Of a stretch of 53,390 nt of DNA, positions 1 through 53,390 are shown in pieces. How positions within the stretch are numbered: the stretch's first letter is position 1; each line of letters starts with the position of its first letter. A program made the position numbers and the translations under genes. The DNA lies in IMG/VR virus record IMGVR_UViG_3300025307_000067, positions 1 through 53,390 of that record; one strand, given 5' to 3'. The stretch comes from a virus. The notes under the pieces are model-generated. The model saw only the letters and a list, made by a program, of their open reading frames with translations, was not told the origin of the DNA and did not search any database.

Positions 1-34
1 CTATATTATAGTAAATTTTGATGTTTTCTACAAG
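1..34 (-). promoter_or_regulatory. extended -10 promoter reading out of the window to the left
   Basis: Read on the minus strand this is TTTACTATAATATAG, the same core as the promoters at 23483, 24462 and 29452. It would drive a gene beyond the left edge. A weak CTTG box lies about 20 nt upstream. Nothing else is seen in bases 1-76. Confidence 0.45.
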
Positions 35-76
35 AAATTTATCTAACTTTTTTGATATTAGGATGATTATTTCTCC

Positions 77-718
77 TCACTTCAAATCCAACCACTTATG
101 AATTTGGCAATTCAAGGTCACATCCCACAACTTTGCATCTAGAATCCATCCAGCTAACATCTTGCCAGACAAGGCCTCGTGGATTGGACTGAGAGCAAAT
201 CTTGCCTTACAGCCCAACTCTCTCAGAAGCCCTAAAATATTTGTAGCTCCATCAAAATCCTCTCGACTGCCTACCACTATTTTCACCCAGTCGAACTCTC
301 TCAAGAATTCAAAGGCATCTGGATTGTAGTGCCCAGGTTTGTAATCTACGATAAGGCACACGTTTTCATTCGGCTTCCGGCATTCCCGGAACCGGCGAGT
401 AGAAATCGTTCCATTCGTCTCGATGGAAATACGGTAGTTTTCCGGGAAGAGACGGTTTATCAAGAGGTGAATTTCGTCCTCTTGGAGGAGTGGCTCGCCT
501 CCGGTGATGGTAATCTTTTTGCAGCCATAGTTGCGGATGATCCTGACAACCTCATCGATGGTCGTCTCTTGGCCAGCTTTGGGATCTTGCGCTTCGGGAA
601 TGTCACAATACGAGCACCGGAGCGAGCACCCAGATAATCTTAAGAAAGTACTGGGACAACCCTGCCCCCACTTGTTAACTTCCCCATCAACAGATTGAAA
701 GATCGAAAATACTTGCAT
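77..718 (-). CDS. queE: 7-carboxy-7-deazaguanine synthase (QueE)
   Basis: Predicted radical-SAM enzyme that converts 6-carboxytetrahydropterin, the QueD product, into 7-carboxy-7-deazaguanine, the deazapurine core of queuosine and of phage 7-deazaguanine DNA modifications. It has 213 residues, the usual family size. Visible are the early FSIFQSVDGE stretch, the iron-sulfur cluster motif CSLRCSYC (Cys31, 35, 38), ITGGEP (71-76) and the SIETNGT strand. The ATG at 718 overlaps the stop of the gene upstream (TAATG), so it is coupled to that gene and, through it, to queD. Family assignment is firm. That the product goes into phage DNA is inferred from the phage setting. QueC, FolE and a DpdA-type transferase are not in the window. 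Confidence 0.93.
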   Translation of the reverse strand: MQVFSIFQSVDGEVNKWGQGCPSTFLRLSGCSLRCSYCDIPEAQDPKAGQETTIDEVVRIIRNYGCKKITITGGEPLLQEDEIHLLINRLFPENYRISIETNGTISTRRFRECRKPNENVCLIVDYKPGHYNPDAFEFLREFDWVKIVVGSREDFDGATNILGLLRELGCKARFALSPIHEALSGKMLAGWILDAKLWDVTLNCQIHKWLDLK

Positions 719-918
719 TAGACCAACTCTCCATTTATTTCAATGGTTCCAGTTTCTGGTGCCTCTGGAATCAACTCGGTTTTAACAGTAGGTAATAGCA
801 TACTAAGTTGATTAGCTGTGAGCAGAAGCGGAAAATAACCATTTCGCTTAAGACTATAAGAAAAATAGTCTGGTTCATCTCCTGCCTTGTGCCGAGTTTT
901 CCAGATAACGAGAATCAT
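718..918 (-). CDS. small protein of unknown function between queD and queE
   Basis: 66 residues starting MILVIWKTRHKAGDE. The ATG at 918 is preferred because GGAGGG lies about 9 nt upstream; a longer frame would need a GTG inside the end of queD. Its stop overlaps the queE start. It contains a SYSLKRNGYFPLLLT segment and no motif I recognise. Position suggests co-expression with the deazaguanine genes, but no function can be assigned. Confidence 0.7.
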   Translation of the reverse strand: MILVIWKTRHKAGDEPDYFSYSLKRNGYFPLLLTANQLSMLLPTVKTELIPEAPETGTIEINGELV

Positions 919-920
919 TT

Positions 921-1301
921 TTAGGCCCTCCACTCACATCTAGAACCAGAGGTCTCCCAGAGTTTGATTAAGGCCAGTTCACATCCTGTCTTCTGTAGAT
1001 GATGGATTAATATTGTAGCCATCCACTGAATCATATTCTCGGCAGTGGGGTTTTCACACACCCCGATCAAGCCAGTTTCATTGAGATATTGGTGATCTAA
1101 ATGTGCGATGATGTGATCATTGACCAGATCTTTCAGTTGTTTGAAATCAGCAATCATCCCTGTTTCTGGATCTACTGGCCCTGTTACCCCTACTTCTATT
1201 GTCCAATTATGGCCATGGAGATTTTGACAAGCTCCTTTGTGGTTAGGAAGACGATGAGCGGCTGCAAATTCAAATTGTTTAACAATGATAAGTTTTGACA
1301 T
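921..1301 (-). CDS. queD: 6-carboxy-5,6,7,8-tetrahydropterin synthase (QueD)
   Basis: Predicted to convert 7,8-dihydroneopterin triphosphate into 6-carboxytetrahydropterin, the substrate of QueE two genes downstream. The 126-residue length is typical. Zinc and catalytic signatures are present: the first His in AAAHRLP, the NLHGHNW pair, DFKQLK, LDHQYLN, NPTAEN and the terminal ETSGSRCEW. The start at 1301 overlaps the stop of the upstream gene, so the cluster reads as one operon. The assignment rests on the full set of family motifs. Confidence 0.95.
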   Translation of the reverse strand: MSKLIIVKQFEFAAAHRLPNHKGACQNLHGHNWTIEVGVTGPVDPETGMIADFKQLKDLVNDHIIAHLDHQYLNETGLIGVCENPTAENMIQWMATILIHHLQKTGCELALIKLWETSGSRCEWRA

Positions 1302-1729
1302 TATACTTCACTCCATTCGGCTTGCCGTAGGGTCACTTTCTCAGGGTTTCCCTTGATATGGTCCTGAAAACGATTGCTGATTCCAAACCCGTTCAACAGA
1401 CCCTTATTCTCTCCGGCCAAAGCCACATTGTAGAGATAATATACCGCATACTCCTGGGTTCTTGGGAAGTTTTTGAGGGTCTTGACTGCCCAGGTCCCGA
1501 ACCTCTGGTACTTCCTTTTCAGGTCATCTGGAAGTGCTTCTTCAAGGCGGATCTTGCACCAGCTGGACACCAACTCAATGGTGCCGGTCAAGAATTCCCG
1601 GAGAGCGTCTAATGACCAGAACTCCAGATTGGCCGGATGGGTAAGCATATGAGATACAATTTGTCGAGGATCTTGCTCGTATGCTGATACTTCCTGTCCA
1701 TCAATTAATATCCTACTGGTTAGGGCCAT
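1301..1729 (-). CDS. conserved-looking protein of unknown function
   Basis: 142 residues, mixed charge, no signal peptide or membrane segment. Segments such as FWSLDALREFLTGTIELVSSW and TWAVKTLKNFPRTQEYAVYYL look like packed helices. It has a strong ribosome site (GGAG, 8 nt before ATG) and the extended -10 promoter at 1745-1760 just upstream, so it appears to lead the queD-queE operon. Function not recognised. Confidence 0.75.
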   Translation of the reverse strand: MALTSRILIDGQEVSAYEQDPRQIVSHMLTHPANLEFWSLDALREFLTGTIELVSSWCKIRLEEALPDDLKRKYQRFGTWAVKTLKNFPRTQEYAVYYLYNVALAGENKGLLNGFGISNRFQDHIKGNPEKVTLRQAEWSEV

Positions 1730-1744
1730 TTAAATCTCCTTTAT

Positions 1745-1762
1745 TATATTATAGTTTTGTCT
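1745..1762 (-). promoter_or_regulatory. extended -10 promoter for the 1729-to-77 operon
   Basis: Minus-strand AACTATAATATAATAAAGGAG-like sequence (split here by its -10 core ACTATAATATA) lies directly before the ribosome site of the gene starting at 1729, leaving a very short leader. It matches the recurrent ACTATAATATA core and has no convincing -35. Confidence 0.5.
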
Positions 1763-1777
1763 GGTTCAACTTTAAGT

Positions 1778-2515
1778 TTATTGCGGTATTCTCTTTGGTA
1801 AAATTTCATAACCCACAAAATTTCTCCTATATTCCTTGTATAATTTTTCTTCTCCTGGACCACAAAATGGATCAAGTATGGTATCACCAATAATTGAAAA
1901 CATTCTCATCAGTCGGTAAGGAATTTCTTGTGGCCACCCAGAATCACCTTTGGCTCCAGTCTTTCCCTGGACATTCCAAACCTGTTGGAACCATAAGTCT
2001 CTCTCAAATTTGGTAAATTTTGATAATTGTCTTTGTATTTTTTGTTGACCATGAAACTGCCTCAATCTACCTTTACGAAATATTCCGATATATTCGTGAT
2101 CTTGTGAGACATAAGCATTGACTGGTAAAAAACCACTACCAAGAAATGCGTTAGGGCGATTACTGATTTTCTTCCACAAGATTGGAATGAGTGGAGTGAA
2201 ACCAATTTCTTTGCAACAAATAGTTAAAGCTGCAAAATTTGGATAGCACTCAAAATTCTTATTGATGGTTCTGGTGGCGTCACCAATATTTAAACAGAGA
2301 ATACCACCAGAAATAAGAGCTCGATAACATTCTCGGATGGATAAACTCAGCAGAGCTATTGAGTCAAACCAAAGCCCAGAATTTGGTCCACAGCCCTGAT
2401 CTTCGAAACTATTATCCCATTTTTCAATCATAGGATATGGAGGAGATGTTATGACACAATGAATAGACTCATCTTCCAGTTCTGACATATTGGCAGATGA
2501 ATGATAATAAATCAT
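1778..2515 (-). CDS. DNA methyltransferase, N4-cytosine/N6-adenine type
   Basis: Predicted amino-methylating DNA methyltransferase of the beta class. The catalytic motif IV appears first as TSPPYP (about residues 28-33) and the AdoMet-binding motif comes last as DPFCGPGEE (about 217-225), followed by FVGYEI. Length 245 fits stand-alone phage enzymes. No cognate restriction enzyme is nearby, so a protective or regulatory role is likelier than a restriction pair. The gene starts 1 nt after the helicase stop. The target sequence cannot be deduced. Confidence 0.88.
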   Translation of the reverse strand: MIYYHSSANMSELEDESIHCVITSPPYPMIEKWDNSFEDQGCGPNSGLWFDSIALLSLSIRECYRALISGGILCLNIGDATRTINKNFECYPNFAALTICCKEIGFTPLIPILWKKISNRPNAFLGSGFLPVNAYVSQDHEYIGIFRKGRLRQFHGQQKIQRQLSKFTKFERDLWFQQVWNVQGKTGAKGDSGWPQEIPYRLMRMFSIIGDTILDPFCGPGEEKLYKEYRRNFVGYEILPKRIPQ

Positions 2516-4042
2516 CTAATTATTTCCCCTCACAAAAGAAGAATCAATCACCGCTTGACCAAGCTCTATGCATTGTAGAATAGTCACCTGGTTGGCGAGG
2601 ATGCTCTTGTCGTCTCGCTGAACACTTACTCCAATCCTTGCCCTCATGGCTTCACGCTCACTATCCGTCTGATCCAAGCTAATCATCCCGTCAACATCAC
2701 CTAAGATAGCCACAGATTCTCCAATGTCCGATCTTTTCTTTGTCTTCCTCTCAATAGCTTCTTTACTGCCTGCTTGGAATGGCATTATCAATAAACTATG
2801 ATATTGTTGGGCCAGGGCCACTGCAAACCGGCGATTATCAACTATTGTATGTCTATCTGTTTGTCCGGGTTTCTTCATTAAGTCTGGAGAGTCTATAACA
2901 ATTACATCTGGGACGAACCCTTCCAGATGTTCCCAAACCTGAAGGGTGGCTTTTACCTCTGATATGCCAGCAGAATACATTGGCCAGTACTGGAATTTGA
3001 ATCTAGCTCCGCGAAGCTGCTTTGAAATCCCCTCTGCTTTTCTCCAGGCATTGCGCCATGTCAAGACGTCACATTTCCATTCTTCGGCCCAGGTTTCCAT
3101 TTGCCAACTCTTCTGTCCTCGACAGACCGCGCATGGTTTGTATCCTGGGTGCTCCTGGCCAAATATCGGTCTTGGTTCTTCTCCTTTGTACAAGGTTATG
3201 CCACAAGTTCGGTCGGGTCGATAGCAAGATCCATCTTGATTGAATTTGCAATCCCAGACCGGCATCCAGATTTTACCATCCTTTGGTGGGCGAATTGGCA
3301 TTGCACAGATGGATTGGATGAACCTGCGAGTCTCTTTTCTCTTATTCATTTCAAAACTGAATCTGGCTACATTCAATCTATTATAGAGGGCTTGATCTTG
3401 GATATAAGTACAAGCCCAGGATTTGCCTGCTTTGTAGGCCCCTACCAAGCCCCAAGCATCTTCTCTTACCATCGGTCCAAGTAGTCTGCCAAGATCTCCA
3501 GGAAGAGTGAATAATTCATCATCAGTTGTGAAGGCGTCTCTGACTGACTCCATATCTCTAAGCGGTTCACAACCCAAGGTCACTACTTTCTCTGGGGCGA
3601 TGAAATTGGCTACTGATTCTCTGGCTGCTAGGATGTTTCCTTGACCAAGTCTTTCTTCAAGGTCTTCTTTCAGGAGTGTGAGGGCACGCTCCTCAAAGTA
3701 TTGTTGTGCTTGGTCAAGGAGATATTCTTCATTGAACTCACCTTGTTCATAGCTTTCTGATATAGAACTGAGAAATTGACCGATAAGCTCAGAAAGATCT
3801 GAATCCATGCCGGCTCGACGGTTGGCTTCATACAAGTCCTGGATATGACCTTGAGGAGCGCGATCATATTGGGCCAAATATTCCAATGCCCACAAGGCCA
3901 CTTTTTGCATATAAGGTACAGTCAGATAGCGTGGTTTGTAAGCTAATGCTAGATTGCGGAGCACCCTATCAGAGATTATCATTCCAGTAAGGATCGAACG
4001 TTCGATCTGGGTGTCGGCTCTTTGGCGGGTCCAAGTGGTCAA
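2516..4042 (-). CDS. DnaB-like replicative helicase
   Basis: 508-residue RecA-fold ATPase resembling phage DnaB/gp41 helicases. An N-terminal helical region (about 1-150) is followed by the ATPase core with Walker A GAYKAGKSW and Walker B VIVIDSPD. A Cys-rich insertion between them (CKFNQDGSCYRPDRTC and CAVCRGQ) looks like a zinc-binding module not usual in DnaB. The start is a TTG at 4042 just after the upstream stop at 4046; an internal ATG 21 codons on is the alternative. Its partner is probably the TOPRIM primase at 9594-10484. Confidence 0.85.
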   Translation of the reverse strand: MTTWTRQRADTQIERSILTGMIISDRVLRNLALAYKPRYLTVPYMQKVALWALEYLAQYDRAPQGHIQDLYEANRRAGMDSDLSELIGQFLSSISESYEQGEFNEEYLLDQAQQYFEERALTLLKEDLEERLGQGNILAARESVANFIAPEKVVTLGCEPLRDMESVRDAFTTDDELFTLPGDLGRLLGPMVREDAWGLVGAYKAGKSWACTYIQDQALYNRLNVARFSFEMNKRKETRRFIQSICAMPIRPPKDGKIWMPVWDCKFNQDGSCYRPDRTCGITLYKGEEPRPIFGQEHPGYKPCAVCRGQKSWQMETWAEEWKCDVLTWRNAWRKAEGISKQLRGARFKFQYWPMYSAGISEVKATLQVWEHLEGFVPDVIVIDSPDLMKKPGQTDRHTIVDNRRFAVALAQQYHSLLIMPFQAGSKEAIERKTKKRSDIGESVAILGDVDGMISLDQTDSEREAMRARIGVSVQRDDKSILANQVTILQCIELGQAVIDSSFVRGNN

Positions 4043-4045
4043 GTT

Positions 4046-4759
4046 CTACTGTCCCAACCAAGCGTTAGCAGCATCCCATTCGATATCATTGATGTGTAAA
4101 TCTTTTGACATGGCTACAGTCGGACCTGGCTCTACCATCTTGCCAGATTCATGGGTGATGATACAACAATGAATTTCTTTGAGGAGTTGAATACCAGCCA
4201 TGTTCAAAGGAAAGGCCCCGAAATGATTCCATGCTCGGAAGTAGACGTAGTAATGAAGATAATCCATCTGAGCAATTTTATTGTAGATAATCCGAGTATC
4301 AATCATTCTGAGGCAGGGGATTGACACCGTATCTCTATCATGTGGCTCAATATATCTCTCTACATCATTGGGCAACCCTACAGGCATTACTGCCTGTTGA
4401 ACATAGAACCCCGCCTGGGCATAATGCTTGGCAGTTGCATGAATGGCCGGAGTTAAATACTGAGCATAGGTGTATGATTCATGCTCAGCAGGGGGTTCAG
4501 TGTTATACAAATATTCTCGAAGATATTTCTCAGCATCATCTTCGGTGCATGGCGACAAACAACCTGGTTTGGCCAATGGTACCAGTGGGCGCTCATGTGG
4601 ATGACTGATTTCCACTGAGCAAAAGTCCAGGGCCTTACGGAGCATCCCAGCCCTAGAGCCGCCATCCTTATGGTATTCGCGGCCTCTGGACATGATTTCC
4701 TGCATGATGCCCAACCATGCCTGCTCCAAAGTTCTAACTTTCAGATTTGTGGTAATCAT
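4046..4759 (-). CDS. thymidylate-synthase-like enzyme
   Basis: 237 residues with the thymidylate synthase/dCMP hydroxymethylase superfamily pattern. The catalytic cysteine lies in SIPCLRMID (Cys149), the conserved helix in FRAWNHFGAFPLNMAG (174-189), and the late strand in DLHINDIEW. Asn186 takes the place that reads uracil in thymidylate synthases; dCMP hydroxymethylases have Asp there, so dUMP is the likelier substrate. The protein is shorter than cellular ThyA (264 or more residues). The start overlaps the stop of the HAD-like gene (ATGA). It could be a plain dTMP synthase or make a modified pyrimidine. Confidence 0.72.
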   Translation of the reverse strand: MITTNLKVRTLEQAWLGIMQEIMSRGREYHKDGGSRAGMLRKALDFCSVEISHPHERPLVPLAKPGCLSPCTEDDAEKYLREYLYNTEPPAEHESYTYAQYLTPAIHATAKHYAQAGFYVQQAVMPVGLPNDVERYIEPHDRDTVSIPCLRMIDTRIIYNKIAQMDYLHYYVYFRAWNHFGAFPLNMAGIQLLKEIHCCIITHESGKMVEPGPTVAMSKDLHINDIEWDAANAWLGQ

Positions 4760-5190
4760 TTATCTTCCTTCCAGTACGGTTTGAAGTTTTGTAGAGTCAT
4801 TAAGGTATCAGAGAAATTGCCTAAAAATGGAATTGCTCGATCATCAATGTAAGCTACTGCTGGAACTTTTCGATTAGTAATCTTATGAATGAGATCGCCA
4901 ACACCATATTTGTAAGTCCAAGCAATTATTCCAGATGGATTGCGGGTGGTATGGATGACAATCTCATAATTTAGCATACATAGTTGTTTAAGAAAACCTA
5001 GAGCCCCAGGCATAGGATCACCCAGATGGTCAGGACCTTTCCAGCCTATGTATTCTGCTAATACTCCATCGAAATCAACACAGATGGTTTTTGGACTGGC
5101 TTTATAGCAATCGTAACACCAGTCTTCTTTATCTTCAATAGTGATTTGTTTTTCTGGTGAGATTTCTTTTTCACATTGTGAGCAGTTCAT
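4756..5190 (-). CDS. HAD-like phosphatase with N-terminal zinc ribbon
   Basis: 144 residues starting MNCSQCEKEI. The ATG at 5190 has AGGAGG 8-9 nt upstream and overlaps the stop of the gene before it (TGATG), so it is preferred over a longer frame. Two CxxC pairs (CSQC, CYDC) form a probable zinc ribbon. HAD motif I is DFDGVLAEY, the second motif HTTRN, and motif IV YIDDRAIPF. The substrate is unknown; placement beside a thymidylate-synthase-like gene suggests nucleotide metabolism (inference). Confidence 0.8.
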   Translation of the reverse strand: MNCSQCEKEISPEKQITIEDKEDWCYDCYKASPKTICVDFDGVLAEYIGWKGPDHLGDPMPGALGFLKQLCMLNYEIVIHTTRNPSGIIAWTYKYGVGDLIHKITNRKVPAVAYIDDRAIPFLGNFSDTLMTLQNFKPYWKEDK

Positions 5191-5594
5191 CAATACGGCC
5201 TCCTGACAATCGGTTCCAAACATTTCAATTCTGGCGTCCACGCCCCAAATTGTTTCACTACTTCCGGGAACTCTTGAATCGTATGTTTACGTAATGCCCA
5301 TGTCTCGTTTTGAGTTAGGGCGATGTGGAGGAGCTCATGGTAGAGTAGGGCTTGTTTATCATGATCGGAGGCACACTCCCACCATTCGGCCCATAAAATT
5401 ATTACATAATCAAAATCTGATAGGTGTTTCCATGGACCATGTGCAAGATGAGTCTGTCCAAGCCAGGTTGATTTTTTGGCTGATTTGACCAGATATTTGA
5501 TTTTGGCCTTACAAGCATCCATTAAAGGATTCTGTAAAAATCTGGCTCTGGCCAATTCTTCGACATCTTCTGGCGCATCGAGATAATCAGGCAT
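5190..5594 (-). CDS. putative phage metallopeptidase (HExxH)
   Basis: 134 residues. The zinc-peptidase motif HELLH lies in ALLYHELLHIALTQ, preceded by YVIILWAEWW. This matches the small putative phage metallopeptidase family, whose substrate is unknown. It ends in PIVRRPY, a relative of the R-[IVL]-P-Y tails seen in other proteins here. It overlaps its upstream neighbour by 8 nt. Confidence 0.75.
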   Translation of the reverse strand: MPDYLDAPEDVEELARARFLQNPLMDACKAKIKYLVKSAKKSTWLGQTHLAHGPWKHLSDFDYVIILWAEWWECASDHDKQALLYHELLHIALTQNETWALRKHTIQEFPEVVKQFGAWTPELKCLEPIVRRPY

Positions 5595-5859
5595 GGTTAG
5601 CCTCCTTCTTTTTATAATAGATTATTTGAAAGACCCAGATGGTATTTGCTACTACGATTGAAATTCCACCTGCGAAAGAAAACTGCTGATTTAAGGATGG
5701 ATAGTAGTGCAAATTCCACAGACCCCAGACTGCGAAGAACCCTATTGTCAAAAAGCTAACTCCTCTCACTTGCTTTTGTTTGTAGAGCAGAATGATGCTG
5801 CGCCAGATAAATAAAGATCCGAGAAATTCAAACAATCCATTTATTGTATCTGGTGTCAT
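5587..5859 (-). CDS. small three-helix membrane protein, PQ-loop/SWEET-like
   Basis: 90 residues with three hydrophobic helices (about 8-26, 35-52, 60-80). The pattern GLFEFLGSLFIWRSIILLY, then VRGVSFLT, resembles half-PQ-loop (SWEET/MtN3-like) proteins that turn up in phages. Transport or superinfection roles are possible but unproven. Start overlaps the upstream stop by ATGA. Confidence 0.68.
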   Translation of the reverse strand: MTPDTINGLFEFLGSLFIWRSIILLYKQKQVRGVSFLTIGFFAVWGLWNLHYYPSLNQQFSFAGGISIVVANTIWVFQIIYYKKKEANHA

Positions 5860-6155
5860 AGATTTACTTCGTTCTGGTTTTCTTCGCCCTCTTTCATAAT
5901 TTTTCCAACTTCAACTCGTGCCTGCTCCTTCCGATATTGTTTGGGGAAGAAGTGCTGGCGGAGTTCTTGGAAAGACTTGAAAATCTTTGGTTGTTTATTT
6001 TTGGAAGATGAGTTTACTACAGCTACCACTTTTTGTGTATCTGGAGAAATTCCATTACACCAAGAAAATCCAGGGCATTTTTCCATTGGAGAAATATAAT
6101 TGCCTTGCTTATCTATCAGAGCACATCTTCCATCGCATTCAAATTCTTTAGCCAT
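5856..6155 (-). CDS. hypothetical Cys-containing protein
   Basis: 99 residues. The N-terminal half has four cysteines in C-x3-C...C-x4-C spacing (CDGRC, CPGFSWC), a possible small zinc site. The C-terminal half is basic and helical. Preceded by the ACTATAATAAAAGGAG promoter/ribosome-site block at 6165-6182. Function unknown. Confidence 0.68.
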   Translation of the reverse strand: MAKEFECDGRCALIDKQGNYISPMEKCPGFSWCNGISPDTQKVVAVVNSSSKNKQPKIFKSFQELRQHFFPKQYRKEQARVEVGKIMKEGEENQNEVNL

Positions 6156-6164
6156 AATAATTCC

Positions 6165-6182
6165 TATCTCCTTTTATTATAG
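6165..6182 (-). promoter_or_regulatory. extended -10 promoter before the 6155 gene
   Basis: Minus-strand ACTATAATAAAAGGAG overlaps the end of the initiator gene and leads straight into the next start codon. It belongs to the recurrent ACTATAAT class. Confidence 0.45.
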
Positions 6183-7805
6183 TCCTGGCTGCATCATTCT
6201 TAATTCTGGTCTAACTGCTAGTCTATCAACTCCAATAGAGTCCAAGAAATTCTTTACCGGCTTGTTATCAGGGTTGAACCAACCAACATTGACAATCTCT
6301 GCTGCATCTTCAATGGAGTCCAAAAATTCTTTGAAGAACTCTGGCCAGGTATTTCTACCGATAGAATTGCCATTCGTCTTCAACCTGTACTCCTGTACAT
6401 ATCTTTTCTTGAGGTTGATTATGTTGCTGGCTAATCTTGGCTTGTCTTCTGGCATTATTTTCTTAGGAATGATATCTATGGCCAGTTCCAGCTCTCGTTC
6501 TACCGACTTGAGGTCAATAGGCATCTGTTTGACAATCTTGACTGGATTTGCCATCCATACTCTCGCAAGGAAGGAGTATCCTTTATGTGATCTCATCGCG
6601 CCAGACAAATATATCTTCTCTCCTTTACCACCATAATCCACTCCCAACATATTATTGAGCAGTTGATATAACTCACGGCGTTCAGCTTGGTCAAATGTTC
6701 GATCAAGAAATCTCTCTCTCAGAACTTTCTCTGTCAGAGGATAATTGCCACCTGGCATTATCTTACCCTTCATATTATTGACAATAGCTTGTATCTCATC
6801 TGGTCGGAGGTAATTGCTTGGGCCATATATGAGTGCCTTGACCACTCTGGTGTCTTTATGATATTCTTTGGTGTCCAGTCTGGGTGACCTGACAAGATTG
6901 AGATTCTCTCTTATCCAGTTCATATCGAGGGTGACTTCGATAGGATATTTCTTGAGTTCGCCTACTTTCTTTTTCTTGAAATCATTTCTTTGGATTGGCT
7001 TTAATGTCTCGAGTTCCCATAAACGGAGATGCTCTTCAACAGTGCCAGCGGGAGCCTTGGTTGTATAAGGAATTCTTATTGGCATATTATATTCCTTTTT
7101 TGTAGGGAGGTTTATTTGTTCTATAGGGGGGTTTTCTTTTGAAGGAACTTCCTTAACAAACAGAACCGAAGGTTCTTTAGTATTATCTTTAGATAATACT
7201 CCTATACCAATATCTATACTATCTATACTTAATAGATTAGTTTTCTTATAGGGTTCACTTAGTTTTCTTATAGGGTTGCACTTAGTTTTCTTATAGGGTT
7301 CGACTTCTTTGATGTTTTGAAAATACTGCATTTCTTTGATCCCGAGTTGCTCACAAATCCAGTGTTTTTTGGCATAAGTGAAGTGCCTGATTATGGAAGC
7401 GAGAAGTTTTTTAGTGGGAGATAAATTTGAAATGAGTATATCTTCGTCGATGGTCAAACCAAGAAGATTGTCGTCTGGTGGTGGTTGCAGGAGTAATTCT
7501 ATCATTCGATTGCAATGGCTTCCATGACGCTTAATAAAGCCGAGTTTTTCGAGCTTCTGAAGGTGTTTTAAGGCAGCTTGACCACCACCACGAATACCAG
7601 ATCGTTTAGCTATTTCTTCATTCGTGATTTTGCAGGTAGTTTTATCATCCCCGCTACCCTGTATGGCAGCCCAGATAACGGAGAGAATAAGGGCATCCCC
7701 ATTGCTCTTAATGCTGCTATCTCTGAGGATGAACCAGGGTGCCTTTCGGAATTGTGGAGTTGGATCACTTGAGTTTTGAACACAGTCTGTGGGGGAGATT
7801 GGCAT
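6177..7805 (-). CDS. putative replication initiator with N-terminal winged helix
   Basis: 542 residues. The N-terminus (about 18-110, ALILSVIWAAIQGS ... ITNEEIAKRSGI ... LKHLQKLEKLGFIKR) is a winged helix like phage replication protein O. A low-complexity linker (about 165-240) follows, then a large unrecognised C-terminal domain. The linker DNA carries three 22-23 bp direct repeats (7237-7304), the arrangement of lambda ori inside gene O, so an origin-binding role is inferred. Residues MPIRIPY in the middle match a motif shared with other proteins here. AGAGG lies 9 nt before the ATG and can be masked by the leader RNA. Confidence 0.62.
   Translation of the reverse strand: MPISPTDCVQNSSDPTPQFRKAPWFILRDSSIKSNGDALILSVIWAAIQGSGDDKTTCKITNEEIAKRSGIRGGGQAALKHLQKLEKLGFIKRHGSHCNRMIELLLQPPPDDNLLGLTIDEDILISNLSPTKKLLASIIRHFTYAKKHWICEQLGIKEMQYFQNIKEVEPYKKTKCNPIRKLSEPYKKTNLLSIDSIDIGIGVLSKDNTKEPSVLFVKEVPSKENPPIEQINLPTKKEYNMPIRIPYTTKAPAGTVEEHLRLWELETLKPIQRNDFKKKKVGELKKYPIEVTLDMNWIRENLNLVRSPRLDTKEYHKDTRVVKALIYGPSNYLRPDEIQAIVNNMKGKIMPGGNYPLTEKVLRERFLDRTFDQAERRELYQLLNNMLGVDYGGKGEKIYLSGAMRSHKGYSFLARVWMANPVKIVKQMPIDLKSVERELELAIDIIPKKIMPEDKPRLASNIINLKKRYVQEYRLKTNGNSIGRNTWPEFFKEFLDSIEDAAEIVNVGWFNPDNKPVKNFLDSIGVDRLAVRPELRMMQPGL
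7237..7304. repeat. three iterons inside the initiator gene; candidate replication origin
   Basis: Three direct copies of TTAGTTTTCTTATAGGGTT start at 7237, 7259 and 7282. The 22 and 23 bp steps are about two helical turns and are not multiples of three, so the protein is read in different frames through the copies (EPYKKTN, NPIRKLS, EPYKKTK). That argues for a DNA-level function. The neighbouring 7085-7236 stretch is AT-rich, as expected of an unwinding element. Confidence 0.65.
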
Positions 7806-7959
7806 TTAACAATCCTCTCAAATGGAAAATTAATAACTTTCATAACCCCTACCTTATTGCCTTAAATGGAAGATATGAAGGGTGCTTGGAGTAGCCTGCA
7901 GAGCTACTCCAAGCAATTGAGGAAAAATTTGATGCCCTGTTTCCATTTGAGGTATTTTT
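7806..7959 (-). promoter_or_regulatory. structured leader RNA of the initiator gene, possible translation switch
   Basis: The transcript from the promoter at 7960-7996 should begin near 7953 with CCUCAAAUGGAAA. It then has a perfect 11-bp hairpin (7884-7894 with 7904-7914). The 5' segment (7940-7951) can pair with 7860-7871 (one G-U) or, with 12 perfect pairs, with 7817-7828, which abuts the ribosome site. The two pairings exclude each other. Confidence 0.55.
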
Positions 7960-7996
7960 ATTATATTATGAAACACTTAAACTTCAAAGAATAAAA
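7960..7996 (-). promoter_or_regulatory. bipartite promoter of the initiator operon
   Basis: TTTTATTCTTTG (7996-7985), exactly 19 nt, then TATAAT (7965-7960). Identical architecture occurs at 11399, 15426, 23575, 31881 and 37973. Read as a sigma-70 promoter it is TTTGAA-N17-TATAAT. Confidence 0.75.
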
Positions 7997-8196
7997 TTTA
8001 GCCCTCCTTTCTCCTTTGATTTAGGCAACTTAGGGTTAAATCCGCTACATTCATAGCATGGTACCGCTGACCAATTAGCTTTCGCAGTTAGATCCAAGCA
8101 ATTATCATAGTGGGTGCAATTCCTTCTCTCGTGCTTCCTGGTTTTATTTCCATGACACTTCCCCATCCTTTTGGGTTTTTCTTTTAATCTCGACAT
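7984..8196 (-). CDS. small Cys/His-rich protein
   Basis: 70 residues, strongly basic at both ends. Cysteines and histidines (CHGNKTRKHERRNCTHYDNC ... CYEC) could bind one or two zinc ions. Its 3' end overlaps the promoter box of the initiator operon. Function unknown; a nucleic-acid-binding role is plausible only from composition. Confidence 0.6.
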   Translation of the reverse strand: MSRLKEKPKRMGKCHGNKTRKHERRNCTHYDNCLDLTAKANWSAVPCYECSGFNPKLPKSKEKGGLNFIL

Positions 8197-8203
8197 TCCA
8201 TAC

Positions 8204-8434
8204 TCACCTCATTATAGGTAGGCCTTCGCCTCGTAGGAATCTCACCAGGCGAGTGGGATACACCCTCCACTCACCGCCTATCTTAACCCCTAATGATAAT
8301 CCATCAACCTCATACCTCCTAAACCAGTTCAGTAAAGTGGCGTCCGAACACTGGCACGCCTCTCGTAGTTTTAGGTCAAGATCAATCATTGGGATTGGGA
8401 GTTCGTCATCATCGAGAATTGGTTTTTCTGTCAT
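8204..8434 (-). CDS. small helix-turn-helix DNA-binding protein
   Basis: 76 residues starting MTEKPILDDDELP. Start at 8434 overlaps the upstream stop (TAATG); a GTG four codons earlier is the alternative. LKLREACQCSDATLLNWFRRYEV followed by GGEWRVYPTRLVRFLRG fits an excisionase/HTH_17-like fold. Probably a regulator, target unknown. Confidence 0.62.
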   Translation of the reverse strand: MTEKPILDDDELPIPMIDLDLKLREACQCSDATLLNWFRRYEVDGLSLGVKIGGEWRVYPTRLVRFLRGEGLPIMR

Positions 8435-8952
8435 TATGGATACCACTTGATCGTACTCATAGAACCACCACCAGTAGTGGGAACAGTATTAATCACTGCC
8501 CTCCCCGGGTAAAAGTGCCCACCCGCAGTATAGGATGGGTATGGGGTGGCCCCAGCAGCACACACGGCACCCACTCCGGCAGTAATCAGAGCGACCGTCC
8601 CGACCGCATACATTCGCTTTTCTTCTGAGTTTTCGACTTTGATATTAGAGACAATCCTATTAACATCGAAATAGATATCCACTATTCGATTACGGATAGT
8701 CTGCTTCTGGGTGAGATCCAGCAAAGGTAAGTAACACAAGGCAGGAATGATCCGATCATTCCCAATATATCGCCAGGGATTGACATAAAGGTTTTCTGGT
8801 TCACCTAGCAGGTACAGGATTTGCACACTGGTTGTTACACCTATCTCGATGTTATCTTGGAAAGAGGCACTCATAATCTTCTGATTGCCAGTGCCAGTGG
8901 AGGCGCAGCCAAAAAGAAGTAAAACAAACAAACAGGTTCCGATTGATTTCAT
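8434..8952 (-). CDS. predicted lipoprotein, BamE/SmpA-like segment
   Basis: 172 residues with a lipoprotein signal peptide ending LLFGC (acylated Cys at residue 16). Residues about 36-65 (IEIGVTTSVQILYLLGEPENLYVNPWRYIG) follow the BamE/SmpA pattern of gly-met-thr-x-x-x-val, LGEP and a Trp-Tyr pair. A later hydrophobic AVGTVALITAGVGAVCAAGA stretch may be membrane-associated. Phage lipoproteins of this kind often act in superinfection exclusion or lysis; neither can be shown here. Confidence 0.68.
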   Translation of the reverse strand: MKSIGTCLFVLLLFGCASTGTGNQKIMSASFQDNIEIGVTTSVQILYLLGEPENLYVNPWRYIGNDRIIPALCYLPLLDLTQKQTIRNRIVDIYFDVNRIVSNIKVENSEEKRMYAVGTVALITAGVGAVCAAGATPYPSYTAGGHFYPGRAVINTVPTTGGGSMSTIKWYP

Positions 8953-8961
8953 TACCTCTCC

Positions 8962-9351
8962 TTACTTCTCTGGAAATGGTGGTAGTGGTAGAGGAAGATT
9001 TCCTCTTGCTTTATTTCCTTGAACCAACATCTCCAACTGTTGAAAGATTAAGACAGCTTCATCCAAGTCTCCAAGTATTATAGCCTTAGCCATAACCTTA
9101 ATGAGGGTGTTGTATTTTATGGTTATGGGGAGTTCATCCCAAGAAATTGTAATCTCTCCTCCCAAAACTTCCTGTAAAATCTCTACTGTAAAGGCAAACG
9201 GCAGAAACTTCTCTCCTCGACTCTCAACAGGCTCATGCCAATCAACCACCCGTATTGGAGTTGACAAATCCGGATGATCAATGGTGAGTAAAGTGAGAAT
9301 AGTAGGAGCTTCTCGTAACGCTTTCTTGAATTTTTTTGAGATTTGTTTCAT
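8962..9351 (-). CDS. hypothetical protein, DUF1833-like opening
   Basis: 129 residues. The opening FKKALREAPTILTLLTIDHPDLSTPIRVVDW, then SRGEKFLPFAF, recalls the DUF1833 phage protein family often found in tail regions, but the C-terminus diverges. Lies between two lipoprotein genes. Role uncertain. Confidence 0.55.
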   Translation of the reverse strand: MKQISKKFKKALREAPTILTLLTIDHPDLSTPIRVVDWHEPVESRGEKFLPFAFTVEILQEVLGGEITISWDELPITIKYNTLIKVMAKAIILGDLDEAVLIFQQLEMLVQGNKARGNLPLPLPPFPEK

Positions 9352-9358
9352 GATTTGT

Positions 9359-9592
9359 TCACTTGACCTCCTTCATGTCGGTGTAACCCATCATCTTGGC
9401 GGCCTCGATGGCCTTTTTCTGCTGCTGCTCAGCATTGATTGCGGCCATGACTCCTGCCATGCCCCATCCCCATGAACTGTGAGAAACATAGACACACTTG
9501 CCGGTTTCAGGGTTGGTCATAATGACGTTCATGGGTGTGGTTGCGCATCCAAAACAAAACAACATTGCTGCGATAATCATGATAGTTTTCAT
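9359..9592 (-). CDS. small predicted lipoprotein
   Basis: 77 residues with a signal peptide and lipobox LFCFGC. The mature part is short, with a glycine/tryptophan-rich stretch (SSWGWGMAGVMAAI) and a charged C-terminal helix. AGGAG precedes the ATG. Could be an exclusion or spanin-like component; no specific match. Confidence 0.65.
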   Translation of the reverse strand: MKTIMIIAAMLFCFGCATTPMNVIMTNPETGKCVYVSHSSWGWGMAGVMAAINAEQQQKKAIEAAKMMGYTDMKEVK

Positions 9593-9593
9593 C

Positions 9594-10484
9594 TTAATTC
9601 TCCTTTAGAAGTTCATTTTTGAGAGCATCTGCCTCACTCTGGTCCATGCTTCCAGGATCGCCTTTATCAAGAATCACATTCTCTGCTATCACTCCAACTC
9701 CAGACAAGGTCTTGCAAGCCTTTTCTGCCTGGGCTTGGGCTTCTGGCTCTCCGTCGTAAACAAAGAATACCTGTTCATACTTGGATAGAATCAGAAGCTG
9801 GGATTGGGTAAACTTAACTCCGAATGTCCCGGCAGTGTCGTCTCCGAACCTCCATACGTCTGTCACCCCCTCTACCACGAGAATAGATTGACCTCGGCAA
9901 TTATCAAGATTGTACAGGATCTTCTTGTGGCTAACTTCCTCGACATCTGGGCTGGCAGATTTATATTTTAGCTCTGCCTTGCCGGTTATGTCCCTGGCTT
10001 GCCAGCTTACCATCCGGCCTTGGTAGAAGATAGGAATGACAATCCTGTGAGGTAGATGACCAGCGGGTCCAGTGCCTAAGAGATTATATTTAGTTTCCAA
10101 AATCTCTGGATCAAAGTGCCGTCTGCGTAGATATTCTTTGTGTCTCATTTCCATCTTTTTGGTGCCCATTGGCAGTTTTAATTGACCAGTAGATTTCCTG
10201 GTTTTCAGTATTGGAATAATTGGCCGGAAATTTATTTCATATTGTATTCTCCTTTGACAAGCGACATGGTAGGGTACTCGTTCCAGAGCCATGATGATAT
10301 TTTCTATCGAATGGTTCCGGCAGCGCCAGCAGGAGTAGTAATCTTCTGGAGAAAAACCTCCGTGAAATGAAGGGTCGTTACAAAAAGGACATTTGATATT
10401 GATCCAACCATCGCTAACATTTTTTCCGCTGGTAATAAAAGAAATATTTCTGTCACGGAGATAAGATATGGTATCGAAGGTCAT
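9594..10484 (-). CDS. DNA primase (zinc-ribbon plus TOPRIM)
   Basis: 296 residues. An N-terminal zinc ribbon (CPFC ... CWRC, about residues 32-55) recognises template DNA in DnaG-type and T7-type primases. The TOPRIM core follows with ILVVEGVTDVWRFG (invariant Glu) and FFVYDGEPEAQ (DxE-like acidic pair). It lacks a helicase domain, so it should work with the DnaB-like helicase at 2516-4042. HRIVIPIFYQGRMVSWQARDI matches the strand block just before TOPRIM in this family. Confidence 0.88.
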   Translation of the reverse strand: MTFDTISYLRDRNISFITSGKNVSDGWINIKCPFCNDPSFHGGFSPEDYYSCWRCRNHSIENIIMALERVPYHVACQRRIQYEINFRPIIPILKTRKSTGQLKLPMGTKKMEMRHKEYLRRRHFDPEILETKYNLLGTGPAGHLPHRIVIPIFYQGRMVSWQARDITGKAELKYKSASPDVEEVSHKKILYNLDNCRGQSILVVEGVTDVWRFGDDTAGTFGVKFTQSQLLILSKYEQVFFVYDGEPEAQAQAEKACKTLSGVGVIAENVILDKGDPGSMDQSEADALKNELLKEN

Positions 10485-10497
10485 ATGATTTTTTCCT

Positions 10498-11211
10498 TCA
10501 ATCTTTGTAGGGGACTCTTACTGGTTTGTTTTTTAGTTTTCTTCTAACCCAAGATTCTTTTATCTTCTTTTTGGCTTCTTCAGTATGTTGTTTGCCATAG
10601 AAATGGTTTTTCTCTCCTTTATGAGCCTCACTGTTCTTCCTTCGAGCTTCTTCTGAAGGAGCCTTATTATAGTTAGGATTCTTATTTCCTAATTTACCTT
10701 GCCTAATCTTTTCAATAGTTTTTGGAGTATGTTTTACCCCTTTATTCCAAGAAATTCTTCCTTTCCTTGCTTTACTTAAATTTTTTCGATGATCTTCTGA
10801 AAAAATCCTATTTTTGTAAAGTTGTCTTAGTTTTTGTTTGAACTCATCAGAACATATATGACCGCCGGATCCTTCTCCTCCATTCGTCATATTGGCAAGA
10901 ATACCTGTTCCATTATCGTGACGTCCATACAACTCTATAGCAGCCCTTTCGATATCAAAAGCGTCTTGTTCTGAAAGATTGTCAAGAAATATCTCTTCAG
11001 TGAAATCCAAACCCGACTTCCAAAGAGCGTGAATGATAGCTATTTTATATATTTTTCTTCCTGATTTATGCAATAGCTGCTGAGCTTCTTTTCGATGACA
11101 TTCATATCTATGATTTTGCCCCTTACCTACATAGAATGGGCAGGCCAGATTTGAATCTTCTGGGTCTTCCTTATCTGGCCTGCGCAGGTAGTAAATATAA
11201 AATCTCGTCAA
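10498..11211 (-). CDS. GIY-YIG homing endonuclease with NUMOD3-type repeats
   Basis: 237 residues from a TTG start at 11211 that overlaps the stop of the HTH gene. The nuclease domain (about 1-110) shows FYIYYLRRPDKED, PFYVGKG and the catalytic-region glutamate in NMTNGGEGSGG. The rest is a chain of basic NUMOD3-like repeats (FSEDHRKNLSKARKG, HTPKTIEKIRQGKLG, HTEEAKKKI) that bind DNA. It ends KPVRVPYKD. The start was set by comparison with its paralogue at 52795, which begins MNIFYVYYLRRPDKED. A frame opening 180 nt earlier only re-reads the HTH gene out of frame. Confidence 0.85.
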   Translation of the reverse strand: MTRFYIYYLRRPDKEDPEDSNLACPFYVGKGQNHRYECHRKEAQQLLHKSGRKIYKIAIIHALWKSGLDFTEEIFLDNLSEQDAFDIERAAIELYGRHDNGTGILANMTNGGEGSGGHICSDEFKQKLRQLYKNRIFSEDHRKNLSKARKGRISWNKGVKHTPKTIEKIRQGKLGNKNPNYNKAPSEEARRKNSEAHKGEKNHFYGKQHTEEAKKKIKESWVRRKLKNKPVRVPYKD

Positions 11212-11378
11212 GTTTTCTTTCCTGGAATCCGATTCCAAACCGCTTTGGTTAAGTCCTCCTGTTTTATCAACCATATTGGGCCGTATTTCTTGGCCTGGAT
11301 CTTGCCAGATTGGATCAATTGATGAATCCTGCCTGGAGTTAGGCTCAGTTTCTCCGCCGCTTGCCGTGTGGTTAACAT
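11208..11378 (-). CDS. HTH_17/excisionase-like DNA-binding protein
   Basis: 56 residues found by translating the region directly. MLTTRQAAEKLSLTPGRIHQ, then LIQSGKIQAKKYGPIWLI, is the classic HTH_17 pattern of Xis-like proteins. It lies just downstream of the palindromic promoter at 11395-11435, which suggests autoregulation, and its stop overlaps the GIY-YIG start, which suggests a coupled two-gene mobile unit. Confidence 0.82.
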   Translation of the reverse strand: MLTTRQAAEKLSLTPGRIHQLIQSGKIQAKKYGPIWLIKQEDLTKAVWNRIPGKKT

Positions 11379-11394
11379 TTTTAGTCCTCATATT

Positions 11395-11435
11395 AACTAT
11401 TATATATGGATATAATAGTTATACCAAGAATAAAA
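11395..11435 (-). promoter_or_regulatory. bipartite promoter overlapped by an 11-bp palindrome (operator)
   Basis: TTTTATTCTTGG, 19 nt, TATAAT on the minus strand. The -10 and spacer coincide with a perfect inverted repeat: AACTATTATAT (11395-11405), four bases, then its complement (11410-11420). This is the expected layout of an autoregulatory site for the HTH protein starting at 11378. Confidence 0.65.
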
Positions 11436-11452
11436 TTACAGAATCAAACATA

Positions 11453-11677
11453 TCAGTTTGCTTTTTCGCAGTGACTTAAACAAACATGAAAGGTTTTGGT
11501 TCCTTGAGAGCCATGGAGATCTCCATGGTGGATGAGATTATTACAACCAAACACTGAGCAAGGAGTAGGTAATGGTCCATAAATGATATGACGGCGGATT
11601 TTAACCATTTTCCAATATCCAGTTCCAAAGATATTGGAATTAGTCCTTGCGGTGTCTCCTCTTTTTAGTTCGTTCAT
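11453..11677 (-). CDS. small Cys-containing protein
   Basis: 74 residues starting MNELKRGDTART; chosen because GGAGG lies about 7 nt before the ATG at 11677. CSVFGCNNLIHHG and CLSHC give a CxxxxC / CxxxC arrangement, possibly zinc-binding. Function unknown. Confidence 0.62.
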   Translation of the reverse strand: MNELKRGDTARTNSNIFGTGYWKMVKIRRHIIYGPLPTPCSVFGCNNLIHHGDLHGSQGTKTFHVCLSHCEKAN

Positions 11678-11919
11678 TATATCCCTCCTTTCCAGATTAA
11701 TACCTGACCTTTGCCGAGGCCAATGCCGATTCCATACTTGGAAAAACAAATAGTACACATATTGGCCCAGATACCAGTTATGGTTTTACCGTCCACTAAG
11801 GAGATGGGATTTGGGCAAAGATCGCAGCATTCTCGAATAGCAGTCAATACTGCTTTATCTGGTACTGCCAGCCCTTGCTCAAACAAATTTAAGGCTTCTC
11901 TGACTTGCTCTTTACTCAT
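11677..11919 (-). CDS. small zinc-ribbon-like protein
   Basis: 80 residues starting MSKEQVREALNLFEQG; the start overlaps the end of the upstream gene. CDLCPNP and CTIC make two CxxC pairs. It ends in a glycine-rich GIGIGLGKGQVLIWKG tail. Function unknown. Confidence 0.6.
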   Translation of the reverse strand: MSKEQVREALNLFEQGLAVPDKAVLTAIRECCDLCPNPISLVDGKTITGIWANMCTICFSKYGIGIGLGKGQVLIWKGGI

Positions 11920-12541
11920 AGGGCACCCGATTTTTGATAGTGACCGGCGTGAGTCCTCTCTTGACGATTCGCTCCAGATCTTCCCCGGTTTCATCACCTT
12001 TGACCACATATTCAACTGCGGTCGGGCGGAAGATTGAGAAGATGGCAGAAATATCTTTCTTTCCCTCGATTGGTTCGCGGATATCAGGATGGCTTATGGT
12101 AACAATTTCAGTGAGCACCTTCCTATGAGCCAATAACACCCAAGTCTCACCTAGTTTGAAATCTTTGGGGACTGCCCCGATGCGCCGACTGATACCCATC
12201 TCTCTGGCCTCTTGGAGAAAAATTTCTGGAGTCGGATAGAATTTCTCACCGATCCAGATAAGCCCGGCCTTACCAATTTGTCCAAAGTCATTCAATGGGC
12301 ATTTACATTGAGGGGCATCTGAGTGGAGCCCTGGACCATTGGGAAAGAACAATCTATCAGCATCTACCCACGTCCAAGCTCTGGCGGGTCGAATACCGGC
12401 ACCACAGCACGGACATACCGTGAGGGCAAATGGAAGTTTACAACAGTTTTGTCCAGTTGGTGGCCCAATTAGATATAAGCCACCCGGCTTGCGATATCCG
12501 CAGCCTCGTTTGCCCTCAATCTGGGTTTCGATTTTAATCAT
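11912..12541 (-). CDS. Cys-rich protein of unknown function
   Basis: 209 residues. The N-terminal half has several CxxC-type pairs (CPCCGAG, CKCPL) consistent with zinc binding. The C-terminal half (about 120-209) looks like a separate alpha/beta domain. It ends NRVPYE, one of the recurring R-[IVL]-P-Y tails. The start overlaps the upstream stop (ATGA). No known family recognised. Confidence 0.7.
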   Translation of the reverse strand: MIKIETQIEGKRGCGYRKPGGLYLIGPPTGQNCCKLPFALTVCPCCGAGIRPARAWTWVDADRLFFPNGPGLHSDAPQCKCPLNDFGQIGKAGLIWIGEKFYPTPEIFLQEAREMGISRRIGAVPKDFKLGETWVLLAHRKVLTEIVTISHPDIREPIEGKKDISAIFSIFRPTAVEYVVKGDETGEDLERIVKRGLTPVTIKNRVPYE

Positions 12542-13062
12542 ACATTTCTCCTCGCTGTTTTGGCCATATCACCAAGAATATCTTTGACCTTTGACAATCT
12601 GTCCAAGTTTTTAGTTAGGTCCAGGAGTCCTACTTTGAGGCCAGGAATAGCATCCTGGAGTTTACATAGGGAGTCGACGACCTTATTGAGATGGTCCAGC
12701 CAGTAGCCAGGCTCTGCTGGAGAATTACTCGATGTAAGGCCAAAATCATTTTTCAATTTCTTTATAGCTTTTTCTCCAGCTTTGGCATTTGCTTCTACTG
12801 CTGGACAAGGAAAACGAACAGGGAGAAATTCTTTGTCGGTTGAGATAAATTTCTTTCTCTTGTCTATGAATCCGACAAATTTGACGTACCCTTCCTTCAC
12901 CAGTTCGGAGATTGCTCTCGATACGGAAGAAATATCCATTCTATCCTCGAATAGAGCTTCCCAGATATCAGTCGGTCCAGCGCCTTCTGGATGTTGCATG
13001 AGAACTAGGTTTAAAGCGGTGTAAACCTCTTCCTGTAATTCTTGTGATATTTTTCTTGTCAT
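12538..13062 (-). CDS. winged-helix protein
   Basis: 174 residues from the ATG at 13062, which has GGGAGGA at good spacing and a TGATG overlap with the gene before. An N-terminal winged helix (ALNLVLMQHPEG ... GPTDIWEAL ... SSVSRAISELVKEGYVKFVG) is followed by a helical C-terminal half with heptad-like leucines. Probably a DNA-binding regulator or replication accessory factor. Confidence 0.66.
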   Translation of the reverse strand: MTRKISQELQEEVYTALNLVLMQHPEGAGPTDIWEALFEDRMDISSVSRAISELVKEGYVKFVGFIDKRKKFISTDKEFLPVRFPCPAVEANAKAGEKAIKKLKNDFGLTSSNSPAEPGYWLDHLNKVVDSLCKLQDAIPGLKVGLLDLTKNLDRLSKVKDILGDMAKTARRNV

Positions 13063-13214
13063 CACCATGTCCTCCCAAACATCCAGCCAAACAATGCTCC
13101 GATGGCCAGACAGAAAGTTACTTCAATTCCCCAGATTATCCAGACCTTGCGGTTGGCTTGCTTGGCTTCTGGGCTGAGTCTGGATTTCCTGATTTCTTTC
13201 CAGTTGTTGGTCAT
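13062..13214 (-). CDS. 50-residue single-pass membrane protein
   Basis: Starts MTNNWKEIRKSRLS after an AGGAG ribosome site; longer readings are out-of-frame with the neighbour. A basic N-terminus is followed by one membrane helix (about 27-46, VWIIWGIEVTFCLAIGALFGW). Function unknown. Confidence 0.62.
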   Translation of the reverse strand: MTNNWKEIRKSRLSPEAKQANRKVWIIWGIEVTFCLAIGALFGWMFGRTW

Positions 13215-13230
13215 GATAATTCTCCTTTTT

Positions 13231-13479
13231 TTAATATTTAAGCATAATTTGGAAGAATTCTTGGGGTAGACAGAGATCTCCATCAAACATATTCTCCGAG
13301 GCTTCTTTCACATTATCAAGAAACGCCTTTCTTAACCAGCGCGCCATCTTTCTCTTCTCCCGGTTTGATTCCCGACGGATTTGTAATTGAGAGCGAAGAT
13401 GTATCTCAAGTTCATCTGGACTGAAAACACTAGGAAATCCAGTCCACTTCTCAGCAATTTGGTTAAGTCGAGATTTCAT
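13231..13479 (-). CDS. small charged protein
   Basis: 82 residues, rich in Arg, Glu and Lys, predicted helical. The start overlaps the helicase stop (ATGA) after AAGGAGAGG, so it is translated with the helicase. No recognisable motif. Confidence 0.65.
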   Translation of the reverse strand: MKSRLNQIAEKWTGFPSVFSPDELEIHLRSQLQIRRESNREKRKMARWLRKAFLDNVKEASENMFDGDLCLPQEFFQIMLKY

Positions 13480-16184
13480 TTCCTCTCCTTTTTCATTTTC
13501 TTGAGCAGTTCGCCCAGGATGGAATGTTTCTCAACTTCCTTGCCGTCGAGGACCTGGCTTAACACCTCAGCCTTTTCATCGAGCATAACGGCGATGTCTT
13601 CCTCAATGGTGTCCTCGGCTACCAGATAATAGACGTTAACGGTTTCTTCCTGGCCGATACGATGGGCGCGGTCCTCTGCCTGCTGGTGCTCGCCGGGCGT
13701 CCATCCCATTTCTACGAACGCTACGTGGGTAGCAGCGGTCAACGTGATACCTACGCCGGCAGCTTTCGTGTTGCCAACAAAGACCTTAATATCGGGGTCG
13801 GTTTGGAAATCGTCAACAGCCTTTTGACGTTGCTCCTGATTTTCCTTACCAGTGAGGCGAACCGCCTGCTTACCAAACTCGGCCATCAAAGCATCCACCA
13901 TCCAATGATGTACGGCAAACACGATGATCTTTTCATCCTGGTCTACAACGTCTCTGATCCAGGAGAGAGCGGATTGGAGCTTGCCACGGGCCGCCAGCTG
14001 CTTGAGTTTGCCAATGGCCACTAAAGCCTCTGCCGCAGACGCTCTCTCCGCCGCTTCTACACCTTCGGTACGCTCTAACCAACCCAGGAAGTCACGGACC
14101 GCTTCATTATACTCACTGCGGTTTTCCAACTCAAGAGGAACTACCGATCTGATTTTAGCCGGGAGGTCCTTGAGAACGTCCTTCTTGAGGCGGCGGATCA
14201 TTAAGGTCTTGGTGAGGATCTGGTGGAGTTCCTCAGTGTTGCTGGCACCAGAGTAATCCATGGCAAATCCATTAAACTTCGGAGCGCAGAACTTGTTGGC
14301 AAACTTGAACCAAGACGGAAACACCGTCGGATTCACTATGCTGATCGCATTGTAGAATTCGATGGGTCTATTGACAATAGGAGTACCGGACATAGCGATC
14401 ACATGCGGTACGCCTTTGGCCAGATCGCGAACGGCGAGCGTCCGTTGAGCCTTATTGTTTTTGACATAGTGGCTCTCATCAATGACCACCGCCTTAGGGT
14501 TGAGTTTCTTGAGGATCGGATTCCACTTTTTCAAGATGTCGTAATTGATGATGATCACGGAGACGGCTGGCAAAGCCAACTCTTGGCCATTGCCATTTGG
14601 GCTGCCAGACAGGATCATAACGGTTTCTTGTGAACGATCCATCCACTTGTAAGCCTCCCGCCGCCAATTCAGTTTCAAGCTGGCGGGGACTACGATAACT
14701 GCGGGTCTGGCTTCGGGATGGATTCTCAGCCATGCCAGGGTGATAATAGTTTTACCCAAGCCCATTTCATGTGCAACTAACGCTCTCCCTTGTCGACTTT
14801 CAAGGAAGTCAACGCTTTCTTTTTGAAAGGAGAATAGTTTTTCAAAGCCTGGTGGATTTTGGCTTAGTGCTTTAAGCGTAGAACAGTCCAGCCAAGGGCT
14901 TCCAATACTTTGGTTTTCTTGGCGTCTGTGATTTTGCTCTCCTTGCTGTTGTGGAGCCCACTGTCCACTTCTATTGCCACCATCGCGATCGGATCTGCGA
15001 AGTCGACTTTGTAGACAGTCGCGGCACTCGGGAAGGAAGCAATCACTGATTTGGTTTTCACCGGATATTCTCGGATGAACCCCTGCTCCCTCAGAAGACT
15101 GTCCAGATAACCGATAATGTCTGTCATTTCCTGTCCGTTGCCTCCCCGGAAATTCACTCCGTGTTTCTTTCTGGCCATCTCCAATCCCTTGAGATGTTTG
15201 CCCCTGACTTCTGGACGATGCATTGCTTCTTTGGTGGCTTTGGACACCTTCTCTCTCCAGGCTTCGTCTTGGGCATTCTCTATTAACTTCTCTCGGACTT
15301 TGGCCCTGACATCTGGGGTTCTCCCCTTTTCGAGGTTCTTTTTGTTCGATTCGTCTCTCACTTTGCTCGGCTTTCTGACGTAAACTCCCTTCGGCATTTT
15401 TCCTACCCCCATGGTTTTTAATTTCATTATATAATGGGCATAGGGAAAAATAAAGAATATTATTTATCTCTCCAGGTTTGTGCCCTTCCAGGTAGTTTTT
15501 CAGGTTGTCGTCCTGAGTGAACTGCCACTTCTCCAGGAGTTCCATGAGCTGGATGCTGGCGGGCACTTCCCAGAAGAACTTGTCAGGGTTCCAATGTCGG
15601 CTTGGGCAATCTTTGACTTCCTCTTTGATGGTTTCAAAATCTCTGTCTTTACGGTCCCAAAACAGCCGAATTTTTTCGTCCTCGAGCCATGCCGTCCTGG
15701 GCCGTAATGCTGGCGCAGCCATGGGCTCAGGCGCTTGAGCGCCGAGGTTTTTAATCCGTTCGAGGTCCTTAATATAGACCCTGGCTTGGGGGAGGATAGA
15801 CATCACCCGATTCAGGATTTCTTTACTGGCCGGGACGGACCAAAGGCGGGACCCGGTGAAGTCAAAGTTCCAACCTTGGATAGCCTTGATTTCTTTTCTG
15901 ATCGAACCGTCCTCATCGAACTTGAAACGGACGACGAAACGGTCGCCTTTGGCGTTTAGGGAAACGATGCTGGGGCCGTCATTCATGGCCGCAGCAATGA
16001 GGTTCGGGTCCATCTCCATATTGAGGCGAGCCAATTCTTGCTGGCAGATACCCCAATGGTTGGAGCATTCAGGCCCAATGCCTGCAGCGTAACTGTCTGG
16101 ATGGGTAAGTTCTCTGCCGCACCGCCTGCAGAAAACGTCCGGTCGCCTGTCAAGCGTTTCTATGACGGCTTTATCGGGGTTCAT
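13476..16184 (-). CDS. SNF2/HARP-like helicase interrupted by an in-frame insertion carrying a homing endonuclease gene
   Basis: 902 codons. An N-terminal zinc motif (CRRCGREL) and HARP-like repeats run to about residue 235. The SNF2 motor occupies about 447-902, with LFSFQKESVDFL, Walker A HEMGLGKT, Walker B VIDESHY, SGTPIVN, and the C-terminal GVGITLTAATHVAF and AEDRAHRIGQ motifs. Between them, 15470-14847 (624 nt, 208 codons) reads as Gln/Arg/Ser-rich sequence unlike either side because the endonuclease gene is encoded there in another frame. Both junctions end in a Pro-Gly pair, so the uninterrupted protein probably read KPG-FEKLF. The product is a motor with a 208-residue disordered linker or two separately translated halves. 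Confidence 0.82.
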   Translation of the reverse strand: MNPDKAVIETLDRRPDVFCRRCGRELTHPDSYAAGIGPECSNHWGICQQELARLNMEMDPNLIAAAMNDGPSIVSLNAKGDRFVVRFKFDEDGSIRKEIKAIQGWNFDFTGSRLWSVPASKEILNRVMSILPQARVYIKDLERIKNLGAQAPEPMAAPALRPRTAWLEDEKIRLFWDRKDRDFETIKEEVKDCPSRHWNPDKFFWEVPASIQLMELLEKWQFTQDDNLKNYLEGHKPGEINNILYFSLCPLYNEIKNHGGRKNAEGSLRQKAEQSERRIEQKEPRKGENPRCQGQSPREVNRECPRRSLEREGVQSHQRSNASSRSQGQTSQGIGDGQKETRSEFPGRQRTGNDRHYRLSGQSSEGAGVHPRISGENQISDCFLPECRDCLQSRLRRSDRDGGNRSGQWAPQQQGEQNHRRQENQSIGSPWLDCSTLKALSQNPPGFEKLFSFQKESVDFLESRQGRALVAHEMGLGKTIITLAWLRIHPEARPAVIVVPASLKLNWRREAYKWMDRSQETVMILSGSPNGNGQELALPAVSVIIINYDILKKWNPILKKLNPKAVVIDESHYVKNNKAQRTLAVRDLAKGVPHVIAMSGTPIVNRPIEFYNAISIVNPTVFPSWFKFANKFCAPKFNGFAMDYSGASNTEELHQILTKTLMIRRLKKDVLKDLPAKIRSVVPLELENRSEYNEAVRDFLGWLERTEGVEAAERASAAEALVAIGKLKQLAARGKLQSALSWIRDVVDQDEKIIVFAVHHWMVDALMAEFGKQAVRLTGKENQEQRQKAVDDFQTDPDIKVFVGNTKAAGVGITLTAATHVAFVEMGWTPGEHQQAEDRAHRIGQEETVNVYYLVAEDTIEEDIAVMLDEKAEVLSQVLDGKEVEKHSILGELLKKMKKERK
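14864..15397 (-). CDS. EDxHD/Vsr-like homing endonuclease nested in the helicase gene
   Basis: 177 residues starting MPKGVYVRKPSKV. The nested promoter predicts a transcript start near 15419, so the ATG at 15397 (AGGA upstream) is preferred over frames opening at 15427. Basic NUMOD-like segments (VREKLIENAQDEAWREKVSKA, HRPEVRGKHLKGLEMARKKHG) precede a nuclease core with VDFADP, IEVDSGLH and KKTKVLEALGWTVLRLKH, the E-x-D-x-x-x-H arrangement of Vsr/EDxHD homing enzymes. It occupies nearly the whole insertion, leaving no room for a group I intron core. Confidence 0.82.
   Translation of the reverse strand: MPKGVYVRKPSKVRDESNKKNLEKGRTPDVRAKVREKLIENAQDEAWREKVSKATKEAMHRPEVRGKHLKGLEMARKKHGVNFRGGNGQEMTDIIGYLDSLLREQGFIREYPVKTKSVIASFPSAATVYKVDFADPIAMVAIEVDSGLHNSKESKITDAKKTKVLEALGWTVLRLKH
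15426..15462 (-). promoter_or_regulatory. bipartite promoter of the nested endonuclease gene
   Basis: ATATTCTTTA, 19 nt, TATAAT on the minus strand, inside the helicase frame. Same spacing as the other five copies; the -35-side box differs at its last base. Confidence 0.65.
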
Positions 16185-16217
16185 AATTTAACTCCTTTAC
16201 TTATTATAGGATTTCTT

Positions 16218-16278
16218 CCTCATCATCAGGCCAGAAATTCATCTGGCGTTCCCCGACCCTCAACCGGGGAATTCGAGG
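16218..16278 (-). ncRNA. hammerhead-ribozyme-like element (type II), copy A
   Basis: Minus-strand order: CCUC, GAA, stem III (UUCCCCG with CGGGGAA), C at 16248, stem I (GCCAGA with UCUGGC), CUGAUGA, U, GAGG. Stem II (CCUC/GAGG) closes the element. Variations: U-A replaces the A15.1-U16.1 pair and one extra U follows CUGAUGA. Predicted cleavage between 16248 and 16247, in the leader of the SNF2 helicase gene. Confidence 0.55.
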
Positions 16279-16284
16279 TGTTGG

Positions 16285-16878
16285 TTATAATCCCGCGTCG
16301 AAACCTTGGACTTCTTCGATCTGCGCCTGTACGAGCTCTACTTTGGCCTCTTCTCCCCGAGTTTCCCATTCTTCTTTCTCGGTTTCGTATTCAGTCTGAC
16401 GCTCTTCGAACTCCTCGTCGGTCTCCTCCTTTTCTTTTTCGGGCTCTTCGGGCTCTTCCTCGTCGAACTCGAAGTCCAGGTCAACTCCCTCCAGGTCAGA
16501 AATCCAGCCATCCAACCCATCCACCCGTTCCTGGAGGAGCTGGCCGGTGTCTCCCTGCTGCAAACCTTCGGGCATATTATCAAGATTGCCTTGGGTTTCG
16601 TCCCGGAGATTTTCGATGTTGCCAATGATCTCTTCGATCTGAGATTTCAGATCCTCGGCGGACTCGGCGGTCAGATTCTCGATCTGCTCCTGGATGGAGT
16701 AATACTCCTGCAGGAAAGGGCTGCCGGTGAGCTGGCTGGGCTTGGGCGGAGTCAACGACCGGTAGGTCCGGCTACTTCTCGGCCCGGTCATGACGGACCA
16801 GGTGTAATGTTCGTCTCCCTTCTTAATACCAAACTCGGGATAATCTTTCCGACCTTTCACTTTAAAAACTTTAGGCAT
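16285..16878 (-). CDS. acidic coiled-coil phage protein
   Basis: 197 residues. The opening MPKVFKVKGRKDYPEFGIKKGDEHYTWSV and the PPKPSQLTGSPF motif belong to a family of small phage proteins of unknown function. Residues about 60-197 form long charged helices with a very acidic stretch (LDFEFDEEEPEEPEKEKEE). Possibly a DNA-mimic or scaffold-like protein (inference). Its 3' side is followed by hammerhead copy A. Confidence 0.72.
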   Translation of the reverse strand: MPKVFKVKGRKDYPEFGIKKGDEHYTWSVMTGPRSSRTYRSLTPPKPSQLTGSPFLQEYYSIQEQIENLTAESAEDLKSQIEEIIGNIENLRDETQGNLDNMPEGLQQGDTGQLLQERVDGLDGWISDLEGVDLDFEFDEEEPEEPEKEKEETDEEFEERQTEYETEKEEWETRGEEAKVELVQAQIEEVQGFDAGL

Positions 16879-16904
16879 TTTCTTTCTCCTTGATTAGATT
16901 TGTT

Positions 16905-17522
16905 TTATAACTCCTTCAACATCATTTTAATCTCACCAAAAACCTGGTCGATCTTCTTTGGTTTCCAACCCAGGCTATGGAGGAAGGTCCGAATGGAACT
17001 CTGGCTTGGCCGGATCCAGCGGATGGTCCAGTCAACCAATTCCTGAGGACTGCCCAGAACCAGATAAACAACTTCCAAAGCCTCTTTACTGAGGCTGGCC
17101 AACCCAGCCCGGAATTTGGTTTCCTCGAAGGGGCTGGGTCGTTCGTCGGCTATCTGGATACCAAGGTCCAAATCATCTAATGATGATAAGACACTTGAGC
17201 GGTGTTCTTCCGACGGGCTGAACATATTGTTTTGATATGTATGTCCAACTCTTCCATAACCATCTTCGAGAAGAATTGTGTTTTTCTCCTCTGTTGGACA
17301 ATTGATACAGCCTTTGATTCTTCCCATTTGATCCTGGAGTTGATACCAAAGGTGGGTTGAAAACATGCCTTTGTTTGGATCCCAGGTTTTGATCGCTTGC
17401 ATGAACCCGAGAGAGCCGAGGCTGACCAGTTCGTCGAAATCCAAGGAAGGATTTGTTTTGATCTTTTTCCAGGCTACCTTCCTGATCATATTGACGTAGT
17501 CGGAGTATTGAGGTTCTGACAT
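16905..17522 (-). CDS. sigma-factor-like protein (region 2, no clear region 4)
   Basis: 205 residues. Residues about 25-70 (SLDFDELVSLGSLGFMQAIKTWDPNKGMFSTHLWYQLQDQMGR in pieces) match sigma-70 region 2, which binds core polymerase and the -10 element. The C-terminal part (LSKEALEVVYLVLGSP ... SSIRTFLHSLGW) is helical and could be a reduced region 4. A phage sigma factor that reads mainly a -10 element would suit the ACTATAATATA promoters lacking a -35. That link is inference. Confidence 0.7.
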   Translation of the reverse strand: MSEPQYSDYVNMIRKVAWKKIKTNPSLDFDELVSLGSLGFMQAIKTWDPNKGMFSTHLWYQLQDQMGRIKGCINCPTEEKNTILLEDGYGRVGHTYQNNMFSPSEEHRSSVLSSLDDLDLGIQIADERPSPFEETKFRAGLASLSKEALEVVYLVLGSPQELVDWTIRWIRPSQSSIRTFLHSLGWKPKKIDQVFGEIKMMLKEL

Positions 17523-17531
17523 AACTTTTCC

Positions 17532-17771
17532 TTAACTGTAGACCAGCCGCCCCGGCTCTTCGGACCGGATGCTAATCCCCCACTCGTAAGCCAACGGACG
17601 GATCGCCCTCAACACCGCGGCGTTCCACTTGGTGTAGCCCTTGAGCAAGGCTTTGGGGGTAATGATAAACTGCCCTTTCACCTTGTAGACCTTGGCGTTC
17701 AGGTCTCTGACCAGGTCGGCAAAGTTCTTTCTGACTTGCCTCTTGCTGTACCTCTTCGCATTGTTACTCAT
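17532..17771 (-). CDS. small basic protein of unknown function
   Basis: 79 residues starting MSNNAKRYSKRQ, after GGAGGG. Strongly basic, with VRKNFADLVRDLNAKVYKVKGQ and a second helix. May bind nucleic acid; no family recognised. Immediately upstream of its ribosome site is hammerhead copy B. Confidence 0.62.
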   Translation of the reverse strand: MSNNAKRYSKRQVRKNFADLVRDLNAKVYKVKGQFIITPKALLKGYTKWNAAVLRAIRPLAYEWGISIRSEEPGRLVYS

Positions 17772-17801
17772 TTGTGTACCCTCCAAAATTTAATTTCTGA
17801 T

Positions 17802-17864
17802 ATCCATCATCAGACCTGGAATTCACCAGGTTTCCCCGTGCACCTCCGGGCCGGGGATTCGGAT
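17802..17864 (-). ncRNA. hammerhead-ribozyme-like element (type II), copy B
   Basis: AUCC, GAA, stem III (UCCCCG with CGGGGA), A at 17832, stem I (ACCUGG, loop UGAAUU, CCAGGU), CUGAUGA, U, GGAU. Stem I loop is identical to copy A. Same U-A pair at 15.1/16.1 and same extra U. Predicted cleavage between 17832 and 17831, separating the 17868-18092 gene from 17532-17771. Confidence 0.55.
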
Positions 17865-17867
17865 TGA

Positions 17868-18092
17868 TTACCGATAAAGATCAACAAATTCTCCGAAATA
17901 CTTATCGAAGGTCTGCACCGCGTTTTCGTAGTCGCTCGACATCATTTCCTTCTGAATCTGGTCGAAGTCAAGTCCCAGCTGTTTGGCAAGGGTTTTGGCT
18001 GTACCGATCAAGAAGAAAACATTTCCCTCTGGGCCAGTCAGATCAATCTTTCTTTTGCCCTTGGGAAGAGCATCAATAGATTTGATTGTCAT
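17868..18092 (-). CDS. small protein of unknown function
   Basis: 74 residues. LTGPEGNVFFLIGTAKTLAKQLGLDF and a helical C-terminus (DYENAVQTFDKYFGEFVDLY) resemble small conserved phage proteins without a known role. The start overlaps the previous stop by ATGA. Confidence 0.68.
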   Translation of the reverse strand: MTIKSIDALPKGKRKIDLTGPEGNVFFLIGTAKTLAKQLGLDFDQIQKEMMSSDYENAVQTFDKYFGEFVDLYR

Positions 18093-18352
18093 ATCTTGGC
18101 CTCCCGAATCTTCTTGTGGTAGTCGGCTCCCTTGCAGCGGATTGCCTCGCCATTATAGGCACGTTTCATAGCCTTGACAATTGCCTCACTCGGAGGCCCC
18201 TGCCATCTAGGAGTGGAGAAAACCTCAGGATTGTCAAATCTGGCACAATGGAGGCAATCATACCACACCCAACGACGACCACGACTCCTTCTCATGGCAC
18301 CATGATCTCCGCCATATGGTTTGAACCATAGGCAATCTCGATTTGTAGCCAT
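18089..18352 (-). CDS. small Cys-containing basic protein
   Basis: 87 residues starting MATNRDCLWFKPYGG; GGAGG 7 nt upstream decides the start. RSRGRRWVWYDCLHCARFDNP contains a CxxC pair. Function unknown. Confidence 0.62.
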   Translation of the reverse strand: MATNRDCLWFKPYGGDHGAMRRSRGRRWVWYDCLHCARFDNPEVFSTPRWQGPPSEAIVKAMKRAYNGEAIRCKGADYHKKIREAKI

Positions 18353-18362
18353 AATTGTCCTC

Positions 18363-18638
18363 CTATAAATACGGAATCCGTATCGGTTTGGGCTCCAAAG
18401 CCTTCTTGGCCAACTTACGATAATACCGCCACCGGGGACACCTATTGCCACATCCAGCATTCATGTACAACTCCGGCTTGAACCCCCTTGCCCTGCACTT
18501 TTCATCAGACATTTGTGGATAGGGTTCGATGTGCCAGCATTTGAATATCTGGAATGGATTGAAAATCTCAGGTGGCTCCCAGGAGTAAAATCGCCTCTGG
18601 TTTTCGAGGATAAGTGCTACTTGTTCAGATTTTGTCAT
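18363..18638 (-). CDS. small Cys-rich protein ending KPIRIPYL
   Basis: 91 residues with CWHIEPY, CRARG and CGNRCPRW. The last eight residues, KPIRIPYL, match the tail of the GIY-YIG protein at 42053-42889 although the rest is unrelated. Stop precedes the next gene's ribosome site. Function unknown. Confidence 0.65.
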   Translation of the reverse strand: MTKSEQVALILENQRRFYSWEPPEIFNPFQIFKCWHIEPYPQMSDEKCRARGFKPELYMNAGCGNRCPRWRYYRKLAKKALEPKPIRIPYL

Positions 18639-18898
18639 CTCTTATCCTCCCACATTTTCATATTGGCGTGGACTTGGTCGGTCAGGCTGACGGAATCTGA
18701 AGCAGACTTGCCAGCCCGGACGGCGCCGTTCTTGCCGACGAAATACAACCTACCGTCTTTGACGAACTGGCGATATTTTGACCGGGAAGAAACTTCCTGC
18801 ATCGCCAGGCCCTCCACCAGGAACCTTACGACCCGGTCGGTCAAGGTCTTGGGTTGGCCTTTCCTGGGGCCGCTTTGGAATGTTTGGTAGGTATTCAT
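18635..18898 (-). CDS. small protein of unknown function
   Basis: 87 residues starting MNTYQTFQSGPRKGQPK. The start at 18898 lies 2 nt after the preceding stop; upstream in-frame sequence overlaps the neighbour and is not credible. Contains LTDRVVRFLVEGLAMQEVSSRSKYRQF, predicted helical. Confidence 0.62.
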   Translation of the reverse strand: MNTYQTFQSGPRKGQPKTLTDRVVRFLVEGLAMQEVSSRSKYRQFVKDGRLYFVGKNGAVRAGKSASDSVSLTDQVHANMKMWEDKR

Positions 18899-18899
18899 G

Positions 18900-19121
18900 T
18901 TATCTTCCAGCTTCAAAATCGGCCAGAATTTGCTGATTCCGGCGATTGTCCGCTTCAATATCTTCTTGGTATTTCTTCTCCCAGGCAGTCCAACATTCTT
19001 CACACCAGATGGTCGTCTTAGTGGTGTAATGGCCGCCAGCGCACCAGCGCCTCTTGGTTTCACCCTCGAATCGTTTGAAAACAGGTTTAACCTTTTTACA
19101 GTTGACACATTTGGCTTCCAT
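18900..19121 (-). CDS. small zinc-ribbon protein
   Basis: 73 residues starting MEAKCVNCKKVKPVF, after GGAGGG. Two CxxC pairs (CVNC, CEEC) frame a short hairpin, a typical zinc ribbon, followed by a charged helix. Probably nucleic-acid or protein binding; unknown. Confidence 0.66.
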   Translation of the reverse strand: MEAKCVNCKKVKPVFKRFEGETKRRWCAGGHYTTKTTIWCEECWTAWEKKYQEDIEADNRRNQQILADFEAGR

Positions 19122-19150
19122 CATACCCTCCCAATTCATTAGATTTGGTT

Positions 19151-19210
19151 TCCTACCACCGGGTCGCAGCCCGGTTCCGGCCGGTTACCATCCGGCTCTC
19201 ATCAGGTAGG
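19151..19210 (-). ncRNA. degenerate hammerhead-like element (type I order), copy F
   Basis: CCUAC, CUGAUGA, stem II (GCCGG with CCGGC), GGAA, stem III (CCGGG with CCCGG), UG, GUAGG. Stem I CCUAC/GUAGG is perfect, but the GAAA core reads GGAA and the cleavage-site nucleotide would be G, which hammerheads do not cleave. Probably inactive or a decayed copy. Confidence 0.35.
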
Positions 19211-19212
19211 GG

Positions 19213-19407
19213 TTATAGATAATCAGGATTGATGTATCTCTCGGCATCAGTGGGATTATCAAAAGTTTTTGGTAACGAGCCATTATAAGGGAAGGCATGG
19301 AATTTATCCTGAGAATTTTTATGCCTCACATGTCCAAGCTCTTGCCCCATAGTGGATTTTACTAACCATGCTGTGTGGTCTAATTTGTGAACTTCTATAT
19401 ATGCCAT
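19213..19407 (-). CDS. small protein of unknown function
   Basis: 64 residues, starting MAYIEVHKLDHTAWLV after GGAGGG. Contains DKFHAFPYNGSLPKTFDNPTDAERYI, reminiscent of short phage proteins that wrap a two-strand sheet and helix. No assignment. Confidence 0.6.
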   Translation of the reverse strand: MAYIEVHKLDHTAWLVKSTMGQELGHVRHKNSQDKFHAFPYNGSLPKTFDNPTDAERYINPDYL

Positions 19408-19523
19408 TTTCCTTCCCTCCCATTAATTTATTTGTTAAGGATTGATAAACCGTTATGTTGTGCCTGAGCCGATAAACCGGCTATTAGCTTTGCCCTGAAC
19501 GGCGGCAGGGGATTGACCGCATT
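19408..19523 (-). other. structured intergenic region without a gene
   Basis: On the minus strand it holds two hairpins (CCCUG with CAGGG; GCCGG with a UUUAU loop and CGGC) before a GGGAGGG ribosome site. Size and position match the hammerhead gaps nearby, but CUGAUGA is absent, so no ribozyme is called. Confidence 0.35.
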
Positions 19524-19832
19524 TTAGTAGATAACCTTGTCCAGGTTATTGATGAGTTGGTCGGATTGATTCTGGATGGTAAATAAGTTATCATCAGGAT
19601 ATTCACAAAGGATTCTTGCTTTACCCTTTTTGAAAGATTCATTATTGAAAAATCCTGGCTCATCTCCTTCTGGCATGAACTCCCAAAAGTAACCGCCAGG
19701 AAAATGTCCAACGTAACGACTTGCCCAATGGCCGGTTGATTTTTCATAATATTGAAAGAACCAACCAATCATCTTACCATTCTGACGAATCTCATATTCT
19801 GGTTTTCCAGAAGTTTTATGAAAAGTTGCCAT
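19524..19832 (-). CDS. hypothetical protein
   Basis: 102 residues starting MATFHKTSGKPEYEIRQNGK; GGAGGG 8 nt upstream. Aromatic beta-rich stretch (MIGWFFQYYEKSTGHWASRYVGHFPGGYFWEF in parts). Function unknown. Confidence 0.6.
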   Translation of the reverse strand: MATFHKTSGKPEYEIRQNGKMIGWFFQYYEKSTGHWASRYVGHFPGGYFWEFMPEGDEPGFFNNESFKKGKARILCEYPDDNLFTIQNQSDQLINNLDKVIY

Positions 19833-19862
19833 CTCCTTACCCTCCATTCAGATTTTATTTTG

Positions 19863-19925
19863 GCTCCTGCTACCCCGACCATTAAGCCGGGGTTTCATGC
19901 TCGCCAGGCAATCATCAGGCGGGGT
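19863..19925 (-). ncRNA. hammerhead-ribozyme-like element (type I), copy E
   Basis: CUGAUGA (19918-19912), a short stem II (UGC with GCA), GAAA (19896-19893), stem III (ACCCCG with CGGGGU), A at 19871, then GCAGG. Stem I (CCCCGC with GCAGG) has a C-A mismatch. The core matches consensus, including A15.1-U16.1 and an allowed A17. The UGA stop of the upstream gene is part of CUGAUGA. Confidence 0.5.
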
Positions 19926-20199
19926 TGGTTAATTCTTGGATTTGGCGGTCGATGGTTTCAAGTTCAATTAGATGGCTTCTCCTAATGCAATCCAGTTCAG
20001 CCATCTTTTCTGCCCTGGGAAGCATGTCTTGGAAGATCACAAAGCCATGCTCTAAAAACAGCATGGCCACTTGGGTTTTTCCGCCGACGTCTTTGATGCT
20101 GGGATGGAAGGTGTACACTCGGTTAATGACAATCCATTGCTCGTCGGTACATTTTCCTTTGACACTTTCTGTCAAGGCATCAAACTCTGATCTCATCAT
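19915..20199 (-). CDS. hypothetical helical protein
   Basis: 94 residues. LTESVKGKCTDEQWIVINRVY, DVGGKTQVAMLFLEHGFVIF and a C-terminal coiled helix (EKMAELDCIRRSHLIELETIDRQIQEL in pieces). Its stop codon lies inside hammerhead copy E. Function unknown. Confidence 0.62.
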   Translation of the reverse strand: MMRSEFDALTESVKGKCTDEQWIVINRVYTFHPSIKDVGGKTQVAMLFLEHGFVIFQDMLPRAEKMAELDCIRRSHLIELETIDRQIQELTNPA

Positions 20200-20217
20200 T
20201 TTATTGCCCTCCTGAGA

Positions 20218-20478
20218 TTAATTAAAAAGTTCTTTTCCTGCATCGGTGTAATCGAAGACCATATCGGAAAACTTACCCTTGCCCTCGTCATCGGATATGA
20301 CGACTAACCCCTTTTTCACCAGGGAAGCAACTACTCCTCGGTAGATTTTTTCGTCCAGTTTGGCAGCATCGCAAACTGCGAAAGACCACTGACCACCTTC
20401 CAGGCAGTCGCCGAAGTTTGTCTTTCTGGCAGCCTGGAGAACTTTGATTTCCAACTCGGTTAGTCCGTCGGTTTTCAT
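20218..20478 (-). CDS. small winged-helix-like protein
   Basis: 86 residues. LTELEIKVLQAARKTNFGD and LDEKIYRGVVASLVKKGLVVISDDE form a winged-helix pattern; the tail DMVFDYTDAGKELFN is also typical. Translated with the 16-codon frame upstream (ATGA overlap). Probably a regulator. Confidence 0.65.
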   Translation of the reverse strand: MKTDGLTELEIKVLQAARKTNFGDCLEGGQWSFAVCDAAKLDEKIYRGVVASLVKKGLVVISDDEGKGKFSDMVFDYTDAGKELFN

Positions 20479-20525
20479 TTTGCTACCCCTTTTTTGCCAT
20501 TGTCGTCCTCAATTATGATTTTCAT
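20475..20525 (-). CDS. 16-residue peptide coupled to the winged-helix gene
   Basis: MKIIIEDDNGKKGVAK, with GGAGGG upstream at good spacing and a stop overlapping the next start (ATGA). The ribosome site otherwise has no gene, so it may act as a translated leader that couples the winged-helix gene to ribosome loading. Peptide function, if any, unknown. Confidence 0.5.
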   Translation of the reverse strand: MKIIIEDDNGKKGVAK

Positions 20526-20551
20526 GTTTCTTACCCTCCACTTTTTATTTT

Positions 20552-20607
20552 GATCTCATCAGCACCAGATTGACTGGTGGACCTGCTCCTCCAAGCAGGT
20601 TTCGATC
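20552..20607 (-). ncRNA. hammerhead ribozyme (type II), copy C, full consensus
   Basis: GAUC, GAAA, stem III (ACCUGC, loop, GCAGGU), C at 20580, stem I (CACCAG, loop UCAAU, CUGGUG), CUGAUGA, GAUC. All core nucleotides match the hammerhead consensus, and stem II (GAUC/GAUC) closes the element with no extra base. Predicted cleavage between 20580 and 20579, between the zincin gene and the 16-residue frame. Confidence 0.8.
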
Positions 20608-20608
20608 T

Positions 20609-20914
20609 TTAAAGATTATTTTTGTACCAAGCCACCAAAGCCCGGAAATTATCTCTCCATTTCCTGCTGTGGTTCATCCCACCTTTCATAACATGGGCAA
20701 CTTCGTGAAGGAAAGTGCCGACTGTGGGAGAATAAATAAATACTTTGGGCTGACCAAACTGGTTTAGCCCAGCCTCGCCATTGAGTTTAGGATCGAACCC
20801 TTTGGCAATGGTTACTGATAAATTAGGAGAAAATTGGTTGCAGACTGCAGAAACGGTTTGTAAGGTTAAAGGAGCCTCATAAAGACTCCCGGCAATTAAT
20901 CTGTTCCAATCCAT
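20609..20914 (-). CDS. SprT-like zinc metalloprotease
   Basis: 101 residues starting MDWNRLIAGSLYEAP; AAGGAGG decides the start. FLHEVAHVMKGGMNHSRKWRDNF gives HExxH plus a downstream His and Trp, the SprT/WLM-like zincin layout. Substrate unknown. Flanked by hammerhead copies C and D. Confidence 0.72.
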   Translation of the reverse strand: MDWNRLIAGSLYEAPLTLQTVSAVCNQFSPNLSVTIAKGFDPKLNGEAGLNQFGQPKVFIYSPTVGTFLHEVAHVMKGGMNHSRKWRDNFRALVAWYKNNL

Positions 20915-21328
20915 TATTTTATCCTCCTTAGGATTTGGTTGATCATCATCAGCATTGGCATCACCAATGGACCGGAACAATTATATTATCTGCTCCGGTT
21001 TCGATCTTTCGATAATAATTTTTTCACTACTGGCCAAACCCGGCCCCGGTACTTATTCTCATCTCTTTTAAATTGTTAATCAGCTTAGTTTTCGGTCTCT
21101 CTCCTACCAAGTCTTATCGGTTTTGAACCGGTTCCTTGGGTGACCTCCCCGGGTTCCTCCGAGTGCGTCAATTTAAGCCTTTAGGTGGCCTGAACCCTAT
21201 CTTCCCATTTCAGGAGTTCATGAGGTGGTCCGTGCTGTGGGTTTGCCTTTCGGCCTCTCCAACCACCCCGCCAGGTTCGGCCCGGCTTTTCATTTGGTCT
21301 GACTTTGGTACCTCCTTAACCTTTATTT
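20915..21328 (-). ncRNA. long untranslated leader RNA ending in a hammerhead
   Basis: From the promoter at 21335-21340 to the zincin gene there are about 410 nt with no convincing gene; the best frame is 27 codons with a poorly placed ribosome site. Hairpins such as GCC-GAAA-GGC are visible. Copy D of the hammerhead lies at the end. Either a regulatory leader or an independent RNA released by self-cleavage. Confidence 0.45.
20941..21006 (-). ncRNA. hammerhead ribozyme (type II), copy D
   Basis: GAUC, GAAA, stem III (ACCGGA with UCCGGU, longer AU-rich loop), C at 20970, stem I (CAUUGG with CCAAUG), CUGAUGA, U, GAUC. Core consensus except for one extra U before stem II. Predicted cleavage between 20970 and 20969. 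Confidence 0.7.
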
Positions 21329-21334
21329 ACCTAT

Positions 21335-21364
21335 ATTATATAGTGTTCTGTGAAGAAGACAAGC
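21335..21364 (-). promoter_or_regulatory. promoter of the 21.3 kb leader
   Basis: ACACTATATAATATAGG with TATAAT at 21340-21335. GCTTG lies exactly 19 nt upstream, a weak version of the bipartite box. It follows a terminator at 21432-21459. Confidence 0.5.
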
Positions 21365-21431
21365 TTTTTTATTAAGAAATATTAATTTATAGGAATTATT
21401 ATTTTATAACTATCCAATGATTACAATAGGT

Positions 21432-21459
21432 TATAAAAACACCCAAAAATAATTTTGGT
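21432..21459 (-). terminator. intrinsic terminator of the 23.4-21.5 kb operon
   Basis: On the minus strand ACCAAAA, TTA, TTTTTGGGT then GTTTTTAT: an A/T-rich hairpin with a U-tract, placed just after the HNH gene stop. Confidence 0.55.
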
Positions 21460-21466
21460 TTAGGTC

Positions 21467-21973
21467 CTATTTTTTTTCACTTTCCAGCCTCAAATCATCC
21501 AAATATCTCCTACAACTTCCCTTATGTCCATCCTCGTCCTTATTGAAATTCTCCTTTACTCCCCATCGACCACAGCGCTTACATTGCAGAGCATGAGCGC
21601 TGCCAGTAGCCTGCCAAGCCCGCTGGCGCTTCTTGAGCAAAAAGTGATATTCACGCCCCTGACAGACCACCAAGTTGGAATTATCAGAATCAGATTTACA
21701 GCCATTGACGTGGAAGATCTCGGCTTTGGATGGCAGATATATGCCTGCAGCTTCCTCGACCACCAACACATCTTCTCTGACATGAGAGGTTTTGGATCTT
21801 AGTGCTCGGGGATTATCTGGGGCGTAGATGGTCTTATAGGAATTGATCTGCCCTGCTCCTTTTTTCCAGTTAGGAGCGTTCTCACCAACTCGGCCAGTAT
21901 GATAATGACCTCGACGCCAGAGGCATCCAGGAGTGACTTGTCTTCCACAGCCGCAGGCACAGAGTCGTTTCAT
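21467..21973 (-). CDS. HNH-type endonuclease
   Basis: 168 residues starting MKRLCACGCGRQVTPG; the ATG overlaps the upstream stop. N-terminal zinc motif CACGC ... RRGHYH, then an HNH core (EIFHVNGCKSDSDNSNLVVC, REYHFLL) and a C-terminal CxxC ribbon (CKRCGRWGVKENF). Typical of free-standing phage HNH enzymes; it may be a homing gene. Target unknown. Confidence 0.75.
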   Translation of the reverse strand: MKRLCACGCGRQVTPGCLWRRGHYHTGRVGENAPNWKKGAGQINSYKTIYAPDNPRALRSKTSHVREDVLVVEEAAGIYLPSKAEIFHVNGCKSDSDNSNLVVCQGREYHFLLKKRQRAWQATGSAHALQCKRCGRWGVKENFNKDEDGHKGSCRRYLDDLRLESEKK

Positions 21974-22413
21974 TTGCAGCCTCTTTTCTTTCTTCTCTCT
22001 TCTTCTTTTGTTATTGCCTTGATATCCATAACCCAAAGAAAGTTTGATTTTACACATTTCGTAAATCCCTGCCCGACTTTTGGCTTATATCCTATGTTAC
22101 AACTACCTATTTTCATTTTTCCCCATTTTTTCTGAGATTTGTTTGCTATAAAATTAGGACATGATCCACAGCTTGATGGCAATGGTATTGGTTTTGCTTG
22201 TTTCTTTGGTAGGCGGTCTATTTTTTCTTCTAACTCTTCTATAGTAGGTAGATATTCAAAAGAGTATATAAAACTGGCAATAAGATGAAATTCTAACTTT
22301 TGTGAAGAACAACTCCATTCAACCTTCTCCATTTTTTCTAAAAAGCAAAGATAAGCCTTGTCGCGAATAGATTGTTTACGAAGTGGAAATTGAATTATTT
22401 TTGCTGTGTTCAT
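21970..22413 (-). CDS. hypothetical protein with Cys-rich C-terminus
   Basis: 147 residues. N-terminus IIQFPLRKQSIRDKAYLCFLEKMEK; four cysteines in SCGSCPNF, SCNIGY and TKCVKS suggest a zinc site. A frame-coupled partner of the HNH gene (ATGA). Function unknown. Confidence 0.65.
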   Translation of the reverse strand: MNTAKIIQFPLRKQSIRDKAYLCFLEKMEKVEWSCSSQKLEFHLIASFIYSFEYLPTIEELEEKIDRLPKKQAKPIPLPSSCGSCPNFIANKSQKKWGKMKIGSCNIGYKPKVGQGFTKCVKSNFLWVMDIKAITKEEERRKKRGCK

Positions 22414-22811
22414 TGCCCCCTCCTATATGAGCCAGTAGCCCATTGAGCCCATGCCTCCTTTGCCGCCAGCAGAATAGCAATGCAAGGATTATCATCTGCG
22501 CCTTGGCCGTGGATGAAAGGATCGATTTTGTGGAACTGAGCAATGGATATAGTTATACCCTTATGGGCCTGCCAGTTCAGATTGAGATTAAACCCATCAG
22601 ATCCATCTGGTAAGGCCTCACGCATCTTTCTGATGACCATCCATATCTGGCCGGTGGATTCATCATCAGGTCGCCACTGGTCTTCAAACATAACACACTG
22701 GCAGTGCCCAATTTTTTCAGTGGCAACCCACCATTGTCCATGTTGTAAGAACCCCCCCATTAAATCTTCAGCACTCCAGTGCCTAAGTTCCAAAATCTTT
22801 GGATTGGTCAT
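22410..22811 (-). CDS. hypothetical protein, NinX/DUF2591-like features
   Basis: 133 residues starting MTNPKILELRHWSAEDL; GGAG 6 nt upstream. The end, ADDNPCIAILLAAKEAWAQW, resembles the closing segment of DUF2591 proteins, which co-occur with phage nin genes. The match is partial, so this is a hint only. Confidence 0.58.
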   Translation of the reverse strand: MTNPKILELRHWSAEDLMGGFLQHGQWWVATEKIGHCQCVMFEDQWRPDDESTGQIWMVIRKMREALPDGSDGFNLNLNWQAHKGITISIAQFHKIDPFIHGQGADDNPCIAILLAAKEAWAQWATGSYRRGQ

Positions 22812-22872
22812 TTTACTCTCCATTTTGGTTAAAAACTAAAAAAGTTTAAAAGTTACAAACCCCGATATCTTA

Positions 22873-22977
22873 TTAGCGGGCCATAGCCAAGACTTTTGTA
22901 CTGATGAATACAAATATACCAAGTAGTACACACCATCCGTACAACTTAATCTGATGGCGCTTATGAAGTTCTTTCAT
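22873..22977 (-). CDS. 34-residue single-pass membrane peptide
   Basis: MKELHKRHQIKLYGWCVLLG then IFVFISTKVLAMAR. A basic N-terminus and one hydrophobic helix; GAGAG upstream and the start immediately after the preceding stop. Too short for standard gene finders. Confidence 0.5.
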   Translation of the reverse strand: MKELHKRHQIKLYGWCVLLGIFVFISTKVLAMAR

Positions 22978-23238
22978 TTATAAGCTCTCTACCCTCAAAA
23001 CCCGCCGCTGACCAATCCAGTGAAAGTTGATTTTGCCATCGACGGTGTAAAATATTAACATAAATGGTCCACGGTAAGGATTGCGTCTCTCGGGTTCATC
23101 ACACATTGGATTCATACAGAGAAAGTCGGTGTTGGGATCAGTAGCGATCTTTTCCACATAGGCAGTCTGAAAATCAGTCCTGCCAGACGATGGGCCAAAG
23201 TTTGATAATTCGTGGTTGTTACCGATTTTGATTAGCAT
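22978..23238 (-). CDS. hypothetical protein
   Basis: 86 residues starting MLIKIGNNHELSNFG. The longer in-frame reading lies out of frame across the next gene and is rejected. Contains CMNPMCDEPERRNPYRGPFMLIFYTVDGK. Function unknown. Confidence 0.6.
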   Translation of the reverse strand: MLIKIGNNHELSNFGPSSGRTDFQTAYVEKIATDPNTDFLCMNPMCDEPERRNPYRGPFMLIFYTVDGKINFHWIGQRRVLRVESL

Positions 23239-23242
23239 TTGA

Positions 23243-23458
23243 TTAGTCCTTATACAAGTCTTTGTTGAATAGCGCATACCAGAAAGCAGCGATCCAAACC
23301 CGGGTAGTAGGAAATAACCAAGGTAGAAACACAGGTGGAAATGGGATGCCTTCAGAATGGCACATAAATGGATCGAACCGATAATCTTTGACCCTTTCCA
23401 AATAAGTGGGTTGACGAAAGCGTTCTGGATGGATGATGGTTTTAGCAAGATTAGGCAT
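23243..23458 (-). CDS. hypothetical aromatic-rich protein, first gene of the left arm
   Basis: 71 residues with a strong AGGAGG site and the extended -10 promoter at 23483-23488. PFPPVFLPWLFPTTRVWIAAFWYALF may be membrane-associated. Function unknown. Confidence 0.62.
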   Translation of the reverse strand: MPNLAKTIIHPERFRQPTYLERVKDYRFDPFMCHSEGIPFPPVFLPWLFPTTRVWIAAFWYALFNKDLYKD

Positions 23459-23618
23459 AAATTTATCCTCCTATATATCTATATTATAGTAAAAATCTCC
23501 TAAAATAAAGGATTATTTATATACTAAAAATAATTTTTATATTGGTTATTTCATAGTAAACCACTATAGTATAATTTTTATTCTTTGAATTATTTTATTC
23601 TTACATTATAATAATTTT
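23459..23618. promoter_or_regulatory. AT-rich divergent promoter region between the two arms
   Basis: Leftward: ACTATAATATAG (TATAAT at 23488-23483). Rightward: TTTTATTCTTTG (23576-23587), 19 nt, TATAAT (23607-23612). A further ACTATAGTATAAT lies at about 23563. The rightward start is predicted at about 23619, the first base of the small-terminase ATG. Confidence 0.7.
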
Positions 23619-24449
23619 ATGGTTGAGCGCATTCCATATATAGATAATAATTTAATAAAGCGAGGCAGAGAACGCCCTAAGGGGAGCAAGAATAGCCCTG
23701 GCCATAAGGCGGGTAGGCCAAGCAATGGGAAATCACAGCATAACCTATCTATTAAACCCATCGTAGAACCTAATGTAACAGCCGCTACTAAGAGTTCTCT
23801 TCCGATTAGGGTAAAGGAGCCACCCCAGACTATAAACTTGAATACAACGAGTCATACCAAGCCGGTTAGGCTACCTTATATAGAATGCACTGACGGTCAC
23901 AATTACCCTCCTGTATTAGACTTGACTCTACCTTCTAATGGAAACGGTAAACCAAAGCCTACGAATCCGATTCCTCCTAATGTGGCCCGTTCGGTAATAC
24001 AGTCTGGTTTGAATGAGGAGTTGATCACCCCAGAGCAGATCATTAAAGAAGTGATGAAGATAGCAACCTCTGATATTAGGCTACTCCCCGGTTGCCCTAA
24101 GGGGATTCCGGATGATATAGCGGCGGCCATATCGTCTATTGCTTTAAATCCTCTTGTATATGAAGGAAAACCGATTCTAGGTCCAGACGGAAAAGTTCTT
24201 TGTCAAGTAAGATATAATCTCTGGAGTAAATCTTCTGCCCACGACCAGCTTATGAAATGGGCCGGGCTATATTCACAAGACAATGCTCAGACCAAGCCCA
24301 GTATAAATCTACAGCAGAATATCCAGGTCAACCAAGTCAATCTTAAGGATTTCTCCAAGGAAGAGCTTTTAGCCTTGTATAAGCTGGGAATATTGAAAAG
24401 TCAGAGCGAAGAGATGCTGCTCTTACCAGAAAAAAGTTCATGTGATTGA
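23619..24449 (+). CDS. probable small terminase subunit
   Basis: 276 residues. A basic, low-complexity N-terminus with AT-hook-like KGSKNSPGHKAGRPS precedes a helical C-terminal half. LWSKSSAHDQLMKWAGLY resembles the closing block of small terminases (K-x-A-L-E-x-L-G-x-H-x-G-L), with oligomerising helices after it. RIPY at the start and KPVRLPY at about residue 85 repeat the motif seen in other proteins here. There is no ribosome site, and the promoter predicts transcription starting at the ATG, so the mRNA may be leaderless. First gene of the packaging arm. An unrelated DNA-binding role cannot be excluded. Confidence 0.6.
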   Translation: MVERIPYIDNNLIKRGRERPKGSKNSPGHKAGRPSNGKSQHNLSIKPIVEPNVTAATKSSLPIRVKEPPQTINLNTTSHTKPVRLPYIECTDGHNYPPVLDLTLPSNGNGKPKPTNPIPPNVARSVIQSGLNEELITPEQIIKEVMKIATSDIRLLPGCPKGIPDDIAAAISSIALNPLVYEGKPILGPDGKVLCQVRYNLWSKSSAHDQLMKWAGLYSQDNAQTKPSINLQQNIQVNQVNLKDFSKEELLALYKLGILKSQSEEMLLLPEKSSCD

Positions 24450-24461
24450 GTTGATTCATAC

Positions 24462-24474
24462 TATAATATAAGTG
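24462..24474 (+). promoter_or_regulatory. extended -10 promoter of the structured RNA
   Basis: ATACTATAATATAAGT, identical over 14 bases (ACTATAATATAAGT) to the promoter of the TIGR operon at 29451. TATAAT at 24462-24467; start predicted near 24474. Confidence 0.6.
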
Positions 24475-24893
24475 AATGGAGGAGGCGGGTGAGTAAGACG
24501 GTTGTACAAGATCACGCATTACTCGCTAACTTCGCCCCGGTGATACACCCGTGTAGAGTGGGCCTTCTCTGTCACCCGGGCTGGTGGAGGGCTGCTGAGA
24601 TTGCCGACTACTATTGATTTCGTCGGCCAGTATGCAGCCCCTCTCGCTCCCGCTGGCGAGGAAGAGTGCAGCGGTGACTCGGCTGTGGCCACCGAGGTCG
24701 TTAGACAGAGAGTAAGGCTCAATGTTTCGGTGGCATCTGCTTCAAGGAGGAACTAGATTGAGTAACCCTAATGGAACGCCGCGGCACTGGAGTGCCAAAG
24801 GCCCAGATGCCCAGACACTGGTGAGCTTTTGGCAAGGGAAATCCTCCTAAGGCCCGCCGGGAGCCTAATGAAATCCCGGCCTTGATTTTTTAA
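24474..24893 (+). ncRNA. ~420-nt structured non-coding RNA of unknown class
   Basis: No credible gene on either strand, yet GC-rich with nested hairpins: CCCCGGUG with CACCCGGG, CUCGC with GCGAG, ACUCGG with CCGAGGU, and GGCAC-UGGA-GUGCC. It has its own promoter and a strong terminator. It is next to a tmRNA, where phages often keep large structured RNAs (GOLLD, ROOL), but I see no signature for either, nor for RNase P or 6S RNA. Confidence 0.6.
24849..24891 (+). terminator. intrinsic terminator of the structured RNA
   Basis: AAGGC, CCG bulge, CCGGGA, loop, TCCCGG, CCTT, then GATTTTTT. A long GC stem with a U-tract. Confidence 0.8.
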
Positions 24894-24916
24894 TTAGCTT
24901 GCAAGTAGGCATAGAT

Positions 24917-25162
24917 ATGGCGGTGAAGATTCCACGAGAGCAGATAGCCAGTTCGATTTCAGACCCCTGTCTTCAATCACTGACTTTTAAAGAAGTGCTT
25001 TCGTGTTTTAAAAAAGCAAACAAAGTACTTGGTAAAAACGGCGATGTTGATATTGAGGTTTGGATAGAAAACAAAATGTATAGAATTGTGAGGGTAGGAC
25101 AATTTAGTTTTGTTCCCACAGTTACCTTAACATTGGTCGATAAACCAGAATTTGAATTATAA
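24917..25162 (+). CDS. small protein of unknown function
   Basis: 81 residues starting MAVKIPREQIASSISD. Contains LTFKEVLSCFKKANKVLG and GDVDIEVWIENKMYRIV, a mixed helix-strand layout. The ribosome site is weak, and a TTG at 24899 is the alternative start. Lies between the structured RNA and the tmRNA. Confidence 0.6.
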   Translation: MAVKIPREQIASSISDPCLQSLTFKEVLSCFKKANKVLGKNGDVDIEVWIENKMYRIVRVGQFSFVPTVTLTLVDKPEFEL

Positions 25163-25165
25163 TCA

Positions 25166-25518
25166 GGGGGTGTAATGGTTTCGACGGTGGCAGGAAATCA
25201 TAGTTGCGTTCCGGGGCCAACTTCCGTTAATGTTGGACATGGCACACTTGCCGACTCTTACTACCAACTGAAAGCGGCTTAAGGCACGCTTTCCGTTCGT
25301 ACTGATGATTTCAGATAGTCAGATGCGGGCGTCAAACCTAATCTGGATAGGAGATATGATGTTGCTGCATCGTCATTATCCGAAGTTTAGCGCAGCTGGT
25401 CTGGCAGGAGTTGATCTCAGAGCAATATTGCCGGGCGAGACGGAGTCTGAGATTATGAATGTAGATGCTATGGTAGAATGTTCTCCGGACCCGGGTTCGA
25501 CTCCCGGCACCTCCACCA
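25166..25518 (+). ncRNA. ssrA: tmRNA (ssrA), tag ADSYYQLKAA
   Basis: 353 nt. The 5' end GGGGGUGUAAUGGUUUCGACG is the tmRNA signature (split GGGGGUG / UAAUGGUUUCGACG). The 3' end has the T arm CCGGG-TTCGACT-CCCGG and an encoded ACCA. The acceptor stem pairs GGGGGUG (25166-25172) with CACCUCC (25508-25514) and includes the G3-U70 pair read by alanyl-tRNA synthetase. The tag frame runs from the resume codon GCC at 25250 to TAA at 25280-25282, encoding ADSYYQLKAA. Host tags usually end LAA, so KAA may change recognition by ClpXP or SspB. It should rescue stalled ribosomes during infection. Confidence 0.93.
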
Positions 25519-25568
25519 ATTTTTAAGGGAATTATATACTTGATTCCCTAAATGAAAGGAGTAATGGA

Positions 25569-25760
25569 ATGAATCCATGGTGGCTTTTGTTGATTGTTCC
25601 AGGGATAAGTATTTTTGTGTTTTTACTCGTAGCTTTGTTGGCATCGGCATCTTGTGGGAGTTGTCGAGAAGCTATGCAGTACCGAGAATCGTTAATAGAT
25701 AAAAAAGGATTTGAAGCCGGCTTCAAAGAAGGAATATCAAGTCTCTCTAAGGTAGGATGA
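25569..25760 (+). CDS. small single-pass membrane protein
   Basis: 63 residues with one N-terminal membrane helix (about 4-27, WWLLLIVPGISIFVFLLVALL) and a charged C-terminus. AAAGGAG precedes the ATG. The stop overlaps the next start. Position before lysis-like genes suggests a lysis accessory, unproven. Confidence 0.65.
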   Translation: MNPWWLLLIVPGISIFVFLLVALLASASCGSCREAMQYRESLIDKKGFEAGFKEGISSLSKVG

Positions 25761-25952
25761 TCGTCACTGAATTTTGCCACTCATCTGGCCGTTTCACCTG
25801 GACTTGTCGGGAATGGAGTTGTTGTGGTCATCTTTGGCAACTCCTTCTTTCTCGCAATTTTCCTGATCGATATTTTTGGGATCCAATCTGTTCAACTTGT
25901 GGTTCAAAGGCAAATAGTAGAGCTCAAAGTTATAGAGGTTAATCTTGAGTGA
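25757..25952 (+). pseudogene. membrane protein gene with an apparent frameshift
   Basis: The ATG at 25757 (ATGA overlap) opens MIVTEF. After the T-run at about 25773 the zero frame becomes Cys/Trp-rich and implausible. The +1 frame reads ATHLAVSPGLVGNGVVVVIF then GNSFFLAIFLIDIFGIQSVQ, a normal hydrophobic protein ending at 25952. Either one T is a sequencing error or mutation, or the shift is programmed. Holin-like, by hydrophobicity only. Confidence 0.5.
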
Positions 25953-26115
25953 AATCATCAAACCAGAGATCATTGCCAAGGCCTTCTTCATGGGCACTCA
26001 AGTCGGCATATTGGTTAAGACTGCAGGTTGGTGGAACTATTATGGAATGGTGCCACTTATGGATGACCCCAGGACAAGACAGATAATTCAGAGACAAGCA
26101 GGGTTAAAAACATGA
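25945..26115 (+). CDS. 56-residue protein of unknown function
   Basis: TTG start at 25945, then SEIIKPEIIAKAFFMGTQVG and ILVKTAGWWNYYGMVPLMDD. GAGG lies upstream and the stop overlaps the next ATG. Possibly a membrane-associated lysis-cluster protein; no match. Confidence 0.6.
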   Translation: MSEIIKPEIIAKAFFMGTQVGILVKTAGWWNYYGMVPLMDDPRTRQIIQRQAGLKT

Positions 26116-26300
26116 ATAGCGGAATCATCATCTGGTTCGAAATCATCTCTGATGAAGATTTGGTTGAGATGTACAAAACTAAGTCGTTACTACAGATGGA
26201 CAAAATCCTTGGAGTGAGTTACCAGACTATCGGTCGAAAACTGAAAAGTCTTGGCGTCACCCTGAGAGGACGAGGAGGACCAAATCATATTAAACCTTAA
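26112..26300 (+). CDS. small helix-turn-helix protein
   Basis: 62 residues. SDEDLVEMYKTKSLLQMDKI and LGVSYQTIGRKLKSLGVTLR form a clear helix-turn-helix with a recognition helix. The start overlaps the previous stop. Likely a DNA-binding regulator; target unknown. Confidence 0.65.
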   Translation: MNSGIIIWFEIISDEDLVEMYKTKSLLQMDKILGVSYQTIGRKLKSLGVTLRGRGGPNHIKP

Positions 26301-26333
26301 TCAACAGAGGGCTGGCACCCATAAAATGCCAGA

Positions 26334-27581
26334 GTGATCAAGGCGATCTTATGTCTCTTGCTGTTAATCTCTTATCCAGTGACTGCCGCCAGCCCACTCC
26401 CAGTAAGGGAAGTGACTATGCAGTCCTGGCTCCGTTATGTCAAAACTTGCTCAGACAAGTATGGGATTGACCCAAACTTTGCCTTGGCGGTGGCAGAGAC
26501 GGAATCTTCCAATAAGGAGGTACGATTCAGATTTGGTAAAATGGGCAAAGGAACTTACTACGGACCATTCGGCATCCATAAATGTTTCCTTAACAAATGG
26601 GCAATTAATGATCCGATGGTTAATACGGAGGTGGGAATTAGAGCACTTGCTCGGTATAAGGATCAAAAGAAATCCCTTAAGAAGTACAACGCCTCCTTCA
26701 ACGAAGGATACTGGAAGCGGATAAAGCAGTTGGAACGCCAGAACCGGATGGCTAAGGTCTTTAAGGAGAGCCAAGTGCTGATAGTTGATGGAAACAATTG
26801 TGCGTATAGAGAAGGAATTTCTAAAGCAGGCCTCTCCTATAATGGCAAGCCAACAGGTGCTATTTTAGGATTTCTGAGACAACTCAGATCTCTACTGGAG
26901 ATTTATCCGGGCGAAGTTGCCGTTTGCTGGGATTCCAGACGTTCGCTTCGTAGGGAGTTTCACTCAGAGTACAAGGCGAATCGTAGGAACGGTGGAGAAG
27001 TTCCTGAACAGATCCAAGATGTATTCACTCAGATCGAAGATCTCCGAGATCACATTCTTCCTAGAATAGGCTATCCAAACCAGCATATTCAGGACGGCTA
27101 CGAAGCCGATGATCTGGTGGCGGTCCTATGTCAGAGACCAATCGACGCTTATCGAGTAATCATCTCTTCTGATAACGACCTGTTCCAATGCCTGGGCCCG
27201 TCCGTCTTCATGCATAACGTCTCCACTAAGAAAAAGTATACCTACAAAGACTTCCAGGAAGAATACGGGGTTACCCCCAGGCAATGGCCGGATGTTAAGG
27301 CCATAGCAGGTGACGCAGGGGATAATGTGATTGGTGTGCCTGGAGTAGGACCTAAGACGGCTGTCAAGTACCTGAGCCCGCCTGACGCTAAAGGAAAGAC
27401 GGTGTCCGATAAAGTGTCGCGTCGGATTGAAGAACACCGCGCAATCATCGTTAGAAACACTCGCCTTGTCAAGTTACCTTGGGAAGGCTGTGATCCCGGA
27501 GAGGTTCAGAAATCGCAGTTCAACGAACGGGAATACATTCGGGTCTGTAATGAGTATGGGTTGAATTCTTTGCTGAGGTGA
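26334..27581 (+). CDS. lytic transglycosylase fused to a 5'-3' exonuclease
   Basis: 415 codons from a GTG. Residues 1-19 are a signal peptide (MIKAILCLLLLISYPVTAA). Residues about 25-135 are an SLT-type transglycosylase, with catalytic Glu in VAETESSN, GPFGIHK and the closing YNASFNEGYW. Residues about 145-415 are a FEN/PIN 5'-3' exonuclease with LIVDGNNCAYR, YEADDLVAVL, ISSDNDLFQ and the helix-hairpin-helix GDAGDNVIGVPGVGPKTA. One domain works outside and one inside the cell. An in-frame ATG at 26748 (MAKVFKESQVLIVDGNN) could start the nuclease separately. A true fusion or overlapping products are both possible. Confidence 0.8.
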   Translation: MIKAILCLLLLISYPVTAASPLPVREVTMQSWLRYVKTCSDKYGIDPNFALAVAETESSNKEVRFRFGKMGKGTYYGPFGIHKCFLNKWAINDPMVNTEVGIRALARYKDQKKSLKKYNASFNEGYWKRIKQLERQNRMAKVFKESQVLIVDGNNCAYREGISKAGLSYNGKPTGAILGFLRQLRSLLEIYPGEVAVCWDSRRSLRREFHSEYKANRRNGGEVPEQIQDVFTQIEDLRDHILPRIGYPNQHIQDGYEADDLVAVLCQRPIDAYRVIISSDNDLFQCLGPSVFMHNVSTKKKYTYKDFQEEYGVTPRQWPDVKAIAGDAGDNVIGVPGVGPKTAVKYLSPPDAKGKTVSDKVSRRIEEHRAIIVRNTRLVKLPWEGCDPGEVQKSQFNEREYIRVCNEYGLNSLLR

Positions 27582-27913
27582 TAGAGTTGAATAGAAAAGA
27601 ACATCTTCGTATAGATCAGCTTAGTGAGATTATTCAGAGAAGTCGAAGACAAATATATCGGACTATGGAGCGAGTTGATGTTAGAGGGAATACTTACTTT
27701 AGGGTACCACAAGAAGTGAGAGAAATGGATCCGAACGATCGGCTGATGAAAACCAAAGAAGTCTCAATTCTCTTCTCTATTCATCAGACAACAGCAATTC
27801 GGTGGTTTAATGAAGGGAAATTAAGGGGAGTTAAACTCGGCGAAGGGAACAGTTGTATTCGGATTTTTAAGAGTAGTGTAGATAAATTATTGAAAGAATC
27901 AGACAATGTCTGA
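27578..27913 (+). CDS. double HTH DNA-binding protein
   Basis: 111 residues from a GTG overlapping the previous stop. Two helix-turn-helix stretches: IDQLSEIIQRSRRQIYRTME, and MKTKEVSILFSIHQTTAIRWF with the wing EGKLRGVKLGEGNSCIRI, which is MerR/excisionase-like. It overlaps the start of the large terminase and may bind packaging DNA or regulate the arm. Confidence 0.65.
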   Translation: MIELNRKEHLRIDQLSEIIQRSRRQIYRTMERVDVRGNTYFRVPQEVREMDPNDRLMKTKEVSILFSIHQTTAIRWFNEGKLRGVKLGEGNSCIRIFKSSVDKLLKESDNV

Positions 27914-29411
27914 ACTAGATAAACATCTTCGTGCAGTAGAGGCTGTACAATATCCTACCTCCATAATTCGTGAGCTGTGCAATCGAGATTTTTATTTCTT
28001 CCTAAAGTACTTTTGGCAGTCAATATGTCACGATACATTTCTTTCCAACTGGCACATTGAGTATCTCTGTAGTACTCTTCAAAAGAAAGCCGAACGAGTA
28101 GCAAATCGCCTACCTAATGATTTTGATTTGGTTATCAACGTACCTCCGGGGACGTCGAAAACAATGACCTGTAACGTCATGTTCCCGGTCTGGTGCTGGA
28201 CGAAATGGTACTGGATGCGATTCCTGACATTTGGTTACAACCAGGAGCTTTCCTTAGAAGCAGCAGATAATTCTAGAAACCTGCTTGTCTCACAGATGTT
28301 TCAGGAAGTCTATCCCGAACTGATAATGAAGCGAGGCAAAGAAGGTGTAACCAATTTCAGAATAGTTAAGATTGAGGATGACGGTACTATTAGGTTGGGA
28401 GGAGGTAGGTTTAGCTCCTCTATCTCTGGCACTGGCACCGGTTTCCATGGCGATCTGATTATCATAGATGATCCACTAAATCCAAAACAGGCCGCATCGA
28501 CTGTTGAGCTCAAAAACAGTATTGACTGGCTCGACCAAACCCTCCCTACGCGTAAGACAAATAAAGAAGTTACTCCTACGATCCTAATTATGCAGAGGCT
28601 ACATGAAGGAGATCCATCTGGCCATCTGTTAGCCAAGAAGAAAACTAAAGTCAAGCATATCTGTCTGCCTGGTGAGATCAATACCTCTCAGTATGCAGAC
28701 AAAGTAAGACCAATAGAGTTGGTTAGCAAATATGTGAACGGCCTCCTTGATCCTATTAGACTTCCTCAGTCTGTTTTAATAGGAATGGAAGAGAGTTTAG
28801 GGCAGTATGGTTACGCTGCCCAGTTCGGTCAGTCCCCCACTCCTCCTGCTGGTGGGATGTTTCGTGTAGATCGTTTTGTGATGGTTGAATCTATGCCGTC
28901 TCCATCTACCATAATTCAGACAGTTCGGTCTTGGGATAAAGCGGGAACGAAAGACGGCACAGGGGCCTTTACTGTCGGTACCAAGATTCACAAACTGGCC
29001 AGTGGTAAGTATCTTATATCGGATGTTGTTAGAGGGCGATGGTCAGCAGAGGTCAGAGAGCAGATCATCAGATCAACTGCCGAAGCAGATGGCCCTGGAG
29101 TAGAGATAGTTCACGAACAGGAACCAGGATCAGGTGGTAAGGATAGTGCTCAAGCTACAACCAGAAATCTGGCTGGCTATTCTGTCACGGCCGAACGACC
29201 TATTGGGAACAAGATTGCCAGGGCCGATACTTTGAGTGTGCAGGTTAATATGGGGAACGTGATGTTGTTAAAGGGTTCTTGGAATTATGAATTCATAGAG
29301 GAGTTTCGATATTTTCCTTTCAGTAAGTTCATGGACCAGGTCGATTCTGCTTCGATGGGATTCACTAAGTTGGCTCAAAAGAAACAGGTGTTAGTTTTAG
29401 GGAGGGCCTAA
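27906..29411 (+). CDS. large terminase subunit
   Basis: 501 residues. The packaging ATPase domain (about 1-270) has the Walker A-like VPPGTSKTM, Walker B LIIIDDP and coupling motif TILIMQRLHEGDP. The C-terminal nuclease domain begins TVRSWDKAGTKDGTGAF with its first acidic residue, followed by VEIVHEQEPGSGGKD and the late acid in KIARADTLSVQ. Length and order are standard for TerL. It translocates and cuts concatemeric DNA at the portal. Confidence 0.93.
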   Translation: MSELDKHLRAVEAVQYPTSIIRELCNRDFYFFLKYFWQSICHDTFLSNWHIEYLCSTLQKKAERVANRLPNDFDLVINVPPGTSKTMTCNVMFPVWCWTKWYWMRFLTFGYNQELSLEAADNSRNLLVSQMFQEVYPELIMKRGKEGVTNFRIVKIEDDGTIRLGGGRFSSSISGTGTGFHGDLIIIDDPLNPKQAASTVELKNSIDWLDQTLPTRKTNKEVTPTILIMQRLHEGDPSGHLLAKKKTKVKHICLPGEINTSQYADKVRPIELVSKYVNGLLDPIRLPQSVLIGMEESLGQYGYAAQFGQSPTPPAGGMFRVDRFVMVESMPSPSTIIQTVRSWDKAGTKDGTGAFTVGTKIHKLASGKYLISDVVRGRWSAEVREQIIRSTAEADGPGVEIVHEQEPGSGGKDSAQATTRNLAGYSVTAERPIGNKIARADTLSVQVNMGNVMLLKGSWNYEFIEEFRYFPFSKFMDQVDSASMGFTKLAQKKQVLVLGRA

Positions 29412-29445
29412 ATATTTTGATGAAAACCAGATTGAATCTGTGAAA

Positions 29446-29460
29446 TTTTACTATAATATA
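29446..29460 (+). promoter_or_regulatory. promoter of the TIGR-Tas-like operon
   Basis: TTTTACTATAATATA with TATAAT at 29452-29457. The transcript should start at about 29464, in the first repeat of the array, so the leader is the array itself. Confidence 0.62.
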
Positions 29461-29652
29461 AGTAGAAGCCAGGGGGGCTGAAGAAAACCATCATAATAAA
29501 GCGAGCCATGGACTGAAAGAAAACCATAGCGAAGAAGCGAGTCATTGAAAGCAAGAAACCCACAAACGTTAAGCGAGCCATGTATGCTAAGAAAACCAAA
29601 GATCATAAGCGGGCCATCAATACCAAGAAGACCAAACAACGTAAGCGTAATT
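29460..29652 (+). repeat. TIGR-like guide array 1
   Basis: From 29481 the sequence repeats every 18 nt: a 10-nt repeat plus an 8-nt variable spacer, with two repeat types alternating (AAGAAAACCA and AAGCGAGCCA). Units start at 29481, 29499, 29517, 29535, 29553, 29571, 29589, 29607, 29625 and a degenerate one at 29643; a variant AAGTAGAAGCCA at 29460 opens the array. The 36-nt super-period with two short spacers is the layout of tigRNA-coding arrays. TGA inside one unit argues against a coding repeat. Confidence 0.8.
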
Positions 29653-29677
29653 CCTAATCAAAAGGAGAACCTGAAAG

Positions 29678-30454
29678 ATGAGAACAAGCAAAATCAAATT
29701 GGAAGATTTGGTATTCGATGAAAACCTGATCTCCCTGCGGAAAATCAATGACCAGATTGTTGGCCAGTATCGTCAGGCTTATCGAGCTGGTGCCAAAATG
29801 CCTCCGATCATCATCGAGAGGAAAACTAACCGGATCGTCAGTGGCAATCATCGGGTCAAGGCTATGCTCAAGGAATATGAGTCTGACCATGAAATTGGCG
29901 TTATCGTCAAGGAATATGCCAGTGAGAAAGCTCTGCTGCTGGATGCAGTCAAAGAAAACTCTGAGCACGGCTATCCTCTGGACGGCATCTCCCGTAAGGG
30001 TTTGGCTTGTGCCCTGCGTAATCATGGTGCCTCCCCGGATGAAATGTCGGCAGCCTTTTCGGTCTCCTATACCAAGATCGAAACCTGGTTTGAGGGGACG
30101 GCAGATGTTATGAATGTCGTCACCATCGGAAAAGATGTGCATCGGGTGACGTTGGTGGAGAGAGCTACTGCTCATGTTTCTCCTCCGGGCACCGTAGCAA
30201 TGCCTGTCAAACGTCACTTTCCTTTGGGGAGAACGGTTACTGCTCCTCAGTATGATGAGCACATGAAGAAAGACTTAGGGTTGCCTTTGGGGCAGCTTGC
30301 CTATCAGATTGTGCGGTGGGTCAAGAATGGCTGGATTGAACGGACGTCCCAGAATCTCGCCGCCTTGGTTGACTTGAAACAAGCTCTGGATGGGTTCTTT
30401 GCTGAAGGCGTTGCTCAGATTGGGGATGGAGTTCCCAAAGTGATTGATGGGTGA
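29678..30454 (+). CDS. ParB/Srx-like nuclease-fold protein of the TIGR-Tas-like locus
   Basis: 258 residues. The N-terminal ParB-like fold (about 5-95) shows MPPIIIERKTNRIVSGNHRVKAM, the DGHHR-type motif of ParB-like CTPases and nucleases. The middle (DGISRKGLACALRNHGASPDEMSAAFSVS in pieces) is a helix-turn-helix. The C-terminus is helical. It lies between arrays 1 and 2 and shares the leader AATCAAAAGGAGAACC with the Tas gene, so the two are clearly one unit. It may supply DNA cutting or DNA marking that the Tas protein lacks (inference). Confidence 0.72.
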   Translation: MRTSKIKLEDLVFDENLISLRKINDQIVGQYRQAYRAGAKMPPIIIERKTNRIVSGNHRVKAMLKEYESDHEIGVIVKEYASEKALLLDAVKENSEHGYPLDGISRKGLACALRNHGASPDEMSAAFSVSYTKIETWFEGTADVMNVVTIGKDVHRVTLVERATAHVSPPGTVAMPVKRHFPLGRTVTAPQYDEHMKKDLGLPLGQLAYQIVRWVKNGWIERTSQNLAALVDLKQALDGFFAEGVAQIGDGVPKVIDG

Positions 30455-30476
30455 GTGAATTTTGGTCGTCTTCTCC

Positions 30477-30576
30477 AAGTAAACCAAAGAAGTCAAACGG
30501 GTCAAAAAACCCAAGAAAACCAACAAAAGCAAGCGAGCCAATACATATAAGAAAACCGAAGAGGATAAGTGCAACT
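30477..30576 (+). repeat. TIGR-like guide array 2
   Basis: Units start at 30477, 30495, 30513, 30531, 30549 and 30567. They alternate AAG(T/A)AAACCA and AA(A/G)CG(G/A)G(T/C)CA repeats with 8-nt spacers, and the last is degenerate. Same strand and phase logic as arrays 1 and 3. Confidence 0.78.
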
Positions 30577-30607
30577 TAACCAACCTTTAATCAAAAGGAG
30601 AACCGTA

Positions 30608-31465
30608 ATGAGAACACAAGATCAGATCGCATTAAGGATGTACGTCAGAGCCAGGGAAGATTTTCAGGACATGCGCAAACGAATGGATAACCGTCTTGGC
30701 CAAAAGGCAGATGGCAAAGCGCAGAACCTCAAGCAAGATCGGGTATTCAGCCAGGAAGACGCAAACAATTTCGGCATCATTTCTATGGAGGCCCGCCGCA
30801 ACGAAAAATCTGTGGAAAAGATGCTCAAGCAAGTACTGAAGCGTTTCCCCATCTATACCAAATGGCTGTTGAATGTCAAGGGTGTAGGCGAAGTCATGGC
30901 CGGCCACATCTTGGGTGATTTCGACATCACCGTTGCCACCACGGTTTCCAAGATGTGGCAATATTCTGGTCTTAACCCCGGTTTGGTTCGGGGCAAAGTT
31001 CGGATCGAGGCTGCCAAATACAAACCTGAAATGGGTCAGATAGCTTCTATCATATCTGATGAAGATGGCAAACCCAAGGATTACATCTATCAGAGCAATG
31101 ATCTGGTTAGGGGAGATAAGGCCACACCGGGCTATGTTCTGCCTTATAACAAGGCTTTACGCACTGCCTTGGTAGGTATCCTGGCCTCTGGATTTGTCAA
31201 GTGTCAATCATCCTACGCCATGGATTACTACTATCCTTACAAAGCCCGTCTGGAGCAGGAGTTCAATGGCGTGGCCAGCATCGGCAACAAAGATGAAGGC
31301 AAAGCGTGGAAGGATGTCAGTAAGGGTCATCGTGACAATGCTGCCAAGCGCTACATGATCAAGATGTTTCTGAAAGACCTGTATGTGGCATGGCGTACTA
31401 TGGAAGGGTTGGTTGTCAGGCCGCCTTATGCGGAAGAGTTTCTGGGTAAGGTACATTCTGAGTAA
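30608..31465 (+). CDS. Tas-like protein: Nop5/IS110-C-terminal fold, no nuclease domain
   Basis: 285 residues from ATG 30608 (AAGGAG upstream). A helical N-terminus is followed by LLNVKGVGEVMAGHILGDFD and SKMWQYSGLNP, the helix-hairpin-helix and Y-x-G-L block shared by IS110 transposase C-termini and Nop5/Tas proteins. Later blocks YNKALRTALVGILASGF and GHRDNAAKRYMIKMFLKDLY complete that fold. The IS110 N-terminal DEDD domain is missing, and no RuvC or HNH domain is present, so it resembles the nuclease-lacking (TasA-type) members. Arrays 2 and 3 flank it directly. Confidence 0.75.
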   Translation: MRTQDQIALRMYVRAREDFQDMRKRMDNRLGQKADGKAQNLKQDRVFSQEDANNFGIISMEARRNEKSVEKMLKQVLKRFPIYTKWLLNVKGVGEVMAGHILGDFDITVATTVSKMWQYSGLNPGLVRGKVRIEAAKYKPEMGQIASIISDEDGKPKDYIYQSNDLVRGDKATPGYVLPYNKALRTALVGILASGFVKCQSSYAMDYYYPYKARLEQEFNGVASIGNKDEGKAWKDVSKGHRDNAAKRYMIKMFLKDLYVAWRTMEGLVVRPPYAEEFLGKVHSE

Positions 31466-31467
31466 GT

Positions 31468-31838
31468 AAGTGAGCCAAAAAACTCAAGTAAATCAATGCT
31501 GAGAAGCGAGTCAGAACCTGTAAGTAAACCACTGTTGCAAAGCGAGTCATCAAATTCAAGTAAACCAGGGATTGCAAACGAACCATACCCTTAAAGTAAA
31601 ACCATAAAAGGGAAGTGAGTCATATACCTTAAGAAAAACCATGTCATATAAGCGGACCACGGTCGTAAAGAAACCCAACATGGAAAAGTTGGCCAGGTTC
31701 TCCAAGGAATCCGAGTTATGAAGCGAGTCGTGCGTTACAAGGAAACCACATTAAGGCAGCGAGCCATAATGATAAAGAACGCCAATTAGGCAAAGCGGGT
31801 CAAAGAGTTTAAACAAATCATGTTTGATAAGCGGGAGC
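31468..31838 (+). repeat. TIGR-like guide array 3 (longest)
   Basis: About 21 alternating half-units of 18 nt (two are 19, one is 17), from AAGTGAGCCA at 31468 to AAGCGGGAGC at 31829. Repeats drift more here (AAGTTGGCCA, AAGGAATCCG, CAGCGAGCCA). In the frame that makes array 1 look like KKT/KRA peptides, in-frame TAA and TGA occur repeatedly, so it is not coding. It ends at a terminator. Confidence 0.8.
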
Positions 31839-31842
31839 GCGT

Positions 31843-31885
31843 AAAACCCTGAGGCGAATTAAGTCGCTTTGGGGTTTTATTTTTT
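31843..31885 (+). terminator. intrinsic terminator closing the TIGR-Tas-like operon
   Basis: AAAACCC, AGGCGA, loop, TCGCTT, GGGTTTT followed by ATTTTTTATT: a two-part stem and a U-tract. Confidence 0.85.
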
Positions 31886-31918
31886 ATTCTTTGTCTTTTC
31901 TTTCCTTTATTATATAAT
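31881..31918 (+). promoter_or_regulatory. bipartite promoter of the head operon
   Basis: TTTTTATTCTTTG (31881-31893), 19 nt, TATAAT (31913-31918). The box begins inside the U-tract of the preceding terminator. Confidence 0.75.
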
Positions 31919-31928
31919 TGAATTTAAG

Positions 31929-31997
31929 ATGATATGCCTTATCTGTAAACGACCAGAATGCTGGGCGGAATACAAGGAGAGTTGTCGGCGTGGGTGA
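31929..31997 (+). CDS. possible 22-residue Cys-rich peptide
   Basis: MICLICKRPECWAEYKESCRRG has a CxxC and two more cysteines, like a minimal zinc knuckle. It starts a few bases after the predicted transcript start, with only a weak ribosome site. Tentative. Confidence 0.3.
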   Translation: MICLICKRPECWAEYKESCRRG

Positions 31998-32041
31998 GAT
32001 TAATTTCCACACCCAACAATCCTCCAATGAGGAACAAAACA

Positions 32042-33514
32042 ATGACGACTAAATCAAAAGTCACCCCGATAAAACCGAATGCTGATTTCAGCGCCATCCA
32101 GGTTATGAGCACCATGCTCTCCAGGGCAATGCTCTCGGCACAACTTGGAATGAGTTACGGGACGAATCGCGATCTTTATCAAGCTCTTGGCTATGATAAG
32201 GACATAACATATAACCAGTACGTGAGCCAATATAGCCGCCAAGATATCGCCAGGGCTGTCATCGACCGACCGGTATCAGCCACTTGGCAAGGCGGGTTTG
32301 AACTGATTGAAGCAAATGACGAGAAAGACACTAAGTTGGAAAATGCCTGGTATGACCTATATGATAAACTAAAACTCCGTTCCAAATTGGCCCAACTGGA
32401 CCGTCTTACTGGCCTTGGTACCTACGGAGTTCTACTCCTTGGTCTATCTGATGCCAAGACCATTCAGGACTTCGCCCAACCAGTACAGGGAGTCAAACAC
32501 GATCTACTCTACGTCAAACCCTTTGGCGGCATGGCCACTCAAGGTAGTGCCCGGATTCAAACCTACGTAACAGGCCCTTCTGATCCACGTTATGGCCAAC
32601 CTCTTATCTATTCCATTACCATTAACAATCTGAGTACCGGCTCCAGCGAAATCCTCCAGGTTCATTACAGTAGAGTCATTCATGTGGCAGATGGTCTAAT
32701 GGAATCTGAGATTGAAGGTACACCTCGCCTTATGTGCGTATGGAATCGTCTGATGGATTTGGAAAAGATAGTCGGCGGTTCGGCTGAGATGTTTTGGCGT
32801 GGCGCTCGTCCCGGCTATACCGGTGCCATTGACAAAGAGTTCCAAGTCACTCCAGAAGCCAAAGCGGACTTGCAGGCTCAGTTGGATGAATATGAACACA
32901 ACTTACGACGCTTCCTTACCACCCAGGGGGTTGATATCAAGTCCCTCCAATCTCAGGTTGAAAATCCAACTGCCCATGTTGATGTCTGTATCCAGATGAT
33001 CAGTGCTGTTACAGGTATTCCCAAGCGGGTGTTGACTGGGAGTGAGAGAGGGGAGCTTGCCAGTACGCAAGATCAATCGTCATGGTTCAATCTCATTGAC
33101 GGCCGTAGAGGAGAGTTTGCAGAGCCGATGATAATCAGACCATTCATTGATCGTTGCATTGAACTCCAGATACTGCCGCCCCCAGTTAAAGAATATTCTA
33201 TCCAATGGCCAGATTTAAGATCTCCCAGTGATAAGGACAAAGCCGACATTGGGTCTGTCAGATCAACTGCTATCAAAAACTATGCCTCAACTCCAGCTGC
33301 TGAATTGGTAGTGCCCAAGAAATCATTCTATCGAATCTGCCTCGGGCTGGATGACGATGAGGTCAGCTTGATCGAAGAAGAGCTCCAGGCGGCATTGGGA
33401 TCTGAGGTTAACGCTCCTGAGATGCAGCCTGGGGGGGGAGTGGTTGTGCCTCCCCCGGTTCCTGCTGTGGTGCCGCCGGCGAATCAACCTCCCATTCCAC
33501 CCGCGGGCAAATAA
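32042..33514 (+). CDS. portal protein (DUF1073-like)
   Basis: 490 residues starting MTTKSKVTPIKPNADF; GAGGA 9 nt upstream decides the start. RAVIDRPVSATWQGGFEL, LGTYGVLLLGL and the helical stem region with a late ISAVTGIPKRVLTGSERGELAS follow DUF1073 portals. The proline-rich C-terminus is typical of flexible portal tails. It forms the dodecameric ring for DNA entry, next to the MuF protein as usual. Confidence 0.87.
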   Translation: MTTKSKVTPIKPNADFSAIQVMSTMLSRAMLSAQLGMSYGTNRDLYQALGYDKDITYNQYVSQYSRQDIARAVIDRPVSATWQGGFELIEANDEKDTKLENAWYDLYDKLKLRSKLAQLDRLTGLGTYGVLLLGLSDAKTIQDFAQPVQGVKHDLLYVKPFGGMATQGSARIQTYVTGPSDPRYGQPLIYSITINNLSTGSSEILQVHYSRVIHVADGLMESEIEGTPRLMCVWNRLMDLEKIVGGSAEMFWRGARPGYTGAIDKEFQVTPEAKADLQAQLDEYEHNLRRFLTTQGVDIKSLQSQVENPTAHVDVCIQMISAVTGIPKRVLTGSERGELASTQDQSSWFNLIDGRRGEFAEPMIIRPFIDRCIELQILPPPVKEYSIQWPDLRSPSDKDKADIGSVRSTAIKNYASTPAAELVVPKKSFYRICLGLDDDEVSLIEEELQAALGSEVNAPEMQPGGGVVVPPPVPAVVPPANQPPIPPAGK

Positions 33515-33631
33515 ATGAGGTATAGCCCCCTCATTAAACTATGTCTACAACCAATTGTAACGCTGGTTACTGCGAGTTTCTTATAGGCTTGGCCTCTTTT
33601 AAGGGGTAAGATAAAAAGGAGTAGTTTTAGG

Positions 33632-36600
33632 GTGTCAGTGCCGGCTAAAAAATCTAGAAAACCAGGTTATGTTATCTATGGTGGCCAAGGCTCCGGCAAC
33701 TTTGGCCATGCCGGTAGACCTACCCAAGCTAACCTAACCCAGTCTGATACCTCTACTCTCCTACTCGTACCATCTATCAATATCTATGCTAAACTGGCCC
33801 GTGTGGACCCCACCCGCACATTAGTCCTCCGTAATAACTTCGTTGCTCAGATGACGGCCCGTTTTAGAAAACTCAAAGCCATTATACAGAAAGCTGTCGT
33901 TGATGACGATTGCTTTGGTATCGCCAAGCCTGAATCACAAGGAAGAAGGATTGTGGTGCAGGCTGATCTCACCACCCGGGGTGGCAGATCATTCGACTTT
34001 CCTACCTCACAAGAGAAATCAGCCGCCTTCCTGGAGTGGCTCCGAACCCAGGAACAAGCTGGAATATTAGAAACAGTAAGAATCCCCCAGGTAGGCACTG
34101 GTATAGAAAGTGCCTGGACCGACGTTTTCATAAAAGATAGTTACCAGCGCGGTGTCCAACGAGCCAGAGACGAACTCCTCCGCGGAGGTTATGCTGTTCC
34201 ATCTATGGAAGTTACTGGAGGGATATCCGCGAGCATGATGCAACCCATGCATATAAATCGCCTCGGCGTCGCATTTTCACGCACCTTCGATGGACTCAAA
34301 GGTATAACGAGCGCGATGGATACTCAAATCAGTCACGTCCTCACCAAGGGCTTGGCAGATGGAGACGGCCAGGCTACTATTGCCAAGAAACTCCTCGCCA
34401 CCATCGACGGAAACAACGCCGGTACGTTGGGGATAACGGATTCACTTGGACGCTTTATCCCGGCGGAGCGTCGGGCCGCTATGCTGGCTAGGACAGAGGT
34501 CATACGAGCCCATGCGCAAGGCACACTCCAGGAATTTAAGAACTGGGGTGTTGCTGGAGTTGATGTATTGGCTGAGTGGGTAACTGCTGGCTTCAATGTA
34601 TGTCCCGAGTGTCAAGAACTGGCTGAAAAAGGACCATACAAGATTGAAGAAGCGTGGGATATGCTGCCAGCACATCCCCATTGCTTTATTAGCCCTATGA
34701 TTCCGATTTATACATCAACTGGTTGGAGACCAATTGGTACAGTTCAAGTTGGGGATATGGTTCTTACTCATAAAGGGAGATTCAAGAGAGTATATGGTCT
34801 GCCGAGGACTTTGAAACAAACACCAGAAGTTGTTCATTTTAGTCTTCGAGGTTTTGATAACGATGGTGTGACAATGACAACAAACCATCCAGTGTTGGTT
34901 TCGAATAAATTGTTGCCTCCGCATTGGAAAGAAGCTGGAAAATGTACTCTTGAAGATAGGATAGTTTTATTTGCGAGTAGATGTAAAAGATGCGATAAAA
35001 AAATCCCTTGGTTTAGAACTTATTGTTCTGGGAGCTGTTGTAGTTCTGACAATGCAGAAAGGCAATGGGCTGATCCTGCTCATAGAGAAAATGTTAGTAA
35101 AAAGAACAGAGAAGCTAATTTGAGACAATATGCTTCTGGCGAGAGAGACAGATTTGCCACGAAGAAAGCCAACGAAAAAATTCGGAAAATGATTAAAGAT
35201 GGAACTTGGGGAACTTGGATGTGTGATGATTTCTTTAAGAAGGTTTTCCAAGTTACCAATACTCCAGAACAAATAGCTGTCAACTCTGAGAGAATGAAGA
35301 AAAAAAATCCAATGCATGACCCCGCTATTGTTGCGAAAGCGACAGCTTCTCTTATTAAAACTCTTGAGTTGCATCCAGAGAAAAGATTGAATGCAAGAAT
35401 GGCCAAGCATCGCAAAAGCAATAAGATGACAGGCATTGAACAACTAATGGCTCAGCTTCTTGATCGTCTTGGAATCGAATATATTTTTCAATATCCAATT
35501 TTGAGATATGATGTTGATTTTGCTATACCAACTCTGAAGATTGCAATCGAGTGCGATGGTGAATACTGGCATCAAGATAAACAGAAGGATTTGATCAGAC
35601 AAAAGAGGATTGAAGCAGAAGGTTGGTTTGTATTAAGATATACTGAAACAAAGATTAATCAGTGCTTTGATGAAATTGAAGACGAAGTTGTGAGAGTTTT
35701 AGCTAATCATAATGGTGATTATGAATTTGTTGGTCACCCTATCAAGAAAATTGAAAGAAGAACAGTTACAAAGCCATTGACTTTATATAATCTTGCTGTT
35801 GAGGAAGATGAATCATATATAGCAAGGGGATTAGTGGTTCACAATTGCCGCTGTGCCTGGCTGGCAAAACCAATAGATGGCAAGGAGAAGACCCCAGTTG
35901 AGGTGGCGCCGGAAGATATAGTCAGTATCATTTCTCCAGAAGATTCAGTTTTTGATAGCATTGCCAACAACTATCTCGAGTCTCCATCATCTATACAAGG
36001 CAGAGATAGAACCCTCGAAGGTCTGGCCGAAACTCAAGGATTTACTCAGCTTCCTAAAGTAGTCTCTGGACAGGAATTTGAAGATATAGTTCAGCAGCAA
36101 GGAATGAAGGAACTTTTTCGCGGGGTTCAGAACAGTAATATCGCTAATATGTTTGCTACCGGTGACTATTATGGTGCAACCGGAGCCTTTGGAAGCGGTA
36201 CATACGCTGCTATGGAGCAGGATTTGGCCAAGTTGTATATGGCCGGGGATAATGCAGTATTAATGAGAATGGGCCTACCAGCAGATGTCAAGATTGGTAA
36301 GTATGCTGATGTCCTTGCAAGTATGAAGCAAGATACAACTTTTGAAAAGGCTGGCAGTAAGGTATTTATGCAAGGATTTAAAGAAAACAGTGAGTTCCTG
36401 GTAGAAAAAGGCAAGGTCATTGAATCTGTTACGAAGGATGTAGGTAGATGGGCGGTGGTTAATGGTTATGATGCTATCCAAGCCCCAGATCAGATGATTA
36501 TATTGAATCGCAGTAAGGTATTGGTCAGCAATGATCTTCTTTCTAGGGAAGGAAAAGTTATTAGATTGCTCCCCGAAACCCCAGCCGCTGGTGTGGTGAA

Positions 36601-37210
36601 GTGGAAGCCGGTTATGAGCAAGGCAGAGGCAGAGAAGTTTATTGAAGGTAGTAAGTATACAGAGGACGTTTATCATGTGACTTATGAGCAGAATGCGAAA
36701 GCAATTATGAATGAAGGTTTTGATTTAGAAAAGAAAGGTTTCGGAAGAGTTTTTGGTGAAGGTGTTTATGCTGGAATGGATTTAGAAACAAAGAGTATTT
36801 ATAGAATAATGGCAGGAGGATTAAAAACTGAGAGCTTAACTCTAAAAGTTAAAGTAGATAATCCATTATTTTTAAGCGGTAGTAAGATGTATGGAATAGA
36901 TAAGACTAATATTTATGAAGACATAGTAAATAAGAAACATCAGTTTATGAAAGAGATTAATAAGAATGATATTAAATTAAGTAACCAGGCAGATATAAAA
37001 TTTCCTGGAAATCCAAGTGGAAAAAGACAATGGCTAAATGAGAATGGTTTTGTAGGATATAGCGAATTGGATTCAAAAGCATTTACTATGGCAGTTAAAG
37101 ATTTCGGATATGATTCGATAATAATAGAAGAAAAAGGCGGGCCAACTAAAATACTAGGTGGAAATCAAATTATTACTTTTGATCCTAAAAAGGTTGTGGT
37201 GATAAAATGA
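33632..37210 (+). CDS. MuF-type head protein with an intein and two C-terminal ADP-ribosyltransferase-like domains
   Basis: 1192 codons from a GTG (AAGGAG upstream); 804 residues after removal of the 388-residue intein. The MuF domain (about 160-350 plus 739-750) has ARTEVIRAHAQGTLQEF and the closing CPECQELAEKG ... HPH/CRCAW motif. Its C-terminal domains are toxin-like. The first (about 805-970) has KELFRGVQ and GAFGSGTYAAMEQDLAKLY. The second (about 1010-1190) has VYHVTYEQNAKAIMNEGF, FGEGVYAGMD and FGYDSIIIEEKGG. Both resemble ADP-ribosyltransferase folds (H/R, S/Y, E pattern). MuF proteins with effector tails are injected with phage DNA or used as polymorphic toxins. Confidence 0.82.
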   Translation: MSVPAKKSRKPGYVIYGGQGSGNFGHAGRPTQANLTQSDTSTLLLVPSINIYAKLARVDPTRTLVLRNNFVAQMTARFRKLKAIIQKAVVDDDCFGIAKPESQGRRIVVQADLTTRGGRSFDFPTSQEKSAAFLEWLRTQEQAGILETVRIPQVGTGIESAWTDVFIKDSYQRGVQRARDELLRGGYAVPSMEVTGGISASMMQPMHINRLGVAFSRTFDGLKGITSAMDTQISHVLTKGLADGDGQATIAKKLLATIDGNNAGTLGITDSLGRFIPAERRAAMLARTEVIRAHAQGTLQEFKNWGVAGVDVLAEWVTAGFNVCPECQELAEKGPYKIEEAWDMLPAHPHCFISPMIPIYTSTGWRPIGTVQVGDMVLTHKGRFKRVYGLPRTLKQTPEVVHFSLRGFDNDGVTMTTNHPVLVSNKLLPPHWKEAGKCTLEDRIVLFASRCKRCDKKIPWFRTYCSGSCCSSDNAERQWADPAHRENVSKKNREANLRQYASGERDRFATKKANEKIRKMIKDGTWGTWMCDDFFKKVFQVTNTPEQIAVNSERMKKKNPMHDPAIVAKATASLIKTLELHPEKRLNARMAKHRKSNKMTGIEQLMAQLLDRLGIEYIFQYPILRYDVDFAIPTLKIAIECDGEYWHQDKQKDLIRQKRIEAEGWFVLRYTETKINQCFDEIEDEVVRVLANHNGDYEFVGHPIKKIERRTVTKPLTLYNLAVEEDESYIARGLVVHNCRCAWLAKPIDGKEKTPVEVAPEDIVSIISPEDSVFDSIANNYLESPSSIQGRDRTLEGLAETQGFTQLPKVVSGQEFEDIVQQQGMKELFRGVQNSNIANMFATGDYYGATGAFGSGTYAAMEQDLAKLYMAGDNAVLMRMGLPADVKIGKYADVLASMKQDTTFEKAGSKVFMQGFKENSEFLVEKGKVIESVTKDVGRWAVVNGYDAIQAPDQMIILNRSKVLVSNDLLSREGKVIRLLPETPAAGVVKWKPVMSKAEAEKFIEGSKYTEDVYHVTYEQNAKAIMNEGFDLEKKGFGRVFGEGVYAGMDLETKSIYRIMAGGLKTESLTLKVKVDNPLFLSGSKMYGIDKTNIYEDIVNKKHQFMKEINKNDIKLSNQADIKFPGNPSGKRQWLNENGFVGYSELDSKAFTMAVKDFGYDSIIIEEKGGPTKILGGNQIITFDPKKVVVIK
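34682..35845 (+). mobile_element. intein with an EDxHD/Vsr-like homing nuclease
   Basis: 388 residues inserted in the conserved HPH/CRC motif of the MuF domain. It begins with Cys (CFISPMIPIYTSTGWRPIGT), has block B TTNHPVLVS, and ends LVVHN before Cys+1. The central part has a Cys-rich segment (CKRCDKKIPW, CSGSC), NUMOD-like basic repeats, and a nuclease core YDVDFAIPTL, IECDGEYWH, RIEAEGWFVLRYTE. Canonical splice residues (Cys1, His-Asn, Cys+1) suggest it is active. Confidence 0.9.
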
Positions 37211-37389
37211 AAGGCTGCCTTACTTGTCAATACTTTGAATGGAAGGACGAAGTTTTTCCAATATGTCAAGCCTTCCCAAACGGAATTCCAGTTGTCTTTA
37301 CCTCTGGCCAATTCCTGCACGACAAAGTAGTTGAAGGTCAAGTAGGAGATTTCGTCTGGACTAAAAAGGAACTAACCAATGCTAGCTGA
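37207..37389 (+). CDS. small Cys protein, paralogue 1
   Basis: 60 residues: CLTCQYFEW, then CQAFPNGIPVVF and FLHDKVVEGQVGDFVW. It shares C-x-AFP-x-GIP with its downstream neighbour. ATGA overlap with the MuF gene. Function unknown; possibly an immunity or head accessory protein by position (inference). Confidence 0.65.
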   Translation: MKGCLTCQYFEWKDEVFPICQAFPNGIPVVFTSGQFLHDKVVEGQVGDFVWTKKELTNAS

Positions 37390-37591
37390 ACCCAAATGCT
37401 ATACCAGAAAATGCAAACATTTCCTGGGTGTCAAGTGGTACGGCGATGAGGAATCATCTGAGAACAATTACTGCGAAGCGTTCCCAGATGGCATCCCTCA
37501 GGAAATCGCTTACGGTACAAACCAGCATCTGAAACCTTTGCCAGATCAGGGCAATGACATTGTGTACGAGAAAGAGCAGCCGCTGAGATGA
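37379..37591 (+). CDS. small Cys protein, paralogue 2
   Basis: 70 residues: CYTRKCKHFLGVKWYG, CEAFPDGIPQEIAYG and QHLKPLPDQGNDIVYEKE. A diverged duplicate of the preceding gene, overlapping it by 11 nt. Function unknown. Confidence 0.65.
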   Translation: MLAEPKCYTRKCKHFLGVKWYGDEESSENNYCEAFPDGIPQEIAYGTNQHLKPLPDQGNDIVYEKEQPLR

Positions 37592-37743
37592 CTACTAAAA
37601 CTTTCATTGATGAACACCACCAGGACATGGTGGACAACAAACGCTGGGGTCAGCTCATCATTGTATATCAGAATGGTAAGCCTGTGGTGGTCAAGAAGGA
37701 AGAGACTCTGAAGCCCCCTAAGGAGAATGGAAATGGAAAATGA
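37588..37743 (+). CDS. 51-residue hypothetical protein
   Basis: MTTKTFIDEHHQDMVDNKRW then GQLIIVYQNGKPVVVKKEET. The start overlaps the previous stop (ATGA), and the next gene's ribosome site lies inside its end. A small strand-rich protein with a Lys/Pro tail. Unknown function. Confidence 0.58.
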   Translation: MTTKTFIDEHHQDMVDNKRWGQLIIVYQNGKPVVVKKEETLKPPKENGNGK

Positions 37744-37948
37744 AATCACCATCCAGCAATTCATAGACGCTAAGAAAGAATTGGAAGTCAACTTGGGCCT
37801 GGTTATTCAAGGGGTCGTCTCTGAATTTGAGATCAAAACTGGTTATACTCCTGGTTCAATTAAGGTGGATATGGTCGATACAACTTGTATGGGAGATGGC
37901 AGAACCCATTATGTGGTTGGAGAAATTCATACAGATTTTAATATTTAA
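37733..37948 (+). CDS. hypothetical protein
   Basis: 71 residues starting MENEITIQQFIDAKKEL; AGGAG at proper spacing selects this ATG. The N-terminal helix and IKVDMVDTTCMGDGRTHYVV suggest a small alpha/beta fold seen in phage head operons. Unknown. Confidence 0.62.
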   Translation: MENEITIQQFIDAKKELEVNLGLVIQGVVSEFEIKTGYTPGSIKVDMVDTTCMGDGRTHYVVGEIHTDFNI

Positions 37949-37972
37949 TCACGAAATCGTTAAAGGGATAAA

Positions 37973-38009
37973 TTTTATTCTTTGATTTATCAAATCCATA
38001 CATTATAAT
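37973..38009 (+). promoter_or_regulatory. bipartite promoter of the protease-capsid operon
   Basis: TTTTATTCTTTG (37973-37984), 19 nt, TATAAT (38004-38009). Start predicted near 38016. Confidence 0.75.
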
Positions 38010-38046
38010 AAATGATATATAATTAATTTTGGCATCGGAACAACCG

Positions 38047-38083
38047 GGCCATCTTCCCATAACAGGGTTGGTGGCCTTTTTAT
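38047..38083 (+). terminator. terminator-like hairpin early in the leader (possible attenuator)
   Basis: GGCCA, inner CCC/GGG pairing, TGGCC, then TTTTTATTT, about 60 nt into the transcript from 37973 and before the first gene. A signal here would gate the capsid operon. Confidence 0.5.
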
Positions 38084-38094
38084 TTGGAGATAAA

Positions 38095-38289
38095 GTGATC
38101 AGTGTCAGCCCAGAAACATGCAGGTTTGATGACATGCTTTGTACCGAGTGTCCGAGCCGGACTTTTTGTGAGCCTCTTGATCCAATGTTGGCCTTGCAAG
38201 TGGTACAAGAAGATAAACCCAAACATCGTAGAATGCCAGCCTGGCTTAAAGACGCTTCGGCATCGGTCAAGCGGTCATATGGTTTTTGA
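38095..38289 (+). CDS. small Cys-rich protein
   Basis: 64 residues from a GTG with GGAG 5 nt upstream: SVSPETCRFDDMLCTECPSR and TFCEPLD give four cysteines, probably zinc-binding. The C-terminus is a short basic helix. A longer frame from TTG 38029 would read through the attenuator hairpin. Unknown role. Confidence 0.58.
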   Translation: MISVSPETCRFDDMLCTECPSRTFCEPLDPMLALQVVQEDKPKHRRMPAWLKDASASVKRSYGF

Positions 38290-38301
38290 GGAGAGATAAA
38301 G

Positions 38302-40350
38302 ATGCCCTTTACTCTGAAAGATGTGGAGAAACATAATAAAGGACTGGATGACAAGAAAAAAGCCCAGTGGGTGCAGGTAGCCAATTCAGTCTACGCTAAG
38401 TGCATCAAAGATGGCGGTGATGATAAGGCCTGCGCCCCGAAGGCCATACAGCAGGCCAATGGCGTTGTGGCCACCCATTCAGACATGAAACATCAATCCG
38501 TAGGTGCTTACAACTACGAGATTAGGGAAGAGACCCATCAAGGTAAGAAATATATGGTGGTTCCGGTCGTCATGATGACCAGCGACGTCCACTCGGGTAG
38601 CCATGGTCCTCTTCTTCACCTGGCAGAGGATCTCGGCAAGTTCCCCGCCTCCTGGGATGGCATTCCAATCTCGATTCAGCACCCGCAAGAAAATGGCAAC
38701 ATTGTCTCTGCCAATCAACCTCATATTATTGACAATCAAGTAGTAGGCAAAGTTTTTAACACTCGCATGGATGAAGGCAAGCTTCGTGCAGAAGCCTGGA
38801 TTGACCAAGACGCCATCCAGCGTATCTCCCCAGAGGCCTTCAAATACATCCAGGAGGGCAAGCCTCTTGATGTATCTGTTGGGGTGTTCACCGAGGATGA
38901 ATATTCCACTGGTGATTACAATGGCAAACACTACGAAGGGATTGCCAGGAACCATCGACCAGACCACCTGGCTCTCTTGCCTGGCGGAACGGGTGCATGC
39001 TCGTGGGCCACGGGTTGTGGGATAAGGGCCAATGCTTCGGAAGGAGATAAGATGCAGACAAACATAGGTCGCTTGAAATATGATGGTACTGAATCCACCG
39101 CCTGGTCTGGGCCAACCCTGACTGACTTTGGTATGGAAGGTCGTTGGCAGGATTTGACTGATTCCGATCGGGCCAAGGTGGCTGCCCATTATCTTATCGG
39201 CACTTCCCAGACTGGTTCTTTCTCAGACTTGAAACTGCCTGTTGTCAATCCGAAGACAGGAAAGTTGAATGAGTTCGCCTTACGGGCAGTCATTAGTGGT
39301 CGAGGTTCTGCCATTACAGGAGTCAATCCCAAGGAAAAGATGGCAGCCCAGCGGATGGCCTATCAATTACTCAACGATGAGTTTGGTGCTGCTCTTGCGG
39401 TGCCGACGAATATGGAGGCCTACGACCTTTTTAATGAGCAGACGTTGAAAGCGTTGGCTCTTCTTGGGATTAATGTCTCAGTCAATCAAATGAGTTTCGA
39501 TGACATCTCTGAGAGCATCCAAACGAAGATTGATGAGATGAATACTGCCACCAAAATTTACTATCTCAAGGAAGCTTTTCCTGACTATTTCATCTATTGT
39601 CTACGATCTGCTCAAGATGGACTGGTTAGTATTGGGCCGAGAGTGGACGAAATGGATGGAGAACTTTTCAAACAAGGTTACAAAGTCGCTGCTGATGGAA
39701 TAACAATCGAATTCACCGGCGTGGCACAACCCGTCGTGAAGAAAGTCGAATATATAACCCAAGAAGAACAAGGAGACTCAATTATGGCGAACAAGGATGA
39801 GAAGAAACCCTGTTGTGCCGAGAAGGTTGAGCTGCTGATTCAGTCGGAAGACACGCAGTTCACCGAGGGCGACCGGGAATGGCTGATGAGTATGGACGAA
39901 GGGCAGATTGCCAAGTTGGAGACGAATGTGACTCCGGCCGACAAAGCCAAAGCCCAGCAGATGATGCTTGACGCCCAGAAGATGATGGATGAGGCTAACA
40001 CCCTTATGGGCAATCAAGCCACCACCAAGGAACAGGCCATCCAGGTGCTCAAAGAAGAGCTGGGTGACCAGACCAAATTCCTGGGCCTCTTGCCTCCCGA
40101 AACCCGCGCCACCATGGAGCACGGCCTGCGGCTCTACAAGGCCGAGCGCGAAAAGAAGATTGGTCACATTTTGGCCAATACCAACGCCGATGTGTACAGC
40201 CAGGCTCGTTTGATTGCCATGTCCGATCAGGACCTGGACGATCTGGCCCGGGCCATTAAGGCGCCGGCAAGTTACGCTCCGATGAGCTCGCAGACTCTGA
40301 CCAACAACGAGGAGATCCTCCTGCCCGCCGGCGTAGTGCTGGACGGCTAA
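38302..40350 (+). CDS. prohead protease/scaffold fusion (DUF2213-like)
   Basis: 682 residues. A short N-terminal lysine-rich domain (MPFTLKDVEKHNKGLDDKKK ... CAPKAIQQAN) precedes a DUF2213-type prohead protease region (about 75-240) with ISIQHPQENGN, VGKVFNTRMDEGKLRAEAW, LDVSVGVF and NHRPDHLALLPGGTGACSW. The long C-terminal part (about 440-682) is acidic, glutamine/lysine-rich and helical, as in scaffold domains removed on maturation. It lies before the decoration and capsid genes, the usual place. Confidence 0.82.
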   Translation: MPFTLKDVEKHNKGLDDKKKAQWVQVANSVYAKCIKDGGDDKACAPKAIQQANGVVATHSDMKHQSVGAYNYEIREETHQGKKYMVVPVVMMTSDVHSGSHGPLLHLAEDLGKFPASWDGIPISIQHPQENGNIVSANQPHIIDNQVVGKVFNTRMDEGKLRAEAWIDQDAIQRISPEAFKYIQEGKPLDVSVGVFTEDEYSTGDYNGKHYEGIARNHRPDHLALLPGGTGACSWATGCGIRANASEGDKMQTNIGRLKYDGTESTAWSGPTLTDFGMEGRWQDLTDSDRAKVAAHYLIGTSQTGSFSDLKLPVVNPKTGKLNEFALRAVISGRGSAITGVNPKEKMAAQRMAYQLLNDEFGAALAVPTNMEAYDLFNEQTLKALALLGINVSVNQMSFDDISESIQTKIDEMNTATKIYYLKEAFPDYFIYCLRSAQDGLVSIGPRVDEMDGELFKQGYKVAADGITIEFTGVAQPVVKKVEYITQEEQGDSIMANKDEKKPCCAEKVELLIQSEDTQFTEGDREWLMSMDEGQIAKLETNVTPADKAKAQQMMLDAQKMMDEANTLMGNQATTKEQAIQVLKEELGDQTKFLGLLPPETRATMEHGLRLYKAEREKKIGHILANTNADVYSQARLIAMSDQDLDDLARAIKAPASYAPMSSQTLTNNEEILLPAGVVLDG

Positions 40351-40384
40351 CCTAAACTGAATCAAGGAGAAGGAGAATAAGAAT

Positions 40385-40852
40385 ATGTCCACCCCAAACA
40401 CGATTAAGCTCAAGAAGTATCTGGATGTCGTCATCGAACGGAAGGCGGCAGCGGCCATCACTCCGGGGATGCTGATCTATCTGACCGGCACCGCTGACAC
40501 GGTGGCGAAACACAACCACGACAGCGGCCCGGTTCATCCCCCGATGTTCGCCCTCGAAGATGAGCTTCAGGGAAAAACGATCTACCAGGCCTACGCCACC
40601 GGCGACCGTGTCCAGTGCTGGATTCCCCAGCGCGGGGAAGAAGTGCTGGCTCTGTTGGTCGACGGCGAGCATGTCGAGATCGGCGATCGTCTGGCCTCCA
40701 AAGGCACCGGATGGCTGAAGAAGCATGATGCTGACTCTCTCCACGAGGAAGAAGTTGTCGCCATTGCTCTTGAGCACATGGATCGTTCCACGAGTTCAGG
40801 CGCCGGCACCGATGAAGTGGCAGGCGGTCGAATCAAAGTGATGGTGGTCTAA
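40385..40852 (+). CDS. head decoration protein
   Basis: 155 residues. LDVVIERKAAAAITPGMLIYL, QAYATGDRVQCWIPQRGEEV and VEIGDRLASKGTGWLKKHD follow the beta-rich pattern of capsid decoration/stabilisation proteins encoded just before the major capsid gene. It probably trims capsid three-fold axes. Confidence 0.76.
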   Translation: MSTPNTIKLKKYLDVVIERKAAAAITPGMLIYLTGTADTVAKHNHDSGPVHPPMFALEDELQGKTIYQAYATGDRVQCWIPQRGEEVLALLVDGEHVEIGDRLASKGTGWLKKHDADSLHEEEVVAIALEHMDRSTSSGAGTDEVAGGRIKVMVV

Positions 40853-40883
40853 ACCACAACAAGAAAGAAAGGAGAACAAAGAT

Positions 40884-41990
40884 ATGGTACATGTCGACTT
40901 AATGACCCCAAATGGCAATCAGGGCCCGATGGCTAACGCCATTGCGCAGGCCGGCCGGTTTGACCCGTCTCGCATGCGGCCTTGGGTCGGCCCCGATGGC
41001 CGTTGCTATGTGACGGTACACACCGGTGGAGATCCCAAGAAACGGGAAAGTTATCGGAACATTCAGATCAATCGGAACGAGCTCCAGACGTATGGCACCC
41101 TGCGCCGGGACGAATGGAAGCAGCTGGACGAAGCGGTTCTGAAAATCTCCGAGATCCGCCTTGGCGGCATCCAGGATCTGATCGACTACAACCTGGTCTA
41201 CAACCTTGGCAACGCCATGGGGACGACCGTGCTGGAATACCATTCCATCAGCAATGCGATGGAAGCGGTTATCAGCATGGACGGGGTAACTCGGTCTAAG
41301 GGTGACCGCCCGGTGTACAGCACCCACTACCTGCCCATCCCGATTATCCATTCGGATTTCGAGATCAACGCACGCGCCCTGGCGGCCAGTCGTTCTCTCG
41401 GCAATCCTCTGGATGTCGACTCTGTGGAACGCGGCACCCGACGGATCAATGAGAAGTTGGAATCGATGTTGTTCACCAGCACTTCCTACGCCTTCGGCGA
41501 ACTGGGAGACGATGGTTACAACAGCATCTATTCCTATCTGTCTCATCCGAAACGGAATCTGTACACCCTGGGCACTTCCTGGGCTACCGACACTGGCGCC
41601 AATATCCTGGCCGATGTCATCGGCATGAAGCAGAAGTCCATCGATGCCAAACACTTTGGCCCGTGGATGTTGTATATCCCCACAGCCTATGAGACGGCGC
41701 TCGATAAGGACTATGACGCTGTCGCAGGCACCGGCCGGACTGTTCGGTCTCGTATCTTGGAAGTTGCCGGTATCAAAGGAGTTAAGGTCGTTGATACGCT
41801 CACTGCCGCCAATGTACTTCTGGTACAGATGACCAGTGATGTGGTTCGCCTGGTTCGGGGCATGGGTATCCAGACGGTGGAATGGCAGACCGAAGGCCAG
41901 TTCATCACGAAATATAAGGTACTTACAATTTCCGTACCTCAGGTACGTGCAGATCAGGACGGCAATAGCGGCATCGTTCATGCATCGTGA
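40884..41990 (+). CDS. major capsid protein (HK97 fold, encapsulin-like family)
   Basis: 368 residues with AGGAG before ATG. YGTLRRDEWKQLDEAVLKI, LPIPIIHSDFEINARALAAS, GLEDD-like spacing around YAFGELGDDGYNSIYSYLSH, and LVRGMGIQTVEWQTEG are hallmarks of HK97-fold capsid proteins of the encapsulin-like (DUF2184-type) group. No N-terminal delta domain is obvious, which fits a separate scaffold in the preceding protease gene. Confidence 0.85.
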   Translation: MVHVDLMTPNGNQGPMANAIAQAGRFDPSRMRPWVGPDGRCYVTVHTGGDPKKRESYRNIQINRNELQTYGTLRRDEWKQLDEAVLKISEIRLGGIQDLIDYNLVYNLGNAMGTTVLEYHSISNAMEAVISMDGVTRSKGDRPVYSTHYLPIPIIHSDFEINARALAASRSLGNPLDVDSVERGTRRINEKLESMLFTSTSYAFGELGDDGYNSIYSYLSHPKRNLYTLGTSWATDTGANILADVIGMKQKSIDAKHFGPWMLYIPTAYETALDKDYDAVAGTGRTVRSRILEVAGIKGVKVVDTLTAANVLLVQMTSDVVRLVRGMGIQTVEWQTEGQFITKYKVLTISVPQVRADQDGNSGIVHAS

Positions 41991-42027
41991 ACCTGATCTG
42001 ATTAACTCATAATATAGCTAATCATGC

Positions 42028-42036
42028 TATAATATG
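42028..42036 (+). promoter_or_regulatory. extended -10 promoter downstream of the capsid gene
   Basis: GCTATAATATGATATGAGG with TATAAT at 42028-42033, before the GIY-YIG gene. A second AT-rich CATAATATAG lies just upstream. No clear -35. Confidence 0.45.
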
Positions 42037-42052
42037 ATATGAGGTTTGACAG

Positions 42053-42889
42053 ATGACGCATCTGAATACTGGCATCTATGAGATTAGAAATACTACCAAT
42101 GGTAAGCGATACGTTGGTAGTGCTATATCTTTTGATACTCGTTTCCGAGCTCATCTGAATGATCTTCGCAAAGACAAGCATCCCAACCGACACCTCCAGT
42201 TCGCCTGGAACAAGTATGGAGAAGAGTCATTTCAGATCGGTCCAATAATCATTTGTTCAGTCAAGGATTTATTGTTTTACGAACAGATAATACTGGACAC
42301 TTTCTACGACTCTCTTTACAACTTAGCTCCAACTGCTGGCAGTCAGTTAGGATTCAGATTCTCTAAAGAATCAAGGCTGAAGATGTCGATAACCAGGACT
42401 GGTCAATCTATCATCTTGCCTCCTCGTACCAAGGAACATAGCCTGGCTATTTCTAAGGCTAATACTGGAAAGACCCAATCTCTCAAAACACGACAGAAAA
42501 GATCGGACAGTATGAAAGGTAAAAATCTTGGCAGGAAAGCATCTGATCAAGCAAAGAAAAATATCTCTGATGCCAAGAAAGGTTGTATTCCCTGGAACAA
42601 GGGCAAGACGGGAGTCTACTCAGCAGATACTCTTGCCAGGATATCCGTTACCTCCACCGGTCGTGTTTTCTCTCCTAAGTCCAGACAAAAGATGGCTGAT
42701 TCCCGTAAGGGTAAACCGAATGGGTTTCAAGGTAAACATCATACTCCTGAAGCACTTGATAAAATAGCTGCCGCTGGAAGGAAGCAAGTTCAATCTCGCG
42801 AAACTCGTCAAAAACGCTCGGACTCAATCAAGAGGTGGCATGCAGAGAGAAAGGCTCAAACAAAGCCTGTAAGAATTCCGTACCTATAA
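42053..42889 (+). CDS. GIY-YIG homing endonuclease with NUMOD3 repeats (Seg-like)
   Basis: 278 residues. GIYEIRNTTNGKRYVGSA is the GIY-YIG strand pair; the catalytic Arg (FRAHLNDL) and Glu (YEQIILDTF) follow. Residues about 115-265 are NUMOD3-type repeats (FSKESRLKMSITRTG, ASDQAKKNISDAKKG, FSPKSRQKMADSRKG, HTPEALDKIAAAGRK). It ends TKPVRIPYL. Free-standing between the capsid gene and the next gene, as for mobile phage endonucleases. Confidence 0.92.
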   Translation: MTHLNTGIYEIRNTTNGKRYVGSAISFDTRFRAHLNDLRKDKHPNRHLQFAWNKYGEESFQIGPIIICSVKDLLFYEQIILDTFYDSLYNLAPTAGSQLGFRFSKESRLKMSITRTGQSIILPPRTKEHSLAISKANTGKTQSLKTRQKRSDSMKGKNLGRKASDQAKKNISDAKKGCIPWNKGKTGVYSADTLARISVTSTGRVFSPKSRQKMADSRKGKPNGFQGKHHTPEALDKIAAAGRKQVQSRETRQKRSDSIKRWHAERKAQTKPVRIPYL

Positions 42890-42901
42890 GGATACCATAT
42901 C

Positions 42902-43222
42902 ATGACTAATCAGAGTCAGAAGTCTGAAGAAATCAAATGGATTAATCGGGGCGGCGCACTTCGCACTAAGGATGGCCGGGACATTAAGAGCGGGGAGACT
43001 TTTATGGCTTGCCCAGAAGATGTTCCGATGACATTTCGGGACGTAGTCAAACCGTTGGAACAACTCCCCGAAGAACGTCCACTTGATGTAGCACAACCTC
43101 AGTATCAAATCGTATCACGTGGCCCAGGCACCTATAATGTCATCGACGGCAATGGCAAGGTCAAGAATGAAAAGCCATTAAAACAGGCTGATGCTCAGGC
43201 ATTAGTAGAGAGTCTTTCCTAA
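42902..43222 (+). CDS. hypothetical protein after the capsid gene
   Basis: 106 residues. Basic N-terminus, DVVKPLEQLPEERPLDVAQPQ linker and a small C-terminal domain (YQIVSRGPGTYNVIDGNGKV) typical of DUF7-like short virion proteins. No firm match. Confidence 0.6.
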   Translation: MTNQSQKSEEIKWINRGGALRTKDGRDIKSGETFMACPEDVPMTFRDVVKPLEQLPEERPLDVAQPQYQIVSRGPGTYNVIDGNGKVKNEKPLKQADAQALVESLS

Positions 43223-43241
43223 CCGATGGGAGATTTTATGA

Positions 43242-43679
43242 ATGCGACAGACTCAGCCTCAGCAAGCCTTCGGCCTTCACCTCACTCTTGACGGATATGA
43301 TTGTCTAAGAGAGTCGTTGATGAATTTGGATTTGATCTACAGGTTTTTAGATACCTGTCCAGATCTGATCCAGATGACTAAGATCATGCCACCTTACGTC
43401 TTTAAGTATCAAGGCAAGGTGGAGTCCGACTGGGGCCTTTCTGGGTTTGTCCTCATAGCTGAATCTCACATCAGCATCCATACTCTTCCTGACCGAGCTT
43501 ATCTGAGCCTCGATATTTTCTCTTGTAAAGAGTTTGATATCCAAGAGGCGATTTTCTATGCAGTGGATCTGTTCGGAATTGGCCGATATGAGAAAAACAC
43601 TTTCGATCGAGGCTTAGAATTTCCTCGAGATCAGGAAGTTGTCACTGAGTTTTTGATGGGGCAGAGACAAAAGTTATGA
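43242..43679 (+). CDS. S-adenosylmethionine decarboxylase (SpeD-like)
   Basis: 145 residues. GLHLTLDGYDCLRESL opens the fold, and the self-cleavage block is ESHISIHTLPDRAYLSLDIFSC. It contains the Glu-Ser processing site that creates the pyruvoyl group, the catalytic His and the conserved Cys. The enzyme makes decarboxylated AdoMet, the aminopropyl donor for spermidine-like polyamines. No aminopropyltransferase is visible in the window. Stop overlaps the next start (ATGA). Confidence 0.9.
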   Translation: MRQTQPQQAFGLHLTLDGYDCLRESLMNLDLIYRFLDTCPDLIQMTKIMPPYVFKYQGKVESDWGLSGFVLIAESHISIHTLPDRAYLSLDIFSCKEFDIQEAIFYAVDLFGIGRYEKNTFDRGLEFPRDQEVVTEFLMGQRQKL

Positions 43680-44356
43680 AATGGACAGTGCCAAAAATGT
43701 GGGACGAAGGTGAGTGTTTTATCATTGGTGGTGGTCCATCAATTGTGAGTCAGTTTAATATTCCACAGGAAATTGTTGATCAAGTTAAATTGAATCAAAC
43801 CAAGGCCAATCTTTATTCTTCATATATGAAAGTTCTTCATGATAAACATATCATAGGAGTTAACAATGTCTATATGTTAGGAGACTGGGTAGACAGCGTT
43901 TTCTTTGGTGACTGCGCTTGGTATCTTGTTCATCGGCTTAATCTTGCTAAGTTTGCTGGGTTGAAAGTGACTTGTTGTCCTCGATTTGCAGATAAGCCAG
44001 AGCAGCGCTGTGAAGGGATTAAGTATCTTGCCAAAGATGGTAAAAGATATGGAATCTCTGATAATCCAACTAAGGTGAGTTGGAATCATAACTCAGGAGC
44101 AGCAGCTATCAGTCTGGCGGTTCATTTTGGAGTTAAGAGGATTATCTTACTCGGTTTTGATATGTGTTTAGGGGATAAAGGCAGCCATTGGCACGGGTCA
44201 CACGGCAACAAGAAGCCCCCTCCTTTTGCCCGACATCTGAAGGGATTTCCAGCAATTGCAGAGGATGCTAAAAAGATTGGAGTGGAGGTTCTTAATACGA
44301 GTCCGATGAGCACTATTGAGGTATTTCCTAAAGTGTCGATTAAGGAACTGTTATGA
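43676..44356 (+). CDS. DUF115/Maf-like protein
   Basis: 226 residues. ECFIIGGGPSIVSQFNIP is the GxGPS loop of DUF115/Maf-like proteins; GVNNVYMLGDWVDSVFFGD and KRIILLGFDMCLG with SHWHG follow. Relatives transfer nonulosonic acid-type sugars or act as pterin pyrophosphokinases. In this glycan cassette a sugar-transfer role is likelier (inference). Coupled at both ends by ATGA overlaps. Confidence 0.7.
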   Translation: MKWTVPKMWDEGECFIIGGGPSIVSQFNIPQEIVDQVKLNQTKANLYSSYMKVLHDKHIIGVNNVYMLGDWVDSVFFGDCAWYLVHRLNLAKFAGLKVTCCPRFADKPEQRCEGIKYLAKDGKRYGISDNPTKVSWNHNSGAAAISLAVHFGVKRIILLGFDMCLGDKGSHWHGSHGNKKPPPFARHLKGFPAIAEDAKKIGVEVLNTSPMSTIEVFPKVSIKELL

Positions 44357-45315
44357 GTATGAGAAGCTACACGGCTGCGAGTACCTTACCAGTTAAGTTG
44401 CTGCAGAATGCCTTTGTGATAAATCGTATCCGTGCCGGCTACATTCCACCCCAGCATGTTCAGTTGAATCCTACGAACCGATGTAATCTCAAGTGTGATT
44501 TTTGTTCTTGTTCTGAAAGGGATAAGAAAACTGAGTTTGACTTGGAAAAACTCCTTCTCGTTATGGCTCAATTCAAAAAACTTGGTTGTCAGGCAGTCAC
44601 AATTACTGGCGGAGGGGAGCCTCTTCTTTATCCTGATATCAATGTTCTTCTTAAGACGCTTAAAGATCTTCAAATTCAATCTGGGTTAGTTACAAATGGA
44701 ACTCAGTTTGATAAATTAGTGAACTATAAGGACATTGTTTGGTGTCGTATTTCTTCAAGTGATGATAGAGAGCCTGTCTGGGAGGGAATTGAAGATGCAG
44801 TTCGAAAGGGTCCTAACATCGATTGGGCTTTTTCTCATGTTCTTACAAGTACCCCTGATTGGTCGCGTCTTTGTCGTTTGGTTTCTTTCGCCAACAAGAA
44901 TAATTTTACTCATATACGTATCGTGGCGGATCTTTTGGATATAGACTTGGCATCGGCTCAAGTCAAACAAGCCAGAAGTCATCTTTATGTTCAAGGAGTT
45001 GATGACAGTAAAGTAATTTATCAAGACAGGGCTGAATTTGTTAAAGGGAGAAAGAAGTGTGGAATTAGTTTGCTTAAGCCAGTTGTGGGTGCTGACGGAG
45101 GAATCTATCCATGCTGCGGTGTTCAGTATGCGCAAGATCCTCCAGGTCGAGATATGGTAGAATCAATGCGTATGGGCACTCTAGACGACATTGATCGGAT
45201 ATGGAAAGAGCAGATAGCTTTTGACGGCTCTATATGTTCTAGGTGTTATTATGATGACTATAACTCGGCGTTGGATTTGCTTACCATGCCACTGAGCCAT
45301 AAGGAGTTTATTTGA
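44353..45315 (+). CDS. radical SAM enzyme with SPASM-like C-terminus
   Basis: 320 residues. Cluster motif CNLKCDFC (about 48-55), then TITGGGEPLLYPD and GLVTNGTQF as in MoaA/SPASM proteins. A C-terminal Cys set (KKCGIS, YPCCGV, ICSRCYYDDY) probably binds extra clusters. Substrate unknown: peptide modification, sugar epimerisation or lipid chemistry are all possible. Confidence 0.85.
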   Translation: MSMRSYTAASTLPVKLLQNAFVINRIRAGYIPPQHVQLNPTNRCNLKCDFCSCSERDKKTEFDLEKLLLVMAQFKKLGCQAVTITGGGEPLLYPDINVLLKTLKDLQIQSGLVTNGTQFDKLVNYKDIVWCRISSSDDREPVWEGIEDAVRKGPNIDWAFSHVLTSTPDWSRLCRLVSFANKNNFTHIRIVADLLDIDLASAQVKQARSHLYVQGVDDSKVIYQDRAEFVKGRKKCGISLLKPVVGADGGIYPCCGVQYAQDPPGRDMVESMRMGTLDDIDRIWKEQIAFDGSICSRCYYDDYNSALDLLTMPLSHKEFI

Positions 45316-46328
45316 TGGTCACTCCTTACTATAAACCTGAGCCTCATATTCTTGGATGGCTTAGATGTTTTACCTTGCCTTCTGATACTGTTTTGGATGT
45401 GGGGAGTGGAGATAGGCGTTATCAGGACATCGGGGCCTCTGATATTAAGAGTTTGGATATTTGGCCGGCTGCTGAACCAGACTATCTTCTCGATCTCGAA
45501 GATAAAGATTTACCAGATAAAATGTTTAGTGTGATTTTTCTTATTGATCTTTTAGAACATCTTACTGATAAACGCGGTCGTGAGATTTTAGAGCAAGCAA
45601 AGAAGAGGGCTAAAAGAGCGGTTGTTGTTTTGACTCCTCTTACATGGGACGAGAATCGTCGTCCTTATCGTTCGGCAGGGGGATTTTATCAAGGTAATCA
45701 GGCAGTTTTACATCGTAGTTTGTGGTCCTTAGCTGATTTTGATCATAACTGGACACGAGTTTGGTTGCCCTCAACGAAGAAAGGTTTTTTCGGATACTGG
45801 GTGAGACCTATGACTGATTTCGGAGTTAGTAATTTTAATATAGATTCTGGCTCTCACTTGCCAGTTCTAACAAAACTTATGGAAATATCAGAAGGTCCCG
45901 TGTTGGAGTTAGGGACAGGGTTCTACTCGACCCCTTATTTGCATTGGGCTTGTTTTCAGCAGAATCGAAAACTGGTGTCTTACGACGCCTCCCTTTTGTA
46001 TTTTGAGTTAGCGAGTGGCTGTGCTCGAGACTTCCATGAAGTTTATTTTGTGAAGGACTGGAACAAGATAAATATCTCTCAACATTGGGGTATAGCACTT
46101 GTTGATCATGAGCCTATTCTTCAACGTCTTGTCGACATTCAGAGGTTAGCCAATAACTCCGACTATATAGTTCTCCACGATTCGGAAGAAAGCAACGACT
46201 ACGCTTACAAGTATTCTGAAATATACTCCCTTTTTAAGTATCGGTATGATTATAATAAACGACTACCACACACAACGGTAGTTTCTAATTTTAAGGATTT
46301 ATCTGAGTTAAAAGAGAGACTTGGATGA
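45312..46328 (+). CDS. two-domain SAM-dependent methyltransferase
   Basis: 338 residues. The N-terminal domain has DTVLDVGSGDRRYQDIG, LDIWPAAEPDYLLDL and VIFLIDLLEHL. The C-terminal domain (about 185-338) has a second Rossmann start GPVLELGTGFYSTPYL and ALVDHEPILQRL. Both are class I methyltransferase-like. Likely glycan or nucleotide-sugar methylation (inference from neighbours). Confidence 0.78.
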   Translation: MMVTPYYKPEPHILGWLRCFTLPSDTVLDVGSGDRRYQDIGASDIKSLDIWPAAEPDYLLDLEDKDLPDKMFSVIFLIDLLEHLTDKRGREILEQAKKRAKRAVVVLTPLTWDENRRPYRSAGGFYQGNQAVLHRSLWSLADFDHNWTRVWLPSTKKGFFGYWVRPMTDFGVSNFNIDSGSHLPVLTKLMEISEGPVLELGTGFYSTPYLHWACFQQNRKLVSYDASLLYFELASGCARDFHEVYFVKDWNKINISQHWGIALVDHEPILQRLVDIQRLANNSDYIVLHDSEESNDYAYKYSEIYSLFKYRYDYNKRLPHTTVVSNFKDLSELKERLG

Positions 46329-46393
46329 GATCATCGACTTGGGAATTATTTTTAGCCGCACTTATTGGTTATATTATCGGTAGGTGGTGGTAA
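46325..46393 (+). CDS. 22-residue membrane peptide
   Basis: MRSSTWELFLAALIGYIIGRWW forms one helix. It starts in ATGA with the previous stop and ends in TAATG with the next start, exactly bridging two genes, which supports real translation. Could anchor or regulate the glycan machinery, or serve only as a coupling frame. Confidence 0.5.
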   Translation: MRSSTWELFLAALIGYIIGRWW

Positions 46394-47847
46394 TGGAAAT
46401 AGTTCTAATTGCTCAAGTTTGTATGTATAATGAAGTCTTGAAAGGTAATCTTGACAGATGTCTAGATAACCTGAGGCGATACTGTGATCACATTGTCATT
46501 TACGATGATGCCTCTACTGACAACAGTGTAGAAGTAGCCCTGAAATATACTCCTCATATTATCCGAGGCGAAGTTAATAATCAGATGCAAGAGTTGGCTC
46601 ATAAACAAATGATACTCGAAAAGTCGCTTGAATTGGGAGCGACTCATCTCTTCTGGCTTGATTGTGATGAGGTTTTAGAGCGCGATGGTACAATGGGTGG
46701 ACTCCGAGAACTCTGTGATAACTGGCCTGATGGTTTAGACGCGTATAGTTTTCGGGAACTTAACCTTTGGCGTTCACAAACATATGTACGCACTGATAGT
46801 CTTTTTTCAGTAGCCAGGTTTGTTAGATTATGGAAGGTGGTTCCGGGAATCTCCTTTACTGTTCGTGGAGGTGTTCATCTACGACTTTATCCCAAGACAA
46901 TTGAAAATGTGCAAGAGGCCCCGTTCGGTGTGATCCATTATGGATTCTGGGATTACAAGAAAATGTTGGTTAAGATCGGAGCTCATCTTTTTGACTGGAA
47001 AGAACTCCAAACCTGTTCCTTAACCAACTGGATTTTGGGAGAGACTGGGTGTTCTTGTTATAGATTACCAGATAAATCGTTTCCTCCTGGGTGTTTGCCT
47101 CCTGATATTTGGGATCAGCCGCAACCTCGTCTAACAAGTGATTTACTCCCAGATCCTCCTGATGAACTCCTACCTCCTTTGATGGATAAGAGGGCCGTGG
47201 CCGAGTGGGGCCGGTTACACCATGCAAGTTATCATGGAACCTATAAAAAGACTCACACTCGTAACAGTAATATCTGGGAAGCAAAAACGATAGATTGTCT
47301 GAATAGAATTAGCTTGTTAAGATTTGATCCCAAAGGAAAGATCATCTTTGATGTTGGTTGTGGTGGCGGATGGTTCATGTTAGATTGTTTAATCAATGGT
47401 GCCAAGGAAGTTATTGGTTTTGAAATAGATTCTAAACTTATTAAACGTGCAACAAGGAGCTTCCAAAAATTAGGGGTACAAAGTAGCCTTTACTCTTTTA
47501 TCGACTTGTCAGCACCCGCTCAGGCACTTCCTAAGGCAGATATAGTCTACTCTGTAGCCGTATTTATGCATATTCCATTTTGGCAGGCAGTCCGTTACTT
47601 CCAATGGATATATGAAACTCTGGTTCCGGGTGGCGAAGCGCATCTCCAGTTTAATCAAGGACATGATTTTCTTGAGACCAAGTTCTGGTGTGGTACCACT
47701 GAAGGTCGTGTTGATAGTGTTAGCACGATTCGTCTTGATCACGAACTAGAGCGAGCAGGGCTTATTATTGAATCCAAACATTTGGCAGAGGGAGAAGGGG
47801 TTCTCCCAGTTTGGCAGATGTACAGATGCATTAAGGGAGCGACATGA
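46393..47847 (+). CDS. glycosyltransferase family 2 fused to a methyltransferase
   Basis: 484 residues from the ATG at 46393 (TAATG). GT2 domain (about 1-200): IAQVCMYNEVLKGNLDRCLD, YDDASTDNS and the metal-binding WLDCDEVL. Methyltransferase domain (about 310-484): GKIIFDVGCGGGWFMLD, GFEIDSKLIKRA and IVYSVAVFMHI. A single protein that could add and cap a sugar. Confidence 0.83.
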   Translation: MEIVLIAQVCMYNEVLKGNLDRCLDNLRRYCDHIVIYDDASTDNSVEVALKYTPHIIRGEVNNQMQELAHKQMILEKSLELGATHLFWLDCDEVLERDGTMGGLRELCDNWPDGLDAYSFRELNLWRSQTYVRTDSLFSVARFVRLWKVVPGISFTVRGGVHLRLYPKTIENVQEAPFGVIHYGFWDYKKMLVKIGAHLFDWKELQTCSLTNWILGETGCSCYRLPDKSFPPGCLPPDIWDQPQPRLTSDLLPDPPDELLPPLMDKRAVAEWGRLHHASYHGTYKKTHTRNSNIWEAKTIDCLNRISLLRFDPKGKIIFDVGCGGGWFMLDCLINGAKEVIGFEIDSKLIKRATRSFQKLGVQSSLYSFIDLSAPAQALPKADIVYSVAVFMHIPFWQAVRYFQWIYETLVPGGEAHLQFNQGHDFLETKFWCGTTEGRVDSVSTIRLDHELERAGLIIESKHLAEGEGVLPVWQMYRCIKGAT

Positions 47848-48746
47848 GAGTAGCAGTTGTTATGGCTGGATTATTGGGTTGTTATCAGGTTTCTATTGAT
47901 TCCATTATGGAGAATCTTATAGTCCCTAACAATGTAGATGTTTTTGTTCTCACCTCACGTTACAATTATGTACACGTCTCATCAGAGGAGGATTTCACTC
48001 CGTATAATTTTCCTGCCTTGGTCTCTTCAGTTGATGAAGATCGCATTAAACAATGTTTTGGAAAACATCTTCGTTACTTTTCATACTCTGAAGATTTGTC
48101 TGGTTATCAAGAAGAATTAGAGAAACAGAAAGATAAGTTGAAAGAAAGATTACTTGATTTTGAAGGAGAGGATTTTTATTTTAATAGATCATCTGGAACA
48201 GTTCATAACGAAACAACATATTTAGATCAATATTTGAAATTGAAGTTTTTGATGTCTTTGGTATCTGGTTATAATCTAGTGATAAGGTTCAGGATTGACC
48301 ATGTTTTAACTAAGCGTTTAGTTCTTAAACCAGTAGAAGATGACACATTGTGGTGGGGAGGACATGAAGCCTACCTTTTTTGGGGAAGCGAAGAAACTAT
48401 GAAGCAGGTTTGCAACAATTTCTTGAATGAAATTGGCACATATAAGGCTCCAAGATATTTAAGGAATATTTCTGGTTTAGCATATGGTCTTGGCTCTGAT
48501 AGTCAATTTCATGGATTTCTTAAAAAGGAAACCATTAATACAAATCTTTCAGGAATTAAAGTTGGTTGGAGGTTACACAAACGAGACTCAATTTGTCATA
48601 TCATAGATTATGGGGTGTCTGAAGCAGAAATAAAAACTGCTGGAATTGCCCAGAAAGACTATCATATTTTTCATAAAAGTGTGGTACCTTATCATCCGAC
48701 TTTTGATACTAAACAAAATATTCTTTGGTCATATATGCTGTATTGA
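47844..48746 (+). CDS. glycosyltransferase-like protein of unknown specificity
   Basis: 300 residues. MRVAVVMAGLLGCYQVSIDS and VDVFVLTSRYNY resemble WavE-like/polysaccharide synthesis proteins; NLVIRFRIDHVLTKRL holds a possible R-x-D motif. A middle coiled stretch (YQEELEKQKDKLKERLLDF) is unusual. Assignment tentative; the cassette context supports it. Confidence 0.6.
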   Translation: MRVAVVMAGLLGCYQVSIDSIMENLIVPNNVDVFVLTSRYNYVHVSSEEDFTPYNFPALVSSVDEDRIKQCFGKHLRYFSYSEDLSGYQEELEKQKDKLKERLLDFEGEDFYFNRSSGTVHNETTYLDQYLKLKFLMSLVSGYNLVIRFRIDHVLTKRLVLKPVEDDTLWWGGHEAYLFWGSEETMKQVCNNFLNEIGTYKAPRYLRNISGLAYGLGSDSQFHGFLKKETINTNLSGIKVGWRLHKRDSICHIIDYGVSEAEIKTAGIAQKDYHIFHKSVVPYHPTFDTKQNILWSYMLY

Positions 48747-48761
48747 GAAAAGGATAACAAA

Positions 48762-49400
48762 ATGGATTATAAGCAATGGCGAGAATGGTGGGTATCGAGA
48801 GCACTCGAATACTTTACCGATAAAGTTTGGCAGTTTAGTAAGCCAAATTTAATTGAGCGTTTGGGTATAGAGAAAACTCACTGTGTTTTGGAAATAGGAT
48901 TTGGTTATGGACGAGAACTCAGTCAGTTTTGTAAACTCAGTGATAATGTTTATGGATTGGAATTAACCGACTGGTCTTGTGAGAATACTTTGAAGATGCT
49001 ATCTAAACGAAAGGTGACTCCCTTGCCCAGACTCAAATCCTATGATGGGAAAATCATTCCTTTTCCAACCAGTGCTTTTAATGCTATCTATTCTTGCTTT
49101 GTGATTCAGCATCTTAGTCGTCAACATGCTCTTGATCTGATTAAAGAATCCATTCGAGTTTTGGGATATCAAGGCAAGATATTATTTGAATTTTTTGGAG
49201 ACCCAACATATTATAACAATGGCCAGGATGTTTTCAGCGGAGAAGATGGAGCAGGAGGCATGTTTAATAACGCCTACGTTTCTTCTGAGATTCCTGGTAT
49301 CATAGAATCTTGTGGCGGTAGGTTGTTATGGTGCGAAGTTTCCTCTGTGACTCATGAATGGGGAAATCATTGGGCTTGTTTTGAAAGAGTGTCGGCGTGA
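48762..49400 (+). CDS. class I SAM-dependent methyltransferase
   Basis: 212 residues. CVLEIGFGYGRELSQFCK is motif I, then VYGLELTDWSCENTLK and FNAIYSCFVIQHLSRQHALD. It resembles small-molecule or sugar methyltransferases. The stop overlaps the GTG of the next gene. Confidence 0.8.
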   Translation: MDYKQWREWWVSRALEYFTDKVWQFSKPNLIERLGIEKTHCVLEIGFGYGRELSQFCKLSDNVYGLELTDWSCENTLKMLSKRKVTPLPRLKSYDGKIIPFPTSAFNAIYSCFVIQHLSRQHALDLIKESIRVLGYQGKILFEFFGDPTYYNNGQDVFSGEDGAGGMFNNAYVSSEIPGIIESCGGRLLWCEVSSVTHEWGNHWACFERVSA

Positions 49401-51724
49401 GTAAAAGAACAAATATACCTAAAATCTGCCACCTATACTGGGGGAAAGATAGACCGTTGTCTTGGCTACGATGGTTGACCGCTAAGACATTTGCTTCTTT
49501 AAATCCAGATTGGCAGGTGATTGCATGGTATCCTAAACAGCCTGGGCTGCCAGGGCCTTGGAAAACTAAGGAGCATTCATATAGCTCATGGGAGGGGGAG
49601 GATTGGTTCAAACGTTTACCAGAGGCCGGACCGAATGTAGAGATTCGAGAAGCCCCTATCGGAGATTTTCCTTTATTAAGTGAGGTCCATCGCTCGGATC
49701 TCCTTAGGTGGCGTCTTCTTCATACTATGGGGGGGTTTTGGTCTGATTTTGATATCATCTATTTCCGACCCATGAAAGATTTGACACTTGATATGACTGC
49801 GGACGCTTTGCTTTGTTGGGGAGAAACAGAAGAGTTGAAGAACTGGCAAGCAATAGGCTTCTTGGCGGGAGCACCAGGATCTCCGTTATTCAAAGATATG
49901 TTTGAAGTTGGCTTTGCATTGGCCAAAGCACCGAGATTAGATTATCAAGAACTTGGAACTCATTTACTTTGTAAATTTGTCCCTCCTAAGGAAATAAGAG
50001 ATACTGGATATAGAGTAGGGCAGATTCCTATGCATGCAGTTTATCCTTTTGAGACAATAAAAAGTCAAATGCCAGCACTTTGGAAAAACTATAAGATTTT
50101 AGATGTCAGAGAATCCACTATTGGAGTTCATTGGTTTGCTGGACAGGAACTTGCCGGCTTAATGGAATCTTCTTGGTCGAGCTCTGCTGATGTAGAAAAA
50201 GAAAGGAGATTAGGGGGTGTTCGGTGGGCGCTTGAGAAAACAGGGATTGTCGCCCCTTTTGTTCCCGGGATAAGAACTGAATACAGCATCATTATGCCGT
50301 ATCTGGATCGGGCAACCTTGTTGCATAATAGCCTTTTAAGTTTTTCTTACTGGTATTCTGATCGTGATGATTGGGAAGTTATAATCGTTAAGGATTCAAA
50401 GTGTTCTAAAGAAGATAAGTTATCTGAAGTGGTAGCCGCATGGCGCCAGAGAGGGATAGATATTCGTATTGTAGAACAGAAAGCCGATGATTGTTATGGG
50501 CCTTCTAAGCTATTTAATCAAGGAGTGGCTGAGTGTCAAGGACAATATGTCATTCTTACCAGCCCTGAAGTTTTTCACAATTCAGATATTCTTGAGGGTC
50601 TTGATTTGGCCTTTGATGATGATCCCAATCAATATGTAGTATGTGCTTGTCAGAGCTTGGGACGAGTTAGAGTAGGAATGGAAACAGAGATAAAACGTTA
50701 TAACCAACTTCGTGGACAGTTTAAAGAATGGTTTCAACATAGCATTCACCGACCTGCCAAGTATCATTTTTGTTCTGCTTTGAAAAAAGAGTTATATCTC
50801 AAGGCGGGAGGATTCGATGAGGACTACGCCCTGGGATTTTGCTTTGATGACGATGATTTTCGTGATTCAATAATTGAGGTTGGGATTACTTTATCTCAGC
50901 GAGACGACCTTCTCACTTCTCACCAGTGGCATGTTCATTGTAATGTGCCTGACAAAAAAGTTCGCTGGGATAGGAATTTGAAACTTTATGAGTCAAAGCA
51001 TGGGACTTACCATTCAATTACTATGTCGTCACCACCAGCTAAGTTAGCACCAGCAATCGTACCTTCTTGTGATCGCTCAGGATCTCCAAAAGTTACTATT
51101 GTTTGTGTTCTAAAATCTGGAGGTGCCTTCACTCCAGATTATGTAACTAAACTTTATAATATGGTAGAGAGGAATACTACTCAGGCTTACGAGTTTATTT
51201 GTCTAACTGATTTTCCTAAAATTAAAGATTGTCAAATCACAAAATTGTTGAACGATTTCCCTGGATGGTGGTCCAAGATAGAACTATTTCGTCCCGGGTT
51301 GGCTTCTACTGAAAAACTAATTTACTTTGACTTAGATACTATTATCTTAGGAAACATTGATGCCTTCTTTGAATTTGGGGGCGAATTCTACGGCTTGAGG
51401 CCTTGGAATCGTGGTAATCAATTAAGAGGACAATTTGGTTCTGGGGTCATGGCTTGGAAATCAGACTCAGTAAATTTCATTTATAATGATTTTGACATTT
51501 CTCAGATTTCACCTCATTTTGGTGATCAGGCATATATTTCAAGGTCTTTAACTGATAATGGGGTTAACTATCAACCACTTCAAGATGTTGTAAGTGGAAT
51601 TTATTCTTATAAACGCGAGTGTAGTCGTAAAGGCCCTCCAAGTGACGCTAGAATTATCTGTTTTCATGGTCGTCCACGAGTACATGAAGTTAACGAGTCT
51701 TGGGTACATGAGGCGTGGAGATAG
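49397..51724 (+). CDS. three-domain glycosyltransferase
   Basis: 775 residues from GTG. Domain 1 (about 1-260) is GT32/OCH1-like with IPKICHLYWGKDRPLSW, SEVHRSDLLRWRLLHTMGGF and the DXD motif SDFD. Domain 2 (about 292-520) is GT2-like, with SIIMPYLDRATLLHNSLLSF, NQGVAECQGQYVILTSPEV and CFDDDDFRDS. Domain 3 (about 570-775) is GT8-like, with VTIVCVLKSGGAFTPDYV and the DXD motif YFDLDTIILGNID. Three transfer steps in one chain would build most of a short glycan. Confidence 0.82.
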   Translation: MSKRTNIPKICHLYWGKDRPLSWLRWLTAKTFASLNPDWQVIAWYPKQPGLPGPWKTKEHSYSSWEGEDWFKRLPEAGPNVEIREAPIGDFPLLSEVHRSDLLRWRLLHTMGGFWSDFDIIYFRPMKDLTLDMTADALLCWGETEELKNWQAIGFLAGAPGSPLFKDMFEVGFALAKAPRLDYQELGTHLLCKFVPPKEIRDTGYRVGQIPMHAVYPFETIKSQMPALWKNYKILDVRESTIGVHWFAGQELAGLMESSWSSSADVEKERRLGGVRWALEKTGIVAPFVPGIRTEYSIIMPYLDRATLLHNSLLSFSYWYSDRDDWEVIIVKDSKCSKEDKLSEVVAAWRQRGIDIRIVEQKADDCYGPSKLFNQGVAECQGQYVILTSPEVFHNSDILEGLDLAFDDDPNQYVVCACQSLGRVRVGMETEIKRYNQLRGQFKEWFQHSIHRPAKYHFCSALKKELYLKAGGFDEDYALGFCFDDDDFRDSIIEVGITLSQRDDLLTSHQWHVHCNVPDKKVRWDRNLKLYESKHGTYHSITMSSPPAKLAPAIVPSCDRSGSPKVTIVCVLKSGGAFTPDYVTKLYNMVERNTTQAYEFICLTDFPKIKDCQITKLLNDFPGWWSKIELFRPGLASTEKLIYFDLDTIILGNIDAFFEFGGEFYGLRPWNRGNQLRGQFGSGVMAWKSDSVNFIYNDFDISQISPHFGDQAYISRSLTDNGVNYQPLQDVVSGIYSYKRECSRKGPPSDARIICFHGRPRVHEVNESWVHEAWR

Positions 51725-51725
51725 T

Positions 51726-52088
51726 ATGGTTATCCTAATCACGGGCAAGCCAGGAGCCGGTAAATCTCATTATGCCTTTTGTTTGGCCCAAGAATTAAGA
51801 GACGAAGGAAAACTTGTACGAGTATTAGATGGAGATTTAGTTCGCCAGAGCAATAATGATAATGATTATTCAGATGATGGACGGAGAAATCATTTAATGA
51901 GAATGGCGACGCTTGCTGCCAAGACTGAAGAAGCAGATGTCATAGTAATTATAGCAGCAGTATCTCCTAAAAGAGAATGGAGAGATTCTATGCGTGCCAT
52001 GTGGAAAAGTTCCAGATTAGTTTACTTACCAGGAGGAACTCTCTGGGAAGGAACAGAATATATGAGGCCTCAAGATGATGAGTTCTGA
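51726..52088 (+). CDS. adenylylsulfate (APS) kinase-like protein
   Basis: 120 residues starting MVILITGKPGAGKSHYAFCL; upstream sequence in the same frame overlaps the preceding gene and is not used. Walker A GKPGA-GKS, then LDGDLVRQSNNDNDYSDDGR and AAVSPKREWRDSMRAMW match APS kinases, which make PAPS. It is shorter than cellular CysC (about 180-200) at the C-terminus, like other viral versions. It overlaps the sulfotransferase gene, its logical partner. Confidence 0.75.
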   Translation: MVILITGKPGAGKSHYAFCLAQELRDEGKLVRVLDGDLVRQSNNDNDYSDDGRRNHLMRMATLAAKTEEADVIVIIAAVSPKREWRDSMRAMWKSSRLVYLPGGTLWEGTEYMRPQDDEF

Positions 52089-52791
52089 GCAGTTACCGGA
52101 TCCTATTCTCGTCACTGGGTGTGCCAGGAGTGGGACCTCGATGGTGGCGGGGGCGATAAATTTGTGCGGAGCTTTCGGTGGTATTATGCGGGGAGCGAAT
52201 CGCGCGAATGCCAAAGGAATGTTTGAGAACGCCAAAATCGTCAACACTATTACGAAACCGTATCTAAGAGAATTAGGTTTAGATCCATTGGGTCAGTTCC
52301 CTTTGCCAGATATTAACAACCTTCCTATTCCAACAGATTGGCGTAGGAGAGTTGAACAAGTTTTCATAGATGAAGGATACCAGATTGGTTCTCTTTTCTA
52401 TAAAGGAGCAAAGATGTGTTTATTTTGGCCAGTGTGGCATTATGCTTTTCCAAAATCTAAATGGGTGATCGTCAGAAGGCGCACTGGAGACATTGTTTCG
52501 TCCTGTTTACATACCGGGTTCATGCGAGCATTTCAAAATAGAAACTTTCAGAAAGCAGTTGGTGTAGATAATGAAAGAGACGGTTGGGTTTGGTGGGTCA
52601 ACCAGCATCTTGCCAGATTTCGTGAGATGATTGATGAAGGGTTGAATTGTCGTATTTTATGGCCTGAACGAATGGTCGATGGTGACTACAGCCAGTTATA
52701 TGATACGATAGAATGGCTCGGACTCAAGTGGAATCCAGAAGTTCTTACATTCATAGACTCTAAGCTCTGGAAAAGTCGCCAGAAGAGGTAG
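52075..52791 (+). CDS. sulfotransferase
   Basis: 238 residues (ATG at 52075; a second ATG follows directly). The PAPS 5'-phosphosulfate loop is GCARSGTSMVAGAINL. The 3'-phosphate motif is WVIVRRRTGDIVSSCL, with the Arg, Asp and Ser in family spacing. The acceptor is unknown; the glycosyltransferase cassette suggests a carbohydrate. Overlapping translation with the APS kinase gene supports a joint pathway. Confidence 0.82.
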   Translation: MMSSEQLPDPILVTGCARSGTSMVAGAINLCGAFGGIMRGANRANAKGMFENAKIVNTITKPYLRELGLDPLGQFPLPDINNLPIPTDWRRRVEQVFIDEGYQIGSLFYKGAKMCLFWPVWHYAFPKSKWVIVRRRTGDIVSSCLHTGFMRAFQNRNFQKAVGVDNERDGWVWWVNQHLARFREMIDEGLNCRILWPERMVDGDYSQLYDTIEWLGLKWNPEVLTFIDSKLWKSRQKR

Positions 52792-52794
52792 ATG

Positions 52795-53390
52795 ATGAAC
52801 ATCTTCTATGTATACTACCTAAGACGTCCCGATAAAGAAGATTCATTGTGGCCCGGAGCGAGTCAACCCTTCTATGTAGGAAAGGGCTGCAATGGAAGGA
52901 TTGGAGATCACAGATGGGAAGCAGAGCTTCTTAGACATAAACCAGGTCGTAAAACTATTAAGAACTTAATTATCCATAAATTATGGAAGCAAGGGTTGAA
53001 CTTCACAGAAGAGAAAATGTTTGAAAACCTTACTGAGAAAGAAGCTCACGAAATAGAAATTGAAGCTATCTCGGTATATGGTCGGATTGATCTTGGCACT
53101 GGCTGCTTAGCAAATTTGACAGATGGTGGTGAAGGCACTTCTGGTTGGATACCGTCAGAAGAGACAAAGCGAAAAATAGGAGATACAAAGAGAGGAAAAG
53201 AATCATGTTTAAAGGGTAAACATCTTACTGAGGCTCATAGAGAGAAGATTAGACAAGCCAATCTGGGAGAGAAAAGTCCACAGTTTGGAAAAACTAAAAC
53301 AGATGAACACAGAAAAAAAATAGGGGATTCTCAGAGAGGAGAGAAAAGTATACATTTTGGGAAACACCATTCAGATGAACGTAAAAAAAT
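52795..53390 (+). CDS. GIY-YIG homing endonuclease with NUMOD3 repeats, cut by window end
   Basis: Starts MNIFYVYYLRRPDKEDS (AGAGG 6 nt upstream; the earlier ATG at 52792 has poor spacing) and runs off the right edge. PFYVGKGCNGRIGDHRW, NLTDGGEGTSG and repeats such as LTEAHREKIRQANLGEKSP align along their length with the left-arm gene at 10498-11211, its paralogue. No HTH partner gene precedes this copy. Confidence 0.85.
   Translation, partial: MNIFYVYYLRRPDKEDSLWPGASQPFYVGKGCNGRIGDHRWEAELLRHKPGRKTIKNLIIHKLWKQGLNFTEEKMFENLTEKEAHEIEIEAISVYGRIDLGTGCLANLTDGGEGTSGWIPSEETKRKIGDTKRGKESCLKGKHLTEAHREKIRQANLGEKSPQFGKTKTDEHRKKIGDSQRGEKSIHFGKHHSDERKK

Follow-up and report, generated by a model that had tools for sequence, protein, structure and literature searches.

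What allows a phage helicase gene to carry a second gene in another reading frame and still remain open from end to end? The question is raised by a SNF2-family helicase in the window, i.e., the whole stretch of 53,390 nucleotides analysed here (IMG/VR virus record IMGVR_UViG_3300025307_000067). Its frame is uninterrupted throughout, including an insertion of ~0.6 kb between the N-terminal part and the motor (Table 1). We hold it probable that the insertion is a dual-coding homing endonuclease gene residing in the helicase linker, without a splicing carrier, and that the helicase frame is still read through it.

Insertion site and openness of the helicase frame

Table 1 Features of the helicase locus in the window
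Feature	Position	Strand	Basis
SNF2-family helicase ORF, 902 aa	13476..16184	-	SNF2-rel_dom 9e-39, Helicase_C 4.2e-16, DUF6011 8.7e-10
Helicase N-terminal part: DUF6011 zinc ribbon, HARP-like repeats	15475..16184	-	92% DNA identity to L004
SNF2 motor, motifs intact	13476..14846	-	domain matches; dN/dS vs L004
Insertion, read in the helicase frame as a polar linker of ~209 residues (residues ~237-446)	14847..15474	-	stop-free; no ATG/GTG/TTG
Flank 3' of the endonuclease gene, 49% DNA identity to L004 vs ~90% beyond	14769..14846	-	comparison with L004
Putative homing endonuclease gene, 177 aa, +1 frame relative to the helicase	14864..15397	-	DUF559 match, fold, comparison
Shine-Dalgarno-like GGGGGTAGG, upstream of ATG 15397	15402..15410	-	sequence
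-35-like hexamer TTTATT	15449..15454	-	relatives TTGATT, TTGACT, TTGACC
-10-like hexamer TATAAT, 17-nt spacer TTTCCCTATGCCCATTA	15426..15431	-	spacer kept in L020, L127, nearly in L212
Predicted RNA hairpin, promoter spacer (15434-15452) with SD region (15395-15412)	15395..15452	-	pairing probability 0.79; z about -1.7 to -2

The first-pass annotation had anticipated an uninterrupted homologue with the junction KPG-FEKLF. Such a homologue was found on the 5.2-kb contig of a related phage (L004, ~90% identical), where the helicase comprises 703 aa; the anticipated junction was not seen, L004 reading KP-KQVDNVNLPAGLQ-LYKFQ. The sequence of L004 at the insertion site is KPKQVDNVNLPAGLQLYKFQ, and the net gain is therefore 199 codons. 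The insertion had earlier been delimited as 14847-15470, with 208 codons and no stop: its stop-free character stands, its boundaries had to be adjusted. The 5' boundary is at about 15475, up to which DNA identity to L004 is 92%; starting at 14770, it amounts to 89%. The 3' boundary is less distinct, with an uncertainty of a few tens of bases, as a ~78-nt tract before motif I has diverged from L004. From this comparison the tract is a candidate for coconversion during homing or, alternatively, for an older diverged 3' exon. The overprinting would have been refuted by sequence resembling the linker in homologues that lack the endonuclease; none was found in L004, L005 and the other uninterrupted homologues inspected. 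The element is patchily distributed, missing in L004 in spite of its ~90% identity and yet found in divergent phages, which fits homing. Its location in a variable interdomain linker counts against this, because homing endonucleases usually target conserved sites. The label ‘HARP-like’ for the repeats on the N-terminal side is a call made by eye.

Contig L003 is 100% identical to the window across 11.2 kb, and three further lineages are arranged alike; as far as sequence data can tell, an assembly artefact of a single record is thereby excluded as the source of the nested arrangement. In these lineages (L020-L022, L127 and L023) the element occupies the same site between the helicase N-terminal part and the motor, lies in the +1 frame, and is stop-free in the helicase frame with 14-19 stops in the third frame; the endonucleases are about 48-55% identical to that of the window. 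L021 differs from L020 by two changes in the element region, one of them a nonsense mutation in the endonuclease (at about 4135 of L021), and its helicase frame is still open; here the linker outlives the enzyme. In L212 and L213 the endonuclease (59-63% identical to that of L127) is free-standing directly upstream of a motor-only SNF2 helicase, the two genes overlapping by ATGA in L213, and the frame corresponding to the helicase frame holds 12 stops. This suggests that the element is tied to the 5' side of the motor, transparency being needed only where an N-terminal domain puts this spot inside an ORF. The comparative sequences are nearly all metagenomic contigs.

The openness of the window helicase frame was evaluated by permuting synonymous codons of the endonuclease. 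Across the endonuclease the helicase frame contains 0 stops vs 8.9 expected, and each of 20,000 shuffles introduced at least one stop there (P<5e-5); the third frame contains 13 stops vs 12.7 expected. Judged by this shuffling, chance is excluded, and the open helicase frame is kept by selection.

The encoded linker is low in V, I, L, M, F, W and Y (0.15 vs 0.33), and AlphaFold2 assigned pLDDT of about 23-37 to helicase residues 236-445, with ordered parts on either side, in agreement with the insertion as first delimited. A full-length helicase carrying a disordered linker of ~209 residues is the likeliest product; translation of the fusion is inferred, in the absence of expression data.

The endonuclease and its putative control region

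An EDxHD/Vsr-like endonuclease overprinted in another frame of the open helicase was proposed in the first-pass annotation, and profile, structural and comparative evidence now supports it. Besides the form listed in Table 1, a longer one of 187 aa can be read on the same strand from 15427 (ORF 14864-15427), offset by 757 nt from the helicase start. The start at ATG 15397 (MPKGVYVR) is more likely; it is kept in all close relatives, each with an SD upstream, and the predicted model shows no structure for the first 17 residues of the longer form.

The product matches the DUF559 profile (E 3.4e-7), and its fold is predicted with high confidence (mean pLDDT 85.6). Its catalytic part resembles I-Bth0305I (3r3p_A; Z 7.8, 71 aligned residues, 2.4 A), Vsr (1cw0_A; Z 7.3, 74 aligned, 1.7 A) and a Neisseria DUF559-like protein (Z 7.6). 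A profile built of 37 relatives matches two of these solved structures by sequence, namely 3hrl (4e-13) and, weakly, 3r3p (I-Bth0305I, E 0.0018), while Foldseek alone gave no endonuclease match below E 0.001. All fold Z-scores are <8 and hence moderate, and the EDxHD assignment therefore rests on fold plus profile and not on a proven active site. Residues Y139, D142, E153, D155, H159 and D168 (numbered as in the 187-aa form) are invariant across the 37 relatives; a one-to-one match to the I-Bth0305I motif was not established. The identity of the enzyme as a DUF559/EDxHD (Vsr-like) homing endonuclease is thus supported by the predicted structure and the profiles, and site-specific cleavage and homing are inferred without cleavage data.

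Upstream of the gene we identified a promoter-like block of sigma-70 type, TTTATT-TTTCCCTATGCCCATTA-TATAAT, with fixed 17-nt spacing. It recurs in relatives as TTGATT...TATAAT (L020), TTGACT...TATAAG (L127) and TTGACC-TTTTCCTATACCCATTA-TAGTAT (L212), and is only partly kept in L023. The 18-mer TTTCCCTATGCCCATTAT was found in only five viral contigs, every one of which has this element. The earlier suggestion that the endonuclease has its own promoter agrees with this conserved site, promoter activity remaining inferred. The peptide DFSLCPLYN, read from this block in the host frame, was considered as a splicing or other protein motif and was ruled out because nearly the same DNA block is situated outside any ORF in L212; the block matches -35 and -10 promoter elements at fixed 17-nt spacing.

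Folding predictions for the long helicase mRNA place the SD in a hairpin that would mask it; the promoter spacer itself would form the 5' arm, so that the endonuclease probably uses its own upstream promoter. A transcript beginning at the predicted promoter would be without the 5' arm, and its SD is predicted to be more exposed. The pairing probability between spacer and SD (0.79 in the window) amounts to 0.76 in L020 and 0.54 in L127, despite differing sequences on the SD side. Several T4 enzymes, e.g., I-TevI, have an RBS that is hidden by a hairpin on long transcripts and freed via an internal promoter (PMC2988022), and by analogy the promoter-like block and hairpin suggest a T4-style control of the endonuclease. 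This switch is only inferred, because the hairpin z-scores are modest, the window -35 (TTTATT) is weak, falling below the promoter-scan threshold, and no hairpin is predicted in L023; in L212 the hairpin is weak.

Two other loci of the window were recorded. A MuF-like minor head protein ORF of 1192 aa (33632-37210, +) contains an apparent intein with a Vsr/DUF559 endonuclease, which gives this phage two enzymes of the superfamily, although the one in the intein is encoded in frame; the C-terminal region of the ORF is weakly PARP/ADP-ribosyltransferase-like. The virus record also has a complete tmRNA gene (25166-25518, +) with the tag ADSYYQLKAA.

Relatives hidden inside inteins

Using tblastn against named phages we detected the enzyme in 40 records, the host genes being nearly all annotated as helicase, coil-containing or hypothetical protein. 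In the five examined (MR14, phi673, CP-T1, 159E43-1b and K391) it is encoded out of frame within an intein at motif II (DEC-FPAGT...VVHN-CHH). A profile search of viral and genome contigs, together with the named-phage cases, yielded 81 distinct proteins or loci. In 79 of them the host frame contains 0 stops over the match vs ~393 expected, whereas the third frame holds 864 vs 795 expected. About 74 of the 79 open loci lie within inteins; there the enzyme is encoded +1 to the intein frame, which has no stop. On these counts openness belongs to the endonuclease gene family over deep divergence, and not to one insertion. The remaining two loci, L083 and L105, have no continuous host ORF: in the former the enzyme is placed between the halves of a split intein, in the latter it is a free-standing gene upstream of a helicase. 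As only these two are not open, openness accompanies a continuous host ORF.

The ~74 endonuclease-hiding inteins (among L014-L018 and L024-L112) are mostly inserted at the DEC/HH motif II of SF2 helicases, and in the public annotations examined for intein-hosted cases the entire ORF is labelled ‘helicase’. A GAGG ribosome-site-like sequence was noticed by eye directly upstream of the start of the hidden endonuclease in L014, L016, L017 and L018, within codons for the conserved DEVL of the intein. The helicase of L024 (3010-6945) has two intein-like inserts, one hiding the endonuclease and a second downstream that is apparently of LAGLIDADG type (by eye). No description of out-of-frame endonucleases inside inteins was found in the open-access literature searched; papers elsewhere may mention them.

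Intein-nested and intein-less forms differ in their sites. The former mostly interrupt a catalytic motif, where splicing is needed, and the latter lie in a tolerant linker, where it is not. In the phylogenetic tree the window, L020, L023, L127, L212 and L213 form one clade (support 100/100), placed beside intein-nested enzymes with 94/81 on a long branch; root and placement are unsure. As the exon-nested group also includes the free-standing L212 and L213, the direction of change is unresolved. A derivation of the exon-nested form from inteins, which we considered, is likewise not settled by this tree.

Dassa et al. are said to have described, in 2009, split inteins with Vsr-like enzymes between their halves (‘fractured genes’). 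The split intein of the L083 helicase (2929-5358), with the same endonuclease overlapping both halves, presumably represents this arrangement, and it is a possible route from hidden-endonuclease inteins to fractured genes. Unlike fractured genes, the window gene is hidden in a continuous ORF, out of frame.

Read-through, its alternatives and published systems

Whether the helicase is made with a long linker or in separate halves was left undecided in the first-pass annotation; the linker product is now favoured and separate halves are disfavoured. Endonuclease genes that divide their hosts are known from T4-type phages, e.g., mobE in Aeh1 nrdA and mobA in T4 gene 60 (PMC2988022). The window resembles these free-standing enzymes in having an intron-less endonuclease gene within a replication/repair gene, but they split the host gene into separate coding regions, whereas here the host frame runs through. 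A comparable ‘genes in pieces’ expression, with the motor started inside or after the endonuclease, is improbable in our judgement. It would agree with L213 and L212, where the motor has a gene of its own downstream of a related endonuclease, and with in-frame ATGs near the endonuclease stop in L127 and L023. In the window, however, the helicase frame has neither a stop nor any ATG, GTG or TTG after codon 214 until the Walker A ATG is reached (codon 474), so that separate translation of the motor is unlikely, and a division into ORFs with own starts, as in mobE/nrdA, is not seen. Nor would there be a reason for a stop-free frame, and truly separate cases do carry stops.

An unrecognised RNA or protein splicing element that excises the insert has an even smaller chance of being correct. 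Related endonucleases do reside inside inteins, and element-specific sequence is kept at both ends. However, as claimed at the outset, neither a group I intron nor an intein is recognisable: Rfam gave no group I/II intron match and no ribozyme core was found; intein models did not match the helicases of the window, L020, L127 and L023, while intein-hosted relatives score clearly; and the intein motifs (N-terminal C/S splicing block, C-terminal HN + C/S/T) are missing from the elements of the window and L020-L023. The endonuclease ORF nearly fills the insert, leaving <100 nt. Moreover, the site is a tolerant interdomain linker, whereas intein-hosted relatives are mostly in catalytic motif II, and conservation of the 5' block outside any ORF in L212 speaks against a splicing peptide. 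Splicing data are not available. A -1 frameshift from the endonuclease into the motor at C-TTA-AAG was also considered and ruled out, this sequence not being kept in L127 or L023 (by eye).

The least credible alternative, a recent insertion into a decaying helicase with a frame open by luck or not yet decayed, would accord with the polymorphism of the insertion (missing in L004), which may be recent in this phage, but it is contradicted by the family-wide openness, by the intact frame of L021 with its dead endonuclease, and by the intact motifs and low dN/dS of the motor vs L004 (0.05 from motif I on; 0.15 for the N-terminal part), with the caveat that part of the measured motor history is older than the insertion.

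We therefore retain read-through of the helicase frame as the preferred reading. On this view a homing endonuclease gene, together with a control region of its own, would reside in a phage SNF2 helicase at the flexible linker that joins the N-terminal part to the motor. Its DNA would be ‘frame-transparent’, the helicase frame reading it as a stop-free, polar, disordered linker, and we propose that the insert survives because one full-length helicase is still made. The endonuclease would be a separate product of the +1 frame, translated from ATG 15397 by means of the SD preceding it, and homing into uninterrupted alleles such as that of L004 would copy the enzyme gene plus some flank.

The closest published case is the ShiLan domain, an HNH endonuclease concealed in another frame of phage DNA methylase genes (PMC11855218; also Pacc40 gp60). 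Both inserts comprise ~200 codons, are stop-free in the host frame and are filled by an endonuclease in an alternative frame; both lack an intein or intron signature, leave a host protein predicted with the unspliced insert and are patchily distributed. Nuclease family, frame and host gene differ: ShiLan is an HNH enzyme that has zinc fingers, uses the third frame and lies among conserved residues of the methylase, whereas the window has a DUF559/EDxHD enzyme in the +1 frame and in a variable SNF2 helicase interdomain linker, with an SD and a conserved promoter-like block; no SD is reported for ShiLan (PMC11855218). Inteins hosting hidden enzymes are not mentioned there, and the portion available contains no test for selected openness (PMC11855218). 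For the window element, openness is shown to be selected, with free-standing genes as controls. The catalytic domain itself is Vsr/restriction-endonuclease-like, as in the EDxHD/Vsr-like homing endonucleases of phages (I-Bth0305I, PDB 3R3P).

On balance, and with more reserve than for the window itself, we favour the existence of a large unrecognised class of dual-coding DUF559/EDxHD homing endonucleases that are selected to be stop-free in the host frame. Most would be out of frame in inteins, mostly at catalytic motif II of phage SF2 helicases; the window lineage would be intein-less in an exon linker; and lost openness would lead to split inteins (L083) or free-standing genes (L105, L212 and L213). 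Expression would be switched by a promoter with a spacer that also serves as one arm of the RBS-hiding hairpin. The published single case of an HNH enzyme hidden in a methylase would then cease to be an oddity and become part of a general strategy: by holding a second frame open, a selfish gene can spare the gene it occupies without any splicing. The free-standing, exon-nested, intein-nested and split-intein forms of one family constitute an evolutionary series that brings its own natural controls and suggests how split inteins may arise. For annotation this is a warning that long ‘disordered’ inserts and the middles of inteins in phage genes can conceal a second gene.

Follow-up and report, generated by a model that had tools for sequence, protein, structure and literature searches.

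Hammerhead ribozymes in the gene junctions of a phage operon and their probable role in cutting a polycistronic transcript

Hammerhead cleavage leaves a 2′,3′-cyclic phosphate on the upstream RNA and a 5′-OH on the downstream RNA. Clusters of hammerheads have been described in prophages and proposed to process operons, and such clusters cleave in vitro, one of them in E. coli (Perreault et al., 2011, PMC3088659), so the kind of system reported here is already known. The locus analyzed in this study resembles those clusters: several hammerheads, not all of one type, share a strand and surround single phage genes or short gene blocks, and the same rare core variants occur. It differs in scale, the largest arrangement named by Perreault et al. 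(2011) being a triple, whereas the operon studied here has six elements and other viral contigs have as many as 12; in addition, the present analysis measured how far the elements lie from stop and start codons, as well as their fusion to the stop codon. The Rfam family Hammerhead_II (RF02276) shares topology and core with our type II copies, one of which (20552–20607) aligns along the whole model; the copies score below the gathering level, however, the U-A variants are missed by the model, and the AGCC tail with which the family makes its pseudoknot is absent from the two canonical copies. Theta ribozymes, which are HDV-like and occur in gut phages (PMC10879173), are likewise phage self-cleaving RNAs with a proposed role in transcript processing, but they have another fold and are tied to tRNA 3′ ends instead of mRNA junctions. 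Six to 12 type II hammerheads per viral contig, their stop/start spacing and the homology breaks at the ribozyme edge appear to be new. No precedent for the array size, the nucleotide-level spacing or the stop-codon fusion was found in the literature, a provisional result since most subscription literature lay outside the search. A 2017 review still described the function of hammerheads in bacteria and phages as an open question, which arrays with fixed stop/start spacing make testable.

Hammerhead elements in the operon gaps

The DNA analyzed (the window) is a viral contig of 53,390 bases from IMG/VR that contains phage terminase, portal, primase and DnaB-like helicase genes; a search of cultured phages found no close relative. 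Its minus strand carries an operon (13476–20917) of small genes, mostly without an assigned function in Pfam and PHROGs, separated in places by larger gaps that hold ribozymes. A first-pass annotation had reported six hammerhead-like elements in these gaps, and all six CTGATGA sites are indeed present on the minus strand at 16223, 17807, 19199, 19912, 20556 and 20946; they are six of 23 occurrences of the motif in the window, against about 11 expected. A descriptor scan requiring CUGANGA, GAA and three stems, and covering all three topologies, recovered the four copies assigned to type II (starting at 16218, 17802, 20552 and 20941), while shuffled windows gave a mean of 0.15 hits of any type. 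A type III match (10943–11028) lies inside a homing endonuclease gene and was set aside as chance.

The four type II copies were also recovered with an independent covariance model, R1, whose 43 type II hammerheads all came from other phages. For this model, a core-pattern scan of viral contigs yielded more than 119 stretches, a structural scan of these gave about 160 distinct type II copies, and 43 were aligned. The covariance-model search, which had been suggested as a check of the annotation, returned the four copies as the top four matches in the window (filters off), namely 20552 (53.0 bits, E 4.6e-16), 20941 (44.0 bits, E 6.4e-13), 16218 (18.9 bits, E 3.7e-4) and 17802 (16.2 bits, E 3.5e-3), followed by a fifth match with 12.1 bits. 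Chance resemblance might be argued from the shortness of CTGATGA and from the weakness of the two type I copies on their own, but with 0.15 hits expected and four found, all in the gaps of one operon, and with the first two E values above coming from an independent model, its probability is close to nil; for the four type II copies it is already refuted. Using RF02276, the copy at 20552–20607 reached 29.5 bits (E 0.011) against a gathering cutoff of 37, which is a detection threshold and not a property of hammerheads. At gathering level Rfam reported zero hammerheads in the whole window, and at E ≤ 10 neither the two U-A variants described below nor the two type I copies were detected.

All four type II copies contain the core CUGANGA, GAA, a non-G residue at position 17 and three stems in type II order. 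Their stems vary in sequence with pairing intact in every copy, as the annotation had stated. Covariation among the 43 relatives was 0.757 compared with 0.174 after shuffling, a figure that is partly circular because pairing had guided the choice of these relatives. The predicted 5′-OH ends (16247, 17831, 20579 and 20969) agree with our independent count. Two copies have a canonical core. The first, 20941–21006 (−), sits between a leader RNA and the first small gene and shows GAAA, A15.1-U16.1, C17 and CUGAUGA, with a predicted cut at 20970/20969; the second, 20552–20607 (−), has a predicted cut at 20580/20579, and its G12 lies 5 nt past the upstream stop codon. Among the type II copies, only these two, in which A15.1-U16.1 closes stem III, match the consensus throughout; in the others this pair is U15.1-A16.1: 17802–17864 (−), with A17, a predicted cut at 17832/17831 and G12 7 nt past the stop codon, and 16218–16278 (−), with C17, a predicted cut at 16248/16247 and G12 10 nt past the stop codon. 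Hammerheads with U15.1-A16.1 are reported to self-cleave, though less efficiently (Perreault et al., 2011, PMC3088659), and none was seen among the high-scoring type II copies of other phages. A pseudoknot between loop I and the 3′ tail could form with 4 bp in 16218 and 17802, 2 bp in 20552 and 3 bp in 20941; the latter two may use another tertiary contact instead.

The two remaining elements had been called type I; one of them has an intact core, and the core of the other is damaged. The intact element, 19866–19923 (−), has a homologue at 5896–5950 of a related viral contig, L005. Its stem I (CCCGC/GCAGG) contains one mismatch, U-U at 10.1-11.1 opens stem II, and the element further includes GAAA, stem III, U16.1 and A17, giving a predicted cut at 19871/19870. 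The U10.1-U11.1 mismatch occurs in natural hammerheads and is the least harmful one (Perreault et al., 2011, PMC3088659). The L005 homologue belongs to the same type, is intact and pairs CCUGC/GCAGG in stem I; in both phages the UGA inside CUGAUGA is the stop codon of the upstream gene. The second element, 19152–19210 (−), is homologous to L005:7741–7783 and the sequence that follows; with GGA substituted for GAA and with G17, it is probably inactive. A compensatory change distinguishes its stem I (CCUAC/GUAGG) from that of the L005 homologue (CCUGC/GCAGG), which has an additional A within the CUGAUGA core at 7752. Rfam gave no match to either type I copy. Taken together, hammerhead identity and intergenic placement are strongly supported for four copies and moderately for one, and the sixth is a decayed remnant. 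Of two other gaps in the L005 operon, one (6690–6750) contains a hammerhead-like element of type I whose core is damaged, and the other (9191–9277) a long hairpin, UUGACC...GGUCAA.

The damaged copies raise the question of whether most of these elements are decaying copies of hammerheads that multiplied inside the operon, with no present role beyond that of structured spacers. This would account for the defective cores of 19152–19210, L005:7752 (the extra A) and L005:6700, for U15.1-A16.1 in two copies, and for a stem I pair lost from the 16218 ribozyme in another relative, L003. However, neither 20552 nor 20941 shows any deviation from the canonical core or any damage to its stems, and A15.1-U16.1-C17 is retained by nearly all array copies of other phages, which makes general decay quite unlikely.

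Ribozyme placement and predicted transcript cutting

According to the ORF reading, six of the seven operon gaps of at least 80 nt contain an element, always on the coding strand; the seven junctions of less than 30 nt are all free of elements. The only long gap without a hammerhead, 19408–19523 (−), lacks CUGAUGA and has no significant fold; it contains the hairpin AGCCG GUUUAU CGGCU. Similar arrays were found in seven whole viral records, which carry 12, 9, 9, 8, 8, 8 and 6 type II copies, each set on a single strand; because a type II pattern was used to find them, these sets are silent on the frequency of types I and III. Independently, RF02276 detected 27 type II hammerheads in 7 of 10 array loci scanned. 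A cultured phage with such an array was sought by means of four array loci, and the matches were restricted to Microbacterium phages over a short stretch of one gene; the 14 kb examined of one of them, phage Blett, contained no hammerhead.

Analysis of 158 distinct type II copies from other phages revealed that G12 lies 0–12 nt past the stop codon of the upstream frame in 74% of cases, while only 6% of control GAA sites have this spacing. The core mostly starts 2–12 nt past the stop codon in the array phages, and the next start codon follows at a median of 24 nt downstream of the ribozyme. In the commonest form, UA-GUC-GAAAC, the G of the UAG stop codon is the first base of stem II, and UAG makes up 41% of stops at ribozymes against 21% at other genes of the same contigs. 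The copies had been chosen without regard to the loop I–tail pseudoknot, and 57% of them could form it, versus 18% by chance.

Motif, placement and conservation, combined with established hammerhead chemistry, suggest that these phage hammerheads probably cut a long polycistronic transcript at chosen junctions during its synthesis; that the elements cleave themselves is expected from that same chemistry. In the type II layout the cut would fall between two closed hairpins. The upstream message would end in the stem III hairpin shortly past its own stop codon, and the downstream message would start with a 5′-OH directly abutting the stem I hairpin, beyond which lies its own Shine-Dalgarno site. 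With closed hairpins on both sides of the cut, the new RNA ends would presumably be sealed, and cutting could separate the stability and translation of adjacent genes. A terminating ribosome would cover stem II and GAA so that cutting comes after its release; since only a few bases separate the stop codon from the core, the ribosome may hold the ribozyme unfolded until it leaves. RNA stabilization, gene separation and ribosome gating are conjectural consequences of this layout. If stop codon and ribozyme are fused, a specific and checkable link between translation and RNA cutting is to be expected.

The annotation had proposed that the operon would be cut into single-gene mRNAs. This is too strong, given that seven tight junctions are free of ribozymes and that slow cleavage or none is expected of two to four copies. 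Because the tight junctions would stay polycistronic, the product should be a mix of single-gene and multi-gene pieces, and U15.1-A16.1 in two type II copies together with one damaged type I copy leads us to expect uneven cutting. A single operon thus offers canonical, predicted-slow and predicted-dead copies together. Paired cuts would yield fragments with 5′-OH and 2′,3′-cyclic phosphate ends, which by established chemistry are substrates of RtcB, so pairs of ribozymes might free gene-length pieces that are then ligated into circular RNAs. RtcB was not found in the window or in 15 other records, leaving a host ligase as the possible enzyme, and Perreault et al. (2011, PMC3088659) sought circular products and found none; we therefore regard circularization as very improbable.

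Homology breaks at ribozyme edges

Comparison with related phages showed that individual sites come and go. L005, whose helicase is 68% identical to that of the window, lacks all four type II copies and has a single intact type I copy, from which it follows that no single site is indispensable. L003, with a helicase gene 92% identical to that of the window, retains the 16218 ribozyme in 59 of 61 bases, with U15.1-A16.1 kept and the one stem I pair lost. The ribozyme and the gene behind it are common to both phages; homology ends 3 nt upstream of the ribozyme, where L003 has a different gene. Two other contigs, L066 and L080, have in common a block of about 1.1 kb with one ribozyme at each end, and further phage pairs similarly show homology ending at a ribozyme edge. 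The 19866 ribozyme and its L005 homologue are flanked by different genes. Overall, 17 alignment ends were counted over 27 ribozyme junctions versus 36 over 116 plain junctions, an enrichment that is suggestive only.

These breaks could mean that the ribozymes are chiefly cassette joints for swapping small genes, and that cutting insulates new genes or is a by-product. The change of front gene at 16218 in L003, the delimited block of L066 and L080, the homologous elements between different genes at 19866 and L005:5896, and the denser alignment ends all point in this direction. The independent cases are few, however, the similarity of the ribozymes themselves may draw alignment ends to their edges, breaks at gene boundaries are common in phage mosaics anyway, and a role as joints leaves the retention of the catalytic core unexplained. 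We thus consider it unlikely that exchange is the main role. A broader proposal, which we offer tentatively as a minor possibility, joins exchange to transcript cutting: in some phages a block of small genes would be a cassette array, each gene bounded by type II hammerheads that are fused to the stop codon via stem II, cleavage would await the terminating ribosome and release hairpin-sealed single-gene messages, and the ribozymes would also act as gene-swap joints between phages.

Leader RNA and neighboring genes

The head of the operon is a conserved noncoding region, 21015–21374 (−), comprising a promoter and a leader RNA. It is 85% identical to L005:4670–5032, compared with about 69% for the adjoining genes. 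The sigma-70-like promoter consists of TTGTCT (21362–21357) and TATAAT (21340–21335) on the minus strand with a 16-nt spacer. The leader RNA is structured, measures about 300 nt and lies immediately upstream of the first ribozyme. The two-sequence consensus fold has 74 pairs, with none broken and two compensatory changes, while the single-sequence fold is unexceptional alone (z −1.5). No Rfam family matches the leader, and searches recovered it from these phages alone; the similarity of a Parapedobacter sequence to 20 bases of it is at chance level. The leader begins with a short open frame that was judged noncoding, since five of the six codon differences from L005 affect the first or second codon position and the Shine-Dalgarno-like site lies too far off. 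Cleavage by the ribozyme at 20941 would release the leader RNA in the window; in L005, no recognizable ribozyme directly follows the leader.

Near the other end, the operon encodes a protein with sigma-70 region 2 (16905–17522, −) and ends with the SNF2 helicase (13476–16184, −), both assigned by Pfam and PHROGs. The sigma-like protein and a 64-aa protein have near relatives only in a near-identical contig, L002, and are therefore uninformative for comparison. A DUF559/Vsr-like endonuclease gene (14864–15427, −) is nested in the helicase gene in a different frame. The helicase frame stays open through it, giving 902 aa against about 703 aa in L003, whose helicase gene lacks about 600 nt at this position; the nested gene looks like a bare homing endonuclease insertion that preserves the host frame.

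Near-identical C-terminal tails (KPIRIPYL, KPVRVPYKD, KPVRIPYL and PIVRRPY) occur on unrelated proteins encoded at 18363–18638, 10498–11391, 42053–42889 and 5190–5594, and a similar motif is internal in 6177–7805 and 23619–24449. In the L005 counterparts (KPIRIAYE, PKIRIAYE) A replaces P throughout. The shared tail looks like a docking motif. The phage has a tmRNA gene of its own (25166–25518, +; 132.7 bits) with the tag ADSYYQLKAA. Judged by translation only, a 1192-aa protein (33632–37210, +) resembles a Mu F-type head protein that is split by an intein bearing a Vsr-like endonuclease and has an enzyme-like domain at its C-terminal end. Similarly, the translations of 77–1301 (−) resemble QueE and QueD of 7-deazaguanine synthesis, which suggests that the phage DNA is modified.

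Follow-up and report, generated by a model that had tools for sequence, protein, structure and literature searches.

Few structured RNAs have, to our knowledge, been described in phages, and we know of no function for the large ones (GOLLD and ROOL). Ribosome-mediated attenuators (trp-type, tnaC) and the regulated rescue genes arfA and brfA provide, between them, examples of a short open reading frame led by a Shine-Dalgarno sequence, alternative hairpins, an intrinsic terminator and a downstream gene concerned with translation quality. GOLLD has a conserved 3′ part and a variable 5′ part (PMC12286853), and in phage Melnitz a two-piece tmRNA is reported to be controlled by a glutamine riboswitch (PMC9004378).

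The stretch of DNA analysed here (the window) covers the 53,390 bases of a virus record, with leftward genes in its left half and rightward genes in its right half. Between a TerS-like open reading frame and a phage tmRNA it carries an element which, judged from its sequence, is real, conserved and mostly non-coding, and which probably represents a new and very rare family of structured phage non-coding RNA with no Rfam class. The locus contains:

23619-24449, TerS-like open reading frame, directly upstream of the element
24474-24893, + strand, the whole structured RNA element (predicted transcript from ~24474 to ~24891)
24899-25162, orphan open reading frame of 87 aa, between the element and the tmRNA
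25166-25518, + strand, phage tmRNA (Rfam, 132.7 bits)
27906-29411, rightward, terminase large subunit (TerL), in the right half of the window

The TerS name is a guess from position, and Pfam and PHROG gave no match to this reading frame. The short tag that the tmRNA encodes is ADSYYQLKAA (ADSYLQLKAA for the related virus L003 described below) and lacks the usual ALAA end.

Like ROOL and GOLLD, the element is phage-encoded, large and structured, and it lies beside a tRNA-type gene as those RNAs often do; however, it has no Rfam score, is shorter than GOLLD, contains a Shine-Dalgarno-led reading frame and is found beside tmRNA in just two viruses. Its arrangement of reading frame, hairpins and terminator recalls that of the trp-type and tnaC attenuators and of arfA and brfA, although it is 420-490 nt in length, has no run of regulatory codons, and its alternative pairing is not beyond chance. 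As in T-box leaders, a block that contains UGG and could pair with a CCA end is situated upstream of a terminator, but here the pairing would be with tmRNA and the block (UGGUGGAGG) is in helices P2/P3 rather than in an antiterminator bulge. The Melnitz riboswitch is likewise a structured RNA in one operon with a phage tmRNA, although its aptamer is of the known glnA type and its tmRNA is in two pieces (PMC9004378), whereas here the element matches no Rfam aptamer and is situated upstream of a one-piece tmRNA.

Searches for known families

An initial reading of the sequence alone had placed the RNA in no recognised class, and Rfam covariance searches of both homologues in gathering and permissive modes (E ≤10) agree, with only chance-level scores. 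That sequence-only reading also named GOLLD and ROOL as large phage RNAs of this kind, while seeing no diagnostic motif. A free-standing large RNA like these is not supported, and neither family gives a match: scanning both homologues with the whole Rfam library (E ≤10) did not recover the GOLLD model (conserved 3′ domain), and ROOL (RF03087), which is likewise missing from the Rfam scans of the window, gave no match at E ≤10 when searched alone there, in a search run without a positive control. There was no Rfam score for the T-box (RF00230). RNase P RNA, considered on account of a GAGGAAAGU-like loop, had no Rfam match, and conservation does not extend to the remaining motifs; group I and II introns and rRNA fragments were also rejected, with no Rfam matches.

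Conservation and distribution

We identified a single independent homologue of the element, in L003 (IMGVR_UViG_3300027902_000329), at positions 3042-3532 (491 nt, ~70% identical), where the gene order (TerS, element, tmRNA, TerL) is the same as in the window. A further contig, L095, is from the window virus itself (8,825 bases, 100% identical), and all comparisons are thus of two independent sequences (n=2). Both viruses keep the −10 element and the terminator as well as several long blocks, and indels are mostly within the variable parts. Of the ~420 nt of the element, conservation is confined to about the 3′ 320 nt and does not include the 5′ 100 nt. Its adjacency to tmRNA holds for L003, in which the tmRNA (91% identical to that of the window) begins 45 nt past the T-run; in the window the orphan 87-aa reading frame intervenes, and this has no family match and is missing from L003. 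The two genomes also differ in how the 5′-3′ exonuclease is encoded, with one 415-aa reading frame in the window (26334-27581) and two (146 and 268 aa) in L003 (5463-6711).

Searches of IMG/VR with three proteins (TerL, TerS and exonuclease) and with five DNA patterns recovered only L003 (plus L095 from the same virus), and no further homologue was found in GTDB genomes (one DNA pattern) or by blastn against phage and plasmid collections. The GTDB pattern match lies in a Ureibacillus MAG, where it corresponds to the Shine-Dalgarno sequence and TTG start of a gene for a transporter. Most matches to CTTCAAGGAGGAACTA are in unrelated contigs, and a longer 21-base version matched only this transporter start site; matches to AAGGCCCGCCGGGAGCCTA in L101-L105 have only a hairpin in common with the element. 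This hairpin, AAGGCCCGCCGGGAGCCTATCCCGGC, occurs in these unrelated phages at L101 7484-7502, L102 11585-11603, L103 417-435 (− strand), L104 2874-2892 and L105 6731-6749 (− strand), twice per contig in L103 and L105, and at least sometimes lies between a stop codon (directly 5′) and a Shine-Dalgarno sequence, without a T-run.

A set of 38 TerL-related virus records, which includes many fragments, yielded no tmRNA at the family cut-off and no copy of the element around the terminases. The element and the tmRNA co-occur in the only two viruses of the TerL-related group known to have either, but because these form one clade the co-occurrence counts as one event. Two phages with related terminases contain Type-P3 twister ribozymes (L029 5232-5298 and L037 1409-1481, both on the − strand).

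Promoter and terminator

The element is preceded by a sequence, TATAATATAAG (24462-24472), upstream of the predicted start at 24474 by a distance given as about 7 nt, and it ends in a hairpin and T-run:

24459-24473, + strand, phage promoter element TACTATAATATAAGT (−10 region), with an exact second copy at 29449-29463
24856-24891, + strand, intrinsic terminator GCCGGGA / UCCCGGC followed by CUUGAUUUUUU (hairpin 24856-24880, T6 at 24886-24891)

The second copy of the 15-mer TACTATAATATAAGT (0 mismatches) is just 3′ of the terminase gene, and eight sites with ≤3 mismatches are present where 1.2 are expected. CTATAATATAAGT is retained in L003 (3030-3042), where TTGTCG, 17 nt upstream, is a scorable −35 (10/12). 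The proposal that the RNA has its own promoter gains from this recurrence and conservation, although the −35 in the window is poor and a generic promoter scan made no call at 24462-24472. A consensus promoter scan found none between the element and the tmRNA, including in L003. L003 retains the terminator hairpin and a T-run, but the description of the terminator as strong is unsupported, as the loop is 11 nt and the spacer before the T-run is short. At 29449-29680 the second TACTATAATATAAGT copy is followed by a 36-42-nt repeat coding for a Lys/Arg-rich repeat peptide (KKT...KRA...), the frame of which has an in-frame TGA.

Secondary structure

The element is GC-rich and foldable, as anticipated, with 56% GC versus 44% for the window, and a + strand minimum free energy (MFE) of −164.9 kcal/mol that beats 100/100 dinucleotide shuffles (z −2.66; − strand z −1.71). 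The RNAalifold consensus energy against column shuffles has a z of −3.5 for the + strand, compared with −2.8 for the tmRNA control and −0.15 to −1.94 for coding controls (+ strand); because the antisense strand scores as well or better (z −4.5), this supports structure but not strand. A fold compatible with both viruses includes the following:

24579-24684, + strand, P2 (tentative), GGCUGG (24579-24584) / UCGGCU (24679-24684), invariant, enclosing P3 and P4
24582-24590, + strand, UGGUGGAGG, perfectly complementary to CCUCCACCA at the 3′ end of the tmRNA (25510-25518), within an 18-nt invariant block
24586-24644, + strand, P3, GGAGGGCUGC / GCAGCCCCUC, with inner P3b (24603-24608/24622-24627)
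24648-24676, + strand, P4 hairpin with conserved loop GAGGAA
24688-24734, + strand, P5, GCCACCGAG / UUCGGUGGC, from a model of the window virus only, aligned to L003
24745-24848, + strand, P6, AGGAGGA / UCCUCCU, invariant, which would hide the Shine-Dalgarno sequence

There are about two to four compensatory changes in the element between the two independent sequences. Two P4 pairs differ in both partners (U-A to C-G, and U-G to A-U); P3b has C-G in the window and G-C in L003, although this depends on placement of a one-nt gap. In P3, P3b and P4 together, 45/45 scored cells are paired, with two double-sided changes, and P5 is kept in L003 apart from a single C.C mismatch, with one C-G pair replaced by U-A. 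Built from the window virus alone, a covariance model reaches 59 bits (E 1.1e-12) in a full-length alignment to L003, and a sequence-only model scores 46.8 bits over part of the length (E 1.6e-12), the two E-values being equal. A substitution-permutation test has no power, as the tmRNA control also has a z near 0, and the proposed joint fold is not the MFE fold of either sequence, lying 18-27 kcal/mol above each MFE. For these reasons, and with n=2 sequences, the comparative alignment that the initial reading had named as a check, here with L003, yields covariation that is suggestive only.

Coding potential

No + strand open reading frame of ≥60 aa is present in the element and no database protein matched it, and the initial impression that there is no gene survives to that extent, but the 3′ third of the element has a 30-codon TTG frame with a perfect Shine-Dalgarno sequence, the one internal + strand frame that is plausible:

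24744-24850, + strand, Shine-Dalgarno AAGGAGG (24744-24750) and TTG open reading frame of 30 codons (24758-24850; stop 24848-24850)
24818-24860, + strand, possible antiterminator, CUGGUGAGCUUU (24818-24829) / AAGGCCCGCCGG (24849-24860), which excludes the terminator and hairpin 24798-24829

A 29-codon frame is at the same place in L003, where the Shine-Dalgarno and TTG context is identical but for one base, and it stays open despite a 3-nt indel and compensating +1/−1 indels. A 42-codon frame in the 5′ region of the window element is not conserved. Conservation between the window and L003 is nonetheless at the level of nucleotides rather than codons: substitutions by codon position (31/21/36, p=0.14) have no periodicity, whereas three flanking genes tested do (p<0.001), and in the TTG frame only one of 13 conserved codons differs synonymously, compared with ~50% in TerS and TerL (p=0.002). 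The two peptides are 50% identical, with no family match and no convincing tblastn relative in phages. Together these observations indicate that constraint is mostly on the nucleotide sequence, although the frame may still encode a leader peptide.

Possible roles of the element

We favour a stand-alone phage non-coding RNA that acts in trans and is tied to the tmRNA locus, to which we would assign about an even chance, and which is likely a better account than a leader of the tmRNA transcript. We infer that a TATAATATAAGT promoter belonging to the phage, immediately 3′ of the TerS-like gene, would drive transcription, and that the RNA would end at the intrinsic terminator and mature as a separate molecule. 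Its functional body would be the conserved 3′ 320 nt (P2-P6 and the terminator), with the 5′ 100-150 nt as a variable domain, and it would act as an RNA during infection on the translation or ribosome-rescue machinery, together with the neighbouring tmRNA, possibly by pairing of its UGGUGGAGG block with tmRNA CCA ends. GGCUGGUGGAGGGCUGCU, which is longer than any other invariant block in the 5′ body, contains UGGUGGAGG, the sole Watson-Crick 9-mer in the element complementary to tmRNA, which falls on the 3′ CCA end of the tmRNA; 22/5000 shuffles of the element hold UGGUGGAGG. The complementarity was noticed post hoc, chance alone would give 0.46 such 9-mers over the tmRNA as a whole, and the proposed fold itself pairs this block in P2/P3. 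The number of independent sequences (n=2) and the maintenance of the open Shine-Dalgarno-led frame count against the stand-alone reading. The frame, and the finding of no promoter before the tmRNA, which favours read-through, make a leader or attenuator a serious alternative that we regard as possible, though clearly short of even. Here the element would decide whether the downstream tmRNA is made: a ribosome would start at AAGGAGG-TTG and translate a leader peptide of 29-30 codons, the frame of which crosses two pairing segments and ends immediately ahead of the 5′ arm of the terminator, and this translation would choose between the antiterminator (24818-24860) and the terminator (24856-24880). 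The Shine-Dalgarno sequence, TTG start, open frame and stop are kept in both viruses, neither segment 2 nor segment 3 varies between them, folding of L003 favours the antiterminator (P 0.94-0.99), the short gap to the L003 tmRNA makes read-through plausible there, and Melnitz provides a precedent. Taken in isolation, the antiterminator hairpin (−18.7 and −22.3 kcal/mol) is more stable than the terminator (−13.8 kcal/mol), and both structures can form. However, pairing of segments 2 and 3 is no stronger than in shuffles, of which 677/1000 and 274/1000 equal or exceed it, an unremarkable strength for sequence this rich in GC; attenuation would have no need of the 290 nt upstream, which are in part conserved and structured; and an unrelated reading frame separates the element from the tmRNA in the window.

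The other explanations are all less probable. That a small protein is the product, from the 30-codon frame or an antisense frame (24519-24722), with the structure incidental, is doubtful; the start signals are found in both viruses and the identical string is the apparent start site of the Ureibacillus transporter gene, but the divergent peptides, suppressed synonymous change and missing relatives and periodicity described above argue against it. A diverged and unrecognised relative of the ornate GOLLD and ROOL RNAs, assembling into RNA cages, seems slightly more doubtful still: it would fit the genomic company (a phage, beside a tRNA-like gene), a size near that of ROOL and a conserved 3′ and variable 5′ part as in GOLLD (PMC12286853), but not the Rfam results. 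A stricter form of the tmRNA pairing, in which the RNA would serve specifically as partner or sensor of tmRNA and its invariant UGGUGGAGG block would pair with CCUCCACCA of the phage (and perhaps host) tmRNA, capping the acceptor end in trans or, in T-box fashion, reporting the state of tmRNA to the terminator before the tmRNA gene, we consider unlikely. Least probable is a GC-rich relic or horizontally acquired insert with no present function, since although the GC content, patchy distribution and unconserved 5′ part are compatible with it, there are long invariant blocks at ~70% overall identity, the promoter and terminator are kept, and indels fall mostly in the variable parts. A phage RNA physically tied to a phage tmRNA, as partner or regulator, would connect an uncharacterised RNA with ribosome rescue, and would offer a reason for some phages having their own tmRNA.

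Other features of the window

The window also encodes a head-morphogenesis protein (33632-37210) with an intein bearing a DUF559/Vsr-like endonuclease and a weak PARP-like match at its C-terminus. A QueE-like radical SAM protein is encoded at 77-718 (− strand), and may point to 7-deazaguanine modification of the DNA.

What the first reader, a model, noticed from the sequence alone, without database searches (positions are those of the whole stretch)
29446..31885. Complete TIGR-Tas-like RNA-guided locus carried by a phage
One transcription unit contains a promoter, three arrays of alternating 10-nt repeats with 8-nt spacers (18-nt half-units, 36-nt full unit), a ParB-like gene, a Nop5/IS110-C-terminal-type protein, and a terminator. 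The 36-nt dual-spacer geometry and the Nop-like protein are the defining features of TIGR (tandem interspaced guide RNA)-Tas systems. The array periodicity is seen directly; the family link is from established knowledge; guided DNA targeting by this copy is inference.
Basis: partly seen in the sequence, partly recalled or inferred. Interest (0 to 1): 0.95.

Follow-up and report, generated by a model that had tools for sequence, protein, structure and literature searches.

The report
Phage TIGR-TasA/TasParB guide-RNA locus
A bacterial virus carries a complete set of parts for a recently described RNA-guided DNA-binding system (three guide arrays, a nuclease-free TasA protein and a ParB-like partner); it is a clear new member of a published type, and what its guides target is still unknown.

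Summary
Window 29463-31883 holds three arrays of alternating 10-nt edge (AAGCGAG[C/T]CA) and loop (AAGAAAACCA) repeats with 8-nt spacers, in 36-nt units: 5, 3 and 10 units, 18 guides. They score 95, 50 and 172 in a scan where 40 shuffled windows never exceed 21.8. The arrays flank a ParB-fold gene (29678-30454) and a 285-aa protein (30608-31465) that passes NCBIfam's TIGR-Tas cut-off (139 vs 100 bits), folds like TasH/TasR and has no nuclease or transposase domain: TasA, not IS110. A strong terminator closes the unit; the promoter is only suggestive. The contig is a tailed phage; the cassette lies between terminase and portal genes. Faure et al. 2025 (PMC12045711) already described this type (tasParB-tasA, arrays before, between and after the genes, 10-nt repeats), so it is a new member of a known kind. 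Of 71 related loci fetched, 69 have detectable same-strand arrays and 30 carry TasParB. Tandem-target searches found no self-targeting. One guide exactly matches the conserved gp23 capsid motif of T4-like phages, but other guides do not support it. RNA processing, DNA binding and natural targets remain untested.

The parts
29432..29457 (+). candidate promoter: TTGAAT (29432-29437), 14 nt, perfect -10 TATAAT (29452-29457)
   Evidence: read from the sequence; not called by the sigma-70 scan, so weak
29463..29650 (+). [quoted passage not shown]
   Evidence: chain score 95 vs at most 21.8 in shuffles
29655..29677 (+). leader/ribosome-binding segment TAATCAAAAGGAGAACC in front of the ParB-like gene, nearly identical to the one in front of tasA
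   Evidence: direct repeat family D11, 88%
29678..30454 (+). tasParB: 258-aa ParB-N-fold protein
   Evidence: PHROG 1033 ParB-like E=5e-7; AlphaFold2 pLDDT 86.7; Foldseek top hits all ParB/Noc/KorB; relatives in 30 of 71 Tas loci
30459..30572 (+). TIGR array 2: 3 guide units between tasParB and tasA, ending in a truncated edge repeat (AAGTG)
   Evidence: chain score 50
30588..30607 (+). leader/ribosome-binding segment TAATCAAAAGGAGAACC in front of tasA
   Evidence: D11
30608..31465 (+). tasA: 285-aa solo Nop-domain protein, no nuclease domain
   Evidence: NF052498 139 bits vs cut-off 100; PDB sequence hits TasR 9mty and TasH 21kl; pLDDT 88.7; Foldseek TasH 9w04 E=4e-11, TasR 9mty E=1e-9
31468..31838 (+). 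TIGR array 3: 10 guide units with some 1-nt register shifts, ending in a truncated edge repeat (AAGCGGG)
   Evidence: chain score 172
31841..31883 (+). intrinsic terminator (17-pair stem, 6-nt loop, T run)
   Evidence: -27 kcal/mol, z -4.55

Best explanation
This is a complete phage-borne TIGR-TasA system of the tasParB sub-type. One transcript should carry three arrays and two genes. TasA (a symmetric Nop-domain dimer) should bind the pre-tigRNA, and a host RNase should trim it to 36-nt tigRNAs, each holding an edge half, spacer A, loop, spacer B and the next edge half. The two 8-nt spacers then pair with opposite strands of an adjacent 16-18 bp DNA site. Because TasA has no nuclease, it would bind and bend DNA but not cut it. 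TasParB most likely joins it there as a ParB-type DNA clamp, turning the RNA-chosen site into a nucleoprotein block that hinders transcription, replication or inheritance of a competing phage, plasmid or satellite. Shown here: arrays, geometry, protein families and folds, gene order, terminator, conservation across dozens of loci, and agreement of edge and loop repeats within a locus. Inferred from published TasA/TasR/TasH work: processing, dual-strand pairing and bending. Speculative: the TasParB step and the competitor targets.
For: Array statistics. TIGR-Tas family profile over cut-off; all 19 aligned relatives match it. Fold match to TasH and TasR complexes. ParB fold. Same-strand 36-nt arrays in 69 of 71 related loci and on the opposite strand in none; TasParB in 30 of the 71. 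In loci with TasParB the first repeat base agrees between edge and loop (16 G/G, 10 A/A, 0 clear mismatches), as Faure et al. reported for motifs bound by a symmetric dimer. Published: TasA binds 36-nt RNAs, and the operon with tasParB is conserved. Spacer GC follows contig GC (r = 0.76), as expected if targets are DNA of similar composition.
Against: No target found: own-genome tandem matches are at the level seen for wrong geometries, and of the four guides scanned in IMG/VR none gave a signal that other guides support. No expression or processing data. Array 3 repeats are partly degenerate, so some units may be dead. The role of TasParB is unknown, also in the literature.
Confidence: 0.9

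Rival explanations
1. RNA-guided self-partition or self-regulation: tigRNAs direct TasA and TasParB to sites on the phage's own DNA, making programmable parS sites for segregation, packaging or gene control.
For: ParB partner; the cassette sits beside the packaging genes here and beside terminase or replication genes in several unrelated phages.
Against: 911 distinct guides against 1.6 Mb of TIGR-bearing contigs: no own-contig exact tandem match, no excess for the expected A.rc(B) geometry over wrong geometries, no preferred gap. Neighbour genes are diverse, with no single dominant family.
Confidence: 0.12
2. Host gene control: the guides bind host promoters and TasA/TasParB act as repressors that remodel the host cell, as the unrelated phage-borne TldR proteins do.
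For: Nuclease-free effector; phage-borne RNA-guided repressors exist (abstract of PMC13418256).
Against: Host of this phage unknown, so not tested. Spacers turn over quickly between related loci, which fits moving targets better than fixed host genes.
Confidence: 0.2
3. IS110-family transposase or its remnant, with the repeats as an unrelated satellite.
For: PHROG 4285 is labelled 'transposase'; weak NF033542 match.
Against: No DEDD domain; TIGR-Tas profile far above cut-off; fold nearest to TasH/TasR; arrays accompany the gene in dozens of phages.
Confidence: 0.01
4. A decaying, non-functional TIGR cassette.
For: Array 3 has register shifts and degenerate repeats; no clear sigma-70 promoter.
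Against: Both genes are intact with good ribosome-binding sites, arrays 1 and 2 are regular, the terminator is strong, and a second contig (L011) has identical guides over the part it holds.
Confidence: 0.06

Closest known systems
TIGR-TasA with tasParB (Faure et al. 2025, PMC12045711, fig. S14 as described in the Methods)
   Same: tasParB-tasA operon; dual-repeat arrays upstream, between and downstream; 10-nt repeats; TasA as solo Nop domain
   Different: No difference found beyond sequence; this copy has all three array positions filled and lies between terminase and portal genes
TIGR-TasR (9mty) and TIGR-TasH (9w04, 21kl)
   Same: Nop-domain fold and 36-nt dual-spacer array
   Different: Those carry an N-terminal RuvC or HNH nuclease; this protein has none. 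TaTasR spacers are 9 nt with UG...CCA repeats; here 8 nt with AAG...CCA-type repeats
IS110-family bridge-RNA recombinases (IS621, ISCro4)
   Same: Nop-like RNA-binding C-terminal domain (weaker fold match)
   Different: No DEDD catalytic domain here; arrays instead of a single bridge RNA
VIPR (PMC13142463)
   Same: Phage-borne RNA-guided DNA binding with an accessory protein; natural targets there are competing phages and satellites
   Different: Unrelated protein (RAMP) and unrelated RNA code (GGY/NN pentamers)

Membership tests
TIGR-Tas | Array of two alternating 8-12 nt repeats with short spacers, about 36-nt unit | tested here: met
   10-nt repeats, 8-nt spacers, 36-nt unit, three arrays
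TIGR-Tas | Adjacent Nop-domain Tas protein | tested here: met
   NF052498 139.1 bits vs cut-off 100; fold match to TasH/TasR
TIGR-Tas | Truncated edge repeats at array ends and a terminator after the last array | tested here: met
   AAGCG, AAGTG and AAGCGGG at the three 3' ends; terminator
TIGR-Tas | Box C/D motifs covary between edge and loop repeats | tested here: met
   Across loci with TasParB the first repeat base agrees in all 26 clear cases
TIGR-Tas | Processing into 36-nt tigRNAs bound by Tas | not testable with these tools
   Needs small-RNA sequencing
TIGR-Tas | Tandem-spacer binding to opposite strands of a DNA target | tested here: inconclusive
   Only searched for target sites; none established
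TasA sub-type | No HNH or RuvC nuclease domain | tested here: met
   285 aa, aligned throughout to the Nop part; no nuclease hit in Pfam; model
tasParB-tasA sub-type | ParB-like gene in the same operon | tested here: met
IS110 transposase | N-terminal DEDD catalytic domain | tested here: not met
   Absent; only positions 117-261 of the IS110 profile match, 20.5 bits vs cut-off 140

The most novel reading that the evidence does not exclude
TasA and TasParB together form an RNA-programmed ParB loader: the tigRNA chooses the DNA site and TasParB spreads or clamps there, so that a phage can write new parS-like sites on competing DNA (or its own) by changing 8-nt spacer pairs. A concrete but weakly supported target would be the gp23 capsid gene of T4-like phages for the guide at 29500.
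Probability: 0.25. Interest if true: 0.85.

Novelty: new member of a known kind. Interest (0 to 1): 0.4.

Why it matters
TIGR systems were described only in 2025, and their natural targets, spacer source and the role of TasParB are open questions. A compact, intact phage copy with three arrays and 18 readable guides, plus dozens of relatives, gives a well-defined locus for testing processing and RNA-guided ParB recruitment. The related loci also show that whole 36-nt units are kept or replaced together and that blocks of units duplicate, which bears on how arrays change without an adaptation module.

Tried and rejected
Self-targeting: all 911 distinct guides against 1.6 Mb of held TIGR contigs in six geometries and five gaps. 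Counts are flat, own-contig hits are at the level of wrong geometries, and there is no exact own match.

T4-like capsid target: guide 29500 (TGGACTGA/TAGCGAAG) has 39 exact matches at a 1-bp gap in IMG/VR versus 6 and 7 at gaps 0 and 2. Twenty-two of the 39 are one conserved site in gp23, confirmed by Pfam Gp23 on two of them. The other 17 guides show no excess in five of these contigs. A guide shared by L003 and L004 also hit a homologous cluster of contigs, so such clusters arise in redundant families by chance. Kept as a lead only.

Genomic position: neighbours are sometimes terminase/portal or replication genes in unrelated phages, but comparison with genes 4-9 kb away shows no decisive preference.

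36-nt periodicity at 53252-53381: a coding NUMOD3 repeat of a GIY-YIG endonuclease, not a TIGR array.

Rfam has no match in the locus. No search of the host genome was possible: the record is a virus contig and its host is unknown.

Full report
What is there. The window is a whole IMG/VR virus contig of 53,390 bp. Between the large terminase gene (27906-29411; PHROG 38) and the portal gene (31958-33514; Pfam Phage_portal_3) lies one compact cassette on the + strand: array 1 (29463-29650), tasParB (29678-30454), array 2 (30459-30572), tasA (30608-31465), array 3 (31468-31838) and a strong intrinsic terminator (31841-31883). The arrays alternate edge AAGCGAG[C/T]CA and loop AAGAAAACCA repeats (10 nt each), separated by 8-nt variable spacers, so one unit is 36 nt. 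There are 5, 3 and 10 units, 18 guides. A perfect TATAAT (29452-29457) precedes array 1, but no good -35, so the promoter is only suggestive. Arrays 1 and 2 both run into the same leader with a ribosome-binding site, TAATCAAAAGGAGAACC, which suggests that [array + leader] is a duplicated module (inference).

Chance. Chain scores are 95, 50 and 172; the best chain in 40 dinucleotide-preserving shuffles of the whole window, both strands, is 21.8. Self-match at lag 36 is 0.49-0.60, against 0.25-0.37 at lags 34, 35, 37 and 38. Mononucleotide-shuffled copies of the sequences held at that point (427 kb) gave no chain.

The proteins. The 285-aa protein scores 139 bits on NCBIfam NF052498 'TIGR-Tas system RNA-guided endonuclease' (cut-off 100) and only 20.5 bits on IS110 (cut-off 140), over positions 117-261 of the latter. 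All 19 aligned relatives match NF052498. Sequence searches of the PDB hit TasR (9mty) and TasH (21kl). An AlphaFold2 model from 19 relatives (pLDDT 88.7) matches TasH and TasR complexes first (best E 4e-11 and 1e-9) and IS621/ISCro4 recombinases second. There is no nuclease domain, so the family's word 'endonuclease' does not fit this copy: it is TasA. The 258-aa partner has weak profile hits to ParB and a confident model (pLDDT 86.7) whose top Foldseek hits are ParB, Noc and KorB structures. A G-x-H-R motif and an N-x-x-x-G-x-x-L motif are nearly invariant among 23 relatives.

Related loci. Two scans of viral contigs and one of genome contigs gave 71 Tas loci. Arrays with the 36-nt unit were detected in all of them but L092 and L100, always on the tasA strand. 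Thirty of the 71 have a TasParB relative. In TasParB loci the first repeat base is the same in edge and loop (16 G/G, 10 A/A, no clear mismatch). This agrees with the published statement that edge and loop motifs diverge together because a symmetric dimer reads both.

What is known. Faure et al. (PMC12045711; [quoted passage not shown] They show 36-nt tigRNAs bound to TasA, TasR and TasH, and DNA targeting by two spacers on opposite strands, with 0-2 bp gaps allowed for TasR. The locus here meets every anatomical feature of that sub-type. The role of TasParB and the natural targets are stated there as open. A later preprint on the unrelated phage system VIPR (PMC13142463) found that its natural targets are competing phages and satellites, which makes inter-element competition the most plausible role by analogy.

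Targets. From the published 8-nt 3' overhangs I derived the target order A followed by rc(B). I searched 911 distinct guides from all loci against 1.6 Mb of held contigs with arrays masked. Matches with up to 2 mismatches are about equally frequent for right and wrong geometries and for all gaps, and no guide has an exact own-contig match. So there is no sign of self-targeting, which weighs against a programmable centromere on the phage's own DNA. Scans of IMG/VR with exact tandem patterns gave 40-71 hits per guide for the expected geometry and 17 for one reversed-geometry control. The exception is guide 29500: 39 hits at a 1-bp gap versus 6-7 at other gaps, 22 of them one conserved site in the T4-like major capsid gene gp23. 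The other guides show no excess of matches in these T4-like contigs, and another guide produced a similar homologous cluster. I treat this as probable chance, worth one experiment.

Array change. Related loci L003/L004, L096/L097 and L101/L103 share only part of their units, with both spacers kept together, while other units differ completely. L003 carries a four-unit block twice, with small spacer changes. This suggests turnover of whole 36-nt units and block duplication; the mechanism is not shown.

Verdict. Observation confirmed, interpretation supported, novelty: a new member of a known kind. RNA-guided, non-cutting DNA binding: high confidence by family membership. A block of competing DNA together with TasParB: the most likely use, not shown.

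Noticed in passing
window 25166-25518 (+): A complete tmRNA gene (Rfam RF00023, 132.7 bits, full model; tag peptide ADSYYQLKAA) lies inside the phage contig, upstream of the terminase gene.
   Followed up: partly
window 33632-37210 (+): A 1192-aa ORF combines a Mu-F-like head morphogenesis part, an intein (weak splicing-domain hit) with a DUF559/Vsr-type nuclease inside it, and a weak PARP-like ADP-ribosyltransferase stretch towards the C-terminus.
   Followed up: partly
window 10498-11391 (-), 42053-42889 (+), 52792-53390 (+): Three GIY-YIG/NUMOD3 homing-type endonucleases; the last one runs off the contig and its NUMOD3 repeat mimics a 36-nt DNA periodicity.
   Followed up: yes
window 26334-27581 (+): One 415-aa ORF joins an N-terminal lytic-transglycosylase-like stretch with a 5'-3' exonuclease; a gene fusion or two genes read through.
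   Followed up: no
L003 6451-6590 and 8152-8290; L096/L097; L101/L103: TIGR arrays in related phages change by whole-unit replacement and block duplication, with both spacers of a unit inherited together.
   Followed up: partly
window; L014; L018; L079; L116; L002; L016: In several phages with different terminase families the TIGR cassette sits directly beside the terminase or portal gene; counts do not prove a preference.
   Followed up: partly
window 29500 guide; L194, L210 and 20 other contigs: Exact tandem match with a 1-bp gap between one window guide and the conserved gp23 capsid motif of T4-like phages; probably chance.
   Followed up: partly
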